Shown: in pieces, positions 1-31,290 of the stretch
Numbering within the stretch: position 1 is the stretch's first letter
How the letters are laid out: each line of letters starts with the position of its first letter
From: a virus
IMG/VR virus record: IMGVR_UViG_3300035034_000262
Coordinates: 1 to 31,290 of that record
Direction: 5' to 3' (one strand)
DNA length: 31,290 bases
Translations under genes and position numbers: made by a program
Notes under the pieces: model-generated
What the model was told of the DNA's origin: nothing
The model's database searches: none
Seen by the model: the letters and a program-made list of their open reading frames with translations, nothing else

Positions 1-827
1 AAAGTTTCTTTGATGAAGCTAGCTTCTTCGTATGAGATAGGAACGTCAATGGTAACTCTCAGATACATCTTTGACTTAATGATATTGTCAGTGTCGTCAA
101 GCAGCTCTGATAATTTGATAGTACGATACTTAGGGGCGTTAGGCCAATCTATGTATTCTGGCTCCTTGTCGTTTTCTTTGTCAATTATCATCATACCTCT
201 AGCGTCGTCCCAAGCATCAGCGTAGTTGTGAGGGAAAGCATTACCGATGTAATGTATCTTACCTCGCTTCTGACGTTTGTGGAAGTGACCACTAAACACA
301 TATTCTTGATGCTGAAAGTGATCTGCTTTGAGGTCACCGTGATCAGGCATCTGTACCATTGCGTTCATGTAGAAGCTAGGTAGCTCGAAGTGTCCAAACA
401 GATATTTTGCTTTGATTTTAGACATCTTCTTCCATTCGTCGCCAACTAGCCACGGTACAAGTGCAACATCATCTTTTTCCACAATCTCGTTGACAATTGT
501 CACACCAGGTACGTGCCGACCAAACTCAACAGAGTGGATATCACGTTTGTCCTTGTAGTACAAGTCATGATTGCCAGGAAAGAAGAAAAACTGCTCAAAT
601 GATTCGCCAAGTTTTTCTAAAATCCGTAGAGATGATTGCAGGGTAGAGATGTTGATCGTGTTGCGATTGTGGTGGTAATCTCCGCAAAAAATACCTGTTT
701 CGCACCCTGCTTTTTTCGCTTCTTCGATATACCAGTCTATGAATTCTTCACAGTCCTGGTTGTGTACCTTGGAGTTTCCTTTAAGGCCAAGGTGTAAGTC
801 TGTGAAAACAGCGGCTTTTTTAAACAT
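1..827 (-). CDS. 47: gp47-like recombination endonuclease subunit (SbcD/Mre11 family), 3'-truncated by window edge
   Basis: This is the nuclease subunit of the T4 gp46/gp47 complex, the phage counterpart of SbcCD/Mre11-Rad50, which resects DNA ends for recombination-dependent replication and degrades DNA. The first 275 residues are present and the C-terminus lies off the left edge. Calcineurin-type metallophosphoesterase motifs appear in order: TDLHLG (about residues 9-14), CGDYHHN (about 48-54), PGNHDLYYKD (about 84-93), then FGHFELP and SGHFHKRQ, which supply metal-binding histidines. The ATG at 827 is preceded by a strong GGAGGA ribosome site (complement of 831-836). The gene lies 55 bp downstream of gp55 on the same strand but has its own sigma70-type promoter in the gap. 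A gp46 partner would be expected further left. Family assignment is secure; T4 numbering is by homology only. Confidence 0.93.
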   Translation of the reverse strand, partial: MFKKAAVFTDLHLGLKGNSKVHNQDCEEFIDWYIEEAKKAGCETGIFCGDYHHNRNTINISTLQSSLRILEKLGESFEQFFFFPGNHDLYYKDKRDIHSVEFGRHVPGVTIVNEIVEKDDVALVPWLVGDEWKKMSKIKAKYLFGHFELPSFYMNAMVQMPDHGDLKADHFQHQEYVFSGHFHKRQKRGKIHYIGNAFPHNYADAWDDARGMMIIDKENDKEPEYIDWPNAPKYRTIKLSELLDDTDNIIKSKMYLRVTIDVPISYEEASFIKET

Positions 828-846
828 TTTTCCTCCAGTTCGTAAG

Positions 847-875
847 AGTATACCACACTAAGTTGTTGATGTCAA
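847..875 (-). promoter_or_regulatory. sigma70-type promoter for gp47
   Basis: On the minus strand, TTGACA (complement of 870-875) is followed after exactly 17 bases by TATACT (complement of 847-852). The start site would be near 840, giving a leader of about 13 bases that contains the GGAGGA ribosome site of gp47. It lies in the 55-bp gap after gp55. This looks like a promoter for unmodified host RNA polymerase and suggests early expression of gp47 independent of gp55. Confidence 0.78.
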
Positions 876-882
876 ACGATTT

Positions 883-1704
883 TTATTTTTCTTCGTTGTT
901 ACGCTTGAGTTCCGCTTCCCACTGCCCTTCTTGCTGTCGGGTGTAGCTGGGATTCAGATCGTTCATCTCAAGGATGTCATCACGTATTCTTTGGTTGGTC
1001 TTCTCAATATTGATAATGCGAACAAAGCTGTTCGTTACTGCGGTGGTGTAGTATGCAAATGGATTTTGAGACTTGCTCTCGTCGAACTGCAAACCAATCT
1101 GTGCAAGCTGTAGGATAGCTTGACCTCGCATCTCGTCGTTGTACGTGTAACCACGCACGTTGCCTCTAGTCGCGTACCTGTCACAGAGCTTGAGCCACAT
1201 CTTAGCAAGCTCGTTTGTAGCCTTGCCTTTTTCTTTGTTAAACTTGCCTGTGTCTACATCGCCCTCCCAATGACTTTTGCCTACTAACTGCAAGTCGCTA
1301 GCGTCGTCGAATTTCCAATGCTGGAATGGCGGAAAGCTGAGCTTGACCTTAGTGTCAGCAACTGTTTTAGGTTTACGTTTGCGTCCGGGTGCATCTGGAA
1401 TATGATCAAACGTCATGATGCGAAAGATCAATTCTTCCTTGGTAATATCTTGAGGGCTTACTTCGCAGTCGGCTTGTTTGACCTTTTCTCCGGCAATCTT
1501 CCTACGTTCGTAGTCCTGAGTACTCAGTCGTTTAGCTTTATTTTGCTTGGCCTCTTCGGTAGTGTGGTGGGTGATATCAAAGACTGAATCTAGTATGATA
1601 TCGTATCTGTGGTATTCTGGTTTTGTAAAACTGCAAAAAGTGTTCTTTGATCTGTGAATCTGCTCCAGTATGTCTTTGTTGTTTAAGTAATTTTTCTTTC
1701 TCAA
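883..1704 (-). CDS. 55: gp55-like sigma factor for late transcription (enlarged)
   Basis: This is the phage sigma factor that directs host core RNA polymerase to late promoters of the TATAAATA type. Two blocks match my recollection of T4 gp55: an N-terminal YLNNKDILEQI (residues 5-15; T4 has YVNNKELLQAI) and a sigma-region-2-like C-terminal block from about residue 185 (GYTYNDEMRGQAI, then FDESKSQNPFAYYTTAV and SFVRIINIEK). Length is 273 residues against about 185 in T4. The difference is a lysine-rich segment of roughly 115 residues between the two blocks. The end (ELKRNNEEK) lacks the hydrophobic/acidic LDFLYE-like tail by which T4 gp55 binds the sliding clamp. The start is TTG at 1704, chosen because GGAG (complement of 1712-1715) sits 7 bases upstream and the next in-frame ATG would remove the conserved N-terminal block. 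It is divergent from the late operon it should activate. Confidence 0.88.
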   Translation of the reverse strand: MRKKNYLNNKDILEQIHRSKNTFCSFTKPEYHRYDIILDSVFDITHHTTEEAKQNKAKRLSTQDYERRKIAGEKVKQADCEVSPQDITKEELIFRIMTFDHIPDAPGRKRKPKTVADTKVKLSFPPFQHWKFDDASDLQLVGKSHWEGDVDTGKFNKEKGKATNELAKMWLKLCDRYATRGNVRGYTYNDEMRGQAILQLAQIGLQFDESKSQNPFAYYTTAVTNSFVRIINIEKTNQRIRDDILEMNDLNPSYTRQQEGQWEAELKRNNEEK

Positions 1705-1721
1705 GGTTAGTCTCCAGTAAT

Positions 1722-1730
1722 GTATTTATT
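1722..1730 (-). promoter_or_regulatory. possible late promoter for gp55 (AATAAATAC)
   Basis: The complement reads AATAAATAC, the same nine bases found before gp6 and before the 202-residue gene. It overlaps the -10 box of the sigma70 promoter. If used, transcription would begin near 1716, just at the ribosome site, leaving a very short leader. It could allow late autoregulation of gp55, or the resemblance may come from the AT-rich -10 region. Confidence 0.4.
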
Positions 1731-1756
1731 ATAATGTATGTAGTTAATTTTGTCAA
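1728..1756 (-). promoter_or_regulatory. consensus sigma70 promoter for gp55
   Basis: On the minus strand, TTGACA (complement of 1751-1756) and TATAAT (complement of 1728-1733) are separated by exactly 17 bases, a full match to the Escherichia coli sigma70 consensus. Predicted start is near 1721, about 17 bases before the TTG start, leaving room for the GGAG ribosome site at 1712-1715. This is what an early promoter read by unmodified host polymerase should look like. Its -35 box abuts the late promoter of the divergent operon. Confidence 0.85.
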
Positions 1757-1764
1757 CTAAATAT
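1757..1764 (+). promoter_or_regulatory. late promoter for the rightward baseplate operon (CTAAATAT)
   Basis: CTAAATAT resembles the T4 late box TATAAATA. With the usual 6-7-base offset, transcription would start near 1771, just before the AAGGA ribosome site at 1774-1778 and the ATG at 1786. It lies directly next to the -35 box of the divergent gp55 promoter. Confidence 0.55.
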
Positions 1765-1785
1765 ATGAAATATAAGGAATTTCGT

Positions 1786-2652
1786 ATGACAACCAATCCA
1801 GGTGACAACTTAACACCTAAAGAGCAAGCCCAGGACGAATCGGCGCTGTCCACATTTGGCGGCTTTGCCGAAGATGCGGCAAGCACTGCATTCGAAGATA
1901 TATCAGAGTCGTTTGGGTTTGCAAAAAAGAAAAGATCGTCACGTTTACTAGACAGTCAAAACACTAGATCAAGCGGCAATGCTCAGGCAAGGTTTAAGGT
2001 TGATGATCCGGACTGGCGAGTAAAGATAGGAGTACCGAGTCAGTTTTCAAAATCTGGTTTGTTAAAACCATTGGCCAGCAGCGGCAATGCAATGATTTTT
2101 CCTTATACTCCAACAATTATTCTCGGGCATAATGCGAGTTATAACAGCTTACAACCAGTGCATACTAATTATCCTTTCCAGGTATATGAAAACAGTAGTG
2201 TCCAAGAAATAGTTATTACTGGAGATTTTACTGTTGAAAATGCACAACAAGGTCAGTACTGGATTGCGGTTATACACTTCCTTAGAAGTATAACAAAGAT
2301 GTTTTACGGTGGAAGCGACAATAGCGGGCAGCCGCCACCGTTGGTGAAATTGGACGGTTATGGAGACTACGTTTTTAACAAGGTTCCTTGTGTGATTACA
2401 AACTTTACAGTGGACATGCCGGCTAACGTTGATTATATTGCTGTTCCGATGCAGGCAGAGAACGTAGGTTCGGACACACCAGGCGGAGCAGGTGGTCAGT
2501 TTACACAGAACTCGGGCACAGCTTGGGCACCGTCGAACAGTTTGATAACGGTTACTCTGCATCCAACATACAGCAGAAAGCAAGTGTCACAGTTTAATCT
2601 TAACGATTTTGTTAATGGTGACTTTATTGTTAATGGTAGAGGATTTATCTAA
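1786..2652 (+). CDS. gp48-like baseplate tail-tube cap protein
   Basis: This is probably the protein at the junction of baseplate and tail tube from which tube polymerisation starts. It has 288 residues; T4 gp48 has 364. The support is a pattern match to the C-terminal half of gp48: a strand followed by an aromatic helix (VQEIVITGDFTVENAQ then IAVIHFLRSITKMFYGG, about residues 139-175, like T4 DLTPRSTEDLMAI...YFNYFSYGE), then VPCVITNFTVDMP and a final strand NSLITVTLHPTYSRKQ near the end. The first 70 residues are polar and low in complexity. I chose ATG 1786 because AAGGA lies 7 bases upstream and the predicted late transcript starts after the earlier in-frame ATG (1765) and TTG (1750). It is the first gene of the rightward operon and overlaps gp53 by one base. 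It could instead be a gp54-type protein; only one such gene is present here. Confidence 0.6.
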   Translation: MTTNPGDNLTPKEQAQDESALSTFGGFAEDAASTAFEDISESFGFAKKKRSSRLLDSQNTRSSGNAQARFKVDDPDWRVKIGVPSQFSKSGLLKPLASSGNAMIFPYTPTIILGHNASYNSLQPVHTNYPFQVYENSSVQEIVITGDFTVENAQQGQYWIAVIHFLRSITKMFYGGSDNSGQPPPLVKLDGYGDYVFNKVPCVITNFTVDMPANVDYIAVPMQAENVGSDTPGGAGGQFTQNSGTAWAPSNSLITVTLHPTYSRKQVSQFNLNDFVNGDFIVNGRGFI

Positions 2653-2954
2653 TGGCAAAGTATGCTTCGTCAAGCCCCTGGTACGAAACAGGTGTCACTT
2701 CTTTGGGCAGCTTAGATCTGCTGAGAATACGCCCGGTGCCAGCAGAACCAGATGATCTGCAATACGTAATTGAAACACAGTACACATATCGTCCAGATTT
2801 GTTAGCCTACGATTATTACGGTACTCCTAAGTTATGGTGGGTTTTTGCTCAGCGTAACATGGATGTAATCAAAGATCCTGTCTATGACATGATAGCTGGT
2901 ACTACAATCTATCTTTCAAAGCCGTCAACACTAAAGAAAGTACTAGGAGTATAA
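2652..2954 (+). CDS. 53: gp53-like baseplate wedge protein
   Basis: This is a wedge component which in T4 helps join neighbouring wedges around the hub. The characteristic core is YRPDLLAYDYYGTPKLWWVF (about residues 47-66), followed by AQRNMDVIKDP and a hydrophobic end GTTIYLSKPS. Length is 100 residues against 196 in T4 gp53, so this is the compact form containing only the conserved domain. The ATG overlaps the stop of the preceding gene (TAATG at 2650-2654) and AGAGGA lies 8 bases upstream, so translation is probably coupled. The order gp53, hub, gp5, gp25, gp6 supports the call. Confidence 0.85.
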   Translation: MAKYASSSPWYETGVTSLGSLDLLRIRPVPAEPDDLQYVIETQYTYRPDLLAYDYYGTPKLWWVFAQRNMDVIKDPVYDMIAGTTIYLSKPSTLKKVLGV

Positions 2955-2955
2955 T

Positions 2956-5652
2956 ATGCAGAGGAACCGCGAAGATCTTGAAAGACACCTTAACGAGCAA
3001 AATGGCGGCTCAGAAGATGACGGATTCTTTTCGAATTTTACAGGTCTGTTTAGCGGCAGCGCTGACGATAGCAGTAGCGACATTAGGGTTCTAGACAATC
3101 AAGCCGACGGACTTAGAAAAGATAGGACAGCGAGTGTATTCAGTAGCGACACACCGTCGCAGCGAAGGAATGCATCAGCAGCTATCAGCACACCTAATAA
3201 CGAAGTTCCTAACACAGCGTCTGCGTCTACCAGTACTCCAAACAGTGCATCTTTTTCTCCCAAAGACGAGTCTTCGGCAGACACCGCAATCAAAGAGACA
3301 CCAAGCAAGTTTCGTGTCAAGTCTAATCAGAGCAGTAATGGTAAGCCAGAAGGTAAAGTTTCTTTCTTAGATAATCCGTTGAGAGAGTATGCATCATTCA
3401 ACTGCATAATGTCTCTAGGAGCACTAACGTCTCAGAGTCTAAACGACCCAATTAACACCTATCGAAAGAACGGCGCGGATTTTACAATCCTAAAGTCAGG
3501 AGGCGGCGGAGTCGACGAGCGAAGAGTAACAACAGCGTTTGATGCTCAACAGTCAGGAAACTTAGAATATTTCATTGACGACCTGCGTATGGAAGCTATT
3601 CTCAACCCTAATCAAAGAACAGGCATGAGCACAGCAACTACGTTTTCTTTCAAAGTTATAGAACCGTACAGTCTAGGGTTATTTTTACAGAGCTTGCAGA
3701 TAGCAGCAGGAAAGGCCGGGTTCCTGAACTACTTAAAAGCACCGTTCTTGTTAGAGCTTGACTTTATTGGGTACGACGATTTTAGCAATTCAGTTCCGAT
3801 TGATATGTCCTCAAGAAAGATTCCTTTCAAGTTAGTAGACGTAAGATTTGATGTAAACAATGGCGGATCAACATACGAAGTCACATGTGTACCGTGGAAC
3901 GGCCAGTCTTTAGCTGACGAAGTTCAGCGTATAAAAGAACCTCTCAGTATTAGAGGTGCAACAGTAGCCGATGCACTCACAGTAGGTGAACAGAGCCTTA
4001 CTGCAATAGTCAACGAAAGGATGCGCGAGCAAGCAGAAAAAGACGGCATTCCAGTACAGGACTATTTCATAGTTAAATTTCCGACAGTTGTAGCTACACA
4101 AGGTAACGCCAGTAAAACATCCGCTCCTCCAGGATCTGCAACCTTTAATCCTAACGTACAAAGCGGCAATGCAACAGGCAATGCTGTACCAGACCAGGCT
4201 AAGACTACTGTAGGACAACAGGGATCGGTTTCTGATTCTAACATCTATCAATCGTTGATTGGATTTGCAACTTCTGACATCAACAGGATTGGCAACAGTA
4301 AAATAGTTAACAGCTTTTCGTCAGGATCTGAGCATCCGTATTCTCAGTCAAGCGATGTATATGATGAAGAAAATAACATTGTTAGAAGAAATGGCATAGA
4401 ACTTCGTCTTTCTGCAGACGAGCGTGTTTATAAGTTTCCGCAGAATATGACCATTCAGAAGATTATCGAAGAGATGGTTTTGATTAGTAACTACGGCGTA
4501 GACCAATTTTCTAAAATAGACAATGAAGGCAAGATCACTTGGTTCAGGATTGAGGTAGAATGCTATGTTTTGGATTCGATTATAACAGAGGATAGAACAG
4601 GTTTTCGTCCTAGAGTGTTTGTTTACAATGTAGTTCCTTACAAGGTACATGCTAGTGCCTTTGTACCACCTAACAAAAAAGTTCCAGGCGGCATCGCACT
4701 ACTAAATCAAGTATCAAAACAATACGATTATATCTACAGCGGCGAAAACGAAGACGTCCTAAGTTTTGATATTAGATTCAATACTGCATTCTTTGAAGCC
4801 CTGCAAACAGACCTAGGTAACAAAGTTTCTGGAGAAATACTAAACAGTCGTGATAACGCAACTAAAGAGGACAACAGTGTTGAAGGCACCATTGATACAT
4901 CGGACGGCGACATACATGGGTCTGGAGCGGCTACCGGCAGAGTTAATAGCACAGGGCAGTCGATAGGTGGCTCGTTTGGTATCAACAGAAAGCAAAGTCT
5001 AGCTAAGCAGTTCCATCATATTTTGTTGAATAGTGACGCAGACTTGATCACAGCAGAGATAGAGATATGGGGAGACCCTTACTACATTCCGGATACAGGT
5101 ACTGGTAATTTCACAGATGAGAACAGTGGAGTAACAGCAACACTAACTAAGAACGGGTCAATAGATTATCAACGCAATGAAGTTGATATATCAATCAACT
5201 TTAGAACGCCGGTTGATTATAATAACGATGGACTCTTATCGTTCCAGAAAGATTCGGTAGAAACTGTAGCAGGATTTAGTGGGTTTTACAAGGTAATTGA
5301 CATAGTTACTTCTATTTCCGGAAACCAGTTTACACAGCGATTAACTCTTGTAAGACGTAAGAACCAGTCAGTTGACGGTGTTAGCAAGGTTCGAGCAGTT
5401 GCTGAGCAAGCCAAAGAAGATGGTACTAACGAGTCGCCAACTAACAGCAGTAACGAAGGTGCAAGTAGCTCTGGTTCAGGCAATGCAGCAGGCAATTCAC
5501 CGACCGGTAGTTCTCCGGTTACTACTGACAACATAGGACGTACTTTCCCTTCAGGAGGAAGAGATCCACGTGTAGACACACCAAATCAGTCAATTGAAGA
5601 AAGTCGACAAGATTTAGCGCAAAGAAGTTTAACCAACAGAAGAAACAGTTAA
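2956..5652 (+). CDS. large baseplate central-hub protein (gp27-like by position)
   Basis: This 898-residue protein lies directly upstream of gp5, where a hub partner (gp27 in T4, 391 residues) is expected. Residues 1-135 are Ser/Asn/Asp-rich and probably disordered. A folded part begins near residue 140 (YASFNCIMSLGALTSQSLND) with KVIEPYSLGLFLQSLQ and PFLLELDFIGYDD. A low-complexity segment of Ser, Gly, Asn and Pro (about 375-430) separates it from a second folded part with VYKFPQNMTIQKIIEEMV and YDYIYSGENEDVLSFDI. The last folded part has ITAEIEIWGDPYYIP and GFYKVIDIVTSISGNQFTQ, the latter typical of tail-hub proteins. Residues 815-898 are again Ser/Gly-rich. A DYNNDG loop begins at residue 754. 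AGGAG at 2945-2949 precedes the ATG. The hub role is inferred; I see no direct gp27 signature. Confidence 0.55.
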   Translation: MQRNREDLERHLNEQNGGSEDDGFFSNFTGLFSGSADDSSSDIRVLDNQADGLRKDRTASVFSSDTPSQRRNASAAISTPNNEVPNTASASTSTPNSASFSPKDESSADTAIKETPSKFRVKSNQSSNGKPEGKVSFLDNPLREYASFNCIMSLGALTSQSLNDPINTYRKNGADFTILKSGGGGVDERRVTTAFDAQQSGNLEYFIDDLRMEAILNPNQRTGMSTATTFSFKVIEPYSLGLFLQSLQIAAGKAGFLNYLKAPFLLELDFIGYDDFSNSVPIDMSSRKIPFKLVDVRFDVNNGGSTYEVTCVPWNGQSLADEVQRIKEPLSIRGATVADALTVGEQSLTAIVNERMREQAEKDGIPVQDYFIVKFPTVVATQGNASKTSAPPGSATFNPNVQSGNATGNAVPDQAKTTVGQQGSVSDSNIYQSLIGFATSDINRIGNSKIVNSFSSGSEHPYSQSSDVYDEENNIVRRNGIELRLSADERVYKFPQNMTIQKIIEEMVLISNYGVDQFSKIDNEGKITWFRIEVECYVLDSIITEDRTGFRPRVFVYNVVPYKVHASAFVPPNKKVPGGIALLNQVSKQYDYIYSGENEDVLSFDIRFNTAFFEALQTDLGNKVSGEILNSRDNATKEDNSVEGTIDTSDGDIHGSGAATGRVNSTGQSIGGSFGINRKQSLAKQFHHILLNSDADLITAEIEIWGDPYYIPDTGTGNFTDENSGVTATLTKNGSIDYQRNEVDISINFRTPVDYNNDGLLSFQKDSVETVAGFSGFYKVIDIVTSISGNQFTQRLTLVRRKNQSVDGVSKVRAVAEQAKEDGTNESPTNSSNEGASSSGSGNAAGNSPTGSSPVTTDNIGRTFPSGGRDPRVDTPNQSIEESRQDLAQRSLTNRRNS

Positions 5653-5653
5653 T

Positions 5654-7951
5654 ATGGCAAGAGAAACTAGGACAAACGCAGAACTATCGTTAAAAGACCT
5701 TGGCTTTACGGGCTCAGGCCCGTTTGAAGCGTTAGTAGTGAGCCATATGGATCCTACCTATATGGGCGGGCTGAAAGTAAATCTGCTGAAGAAAAATTCT
5801 GCTGGTATCATAAGCGAAAGAGTAGGCAACACAATTGAAGTACGCTATCTAAGCCCTTTCTATGGTGTTACAAACCTTGAACATGCAAAAGCAAACGAAG
5901 GCTACGAAAACACTCAAAAGTCTTATGGTATGTGGTTTGTTCCGCCTGATGCAGGCACTCGAGTTCTTGTAATCTTCGCAGAAGGTGACATTTCAAGAGG
6001 CTTTTGGATAGGCTGTGTGCAAGACCAGTATATGAACTTTATGCTGCCTGACAGTCGTGCTAGCACGTCTTACACAACTCAAGGGACTCCTAGTGAACTA
6101 CGAGGGAAAAAGTTACCTACCGGCGAGTACAACAAAAAGACGCAAACACAAGATACAAATGATCCAACACAGAATGCTAAACCATATAACGATCTGTTTA
6201 CAGACACTCTGCAGACACAGGGCTTGCTAGACGACGAAAACCGCGGGGTAACATCAAGTTCTGCTCGGCGCGAAGTTCCAAGCTCTGTATTTGGCATCAG
6301 CACGCCAGGACCTGTAGATAAACGTGAAGGCGCACCTAAAGGGTTATATGGTGAGAAAGGGTTTAAAGCTGACGTATTTGTAAACAGACTTGGCGGCTTT
6401 AGTTTTGTTATGGACGACGGTGACGACAAGTTCCTGCGCAAAGGTTCGCCAGCAGACAGTCCGCCTGAGTATTCGAGTGTGGAGAAAGGTGAAACTGGTG
6501 GTGATCGTACTCGTCCTCACAACGAGCTGTTACGCCTAAGAACAAGATCAGGCCATCAAATTATCATGCATAATTCTGAGGATTTGATTTACATAGGTAA
6601 CGCCCGTGGCACAACGTGGATTGAATTGACGTCTAACGGTAAGATAGATATATACGCTAATGATAGCATAAGTGTGCATTCAGATCAAGATATAAATTTC
6701 ACCGCAGACAGAGATGTAAACATAGAAGGCGGTCGAAACATCAATATGCGAGCCAGGGGACGTGAAAGCGGCGGTGACATACAAATGGAAAGCAAGAATG
6801 ATACACACATTCTTGCTGAAAATGATATGAAAGTTGACGTCAAAAACGACCAAGACACTAAAGTAGGCAACGATCACAAACTTACTGTCGGTAACGATTC
6901 TGACGTAAAGGTCACCCAAGGGTTATTTAATTCAGCCACAAACATAAACCACAAAGCGTCAGCTAACGTTAACTCGGAAGCAGGCGCGCTATTGAATACA
7001 CTTGGAGCAACCGGCGTAAACATCGAAAGTGGCTCAGGCCCATTGAACGTGCTATCGGGCGCAATTTTAAATCTTAACGGATCTAGCAATGTTAATATAC
7101 TAGGACCGTTAGTTGCAATCGACAGCGTAGTATCGTTGTCAGGCGGTGCAGCAGGACCTGCTAGCCCTGCTAGCCCTGCTCAAGATGCAATCGAAGCTCG
7201 CGAATTTGAGCCTTTATTAGTACACAATAACAGTCAAGTAATTCCTAGTGATATGTCTGTAACATCTGTGGAATCTATCGTTAAACGCATGCCAGGACAC
7301 GAGCCGTGGGCACATCACGAAAATCTAAAGCCTATGAGCTTTACTCCTGAGAAGACAGATATAACAGTAGAAGAGAACATAACAGACGTTGATTTAGTAA
7401 TAACAACAGATACCTTCCGCAAAGCAAACGACGGCCAACAGACTCAATCGTTGCCAGGCGCTCAGTCTGTTACTCCGTTTAATGATCGTGCTGAAACAGG
7501 CCTTCCGACAAGAGCTAATCCGAGTACAGTTCCTGACAGTCTGATAGATTTCATTATTGCTAAAGAAGGATTCCGAGCATCGGCTTATTGGGACGTAGAA
7601 CAGTATACTAATGGTTACGGAACAAAAGCTCGTTCGCCTAACGAAACAATCACGAAGGAAGTTGCACGTTCACGTCTACAATCAGACCTAGCAAGACGAA
7701 GGGCATTTGTTACTCAGTACGGGTTGAATAACGGCTACAATTGGAACGAAGATCAAGTGGATTCACTTACGTCGTTTGCATATAACCTAGGCACCGGATC
7801 ACTGAGTCAGCTAACAAACAACGGCACTAGGTCTAACAGAGAAATTGCTGACAAGATTCCTCTGTACAACAAAGCAGATGGACAGACACTTACAGGTCTA
7901 GTTTCACGTCGTAACGAAGAAGCTGATTGGTTTAGACAGGCCACTGTGTAA
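5654..7951 (+). CDS. 5: gp5-like baseplate spike protein with C-terminal lysozyme
   Basis: This is the cell-puncturing spike at the centre of the baseplate. The N-terminal OB-fold domain spans about residues 20-135 (FEALVVSHMDPTYMGGLKV, GMWFVPPDAGTRVLVIFAEG). Residues about 135-245 form a polar linker, then GGFSFVMDDGDDKF leads into the spike. From about 292 to 510 there is a triple-stranded beta-helix of short repeats rich in Asn, Asp and Val (IDIYANDSISV, DVNIEGGRNINM, DHKLTVGNDSDVKV). After a Pro/Ser/Ala linker and about 100 residues comes a GH24 lysozyme domain (about 626-765) with candidate catalytic residues Glu638, Asp647 and Thr652 in KEGFRASAYWD...YTNGYGT. Total length is 765 against 575 for T4 gp5. 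In T4 the lysozyme lies between the OB fold and the helix, so the order differs here. The ATG is one base after the hub stop. Confidence 0.9.
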   Translation: MARETRTNAELSLKDLGFTGSGPFEALVVSHMDPTYMGGLKVNLLKKNSAGIISERVGNTIEVRYLSPFYGVTNLEHAKANEGYENTQKSYGMWFVPPDAGTRVLVIFAEGDISRGFWIGCVQDQYMNFMLPDSRASTSYTTQGTPSELRGKKLPTGEYNKKTQTQDTNDPTQNAKPYNDLFTDTLQTQGLLDDENRGVTSSSARREVPSSVFGISTPGPVDKREGAPKGLYGEKGFKADVFVNRLGGFSFVMDDGDDKFLRKGSPADSPPEYSSVEKGETGGDRTRPHNELLRLRTRSGHQIIMHNSEDLIYIGNARGTTWIELTSNGKIDIYANDSISVHSDQDINFTADRDVNIEGGRNINMRARGRESGGDIQMESKNDTHILAENDMKVDVKNDQDTKVGNDHKLTVGNDSDVKVTQGLFNSATNINHKASANVNSEAGALLNTLGATGVNIESGSGPLNVLSGAILNLNGSSNVNILGPLVAIDSVVSLSGGAAGPASPASPAQDAIEAREFEPLLVHNNSQVIPSDMSVTSVESIVKRMPGHEPWAHHENLKPMSFTPEKTDITVEENITDVDLVITTDTFRKANDGQQTQSLPGAQSVTPFNDRAETGLPTRANPSTVPDSLIDFIIAKEGFRASAYWDVEQYTNGYGTKARSPNETITKEVARSRLQSDLARRRAFVTQYGLNNGYNWNEDQVDSLTSFAYNLGTGSLSQLTNNGTRSNREIADKIPLYNKADGQTLTGLVSRRNEEADWFRQATV
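7530..7948 (+). other. GH24 (T4-type) lysozyme domain at the end of gp5
   Basis: Residues about 626-765 of the spike protein. Glu638 (AKEGF), Asp647 (AYWD) and Thr652 (QYTNGYG) fit the GH24 Glu/Asp/Thr triad. Glu to Asp spacing (8 residues between) matches T4 lysozyme; Asp to Thr is one residue shorter (4 between instead of 5). DQVDSLTSFAYNLGTGSL and GLVSRRNEEADWF match the conserved helix and C-terminal block of the family (T4 LTGLxxRRxxE-type end). Confidence 0.88.
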
Positions 7952-7966
7952 GAGGTAAATACAGCT

Positions 7967-8413
7967 ATGAGCACATTAGAAAAAAATCTCTATAAACGAG
8001 TGCAATCAGAGCAAGATCAAGCTCCTCGCAGACCGCAGCCTGCCTCAATTTACCGCGGTATTTCCACAGTTAATCCTTCAAATGACGGATTTCGTCTGTA
8101 CGATCTTGCTATAATTAAACAAGATATTATCAACCACTTCTACATTCGTCAAGGCGAAAAATTAGAGAACCCTGAGTTTGGTACAATCATCTGGGACGTT
8201 CTTTTTGATCCGCTTACTGACAACCTCAAAGAAGCAATCGTTAACAACATCGAAGACATTGTTAACTCCGACCCTCGAGTTGCTGTTGAAGACGTGATCG
8301 TTGACACGTATTTTAACGGTCTACAGATTGAATGTATTCTAACGTTTCTTGACTACGGAATCTCTGAGCAGCTTAAATTGCAGTTTGACAGAGAGAACGG
8401 ACTGTTAGCATAA
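7967..8413 (+). CDS. 25: gp25-like baseplate wedge protein
   Basis: This is the conserved sheath-initiating wedge protein found in contractile tails (family GPW/gp25). It has 148 residues against 132 in T4. Recognisable blocks are GFRLYDLAIIKQDIINHF, then IRQGEKLENPEFGTIIWDVL, matching the family pattern of GE+-hydrophobic-P-x-FG before a central helix, and the final strand IECILTFLDYGISEQLKL. The ATG at 7967 follows gp5 by 15 bases; the GAGG at 7952-7955 is an adequate but distant ribosome site. It is followed by a 55-bp gap holding the gp6 promoter. Confidence 0.9.
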   Translation: MSTLEKNLYKRVQSEQDQAPRRPQPASIYRGISTVNPSNDGFRLYDLAIIKQDIINHFYIRQGEKLENPEFGTIIWDVLFDPLTDNLKEAIVNNIEDIVNSDPRVAVEDVIVDTYFNGLQIECILTFLDYGISEQLKLQFDRENGLLA

Positions 8414-8438
8414 ATTATATACGCACTTTTCTCTTTCA

Positions 8439-8447
8439 AATAAATAC
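8439..8447 (+). promoter_or_regulatory. late promoter for gp6 and the giant gene (AATAAATAC)
   Basis: AATAAATAC in the 55-bp gap between gp25 and gp6 is close to the T4 late box TATAAATA. Predicted transcription start is near 8453, leaving a leader of about 16 bases with the GAGGA ribosome site (8458-8462) and the ATG at 8469. The flank (CTAACA after the box) resembles that of the second copy before the 202-residue gene. Confidence 0.7.
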
Positions 8448-8468
8448 TAACACAATAGAGGATAGTAC

Positions 8469-11400
8469 ATGTCAGCCACTGATAGACAAAACCGTTTACT
8501 AGTAGCGGAAGACTGGAAACGAGTTTACCAAACATTCCGTAACGCAGATTTTCAAAGTTATGATTTTGACAATCTAAGACGCACAATGATTTCGTATTTG
8601 CGTGAAAATTACCCTGAGGACTTTAACGATTACATCGAGTCTTCAGAGTATCTTGCGCTGATCGATCTGATTGCGTATCTAGGCCAAAACCTAGCATTTC
8701 GAATCGACCTAAATGCTCGTGAAAACTTTCTTGAGCTTGCAGAACGCAGAGAAAGCGTATTGCGTTTGGCTCGTCTAATAAGTTACAATCCAAGCAGAAA
8801 CCAAGCAGCAAACGGCCTTCTAAAGTTTACGTCTATCAGAACTTCAGAAGATGTGTTTGACTCAAACGGTGTAAACTTGAAAGGACAGACTATTCGCTGG
8901 AATGACAATACCAACGCTAATTGGTTTGAACAATTTATTAAGATCATGAACACTGCACTTCCTCTAAATAGTGTGTTTGGTCGTCCTGTAAAGCGTGATA
9001 ATGTTGCAGGCGTTCCTACTGAGCAATATCGTTTTAATGCGTTGAACACAACTGTTCCGGTTTACAGTTTTCAAAAGAACGTAGAAGGCAAGGCAACTTC
9101 CTTTCAGATTGTTTCTACAGATGTGTCTGACGGAAACATTGCAGAAGAACCACCTCTAGTTGGCAACAGTTTTGCTTATTTGTACAGAGACGACGGCCAA
9201 GGCCCCGGAAGTACAAACACCGGTTTCTTTGCGCACTTCCGCCAGGGCAACCTTGACAACGGACAATTTTCTATTACACAGCCTGTTGCTAACCAAGCAG
9301 TAGCAGTTGACAGCGTAAACATTAACGACTCAGACGTTTGGTTGTACTCTCTTGATGCAAACGGTAACGAACAAGAGCTGTGGACAAAAGTTGATTCAGT
9401 GGAAGGCAACAACGTCATCTATAACAGCATTAGCCGAAATGTTAGAAACGTATACAGCGTGCTAACTCGTGCCGACGACAGAATAAATCTAGTGTTCGCA
9501 GATGGAGTATTTGGAAATCTGCCAAAAGGCAACTTTAGAACTTACTACAGAGTTAGTGATAACCGCAGAATGGTTATTACTCCGGCAGCACTGTCTGGTA
9601 TTAGTTTTACTATACCTTACCTAAGTAAAGCAGGAAAACAAGAAGAAATAACGGTTACTGTAGCACTACAAAATACTGTAACAAATAGTTCTACTACAGA
9701 GTCTAGCGACAGTATTAAGAACAATGCTCCTGCTACTTACTATACTCAAAATAGAATGGTTACAGGTGAAGACTACAACGTTGCGCCTTTGGCAATCAGT
9801 CAAGACATAGTTAAAGTTAAAAGTGTTAACCGAACATCAAGCGGTATATCACGTTACTTCGACTTAATTGATGCAACAGGGAAATACAGCACTACAAACT
9901 TATTCGGAACCGACGGTGTAGTCTATAAACAGCCTATAGAAAAGTCAACGTCTTTCTCGTTTACAACACAAACAGACATCGAAGGTGCTATTATTAATGT
10001 AATAGAACCTATTCTTGAAGACAAGAGAACAGAGCAATTTTACTTCGATAACTTCTTTAAGATAAATGCAACTGATTTAAACGTATTCTGGTTATCGGAA
10101 ACAAAAGATACAAACACTTACACTGGATTTTTAGGTAATAACGCAGAAGACGAATTAGATAATCCTTTGGTTTTAGGTTCTTTTACTACTAATAGTCTGC
10201 GTTTTGTAACGCCTAATAGTCTACTAAAGTTTGTAGCACCAGACGGTTCTTGCTTTGATAAGAATAACGTGATACAGACAAGATTGCCTACTAAATTAGG
10301 CGATAAAACCTACTTATGGACTAAAGTTGTAAACATATCGGGTAACGGCGTTGAGCCAACCCTAACTGAAAACTCAGGCGCGATATCTCTAAGCGACGAT
10401 ATTCCAGATAGAGCACAGTTGACTAGAATTATTCCTAAGATTGCTTCTTCATTAACTGATGATGTAAAGCGTCAAATAGTTGATCAAACATTTGCGTTTA
10501 ATAACTACGGCTTGCGTTTTGATGCAGAAGCAGGCGAGTGGAGACTAATAACTGCTTCTAACTTGAACGCTAGAGCAGAATTTAATACAGGCTTTGCCGG
10601 CGATACAAGCGGCCAAGGACTAGATGCTAGTTGGTTAGTAAAGTTCGAAACAACCGGTGAAAGATATCGTGTGACATATCGAGGTCAACGATATGTGTAT
10701 GAAAGTGACGAAGAAATACGTTTCTTTTACGATTCTACAGATAGAATATTTGACAGTAGAACAGGAAGAATAATCAAAGACAAAATATCGGTTCTAAGTA
10801 TTAACACTCAGCCTGATAGTACCTCACCGTTTACATATAACATTGATTGGGAAATTCTTGAAGAGTTCAGAGACGCAGAAGGTTATGCAGATACTTCAAA
10901 AATTGAATTAACTTTTGCCGATAGAGATAACGATGGTGTTGTTGATGATCCGGAATTGTTTGATGTGATTGTGGCACCGAGCAACATTACTTCTGACAAC
11001 TTAGAAGATAAGATAATTGTACAAGAAAAGTATACAACATCTGCAGGAACAGAAGACTTTAGGTACGTCGATGCTGCTGAGCTAGGTATTGAGTTAGTAT
11101 CAACCGAAGCAGAGCTGTCAGCGCCGAGCACATATCAAGACGGTGCACTTTCTTATATCAGAAACAAGAATATCTTTAAAGAGTTCGACGAGACAACACT
11201 GACCTGGAATGTTACTAGTGATTTTAGAGCGTATGTAGGCAGAGATAAACTGAAGTTCCAATACTTACATACAGCAGATTCTAACAATAGAATTGATCCA
11301 AGCGCCAGTAACATTATGGATACATACTTACTAACAAGAGGATATGATAGAGAATATCGCTTATTCTTAGACAATCAGCTGGAGCAACGACCTTTACCAC

Positions 11401-11957
11401 CGAGTTCAGATCAGCTATTTAGGTCATTCGGTAGTTCGCTGAATCAGATAAAGTCGATAAGCGACGAAGTAATTTATCATCCGGTTAAGTACAAAGTACT
11501 ATTTGGATCAAAGGCAAACGAAGACTTGCAGACAACATTTAAAGCAGTTAAAAACCCAGACCAAGTGCTTAATGACAGCGACATTAAGTCAAGAATTGTC
11601 AGTCTGATTAATCAATATTTTGCTTTAGAAAATTGGGACTTTGGAGATACATTCTATTTCCAAGAACTAGCAACATTTGTAATGAATAGAATGGCACCAG
11701 ACTTGGTTACGTTTATTATTGTTCCGAATCAGCTAGAACAAGCATTTGGTAGCCTGTTCGAAATAAGATCAGAGCCAGACGAAATTTTTATCAGCGGCGC
11801 AAATGTTACTGACGTTGAAATAATCGACGAAATTACAGCAACACGGTTGAATGCCAATGGTAAAGTAGTAACAACTTCAGACCTGTCAACTGGAAGAGAT
11901 ATACAGTCTTCGCCAGCAGCAGGCATAACAAACAGTTCCGGAGGAATTAGCTTCTAA
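8469..11957 (+). CDS. 6: gp6-like baseplate wedge protein (enlarged)
   Basis: This is a wedge protein that dimerises between wedges to form the continuous inner ring of the baseplate. The N-terminal signature is strong: RRTMISYLRENYPEDFNDYI, SSEYLALIDLIAYLGQNLAF and RIDLNARENFLELAERRES (about residues 38-95). The C-terminal part has a conserved helical block (SDIKSRIVSLINQYFALENW ... ELATFVMNRMAPDLV, about 1038-1082). Length is 1,162 residues against 660 in T4; the extra sequence is a beta-rich middle section. A canonical EF-hand-type loop (DRDNDGVVDDPE) begins at Asp818. Start: ATG with GAGGA six bases upstream. It shares the TAATG stop/start overlap with the next gene, which is typical of partners made in fixed ratio. 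Confidence 0.92.
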   Translation: MSATDRQNRLLVAEDWKRVYQTFRNADFQSYDFDNLRRTMISYLRENYPEDFNDYIESSEYLALIDLIAYLGQNLAFRIDLNARENFLELAERRESVLRLARLISYNPSRNQAANGLLKFTSIRTSEDVFDSNGVNLKGQTIRWNDNTNANWFEQFIKIMNTALPLNSVFGRPVKRDNVAGVPTEQYRFNALNTTVPVYSFQKNVEGKATSFQIVSTDVSDGNIAEEPPLVGNSFAYLYRDDGQGPGSTNTGFFAHFRQGNLDNGQFSITQPVANQAVAVDSVNINDSDVWLYSLDANGNEQELWTKVDSVEGNNVIYNSISRNVRNVYSVLTRADDRINLVFADGVFGNLPKGNFRTYYRVSDNRRMVITPAALSGISFTIPYLSKAGKQEEITVTVALQNTVTNSSTTESSDSIKNNAPATYYTQNRMVTGEDYNVAPLAISQDIVKVKSVNRTSSGISRYFDLIDATGKYSTTNLFGTDGVVYKQPIEKSTSFSFTTQTDIEGAIINVIEPILEDKRTEQFYFDNFFKINATDLNVFWLSETKDTNTYTGFLGNNAEDELDNPLVLGSFTTNSLRFVTPNSLLKFVAPDGSCFDKNNVIQTRLPTKLGDKTYLWTKVVNISGNGVEPTLTENSGAISLSDDIPDRAQLTRIIPKIASSLTDDVKRQIVDQTFAFNNYGLRFDAEAGEWRLITASNLNARAEFNTGFAGDTSGQGLDASWLVKFETTGERYRVTYRGQRYVYESDEEIRFFYDSTDRIFDSRTGRIIKDKISVLSINTQPDSTSPFTYNIDWEILEEFRDAEGYADTSKIELTFADRDNDGVVDDPELFDVIVAPSNITSDNLEDKIIVQEKYTTSAGTEDFRYVDAAELGIELVSTEAELSAPSTYQDGALSYIRNKNIFKEFDETTLTWNVTSDFRAYVGRDKLKFQYLHTADSNNRIDPSASNIMDTYLLTRGYDREYRLFLDNQLEQRPLPPSSDQLFRSFGSSLNQIKSISDEVIYHPVKYKVLFGSKANEDLQTTFKAVKNPDQVLNDSDIKSRIVSLINQYFALENWDFGDTFYFQELATFVMNRMAPDLVTFIIVPNQLEQAFGSLFEIRSEPDEIFISGANVTDVEIIDEITATRLNANGKVVTTSDLSTGRDIQSSPAAGITNSSGGISF

Positions 11958-14900
11958 TGCCAATTAACGATCAAAACAGTTATCCATTACCAGCAGAAGG
12001 TAACGACAACAAAAGAAGAAGCGCCGAACTACTGCCTAGATATTTTAGAACTCAGGCAAACAAAAAGATTTTAGGCAGCACTTTAGATCAACTTGTACAA
12101 CCAGGTGTTGCCGAAAAAGTATCTGGTTACTACGGTCGTCAGACTGCAAAGGCATTCCAGCCTGGCGACACTTATATTGAAGAAGTAAGCAAACAGCGTC
12201 AGGATCGTCAGCTAGAGCCAGCAACTGTCTTTAAAGACGAGCTAGGCAACGTAGACTTCTATAAAGACTACACTGACTTTATAAATCAGATTTCTGCGTT
12301 TGGTGGAAATGTCAACAACCAAAGTTTGTTGAACACACAAGAATATTATGCATGGAATCCTAACGTAAACTGGGACAAGCTCGCAAACTTCCGTGAGTAC
12401 TACTGGTTGCCAAACGGCCCACAAACAGTCGGCGTAGCTGGACAAGCTCGCGAAGTTACCAGTACATTTAAGGTTACTGTAGAAAACCAGGGCGACAACA
12501 CTGTTTATAACTTTTCTAGCAGACTTGCAGGAAATCCCACTCTTACTTTGTATAGAGGACAGACCTACAGATTTGAAATCGATACACCAAACTATCCGTT
12601 TGCGTTTGTTGTAAACAGAAGTTACACTATACCTGATCCAGACGAAGACAGCGAGAACATTTCAAGTCTTTATGTTAACAACCAGACGTTCTTCGATATT
12701 GATGGCAACGAAATAGATCCACAATATATTGAAGAAGGTGTCATTGAATTCACAGTTCCGATTGAAGCACCTGACGAACTGTACTATCTCAGCGAAAGTA
12801 ATATCAATACCAGCGGGTTTATCAAGGTATTCAACATCGAAGAAAATACCGCTATTAACGTTGAAGAAGAAATATTAGGCAAAGCAGCGTATACCAGCAG
12901 TAATGGTGTTGAGTTTACTAATGGCTTAAAAGTAACATTCAAAGGCGAAGTTACTCCTAGAATATATGCACAAGGTGAATGGTATGTTGAAGGAGTAGGG
13001 ACCAGCATCACTTTGGTTAACGAAAGTGATTTAGTTATCCCAGCAGCATATTCAGATGATGTACTAGTGCCATGGGGTTCTGGTCCGTTTGACAGAGAGC
13101 CGTTTGCAAATGCCAGCAGTTTTGCAGGTGAAAAAGATTACATCGTAGTCAACAGAGCTAGCCCAGATAGAAACGCATGGAGCCGTTATAACAGATGGTT
13201 CCATTCTAGCGTTGTTGAAGCAAGTGCAGCATACAATAACAGCATTGTTGATCTTAACTTAGATGCGCGAGCCACTCGTCCTATTATTGAATTTGACCCT
13301 GGCCTACGTCTTTTTAACTACGGTACACAAGCTAAGGCTGATATTGACCTTATTGATAACTTTACAAAAGATGTGTTTTCGGACGTTGAAGGAAAACTAG
13401 GTTACAACGTAGACCAAACTCAGCTAGTTGAAGGCATGAGAGTATTGTTTACTGCTGACACTGACAGCAGAGTAAATGACAAGACCTATCGAGTGACTTT
13501 CCTTGACGTAAACAACAACAGACAAATATCACTAAGAGAAGAACCAAACACGTTGCCACAAGAAGGCGAAGTTGTCTTAGTCACAAACGGCACTAGAAAC
13601 CGAGGAAAGCTATATTGGTACAACGGTGCAGACTGGCAAGAAACACAAGAGAAGACCGAAAGAAATCAGCCACCTCGTTTTCAGCTATACGATGCTGCCG
13701 GTAATAGCTTTAATGATGCGACATATTACTTAGAGTCTACGTTTGTAGGCACAACGGTATTTGAGTACATACAAGGCGAAGGTAATCCAGATAGCGAGTT
13801 AGGCTTTCCAATCCAGTATCGAACAATTGAAAACGTAGGCGATATCCAGTTTAACTTCTCTCTAGTAAATGATACATTTACCTTTATTGAGGATGACAGT
13901 CTTACAAGTAAGTCGACAGATACTGGTTACCTGAGAAGGTACTCGGACCTTGAAGAGTTTACTGTGCAAAATGCGTGGGCAAAGGCTCGTAAGCCAAGTA
14001 GCCAAGCAGTAATACGTCAGTACGTCTTTGACGAAGCAACAGACACTGTAGACATTGATGTTTATGACAACAGCAGTAGTATTAGTGACCTTGAATTAAA
14101 GGTTTATGTCGACAACAGCATTAAGATGCTAGACGACGATTACATTATTAACCGAGACAGAAAAGTAGCTAGAGTCGTATTTACGAGCGAGTTGCCACAA
14201 GACTCTAACGTGATTCTTAAGGTTAAAAGTAACACATCGAAAAACGAAAACGGTTACTATGAAATAGCTCATAACCTCGAGCGTAACCCGTTAAACAATA
14301 AGATCACTGAATTTACTTTAGGTGAAGTCAACGACCACGTAGAAACAATTGCTGAAAATGTACCAGCGTTTAGCGGTACATTCCCTGGCAAAAGTAACCT
14401 ACGAGATCTAGGCGAGTTAGACGCGTTTGGTAAGAGGTTTGTACAACATAGTGGCCCAGTGAACCTGGCATCTTATCATATCACAGACCGTTCTGCAAAT
14501 ATTATCAAAGCATTGCGTTACAGCAGAGCTGAATATGCTAAGTTCAAGCGTGTGCTTCTTCAAGAAGCAGTAAACCTAGGTATTGACTCGTTAGCAAGAG
14601 TGCAGCTTGACGAGATTTTACGCAGAATTAACTCAGTGAAACCAGAAGGACATCCTTTCTACTTCACTGATATGTTGGGTATAACAACGTCTCGTAAATT
14701 TGACATTGATATCCAAGGTGCTAACAACAACTTCTTAGCACTAAGTCAACCGTTCTCTCTTGATTCTTTATCGGCGCGTTCGGTATTAGTGTATCTAAAC
14801 ACAAAACAATTAATCCACGGTATCGATTATGTGTTTACTGACGAAGGATTTATCGATGTAACAACACCGCTTGAAAGAGGTGATGAAGTTGAAGTAGTTG

Positions 14901-17900
14901 AGTACGATTCAACCGACGGTAGCTTTATTCCAGCAACCCCTACTAAGCTAGGATTGTTCCCAGCGTATGTGCCAAAGATCTTTACTGACACTACGTATAG
15001 AGAACCAAGAAAAGTAATCCAAGGCCACGACGGTAGTATTATTGTTGCATACAATGACTACCGTGATGAGATCTTGTTAGAATTTGAACTGCGTGTTTAT
15101 AACAACATTAAACAGCAGTACAACAAAGATCTATTTGACATGGATTCATTTGTTCCAAGTGACTTCCGTGATACTGGATATTCGCAGGCATCTATTGACC
15201 GTGCAATGATCAAAGATTTTGTTGAATGGTTAGAGATCGCAGGCAACCCAGATTATACGTCTAACACAAACTACGACCGTACTAATCCGTTTACTTTTAA
15301 CTACACAGGCACACTATCGCCTACAGGAGTTCAGTTAAACGGGTACTGGAGAGCAGTATATAATCATGCGTATGACACCGATCGTCCTCATACGCATCCT
15401 TGGGAGATGTTAGGATTTACTCTAGAGCCAGAATGGTGGCAGGAGCAGTATGGTCCAGCACCTTATACAAACAACAACCTAGTAATGTGGCAAGACCTAG
15501 GCGACGGCTTGATCAAAGAGCCAGGCAAACCAGAGCGTCGTCTTAAGAAGTATGCAAGACCAACTCTGCTAAGACACATTCCTGTAGATTCAGCTGGACA
15601 ACTTCGTAGTCCGTTGGCTAGCGGCTATGCACAGAACTTTGTTGATAGACTAGGAAGAGACAGCTTTAAGTTCGGTGATCAGGCGCCTGCTGAGTCTGCT
15701 TGGAGAAGAAGCTCTGAGTACCCATTCAGCTTGCTTACTTCTCGTGTACTAAATCAGCCAAACGCTACGTTTGCAACAGGATTCGACCTGTCAAGAATGA
15801 AGCGTAATCAGGTAGGTCAGATTATCTACACTGAAACAGGCAAAGCTATTCGTCTAGAAGACATTGCGTTCCCTAACGCAACTGTTGATACCAAACGAGT
15901 TATTACAAGTGGTCTAGTAAACTACGTTTATGACTATCTTGCTTCTAATGTGTTGCTAAGCTATAACACATACAAAGAACAATTAGCAGGACTGCGTAAT
16001 CAGTTGAGCTTTAAGGTAGGCGGTTTCACCGAGAAAGAAAAATGGAACATTATCCTTGACAGCAGAACACCGTTTAACCAAGGCAATGTATTCCTGCCTA
16101 AAGAAAACTATCAAATATTCCTGAACACCACGTCGCCAATTGATGTAGCAAACTACAGCGGTATTGTAGTTGAGAAGACATCGTCTGGCTTTGTTGTAAG
16201 AGGTTACGATAGAGAAAATCCTGTGTTTGAGTATTACCCAGCGATTATTTCTTCTAACGACCCTGTTATTAATGTTGGCGGCGTTTCAGAACCATTCCTT
16301 GTTTGGGATGAAGGTAAACAGTATGTAAAAGGTCAAAATGTAAGATACAACAACCTGTTCTACAGAGCAACTGAAACTCATGTCAGTACCGAAGCATTTG
16401 ACAGCACTAAGTTCTCAAGAATTGATACGCTACCTCGAGTCGGCGGCCAGAATGCTGCTCTACGTAAAAACTTCCAGCGTCGTCCGAAAGAACTTGTTTA
16501 CGGAACGGTGTTTAACACTATTCAAGAAGTAGTAGATTTTATGCTTGGATACGAACAAGCACTTATTAAGAAAGGCTTTATTTTTGATTATTTCAATAAC
16601 GAGCTAGGACAAATCGAAGACTGGACTTACAGTGTAAAAGAGTTCTTGTTCTGGACTACTCAGAACTGGCAAGAAGGTAGCGTTATTGCTATCAGTCCAG
16701 GCGCAGAGCAAGTGTTGTTTAACAGAGACTTTGCAGTAGTTGACGACATCTTTAACAACTTCTACGACTATTCATTGTTTGCAGCAGACGGTCGTGAACT
16801 AGAGCGCAGATTTAGTTCAATTGCAAGAAGTAACGAAACAGAATTTGGTCTAAGTGTTGTTAATACTGACAACGGTATATACCATGTTAAGTTGCCATTA
16901 GTGCAAAAAGAACATGTTGTTCTTATTGATAACCGGTCGGCGTTTGACGACATAATCTATCAGCCAGTTACTGGCTATCGACAAGAGCGTGTTCAAGTTA
17001 CTGGTTATAGAAGCGACGGCTGGAACGGCGGCCTAGATATCCCAGGCTTCATATACGACTCAGCTGAAGTAAAAGAATGGGAACAGTGGAAAGATTACGC
17101 TGTTGGCGATCTTGTAAAGTATAAAGAGTTCTTTTATGTAGCAATATACGATGTACCAGGAAGCGATGTATTTGTTTCAGGTAACTGGAAACGCTTAGAC
17201 GAGCGCCCAGCGGCTAGACTAATACCAAACTTTGATTATAGGATTAATCAGTTTGCAGACTTCTATGACCTAGACACTGACAACTTCGATGTTCAGCAGC
17301 AGAAACATGCTCAGCATTTGATAGGATATCAGAAGCGTCAGTACCTACAGAACATTATTAACGATGACGTTTCACAGTACAAGTTCTATCAGGGCTTCAT
17401 ACAGGACAAAGGCACACGTAATTCGCTAACAAAATTGTTTGATGTTCTAGGAGCAGCAGACAGAGACAGCCTAGAGTTTTACGAAGAATGGGCTATACGT
17501 CTTGGCCGTTATGGCGATACTGAAAACAGCAAAATCGTAGAGTTCAAGCTAGACGAAAGTCAGTTCAGACTAGATCCTCAACCAGTTGAGTTAGTTGACA
17601 GACTGCCAGAAAACGCAACAGACCTTGTTTATCGTCAAAGACCTTTTGAGGTATACAGTGCACCAGAAGGGTACGACAACAAGCCATTTATGGTTGCAGA
17701 AAGAGACAACTCTCAAATACGTTCTGCAGGTTACGTTCGTAACGACGATGTTGCATTTAGAGTAAGTGACAAACAAGATATCTTACTAGGAACCCCTGCT
17801 CTTGTAGGGTTAGGTGAGTACATCTGGGTTGTTGGCTTAAACGAAGACTGGGACATTCTTCAGCACATTAGAAGTACCTTGAGAGTTACAGCAATTGAAG

Positions 17901-20900
17901 GCACAGATGACGTTGTTGACGTTCGCGGCGACACAACTAGCCCAGCAGCAATTGTTACATTTGACAACAACACAAAAGACCTAAGTATAGGTCAGTACAT
18001 TGCGATACAAGGAATTGCAGAAGCAAATAATAACTTTTATCAAATTGAAGATCTAAGTTCGAACACTGCAACAGTAATAGTACCAACAGGCATCGAAATT
18101 GAAGACCAAGAAGACGTAGATGGTTTCATTAGTACATTACGAAGTGTTCGTACAACAACTATAGCTGATGCCAATGAAGTAGTCAAGACCGGCGTGCTTG
18201 AAAACCAGCGGCTATGGGTCGACGGAACAGGCTTTAATAACTGGAGCGTATTAGAGAACCAAGAAGTATATGCAGAGTCTCAAGTGCTGTCGAATCGTTC
18301 AACTGAAGAAGCTTCAATTGAATTTGCACAATCAATAGACGCAACCAGCGACAACAGAATTGTAGTTGTTGGCGACTATACGCTAGGTAACGGTTTGGTG
18401 TATGTCTACAACAGAGCATCAGAATCAAATGATCTGCAGATCAATAATGTTCTTACAAGAACAAGAGATATTGAAAACAGCATTGACCTAGGACAAGAAT
18501 TTGGTAAGAGTGTTGCTATAAGTGATGACGGTAACTTTATAGCTGTAGGTTCTCCTTCTGCTTCTAACATCACTGATCCGTACCAGGGTGTATTTGATCC
18601 TGCCACACCTTATGCTCAGAGCGATATTGTTCGTTACTCAGCACAGTACTGGTCGGCAAATAGAAACGTAGATCCTCAAGAAGAAGAACTGCCTTACCTG
18701 TCGTTTAACAGCTATGCGTTTATTGAAGAAGAGACAGACAGTACACAAATCATACTACTTCTGCAAGGTGCTCCTTTTGTAGCAGCAACAGAAGTAGATC
18801 ACATTCTTGTGAGAGCGCCTAAAGATCAGTACGATGCAAGTATTAACTGGATTGACGATGAAAACCTTGATAGAATCTATCTTGAATGGAACGAGTACAC
18901 TAATCTAAACAGAATCAACAACAATAGTACTTCAGATGTATTTGAACAGATTGTTCCGTTTGGAGATGTAAACACAGATGTCACCGATGTAATAGACGTT
19001 GAGTTTATTGAAAAAGGTCACGATATTGTTCGTAAGGTAGACAATATCCTATACATTGATCAAGCACAATCGCTGCCATCTGTCGGCGATACTGTAACAA
19101 CAGATTCAGGTTCAGGCGTTGTATACAAGAGATTCCAACAGGACTTTGACCTAGTACTTTACCTTGTTGATGTTCAAGGTTTCATTGATGTTACTGATTC
19201 GCTGTTCTTTGAAGGTGACCTAGTTGGAACATATACACAGCCAGGAACTACTATCAATCCAGAACTAGGCGGATGGTGGTACATTGAGACAGATTCTGGT
19301 GATTCATCAGAATCTGTATATACAAACTCAGAAGCAGATGCATCTATCGATGACTTTGGCGATCAAGCAGTTGGTTTAGTGTATCAAGACTTTATTCAAG
19401 TACGAGCCGAAGCGCCAAACCGTGCAGTCAACAAGTTCTACAACATAGCAGACGAATTAGGCGAGCTGGGCGATACTGAAATCAGAAGCTTCATAACCAG
19501 CTTGTCGTTTGTTGGGGACATTCAACAAACCAGCGGACAAACTGTTTACGAAGACTCACGTTGGGTTATCAGACTGCCTGCAGACCAAACTGTACAGCAG
19601 GAACTAATTTCTGCAGGCGAATTCCAGTTGTGGGTTAACAACAGTTTGGTTAGCGACGATGTTACTGACTACGGGTTTGACTACAGTTACTTGAACGGTG
19701 TACAAGGCCTGTCGCCAGTAACTCACACAATTGAAGAACTGTGGGATGGTTATATTGACTTTGACTTTACTGTTACACAAACACAAGACATTGACGGTGA
19801 CGGCACAGTCGGTGACTTCTATGAACCAGACGGTTCGCTAGGCATTGACCCAGCAACAGTGTTTGACGACGTTACTATAGCAAGAGCAGAAGTTGTTTAC
19901 TATCAAAAGCGTGCACAAACCAAAGGTAGGATTTACGTTAAACTAAATGCAAACAACCAGTCTCTTGGTAGAGAGTTTACAGTAAACAACATAATAAGAG
20001 TGGACACTGTTGAAGGCAGTATCCCAAGTAATCGTATTATGGGTGTTATTACTGACGTATCAGTGGTTGACAACGGCCTAGGACCGTTAGCAGTTATTGA
20101 TAAAGGAACCCCGTTTGAAATAGCAGCAAGCGAAGAAGCTGATAGGTTCTCCAATCCTTACAACGACTATGCACTAGTTAACGGCGAGTACTGGTTCTAT
20201 GATGTCAATGCAGAAACAGGCAGAGACAGAGCAGCTAAGTATCCTAGTTCAAGTAGTCGTGACTGGTCTCAGGTATTTAACATTCCGGTCCTTACTACTA
20301 AGGATCCTAACGGTATACCAAACCAAGGCGTTTTTGATATCTTTGAAAGAGCGGGAAACAACTGGGTATGGGTATCTTCTTATTTCGTTCCGCTCACAGG
20401 ACAAGATTCTAATGCAGGTAAAGAACTACAATTTGCAAAAGAAGGCAACTTATATAGACTATTTGTTTCTACAGAAGACAAGGTTTACGTATTTAAAAAC
20501 GGCTTTGATGCAGACGGTGTCGAATACAAATGGGCGCTGGACACTGACCCAAGATACAGAGGAGAGCTAGGAGCTATTCCAAGTTCTGTGCAGATTAGTA
20601 CCGGAGACATTGTAAGATTTGACGATACTCTCTACACAGCAAAGACAATTGTAACTAGTAACGAAACTCCTGCAACACTTGGTTCGACTAGCAAATGGGA
20701 ACTATCAGGCAACAACGTTGTAGTTGAAAGCTTCTTGCCGCACACAGCAACAGAAGATCTTTACGGAGACAGCACGTTCACTGATGCAGGTGTACTAGAG
20801 TTTGCAATCACAACAGCAGTTTCTAGCACAGGTCAAGTAGTTGCGATCACAGTAGAAACCGATAGTCAAGATTCTACAGACGAGGACTATCGTGTTCTAG

Positions 20901-23900
20901 TATATCGTCAGCAGAACAATAGATATGTTCTGTCACAGATTATTGATCCTGAAAGAGCAGGCACAAGGTTTGGTACTAGTATCTCATTATCACCAGACGG
21001 CAAAACTCTAGCAATTGGCGAACCAGATAACGACGAAGTAGCTGACAACCAAGGTCTAGTAAGTGTTTACAAACTAGCCAACGGTCAGTTCGAGCTTGCT
21101 CAAATTGTTGAATCTTCAGCTAACGAAAGAGCAGTAAGATTTGGCCAGCAGGTCAGCCTAACCAGCAACTTCCTAGCTGTTAGCAGTTCAATATCTGATA
21201 TTGTATTGCCTACAGACTTTACTGACAGTACAGTCTTTGATAACGGCTTCACTACTTTCTCAGAAAGATGGAATAACATTGGCGGCGTTACACTTTACGA
21301 GTTAATTGACGGCACTTACTTATACGCTGATCAGTTAGAATTCGATAACGCAAACGTTTCGCAGTTTGGCGATGTCTTGCTAGCTGTGCGAAATCACGTT
21401 TATGTAGGCGCACCTGATCTAACAGTTGATGACCGTTTGGGCGCACTAATCGACTTCAGACGGTCACAGGGCGTTAGTGCTTGGAATAAGATAAGAGAGC
21501 CAAAGCCGGTTATTGACCTGAATAAAATCAAGGAAGTTTATCTGTTCGACAAGCGTACAAATCAGCTAGTCACCTACCTTGATTACATCGATGTACGCCA
21601 AGGCAGAATAGCAGGCACAGCAGCGCAGGAAATTAACTATAGAACATTTGTTGACCCTGCTCGTTACAATATTTCAAATCAAGAAATACTGCTTGACACT
21701 GTTAACAATTGGGAAGAAGAAAACGTTGGCAAAACTTGGTGGGATCTAAGCACAGCAAGGTTTGTGCATCCATACCAAGGCGATCCAGTATTCCAGAGCA
21801 CAAATTGGAACAGCTTGCTTCCAGGCGCATCTATAGACGTGTACGAATGGGTAGAGACTGATATCCTACCTTCACGTTGGGATGAAATAGCTGATACGTC
21901 CGAAGGAGTCGCAAGAGGCGTTAGTGGACAGTCACGCTATGGTGATAGCGTGTTCTCACAGAAGCTCAAATACGATCCTGTTGCAGGCAACTTCAGCAAT
22001 GTTTATTACTATTGGGTGCGTAATAAGTTTACTGTGCCTAACATAGAAAGCAGAAAGATCAGTGCAGGTAACCTTGCTAGGCTAATCCAGGACCCAAATC
22101 AAGAGAACTATCAATACGCAGCATTTACTAGCGACAACCGTTTTGTTGTGTATAACATAGACAGCTTGCTTTACAGCGACGATATTGTACTGGCTGTAAA
22201 CCAGTATACGCTAGAAAATCAAGAACAGAATGTTCACGCAGAATATCAGTTGATATCTGAGGGACTAGAAACTAGTCTTCCTAAGCGTGACATTGAACGT
22301 AAGTGGTTCGATAGTTTGGTCGGCGCCGACGAAAGAGGTCGTGCAGTGCCTGATCCAGACCTTAGCCCAAGACAGAAGTACGGTACATTATTCCGTCCTC
22401 GGCAGAGCTGGTTTGTGAATCGCCGTGAAGCACTCAAGCAGGTTATCGAACGTGCTAACATTGCACTAGCGTCTCAACCAGTAGTTGATAGCAAAGACTT
22501 AACAAAATTGTTGTCAGCAGAACCAATGCCTGGAACAGAAACAAGACTGTACGATTATGCAATCGATACTATTGAAGAATTGCGTTTCATTGGTACTAGT
22601 CGTGCAGTGCGAGCTACACTAGACGCTACTGTCGTAGATGGAAGAGTAGTTGACGTTGACGTTGTAAGTCCAGGTCGATCTTACAAAGACCCAACGTTCG
22701 ATAATTCATCCGGTGGCCAGCGTCGAGGACCGTCTGTTACAGTACTAGGAAACGGTGAAAACCTACAAGTTGAGCTGTTCATCGATAACCTAGGCAAAGT
22801 CTCAGGCGTAGATATCATCGATGCAGGCGAAAGCTATACTGGCAACATTACTTTGTTAGTAAGACCGTTGTCAGTGCTGGTACGTGCTGATTCTACAATC
22901 GGTGGACGTTGGGCAATATACGAATGGAACAGCGGCACGGGTGAATGGCAGCGTTCTAGCACACAAGATCATGATGTGAAAAACTTCTGGGATTATGCCG
23001 ACTGGTATGCCGAAGGGGTGAACCAGTTCACACTGGTAAACTTTAGAGTTGACCAAACATATCAGCTGCCATCAATTGATGACGATATAGGCGATGTAGT
23101 TAGAGTTGAAAACGTCGGTACTGGCGGCTGGTTACTGTTACGAAAAATTAACGACTTTGATACTAACGACACTACTCTTAATTACGAGACCATTGGTCGT
23201 GAAGATGGCACAATTCAGTTGAACACATTGTTGTATGACAACAGTCTAAACGGCGTTGGTTTCGACAGAGCAAGTTATGACAACAAGTTCTTCGATGCAG
23301 AACCAGCTATTGAAACTAGAATAGTTATGCAGGCTCTTAAAGAAGACCTGTTGATCGAAGAACTAGCAGTTGAATATAACGCACTGTTCTTCACGAGCCT
23401 GCGTTATGTATTCTCTGAGCAGTTGAACGTAGACTGGGCGTTTAAGACCAGCTTTGTTAAGGCTAAGCACAATGTAGGCGGACTTGATCAAGACATCACA
23501 TTCCGCAATAACACGTTGCCAAGCTACAACGATTATGTAGAAGAAGTGAAGCCTTACAAGACCAACATTAGGGAGTATGTAAGTGCACTAGAAAGAGTTG
23601 AAGACACAAATTCTGTAGTTACAGATTTTGATCTTCCGCCTCGCTACGACGAAGCACAAGACAGAATTATACCACGTCAGGTTACTGTTGTTGACAACAA
23701 CCTAATAGGACTTGATGCAACGTTCGACGAGTATCCAGATAAGAACTGGACAGACAACGTTGGGTTCAAAGTAACCGAAATTCAAGTGTCAGACGGCGGC
23801 TCGAGATATTTATTTGCTCCAAAGGTTACAATTACCGGCGGAGGCGGAGCCGGCGCAACAGCACAGGCGTTTATCAGCAAAGGAAAAGTAAGAAGAGTTC

Positions 23901-26900
23901 AAGTCCTAACGGCTGGTAATGGCTACTTAGGAGCACCAACAGTTACACTAGCTCCACCAAGCAACCAGGAAGGCGTAACAGCAAATGCCAGTGCTACAAT
24001 AGGTGAGTCTGTTGTGCGTAGTATGCGAGTTGAGATCAAGTTTGATAGAATCGCAAAGCGTGCCGCTATACTTACTCTTGACGAGAAGCAGACGTTCATT
24101 GGAACAGCAGTTAACACAGAATTTGCACTTAACTGGCCAATGAGTTTGTCAGACAGCACAGTTACTATTACTATAGATGGTCGCGAAGCACTAAGAAGCG
24201 AGTATACCTTTAGAAACGTTACTGACAACAGCTTGTCTTATGAAAGACAGCATGGCGTTATTGAGTTCTCAGCACCACCTGCTCTAGATGCAAACATTGT
24301 TGTGAATTACAAAAAGGATTCTTCAATCCTAACTGCACCTGAGCGTATTGACTATCTTTACAATCCTACTTCAGGCATGATAGGTAAAGACATTAGTCAG
24401 CTAATGACTGGCGTAGACTACGGCGGCGTAGAAGTACGCAGCTTTGATTTTGACACAGCAACAGGCTGGGACAACGACGAGTGGGCAACATCACCTTGGG
24501 ACTTGTATGATACAACCTACGAAGATCTTGTGTTTGAATTAGATGGCAGCACAACACTTCTAGAACTTGCTTCACCGTTAGAAGACGGTGTTGTCTACAA
24601 CGTTTATAAAGACAGCGAGAGTAACTACACAGGCGGAGCAGTTTTTGGCGCATACTATAATGCTGTTAGAATTGACGATCCTGACTATGACGGTTCAACA
24701 GTAATTGACAACTCAAACGCTGTGATGGAAAGTATCACAGGTGACGGTGCACAAACAATTATTGATCTAGACGAACTAGGTGTGTCAACTGTTGACGGCG
24801 ACATTCTTATTATACGTAAGAGCACAAGTGACGGTAGCTTGCTGCCAGATACTACTAGCTTTGATACACAGCTTGACGGTGGTAGCTTAAACTACGGCAA
24901 CGCAACTGGTCTAAATGCTGAAGATATTATAGTTGACGGTGACTTGTTTGTTACTCCTATTACAAGCGGCGGCCCTGAAGAATTAGTTCCAGGTCAAGTA
25001 CTTGATTCAGTAGACGTTACAGTTTACGAAAGAGTAGGTGACGGCCAGGCCGAAATATTCAATCAGAACTATGTTACTGATGGAGTAACTTTAGAGTATA
25101 CACTAGGTATTAAGCCAAGCAGCGTCGACGGCGTAATTGTAAAACTTGGAGAAACAATTGTACCAGAAACCGAATACGAAATAGATATTCAGAACAATAC
25201 ATTAGAATTTAACGACGCACCTTCAATAGGACAGAAGTTAACTATCCTAACTGTTGGGCTAAGTGGTAATAATGTTCTTGACATTGGAACAGTTGTGTCT
25301 AATGGTGCAGAAAAGATTATTGAAACTTCTGTAACTTTACGTGCTGACGTTTCTACACTGTTGCTAGTTAATGGCGAAGTTCAAGGTAGCACAGATGTTC
25401 TAGTACTAGAAAGAAACGGTCTAGTAGCGTTCGAGTTCGCTGTTGCACCGGTACAAGGAGCAGTAATTGACTTTGCTGTATTCGTACAGCCGGAAGACGG
25501 TATACAGACGTTTAGTCGTGTGTTGAGAGACACGTTTACAGGTGACGGTAGTACCGCAGCTTACACGCTGTCACAGGCACCAGGCGCACAAGACCCAGTT
25601 GAGTTCTTTACTTTGGTAAATGTTGATAATGTTATTCTTAGCCCGGGCTATAACAAGCAGTTTGTTATTGACAACACAACTCAGCTAGAGTACAGCTTCG
25701 ATAACTTCCAGATACCAGACTTTACTATTGACCCTGCACAAGTTAGAGTCTTTGCAGACGGTAATGAACTGGTACGTGGTCGAGATTATCTAGTAACAAT
25801 TGCAAACAGTAGCTTTAGACTAGATCCTGCTTTCTTAATTGAAGGCACAGTAATCGAAGCATATTACACTGCTGATGCAGACTACTTTATTGATGATAAC
25901 ATCATTACGTTTGCTACTACACCTGATATGGACAAGTCTATTGATGTGTATCAGTTTACTAATCACGATGTACTGGATCCAGAGCGTATCAGTTACGATA
26001 TTACAGCAAGAAGTCATCTTGTTCCTGGAACAGACGAGTTTACAACTTATCACAACTTGCGTGGCGGCAAAGTCATACTAAGAAGTGCTGCCGCAGGTGT
26101 CCAATATGTTTGGGTAATTGTAAATGGCAAATTGCTATCACCGTCAGATGATTATACGTTATCTGTTGACAACAAGATAGTTTATCTTGTAGAGGAGCCT
26201 GAAGTAGGTGATTCTGTTGATGTGTTCCACTTTGCAGCACCTGTGCGCACACCTCGTATGGCGTGGAGCAAGTTTAAGGACATTCTCAACAGGACTCACT
26301 ACAAGCGTGTTGATAATGCAACCGGTCTTTCACTTGCACAGCCTTTAAACGAGTACGATTTGCGCATTGAAGTAAATAACGCAACGTCGTTAGCAGTGCC
26401 AAGTAAAAGCAGAAATGCACCAGGCATTATCTTTATCGACGGTGAGCGTATTGAATACTTTGTTAAAGACGGTAATACACTGCGTCAACTACGTCGTGGC
26501 ACACTGGGTACAGGTGTAAAAGAAACTTACCCAGCCGGCACTACAGTAATTAACAACAGCAGTAGCAAAAATATACCGTATCAGGACAAAACTGTTACGC
26601 AGGTAATTGAAAACGACGGTAGTTCAACTAGCTACGAGACACAGTTTAACCTAGGCGGTATAGTACTGAAAAGTAGTCAGACTTACAGAGACTTTTTTGA
26701 AGTGTTTGTAGGCGGTCGCAGGTTGCGCAAGAATGCTAGACAGGAATACCAGTTTGATATGGTTGATGAAGATGGCAACATTGTTCAAGCAATTGCACCA
26801 GATTCACCCGCAGGCGACATAGAAGTCGACAGAGAGTTTGACATTGTAGTGGATTCGGCAACTAAGGATGTTACCTTAGAGCTAGCAGAGTTGCCGTTAG

Positions 26901-27028
26901 AGAATGAAAGCATTGTAATAGTAAGGAAGACAGGTAGACTTTGGAGCGATCCAGGCACTGCATTGAAGGATGCTGATAATTCTATTGGCGATTTCTTAAG
27001 AAAAAGCATAAGTGAATTACCTGAATAA
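11957..27028 (+). CDS. giant gp7-like baseplate/tail structural protein, 5,023 residues
   Basis: A single uninterrupted frame of 15.1 kb directly after gp6, where gp7 lies in T4 (1,032 residues). The N-terminus (LLPRYFRTQANKKILGSTLD, LVQPGVAEKVSGYYGRQTAK, then YKDYTDFINQ) resembles the start of large wedge proteins of marine T4-like phages. In order I see: a cupredoxin-like domain (178-292), beta modules (about 690-1030), a Trp-rich block with WWQEQYGPAPYTNNNL near 1160, CBM5/12-like motifs (1449, 1707, 2212, 2874), an FG-GAP-type propeller (2117-3190), Gly-rich repeats (3562-4000), a conserved block VDWAFKTSFVKAKHN (near 3824), a beta-module array (4045-4760) and a C-terminal GERIEYF...LRRGTLGTG module (4829). 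GGAGGA lies 11 bases upstream of the ATG. No gp8, gp9, gp10 or gp11 gene is recognisable between gp6 and the fibres, so this protein may take over several of those roles. That is inference. Confidence 0.75.
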   Translation: MPINDQNSYPLPAEGNDNKRRSAELLPRYFRTQANKKILGSTLDQLVQPGVAEKVSGYYGRQTAKAFQPGDTYIEEVSKQRQDRQLEPATVFKDELGNVDFYKDYTDFINQISAFGGNVNNQSLLNTQEYYAWNPNVNWDKLANFREYYWLPNGPQTVGVAGQAREVTSTFKVTVENQGDNTVYNFSSRLAGNPTLTLYRGQTYRFEIDTPNYPFAFVVNRSYTIPDPDEDSENISSLYVNNQTFFDIDGNEIDPQYIEEGVIEFTVPIEAPDELYYLSESNINTSGFIKVFNIEENTAINVEEEILGKAAYTSSNGVEFTNGLKVTFKGEVTPRIYAQGEWYVEGVGTSITLVNESDLVIPAAYSDDVLVPWGSGPFDREPFANASSFAGEKDYIVVNRASPDRNAWSRYNRWFHSSVVEASAAYNNSIVDLNLDARATRPIIEFDPGLRLFNYGTQAKADIDLIDNFTKDVFSDVEGKLGYNVDQTQLVEGMRVLFTADTDSRVNDKTYRVTFLDVNNNRQISLREEPNTLPQEGEVVLVTNGTRNRGKLYWYNGADWQETQEKTERNQPPRFQLYDAAGNSFNDATYYLESTFVGTTVFEYIQGEGNPDSELGFPIQYRTIENVGDIQFNFSLVNDTFTFIEDDSLTSKSTDTGYLRRYSDLEEFTVQNAWAKARKPSSQAVIRQYVFDEATDTVDIDVYDNSSSISDLELKVYVDNSIKMLDDDYIINRDRKVARVVFTSELPQDSNVILKVKSNTSKNENGYYEIAHNLERNPLNNKITEFTLGEVNDHVETIAENVPAFSGTFPGKSNLRDLGELDAFGKRFVQHSGPVNLASYHITDRSANIIKALRYSRAEYAKFKRVLLQEAVNLGIDSLARVQLDEILRRINSVKPEGHPFYFTDMLGITTSRKFDIDIQGANNNFLALSQPFSLDSLSARSVLVYLNTKQLIHGIDYVFTDEGFIDVTTPLERGDEVEVVEYDSTDGSFIPATPTKLGLFPAYVPKIFTDTTYREPRKVIQGHDGSIIVAYNDYRDEILLEFELRVYNNIKQQYNKDLFDMDSFVPSDFRDTGYSQASIDRAMIKDFVEWLEIAGNPDYTSNTNYDRTNPFTFNYTGTLSPTGVQLNGYWRAVYNHAYDTDRPHTHPWEMLGFTLEPEWWQEQYGPAPYTNNNLVMWQDLGDGLIKEPGKPERRLKKYARPTLLRHIPVDSAGQLRSPLASGYAQNFVDRLGRDSFKFGDQAPAESAWRRSSEYPFSLLTSRVLNQPNATFATGFDLSRMKRNQVGQIIYTETGKAIRLEDIAFPNATVDTKRVITSGLVNYVYDYLASNVLLSYNTYKEQLAGLRNQLSFKVGGFTEKEKWNIILDSRTPFNQGNVFLPKENYQIFLNTTSPIDVANYSGIVVEKTSSGFVVRGYDRENPVFEYYPAIISSNDPVINVGGVSEPFLVWDEGKQYVKGQNVRYNNLFYRATETHVSTEAFDSTKFSRIDTLPRVGGQNAALRKNFQRRPKELVYGTVFNTIQEVVDFMLGYEQALIKKGFIFDYFNNELGQIEDWTYSVKEFLFWTTQNWQEGSVIAISPGAEQVLFNRDFAVVDDIFNNFYDYSLFAADGRELERRFSSIARSNETEFGLSVVNTDNGIYHVKLPLVQKEHVVLIDNRSAFDDIIYQPVTGYRQERVQVTGYRSDGWNGGLDIPGFIYDSAEVKEWEQWKDYAVGDLVKYKEFFYVAIYDVPGSDVFVSGNWKRLDERPAARLIPNFDYRINQFADFYDLDTDNFDVQQQKHAQHLIGYQKRQYLQNIINDDVSQYKFYQGFIQDKGTRNSLTKLFDVLGAADRDSLEFYEEWAIRLGRYGDTENSKIVEFKLDESQFRLDPQPVELVDRLPENATDLVYRQRPFEVYSAPEGYDNKPFMVAERDNSQIRSAGYVRNDDVAFRVSDKQDILLGTPALVGLGEYIWVVGLNEDWDILQHIRSTLRVTAIEGTDDVVDVRGDTTSPAAIVTFDNNTKDLSIGQYIAIQGIAEANNNFYQIEDLSSNTATVIVPTGIEIEDQEDVDGFISTLRSVRTTTIADANEVVKTGVLENQRLWVDGTGFNNWSVLENQEVYAESQVLSNRSTEEASIEFAQSIDATSDNRIVVVGDYTLGNGLVYVYNRASESNDLQINNVLTRTRDIENSIDLGQEFGKSVAISDDGNFIAVGSPSASNITDPYQGVFDPATPYAQSDIVRYSAQYWSANRNVDPQEEELPYLSFNSYAFIEEETDSTQIILLLQGAPFVAATEVDHILVRAPKDQYDASINWIDDENLDRIYLEWNEYTNLNRINNNSTSDVFEQIVPFGDVNTDVTDVIDVEFIEKGHDIVRKVDNILYIDQAQSLPSVGDTVTTDSGSGVVYKRFQQDFDLVLYLVDVQGFIDVTDSLFFEGDLVGTYTQPGTTINPELGGWWYIETDSGDSSESVYTNSEADASIDDFGDQAVGLVYQDFIQVRAEAPNRAVNKFYNIADELGELGDTEIRSFITSLSFVGDIQQTSGQTVYEDSRWVIRLPADQTVQQELISAGEFQLWVNNSLVSDDVTDYGFDYSYLNGVQGLSPVTHTIEELWDGYIDFDFTVTQTQDIDGDGTVGDFYEPDGSLGIDPATVFDDVTIARAEVVYYQKRAQTKGRIYVKLNANNQSLGREFTVNNIIRVDTVEGSIPSNRIMGVITDVSVVDNGLGPLAVIDKGTPFEIAASEEADRFSNPYNDYALVNGEYWFYDVNAETGRDRAAKYPSSSSRDWSQVFNIPVLTTKDPNGIPNQGVFDIFERAGNNWVWVSSYFVPLTGQDSNAGKELQFAKEGNLYRLFVSTEDKVYVFKNGFDADGVEYKWALDTDPRYRGELGAIPSSVQISTGDIVRFDDTLYTAKTIVTSNETPATLGSTSKWELSGNNVVVESFLPHTATEDLYGDSTFTDAGVLEFAITTAVSSTGQVVAITVETDSQDSTDEDYRVLVYRQQNNRYVLSQIIDPERAGTRFGTSISLSPDGKTLAIGEPDNDEVADNQGLVSVYKLANGQFELAQIVESSANERAVRFGQQVSLTSNFLAVSSSISDIVLPTDFTDSTVFDNGFTTFSERWNNIGGVTLYELIDGTYLYADQLEFDNANVSQFGDVLLAVRNHVYVGAPDLTVDDRLGALIDFRRSQGVSAWNKIREPKPVIDLNKIKEVYLFDKRTNQLVTYLDYIDVRQGRIAGTAAQEINYRTFVDPARYNISNQEILLDTVNNWEEENVGKTWWDLSTARFVHPYQGDPVFQSTNWNSLLPGASIDVYEWVETDILPSRWDEIADTSEGVARGVSGQSRYGDSVFSQKLKYDPVAGNFSNVYYYWVRNKFTVPNIESRKISAGNLARLIQDPNQENYQYAAFTSDNRFVVYNIDSLLYSDDIVLAVNQYTLENQEQNVHAEYQLISEGLETSLPKRDIERKWFDSLVGADERGRAVPDPDLSPRQKYGTLFRPRQSWFVNRREALKQVIERANIALASQPVVDSKDLTKLLSAEPMPGTETRLYDYAIDTIEELRFIGTSRAVRATLDATVVDGRVVDVDVVSPGRSYKDPTFDNSSGGQRRGPSVTVLGNGENLQVELFIDNLGKVSGVDIIDAGESYTGNITLLVRPLSVLVRADSTIGGRWAIYEWNSGTGEWQRSSTQDHDVKNFWDYADWYAEGVNQFTLVNFRVDQTYQLPSIDDDIGDVVRVENVGTGGWLLLRKINDFDTNDTTLNYETIGREDGTIQLNTLLYDNSLNGVGFDRASYDNKFFDAEPAIETRIVMQALKEDLLIEELAVEYNALFFTSLRYVFSEQLNVDWAFKTSFVKAKHNVGGLDQDITFRNNTLPSYNDYVEEVKPYKTNIREYVSALERVEDTNSVVTDFDLPPRYDEAQDRIIPRQVTVVDNNLIGLDATFDEYPDKNWTDNVGFKVTEIQVSDGGSRYLFAPKVTITGGGGAGATAQAFISKGKVRRVQVLTAGNGYLGAPTVTLAPPSNQEGVTANASATIGESVVRSMRVEIKFDRIAKRAAILTLDEKQTFIGTAVNTEFALNWPMSLSDSTVTITIDGREALRSEYTFRNVTDNSLSYERQHGVIEFSAPPALDANIVVNYKKDSSILTAPERIDYLYNPTSGMIGKDISQLMTGVDYGGVEVRSFDFDTATGWDNDEWATSPWDLYDTTYEDLVFELDGSTTLLELASPLEDGVVYNVYKDSESNYTGGAVFGAYYNAVRIDDPDYDGSTVIDNSNAVMESITGDGAQTIIDLDELGVSTVDGDILIIRKSTSDGSLLPDTTSFDTQLDGGSLNYGNATGLNAEDIIVDGDLFVTPITSGGPEELVPGQVLDSVDVTVYERVGDGQAEIFNQNYVTDGVTLEYTLGIKPSSVDGVIVKLGETIVPETEYEIDIQNNTLEFNDAPSIGQKLTILTVGLSGNNVLDIGTVVSNGAEKIIETSVTLRADVSTLLLVNGEVQGSTDVLVLERNGLVAFEFAVAPVQGAVIDFAVFVQPEDGIQTFSRVLRDTFTGDGSTAAYTLSQAPGAQDPVEFFTLVNVDNVILSPGYNKQFVIDNTTQLEYSFDNFQIPDFTIDPAQVRVFADGNELVRGRDYLVTIANSSFRLDPAFLIEGTVIEAYYTADADYFIDDNIITFATTPDMDKSIDVYQFTNHDVLDPERISYDITARSHLVPGTDEFTTYHNLRGGKVILRSAAAGVQYVWVIVNGKLLSPSDDYTLSVDNKIVYLVEEPEVGDSVDVFHFAAPVRTPRMAWSKFKDILNRTHYKRVDNATGLSLAQPLNEYDLRIEVNNATSLAVPSKSRNAPGIIFIDGERIEYFVKDGNTLRQLRRGTLGTGVKETYPAGTTVINNSSSKNIPYQDKTVTQVIENDGSSTSYETQFNLGGIVLKSSQTYRDFFEVFVGGRRLRKNARQEYQFDMVDEDGNIVQAIAPDSPAGDIEVDREFDIVVDSATKDVTLELAELPLENESIVIVRKTGRLWSDPGTALKDADNSIGDFLRKSISELPE
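12488..12832 (+). other. cupredoxin-like domain lacking copper ligands (inside the giant protein)
   Basis: Residues 178-292. NPTLTLYRGQTYRF followed by NYPF, then EFTVPIEAPDELYY and a 14-residue end YYLSESNINTSGFI fit the cupredoxin-like pattern (TL..G.TY.F...HPF ... TFTVP..AP..LYYQC..H..M.G.I). The four ligand positions appear replaced: His by Tyr213, Cys by Ser279, His by Asn282, Met by Thr285. The fold call is by pattern only. Confidence 0.6.
16301..16426 (+). other. CBM5/12-like motif 1 (inside the giant protein)
   Basis: Residues 1449-1490. VWDEGKQYVKGQNVRYNNLF then YRATETH follows the carbohydrate-binding pattern W...Y..GD.V.Y....Y.A. of CBM5/12 modules. The Asp after the Gly is replaced by Gln. 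Binding is not shown by sequence. Confidence 0.5.
17075..17206 (+). other. CBM5/12-like motif 2 (inside the giant protein)
   Basis: Residues 1707-1750. EWEQWKDYAVGDLVKYKEFF then YVA and a closing NWKRLD. This is the best of the four matches, with both Trp, the GD.V.Y core and the final Trp preserved. Confidence 0.6.
18590..18676 (+). other. CBM5/12-like motif 3 (inside the propeller insertion)
   Basis: Residues 2212-2240. VFDPATPYAQSDIVRYSAQY then WSA. The first Trp is replaced and Gly of the GD pair is Ser. It opens the large insertion in propeller unit two. Confidence 0.45.
20576..20704 (+). other. CBM5/12-like motif 4 (between propeller units three and four)
   Basis: Residues 2874-2916. 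SVQISTGDIVRFDDTLYTAK ending in SKWELSG. The GD.V.....LY.A core and closing Trp are present; the leading Trp is absent. Confidence 0.45.
22640..23956 (+). repeat. Gly/Tyr beta repeats (inside the giant protein)
   Basis: Four copies of a unit G.V..V.V...G..Y....V.: at residue 3562 (GRVVDVDVVSPGRSYKDP), 3613 (GKVSGVDIIDAGESY), about 3934 (VTEIQVSDGGSRYLFAP) and 3976 (GKVRRVQVLTAGNGYLGAP). They form two pairs about 370 residues apart; the second pair encloses a GGGGAGATAQA stretch. The intervening sequence holds a conserved-looking block near residue 3824. Confidence 0.65.
24089..26236 (+). repeat. array of short beta modules (inside the giant protein)
   Basis: Residues about 4045-4760 hold at least five degenerate modules of 60-90 residues with the pattern YTL...P....V.V.VNG..L....DY.....N.I.....P..G..I.V. 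Examples: VTITIDGREALRSEYTF, DGVIVKLGETIVPETEYEI, VRVFADGNELVRGRDYLVTI and VWVIVNGKLLSPSDDYTLSV. Such arrays look like stacked beta-sandwich units of a fibrous or wedge-like structure. Confidence 0.6.
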
Positions 27029-27032
27029 ATAC
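27024..27032 (+). promoter_or_regulatory. late promoter for the tail-fibre block (AATAAATAC)
   Basis: AATAAATAC overlaps the stop codon of the giant gene (TAA at 27026-27028). Predicted start is near 27038, giving a leader of about 19 bases before the ATG at 27057. It is identical to the nine-base box before gp6. It would let the 202-residue gene and the fibres be transcribed without reading the 15-kb giant gene. Confidence 0.68.
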
Positions 27033-27056
27033 ACTAACGAAATGGAATAATCACAC

Positions 27057-27665
27057 ATGGTAAACGAAACTAACGGCGTGTTCATACAGGGACACATCAA
27101 AATACACGATCCTGAAACTGGTGAGGTTCTTGTCAACAAAAAGAATGCTATCCATTATGAGAATATGAGTATTGCCCTTGCACAGAGCTTGGGCAACGAA
27201 GGCAACGGTCCTATATCTGAAATGAGCTTTGGTAACGGAGGCACTAGTATTGATCCTACAGGTGTTATTACGTATCTTACTCCTAATTCAACAGGCACTA
27301 ATGCTAGTCTCTATAATCAAACATTCAGTAAAATTGTCGACGACAGAAACGCTAACAATTTGGATCCGAATAGAAACAAGATAGAAACAAGACACGTAAG
27401 CGGTACGAACTACACTGACATTATTGTTACTTGTTTGTTAGACTACGGCGAGCCAAATGGGCAGGATGCGTTTGATACAGCAGCTTCAACAGACGCTCCG
27501 TTTGTGTTTGACGAACTAGGACTGCGTAGTGCACCGGTTGCAGGACAGGAAAGAGGCAGATTGCTAACTCATGTTATCTTCCATCCAGAACAAAAGTCAC
27601 TCAACCGGTTGATACAAATTGATTACACCGTCAGAGTGCAGAGTCTCAGTGGAGGTAATACCTAA
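27057..27665 (+). CDS. virion-associated protein of unknown role (202 residues)
   Basis: I do not recognise a T4 counterpart. The N-terminus (GVFIQGHIKIHDPETGEVL, then KNAIHYENMSIALAQSLGN) recalls small structural proteins that sit before tail-fibre genes in marine T4-like phages; that memory is family-level only. The rest is beta-rich (YTDIIVTCLLDYGEPNG, APFVFDELGLRS, LLTHVIFHPEQKS, IQIDYTVRVQS). No signal peptide or membrane segment is visible. It has its own late promoter, only a weak GGA ribosome signal 10 bases upstream, and a TAATG overlap with the fibre gene. Candidates are a fibre connector or a baseplate attachment protein. Confidence 0.6.
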   Translation: MVNETNGVFIQGHIKIHDPETGEVLVNKKNAIHYENMSIALAQSLGNEGNGPISEMSFGNGGTSIDPTGVITYLTPNSTGTNASLYNQTFSKIVDDRNANNLDPNRNKIETRHVSGTNYTDIIVTCLLDYGEPNGQDAFDTAASTDAPFVFDELGLRSAPVAGQERGRLLTHVIFHPEQKSLNRLIQIDYTVRVQSLSGGNT

Positions 27666-29755
27666 TGCCGTATGAGGTTCGATTTACTGATGAGATTAAC
27701 AAAGGCGTAATCGTTGTTGAAGACAGAGAAATTAACAGCGACGCAACTAGCCTAAGTTTTCCTGGCAGAGGTGTAACAAATTACGGCAAGGTTATTGCCG
27801 AAAACTTGTTACAGATGCTCGAAAACTATGCGTTTTCAGTTCCGCCAGACAATCCTGTCGAAGGCCAAACATGGTATGACAATACCTCAGGTATTGATCA
27901 GCTAAAAATTTATGACGGCACTCGCTGGATTCCTGCTAGTGGCATCTTTAAAGGAGCGTCTGCGCCAGAAGTTGCGTCAGCAATAGCCGGCGACCTTTGG
28001 GTAGATACTGATAGTCAACAGTTATACCTAAACAGTGGTGCTGGTTGGATACTTGTAGGTCCTGAGTTTTCAGGAGGTTCTGCTACAGGTCCTAGATCTG
28101 CACTACTAACTGGTACTGATAACATTAACTATACAGTATTAATACTAGATGTCAATCAAATTCCGATTGTTATTCTTTCAGGCAACGAATTTACACCTAA
28201 AACAAATATTGCAGGTTTTAACACTATTAGACAAGGTGTTAATTTAAGCACTAGAACGCTGAATGGCAGCCAATTAAAATACCGCGGCATTGCAGAATCT
28301 GCTGAAACACTGCGTATAGGTAATAATAACGTTAACAGCATTAACTTTATGCGATCTGATCTTGATACTTCTACTAGCGGACAGTTAAGTGTTCGTAACA
28401 ACAGAGGGATTCAAGTCGGTGATAGCAACCAAATTGCAATGTTTGCAGCAGGCGAACGTGGTGTTATCAGAAACAACTTTAGCGGATCTAGCCTAGACCT
28501 AGAAGTAAAACAAGGAACCAACTTTTTAAGCGGATTGCGAGTTACTACTGATGCAATAACTGGTAACTTAGATGTTAGGGTCGGTAATCCAGCAAATCCA
28601 ACTACAACGTTAGACGTCTACGGCGTTTTGAACGTAGAAGATAGTGCGGTTGTCAAGTCAACTGCTGAAACTACTGAGTTAAACGAAGGTGCTTTACAAG
28701 TATCTGGTGGTGCTAGTGTTGCAAAGAATGTTCAAATCGGCGGCGCTTTAACTGTTGCCGCCGGGATAACGTTAGAAGATGACATTACAGGTAATTCATC
28801 TGATCTTATCGACTTTAATACTATTACAGCAAACAGCTTTATTGGTAACCTACAGGGCAGTGTTGTTGGTACGTTACAAGGCAGTGCGTCAAGTGCAACT
28901 AGGCTAATAAGTGCAACCAGTTTTGAGATCACAGGCGACGTTACTGCTTCACCTATTTTATTCGACGGAACAGGCGACCTAACAAAAGTATTTGATACTA
29001 CACTAAGCAACGACTTTATTGCTGGCAAACAGTCAGTACCTAACCCGCAGCGTGATGACGAGATTATTATCAACCGTATTTCGGGCGACACAGGGTTGTA
29101 TAAGATTGCTCAGCGAGACATAATCAAGAACATACCGACTAATCCGATAGGCATGTTTGTGCCGTTCGGTGGACAAACACCTCCGTCAGGATGGTTGTTG
29201 TGTGACGGAAGCATTGTTAACAAGTCTGATTATCAAGATTTGTTCGATATTATAGGTTATGCGTTCTTGGACGAAGTAGAAGTCGGCAATAGAGGCTTTA
29301 CACCGTCTAACCAGTTCTTTGCTCTACCTGATCTTAGAGGAAGATTTCCACTTGGTCTTGACAGCATGGGCGGTATTGCAGCAGACAGAGTTACTGACCT
29401 AGCTGCTGATACACTAGGTAATACCGGCGGCACAGAAGTTAAAGACGTAAGTACAAGTAACTTGCCAGCACACGAACATAATTTAAGATCGTCAGGATTA
29501 AATGCCAAACAATATTTTGCAATCAGAGATGTTGAACTTGACACACAAAACGATTCACCGGAAGTAACTGATCTTAGTATTTCTACAGGTACTAGCAATG
29601 TTTCTGGCATACCAACAAGCGGTGGTATAATAGGCGGCGGTGTATCGGGTAACGGCGACTACAGAACAGTAGCTGGCGAAGAGCTTGGCGTACCTCTAGG
29701 GGTAATGAACCCTTATGTAGCTGTTAATTACATAATTTGGACCGGGGGCTTGTAA
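27665..29755 (+). CDS. tail fibre with C-terminal phage collar domain
   Basis: A 696-residue fibre-type protein. Residues 60-140 carry two copies of a short unit, GQTWYDNTSGIDQLKIYDG and GDLWVDTDSQQLYLNSGAG, an N-terminal module also found in the next gene. The middle is a repetitive beta shaft (LDVYGVLNVEDSAVV, GALQVSGGASVAKNVQI, SFIGNLQGSVVGTLQGSASS). From about residue 492 comes a phage tail collar domain: IGMFVPFGGQTPPSGWLLCD, FFALPDLRGRFPLGLDSMGG, then LPAHEHNL, whose HxH resembles the metal site of T4 gp12, and the C-terminus VMNPYVAVNYIIWTGGL. It probably forms a short tail fibre or host-contact fibre. GGAGG (27651-27655) precedes the ATG, which overlaps the upstream stop. It is not clearly orthologous to a single T4 gene. 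Confidence 0.82.
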   Translation: MPYEVRFTDEINKGVIVVEDREINSDATSLSFPGRGVTNYGKVIAENLLQMLENYAFSVPPDNPVEGQTWYDNTSGIDQLKIYDGTRWIPASGIFKGASAPEVASAIAGDLWVDTDSQQLYLNSGAGWILVGPEFSGGSATGPRSALLTGTDNINYTVLILDVNQIPIVILSGNEFTPKTNIAGFNTIRQGVNLSTRTLNGSQLKYRGIAESAETLRIGNNNVNSINFMRSDLDTSTSGQLSVRNNRGIQVGDSNQIAMFAAGERGVIRNNFSGSSLDLEVKQGTNFLSGLRVTTDAITGNLDVRVGNPANPTTTLDVYGVLNVEDSAVVKSTAETTELNEGALQVSGGASVAKNVQIGGALTVAAGITLEDDITGNSSDLIDFNTITANSFIGNLQGSVVGTLQGSASSATRLISATSFEITGDVTASPILFDGTGDLTKVFDTTLSNDFIAGKQSVPNPQRDDEIIINRISGDTGLYKIAQRDIIKNIPTNPIGMFVPFGGQTPPSGWLLCDGSIVNKSDYQDLFDIIGYAFLDEVEVGNRGFTPSNQFFALPDLRGRFPLGLDSMGGIAADRVTDLAADTLGNTGGTEVKDVSTSNLPAHEHNLRSSGLNAKQYFAIRDVELDTQNDSPEVTDLSISTGTSNVSGIPTSGGIIGGGVSGNGDYRTVAGEELGVPLGVMNPYVAVNYIIWTGGL
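29140..29752 (+). other. phage tail collar domain
   Basis: Residues about 492-696 of the fibre. Key blocks are the P.GW..CDG core (PPSGWLLCDGS), LPDLRGRFPLG, LPAHEHNL and the closing NPYVAVNYIIW. All are typical of the collar family that ends T4 gp12-type fibres. Confidence 0.88.
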
Positions 29756-31290
29756 TGAGTTATATTTTAAATAAGACAGATGGATCTATCTTAACAGAGC
29801 TTGTAGACGGCATCCTTGATACAGACACAACTGATATTTCACTAGTTGGTAGGAACTATACTGGCTATGGTGAGTTTATCAATGAAAACTTTATTCAGAT
29901 GCTGGAAAACTTCTCTAATACCAATCCACCAGTAAGCCCACTAACAGGACAAATTTGGTACGATACGAACATCGATAAGCTAAAGGTATATGATGGCGAA
30001 GAGTTTGTTCCGGCTGCGGGTAGCTTTGTTTCTCCGGATAGACCACAGGATCCAACAACAGGTGATACATGGTATAAGTCAGACGACGATCAACTTTACT
30101 TGTACGACGGCAACGATTTCAGGCTAATAGGACCACAGTTTAATGCATTGCAAGGGCAAAGTGGCGTAATTGTTCGTACAATCCTTGACAACAATTTGAA
30201 CGCGAGAACTGTACTCGAGTTAAGAGTCGGCACTTCATTGCAGGCAGTCATTTCAGCAATAGACTTCATCCCAAATAACACGCCCGGAAACATAATTCCG
30301 CAGCTAGTTACTACGCAAAACCCAACCGGCCGTATTAGAGAAGGATTTAATATAATAGATCCGGTTAACTTTGTATTCAGAGGCAGCGTTTCAACAACGG
30401 AAGCTCTTATTGCACCAGACGGCGAGCAGATCTTGCCTACACAGTTTTTACGTAACGACGAAAACGGCATCTTACTAGGCAGCCTAAGTGTAAGAAGTGC
30501 AGCAGGTATCATCTTAGGCCCTAGTCAGAACACACGATTTATCGTTTCTGATGGTTTGACAATACAGAACACGCAGGTCGACGACAACATAAACTTTGTT
30601 GTAAACAGTTCTACCAGCGGTCTAAGTTCTACACCAGCACTTACAATACGAACACAAGAACAAGCGGTTGGTATTTTCACAGGAAACCCTCAATATACAC
30701 TAGATGTAAACGGTGATGCTCGCATTACAGGCGACTTACTAGTTGAAGGTGACACAGTAACCGTTCAAGTAGAAACATTACAGGTTGAAGACAAGAACAT
30801 TGAGCTCGCAGTTAGTGCTACACCAACTGATTTAATAGCAGACGGTGGCGGCCTAACACTTAGAGGTGACACTGACAAGACTATTAATTGGGTTAATGCT
30901 ACAGCAGCATGGACGTCAAGTGAAGACTTCGATTTAGCTAACACAAAAGAGTATCTAATCAACGGAACTCCTGTTCTTGGTGCTAATAGGTTGTATGACG
31001 GTATTACACAAGCCACTGGTCTAACACAAATAGGTACACTTACTAGCTTAACAGTTGATACAATTACGTTGGATAACTCTACAATAGGAAGGACTGGTTC
31101 AAACACCGGCTTGACAATTGCAGCTAACGGTGGCGACATCAGTGTAACCAATAGTAACATAACACAGGTTGCTAATCCTACACAACTAGACCATGCAGCA
31201 AACAAATCTTACGTCGATCAGCAGCTAAGAGTTGATCCGTTAGTGTTTGCACTTGACGTTACAGGATGGGTTCAGCCTGACATAAGAAAC
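29755..31290 (+). CDS. second tail fibre, paralogue of the preceding gene, 3'-truncated by window edge
   Basis: An open frame of 512 codons running off the right edge. The ATG overlaps the previous stop (TAATG at 29753-29757). The N-terminus parallels the preceding fibre: FIQMLENF against LLQMLENY, GQIWYDTNIDKLKVYDG against GQTWYDNTSGIDQLKIYDG, then GDTWYKSDDDQLYLYDG and RLIGPQF against LVGPEF. The shaft has repetitive strands (YTLDVNGDARITGDLLVEGD, VETLQVEDKNIELAVS, TSLTVDTITLDNSTIG), and HAANKSYVDQQ near the end is a motif common in fibre shafts. Whether it ends in a collar, chaperone or adhesin domain cannot be seen here. Confidence 0.82.
   Translation, partial: MSYILNKTDGSILTELVDGILDTDTTDISLVGRNYTGYGEFINENFIQMLENFSNTNPPVSPLTGQIWYDTNIDKLKVYDGEEFVPAAGSFVSPDRPQDPTTGDTWYKSDDDQLYLYDGNDFRLIGPQFNALQGQSGVIVRTILDNNLNARTVLELRVGTSLQAVISAIDFIPNNTPGNIIPQLVTTQNPTGRIREGFNIIDPVNFVFRGSVSTTEALIAPDGEQILPTQFLRNDENGILLGSLSVRSAAGIILGPSQNTRFIVSDGLTIQNTQVDDNINFVVNSSTSGLSSTPALTIRTQEQAVGIFTGNPQYTLDVNGDARITGDLLVEGDTVTVQVETLQVEDKNIELAVSATPTDLIADGGGLTLRGDTDKTINWVNATAAWTSSEDFDLANTKEYLINGTPVLGANRLYDGITQATGLTQIGTLTSLTVDTITLDNSTIGRTGSNTGLTIAANGGDISVTNSNITQVANPTQLDHAANKSYVDQQLRVDPLVFALDVTGWVQPDIRN

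Follow-up and report, generated by a model that had tools for sequence, protein, structure and literature searches.

Directly downstream of its gp6 gene, this marine viral fragment encodes a 5,023-residue protein that we interpret as a virion baseplate protein, most likely in the role of gp7, enlarged into a scaffold that carries adhesion-type modules; we give this reading a probability of roughly 0.65. The window analysed here is the entire IMG/VR record, a linear viral fragment of 31,290 bases, in which the giant and its immediate neighbours lie as follows.

8469-11957, plus strand: gp6-type baseplate wedge protein, directly upstream of the giant (phrog_10646, 1,015 bits)
11957-27028, plus strand: giant virion structural protein, 5,023 aa (phrog_10938, 1,095 bits)
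27057-27665, plus strand: conserved 202-aa protein after the giant (phrog_11259, 245 bits)

The giant's frame runs from ATG to TAA through 5,023 codons with no interruption, a length that cannot be due to chance, and its start codon, preceded by a GGAGG Shine-Dalgarno sequence, overlaps the gp6 stop as TAATG. An earlier sequence-only reading had described a single 5,023-residue frame following gp6, and its coordinates, strand and length proved exact, with the frame also conserved in relatives. The same reading placed the end of the giant just before the fibre block; the fibres do begin at 27665, but the next gene is that of the 202-aa protein. Around the giant, we found genes for SbcD/gp47, a late sigma factor, a virion protein, gp53, a second virion protein, a gp5-type lysozyme, gp25 (an identity backed by both phrog_261 and phrog_43) and gp6, with the conserved 202-aa protein and the fibres after it. 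The order 53-...-5-25-6-giant is common to the window, cultured jumbo phages and cyanophages, and the assignment of the giant to the gp7 slot, directly after gp6, is thereby upheld.

Several neighbouring genes have features of their own. The phrog_11259 protein, of unknown function, follows the giant in 13 of 13 marine relatives (counterparts of ~200-206 aa in all 13), and PA5oct gp357, near the PA5oct giant, is of similar size and marked ESI-MS/MS. The two fibre genes (27665-29755 and 29737-31290) overlap by 19 bases as called and encode similar N-termini (D...SL...GR...NYG/YGE...EN..QMLEN), possibly a tag for attachment to the baseplate. The gp5-type protein (5654-7951) has a C-terminal lysozyme domain (residues 638-756), after a Gp5_trimer_C-like stretch (383-440), whereas in T4 gp5 the lysozyme precedes the beta-helix.

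To place the giant among known proteins, we compared it with environmental and cultured relatives. Stretches encoding relatives of residues 1000-1960 number at least 594 in IMG/VR, and the nearest fully sequenced relative has 71% identity to the giant over these residues. All 13 marine relatives examined (from IMG/VR) have a giant directly after gp6, uninterrupted and 4,504-5,248 aa long in 12 of them; in the thirteenth (L087, from G002), an otherwise open frame of ~5,035 codons has a lone in-frame TAG at codon 377, which may reflect a sequencing error, a nonsense mutation or readthrough. A close relative of the giant is also contained in a 330,024-base marine record (L371), the size of which suggests that the giant's lineage includes jumbo phages. 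Matches by tblastn were to jumbo phages only (PA5oct, Atu_ph07, SCTP-2, GAP32, CBB, RaK2, PBECO4 and others), and those inspected always had one giant gene adjoining gp6; the giants of cultured jumbo phages are 3,138-4,449 aa long, and more distant giants are found in XacN1 and RAS14. Because giants occupy the same slot in marine relatives, jumbo phages and cyanophages, neither size nor slot is unusual, and the expectation that this would be among the largest phage tail proteins was overstated: the cyanophage S-SSM5 protein in this slot has 6,171 aa, one marine relative (L096) encodes 5,248 aa, and phage proteins of up to 7,694 aa have been reported (PMC7162821). The structural role that had been proposed is borne out by homologues, with 21 unique peptides from CBB_236 (encoded by a 10,023-bp gene that adjoins gp6) detected in CBB virions at 7.72% coverage (PMC5259590), and with the PA5oct giant gene annotated 'ESI-MS/MS'.

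When 19 giants were compared, two conserved parts, A (residues 1-1960) and B (3181-3930), stood out, with a variable insert between them (1961-3180) and a C-terminal part that varies as well; within these regions we located the following features.

12020-12136, plus strand: conserved N-terminal segment, residues 22-60 (LLPRYFRTQANKKILGSTLDQL...GYYGR), common to 19 of 19 aligned giants
12137-17191, plus strand: conserved part A, residues 61-1745 (1,400-2,220 residues in all giants)
16295-16429, plus strand: CBM5/12-like (chitin-binding type) module 1, residues 1447-1491 (Pfam PF02839, 2.3e-7)
17075-17218, plus strand: CBM5/12-like module 2, residues 1707-1754 (self-match to module 1, E 5e-6)
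17219-17536, plus strand: candidate gp7/gpI-type wedge core, helix-KGT-helix and EEWA, residues 1755-1860 (KGT at 17408-17416)
17837-21496, plus strand: lineage-variable insert, residues 1961-3180 (1,220 residues here)
18257-18577, plus strand: first FG-GAP-type propeller repeats, residues 2101-2207 (self-match to 2990-3030, E 8e-10)
18578-18706, plus strand: CBM5/12-like module 3, residues 2208-2250, right after the first propeller repeats
20552-20713, plus strand: CBM5/12-like module 4, residues 2866-2919 (self-match to module 1, E 3.5e-4)
20795-21409, plus strand: second block of FG-GAP-type propeller repeats, residues 2947-3151 (internal repeats, E 1e-9)
21497-23746, plus strand: conserved part B, residues 3181-3930, in all giants and of no known family
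22643-22864, plus strand: Gly/Tyr-rich repeat, copy 1, residues 3563-3636 (self-match to 3938-3999, E 3e-7)
23747-27025, plus strand: C-terminal part with repeated short beta modules, residues 3931-5023
23768-24031, plus strand: Gly/Tyr-rich repeat, copy 2, residues 3938-4025, common to cyanophage giants

The CBM5/12-like module 1 was above the PF02839 cut-off (31.2 bits against 26.2 for the slice 1000-1960; 25.8, just under, for residues 1-2500), and the family was matched in 51 of 52 relatives. Structure comparison gave a VIA-align Z of 7.2 for module 1 (rmsd 1.2 over 45 residues) and, for module 2 against a tail fibre of phage 7-7-1, a Z of 7.4 (rmsd 1.4). Within the insert, module 3 matched residues 2866-2912 by self-comparison (E 1.3e-5), module 4 precedes the second FG-GAP-type block, and a CBM_5_12 match was found in 9 of 12 insert sequences. 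FG-GAP_2 matches occurred in 11 of 12 relatives and, here, in residues 2947-3151 (4.6e-9; 36.8 bits against a cut-off of 23); the approximately five repeats seen by self-comparison are split, with ~740 residues between the two blocks. A PDB sequence search with the insert gave weak integrin-alpha and S-layer matches, and no paper on FG-GAP repeats in phage baseplates turned up among those searched. The insert itself is 708-1,399 residues long in marine relatives and 125-139 in Rak2-like and XacN1-like phages. Beyond part B, the second Gly/Tyr-rich copy matched the S-SSM5 giant (HHalign, 94%), and short beta modules lie at approximately 4064-4112, 4365-4431, 4466-4536, 4583-4664, 4711-4759 and 4878-4990, with related ones at 707-761 and 933-981 (at least eight in all by self-comparison, mostly C-terminal). 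The proposed accretion of many domains thus finds its counterpart in the CBM5/12-like modules (four in all), the two blocks of a putative FG-GAP propeller and the short beta modules, and, given these internal repeats, growth of the giant by duplication is well supported.

We next consider whether the giant is a gp7/gpI-type wedge protein. Its gene follows a gp6/gpJ/TssF homologue, as in the gp7/gpI/TssG superfamily of wedge scaffolds. The most conserved stretch among the 19 giants (residues 1751-1850) contains, near residue 1818, FYQGFIQDKGTRNSLTKLF...EEWA, with the KG invariant in 19 of 19 (in GAP32 this region lies near residue 1535), and a matching motif occurs in P2 gpI (HCHKGTIGAIRRV...EWW), T4 gp7 (FYSTKGIEASYKFLF) and S-SSM5 (FYTAKGTSFSISYLF). 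When a P2 gpI profile was compared with all 5,023 columns, residues 1816-1845 were the best match (score 29.3), and column- or block-shuffled profiles did as well in 0 of 120 and 1 of 500 trials (together, 1 of 620). For each of two independent subgroups of jumbo phages (PA5oct/SCTP-2/Atu_ph07 and XacN1/RAS14), the KGT stretch again came top; it ranked second with a marine-only profile and was missed by the Rak2-group profile. A profile of T4 and cyanophage gp7 also matched best at the KGT stretch, with a score that alone was not significant, and the motif clearly links T4 gp7 to the cyanophage giants (E 2e-10). Since the match is short and weak, it constitutes moderate evidence only, and a gp7/gpI-type wedge core, predicted from the helix-KGT-helix and the E-W motif after it, is accordingly moderately supported, and with it the gp7 element of the earlier reading.

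Against the gp7 role, the whole-protein T4 gp7 profile gave nothing significant with the giant by HHalign, the KGT motif included. Neither T4 gp7 proper (phrog_964) nor another gp7 homologue was detected in the relatives' records, and HMMER with Tail_P2_I over the same records gave no match. Residues 22-60 could possibly form the core-bundle helices of a gpI/gp7-type protein; by HHalign they matched neither P2 gpI nor T4 gp7. AlphaFold of residues 1745-1900 was of low confidence (pLDDT 64) and had no Foldseek match, and the model of residues 1000-1960 returned CBM5/12 modules and no wedge protein, a list from which T4 gp7 was missing, so that nothing is excluded. Apart from a chitin-binding domain, PDB sequence searches with three slices of the giant returned nothing but weak noise.

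In the model that we favour, each of the six wedges would contain one copy of the giant, which would link a pair of gp6 chains. The giant would bind the wedge through the helix-KGT-helix-EEWA region near residue 1818, perhaps aided by residues 1-60, and the long insertions and C-terminal extension would carry the three kinds of repeated module (CBM5/12-like, FG-GAP propeller-like and short beta). These modules may reach out from the wedge, where they would hold or make up the periphery of the baseplate and probably contact host surface sugars, and contact could then be passed to gp6/gp25 such that sheath contraction starts. Such a division of labour, with the KGT part as the predicted gp6-binding element and the inserted modules as the predicted source of periphery and host contact, follows the analogy of the (gp6)2-gp7 wedge and of XM1, in which gp17 (a gp7 orthologue) binds tail spikes via inserted and C-terminal segments (PMC10457771). 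A bolder version, which we offer only tentatively and consider unlikely, is that a gp7-type scaffold absorbed an FG-GAP (integrin-alpha-like) propeller and several carbohydrate-binding modules, becoming wedge linker and host sensor in one chain that does the work of gp7, gp8, gp10 and gp11.

An alternative raised from the sequence alone is a fusion, in which one chain holds gp7 together with equivalents of gp8, gp10 and gp11 and replaces those proteins. The giant's size would allow this, and no jumbo relative, among them six complete genomes and the 330-kb marine record, gave a match to the gp8 or gp11 Pfam family, so that unrelated parts may do the work of these proteins; that gp8-gp11 are missing from the window says little, because the window is the whole 31,290-base fragment. 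However, profile-profile comparison of the giant with T4 gp8, gp9, gp10, gp11 and gp12 matched nothing (HHalign; best E 0.37-0.53, with the gp10 and gp11 queries being single sequences and so insensitive), and the repeats, CBM-like modules and propeller account for the extra length. Moreover, S-SSM5, with its larger giant, still has a separate gp8 (annotated), gp9 and probable gp10 (a wedge gene of 1,386 aa at the gp10 position), and G003, G016 and G023, all marine relatives, have gp9/10-type N-terminal adaptors in genes of their own. Of what the earlier reading named as refuting a fusion, separate gp8, gp10 and gp11 genes, a part is in place: gp9/10-type genes are separate in these three relatives, and gp8 and gp11 were detected in no jumbo relative. 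Overall, we regard fusion as unsupported and quite improbable. The separate tail genes that begin with a gp9/10-type N-terminus are L201 1495-3114 (G003), L200 376-1668 (G016) and one on L381 (G023); the motif reads NDGxGDSxR...KxNxNFxElY in G003 and G016, and one of the three genes lies in a 2,985-codon open frame. Three candidate matches were set aside: phrog_438 (gp8-like) matched inside giants in the Gly/Tyr-rich repeat region only and is not evidence of gp8, a phrog_460 'head closure' match was likewise confined to that region, and a marginal gp8 match in G015 had internal stops and was below the cut-off.

A second alternative is that the giant belongs to the baseplate periphery or to a fibre network and occupies the gp7 slot without being related to gp7, which would itself be another, unrecognised protein. 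The dominance of adhesion-type modules, the lack of significant whole-protein similarity to T4 gp7 and the many functionless proteins in Atu_ph07 and CBB virions would all fit such a role, but its place directly after gp6 is kept in distant groups, and the KGT motif, together with the failure to detect any other gp7 homologue in the records, leads us to consider it unlikely. Far less probable is an artefact of assembly or gene calling, or a product cut into gp7-sized pieces: although the frame comes from one metagenomic contig and the peptides of the CBB homologue cover so little of it, the same uninterrupted frame recurs in many independent contigs and isolates.

Together, these results favour an enlarged gp7-type scaffold. 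Giant 'virion structural proteins' after gp6 have been deposited without function for dozens of jumbo phages and cyanophages, and the motif and module evidence gives them a testable role, as gp7/gpI-type scaffolds with built-in adhesion modules. Should that role be right, it would show how some phages arrive at a complex baseplate by enlarging a single scaffold protein rather than by acquiring further genes, and the absence of gp7 from the annotations of these phages would be explained. Among known systems, T4 gp7 likewise lies directly after gp6 and carries KG (T4 residues 738-739) within the equivalent helix-turn-helix, but it is 1,032 aa long and has no significant profile match to the window giant. 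P2 gpI (Tail_P2_I; 176 aa) and XM1 gp17 (242 aa; a comparison taken from PMC10457771 rather than computed) have the helix-KGT-helix followed by E-W/A and a gene directly after a gp6/gpJ homologue, with only ~26 columns that align with the giant. Cyanophage giants after gp6 (S-SSM5 SSSM5_094, 6,171 aa; S-SCSM1 gp015, 4,120 aa) share the slot, a similar or larger size, the Gly/Tyr-rich repeat and the KGT motif, but not detected end-to-end homology. Long stretches of homology tie the giant to the phrog_10938 'virion structural proteins' found in jumbo phages that are Rak2-like or related (GAP32_230, CBB_236, RaK2 ORF070, PBECO4 gp538, PA5oct gp355, Atu_ph07 gp180 and SCTP-2 gp140), the profile of which matched the window giant in four stretches: these proteins are homologous to it over residues 16-1980 and 3179-3893, are single giant frames in the same place after gp6 of the 53-5-25-6 block, and occur in virions (CBB and PA5oct), and they differ in length (3,326-4,449 aa) and in an insert of 125-127 residues in the Rak2-like phages against 1,220 in the window. 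The window giant is therefore not exceptional, but a further member of a known group of giants that follow gp6.
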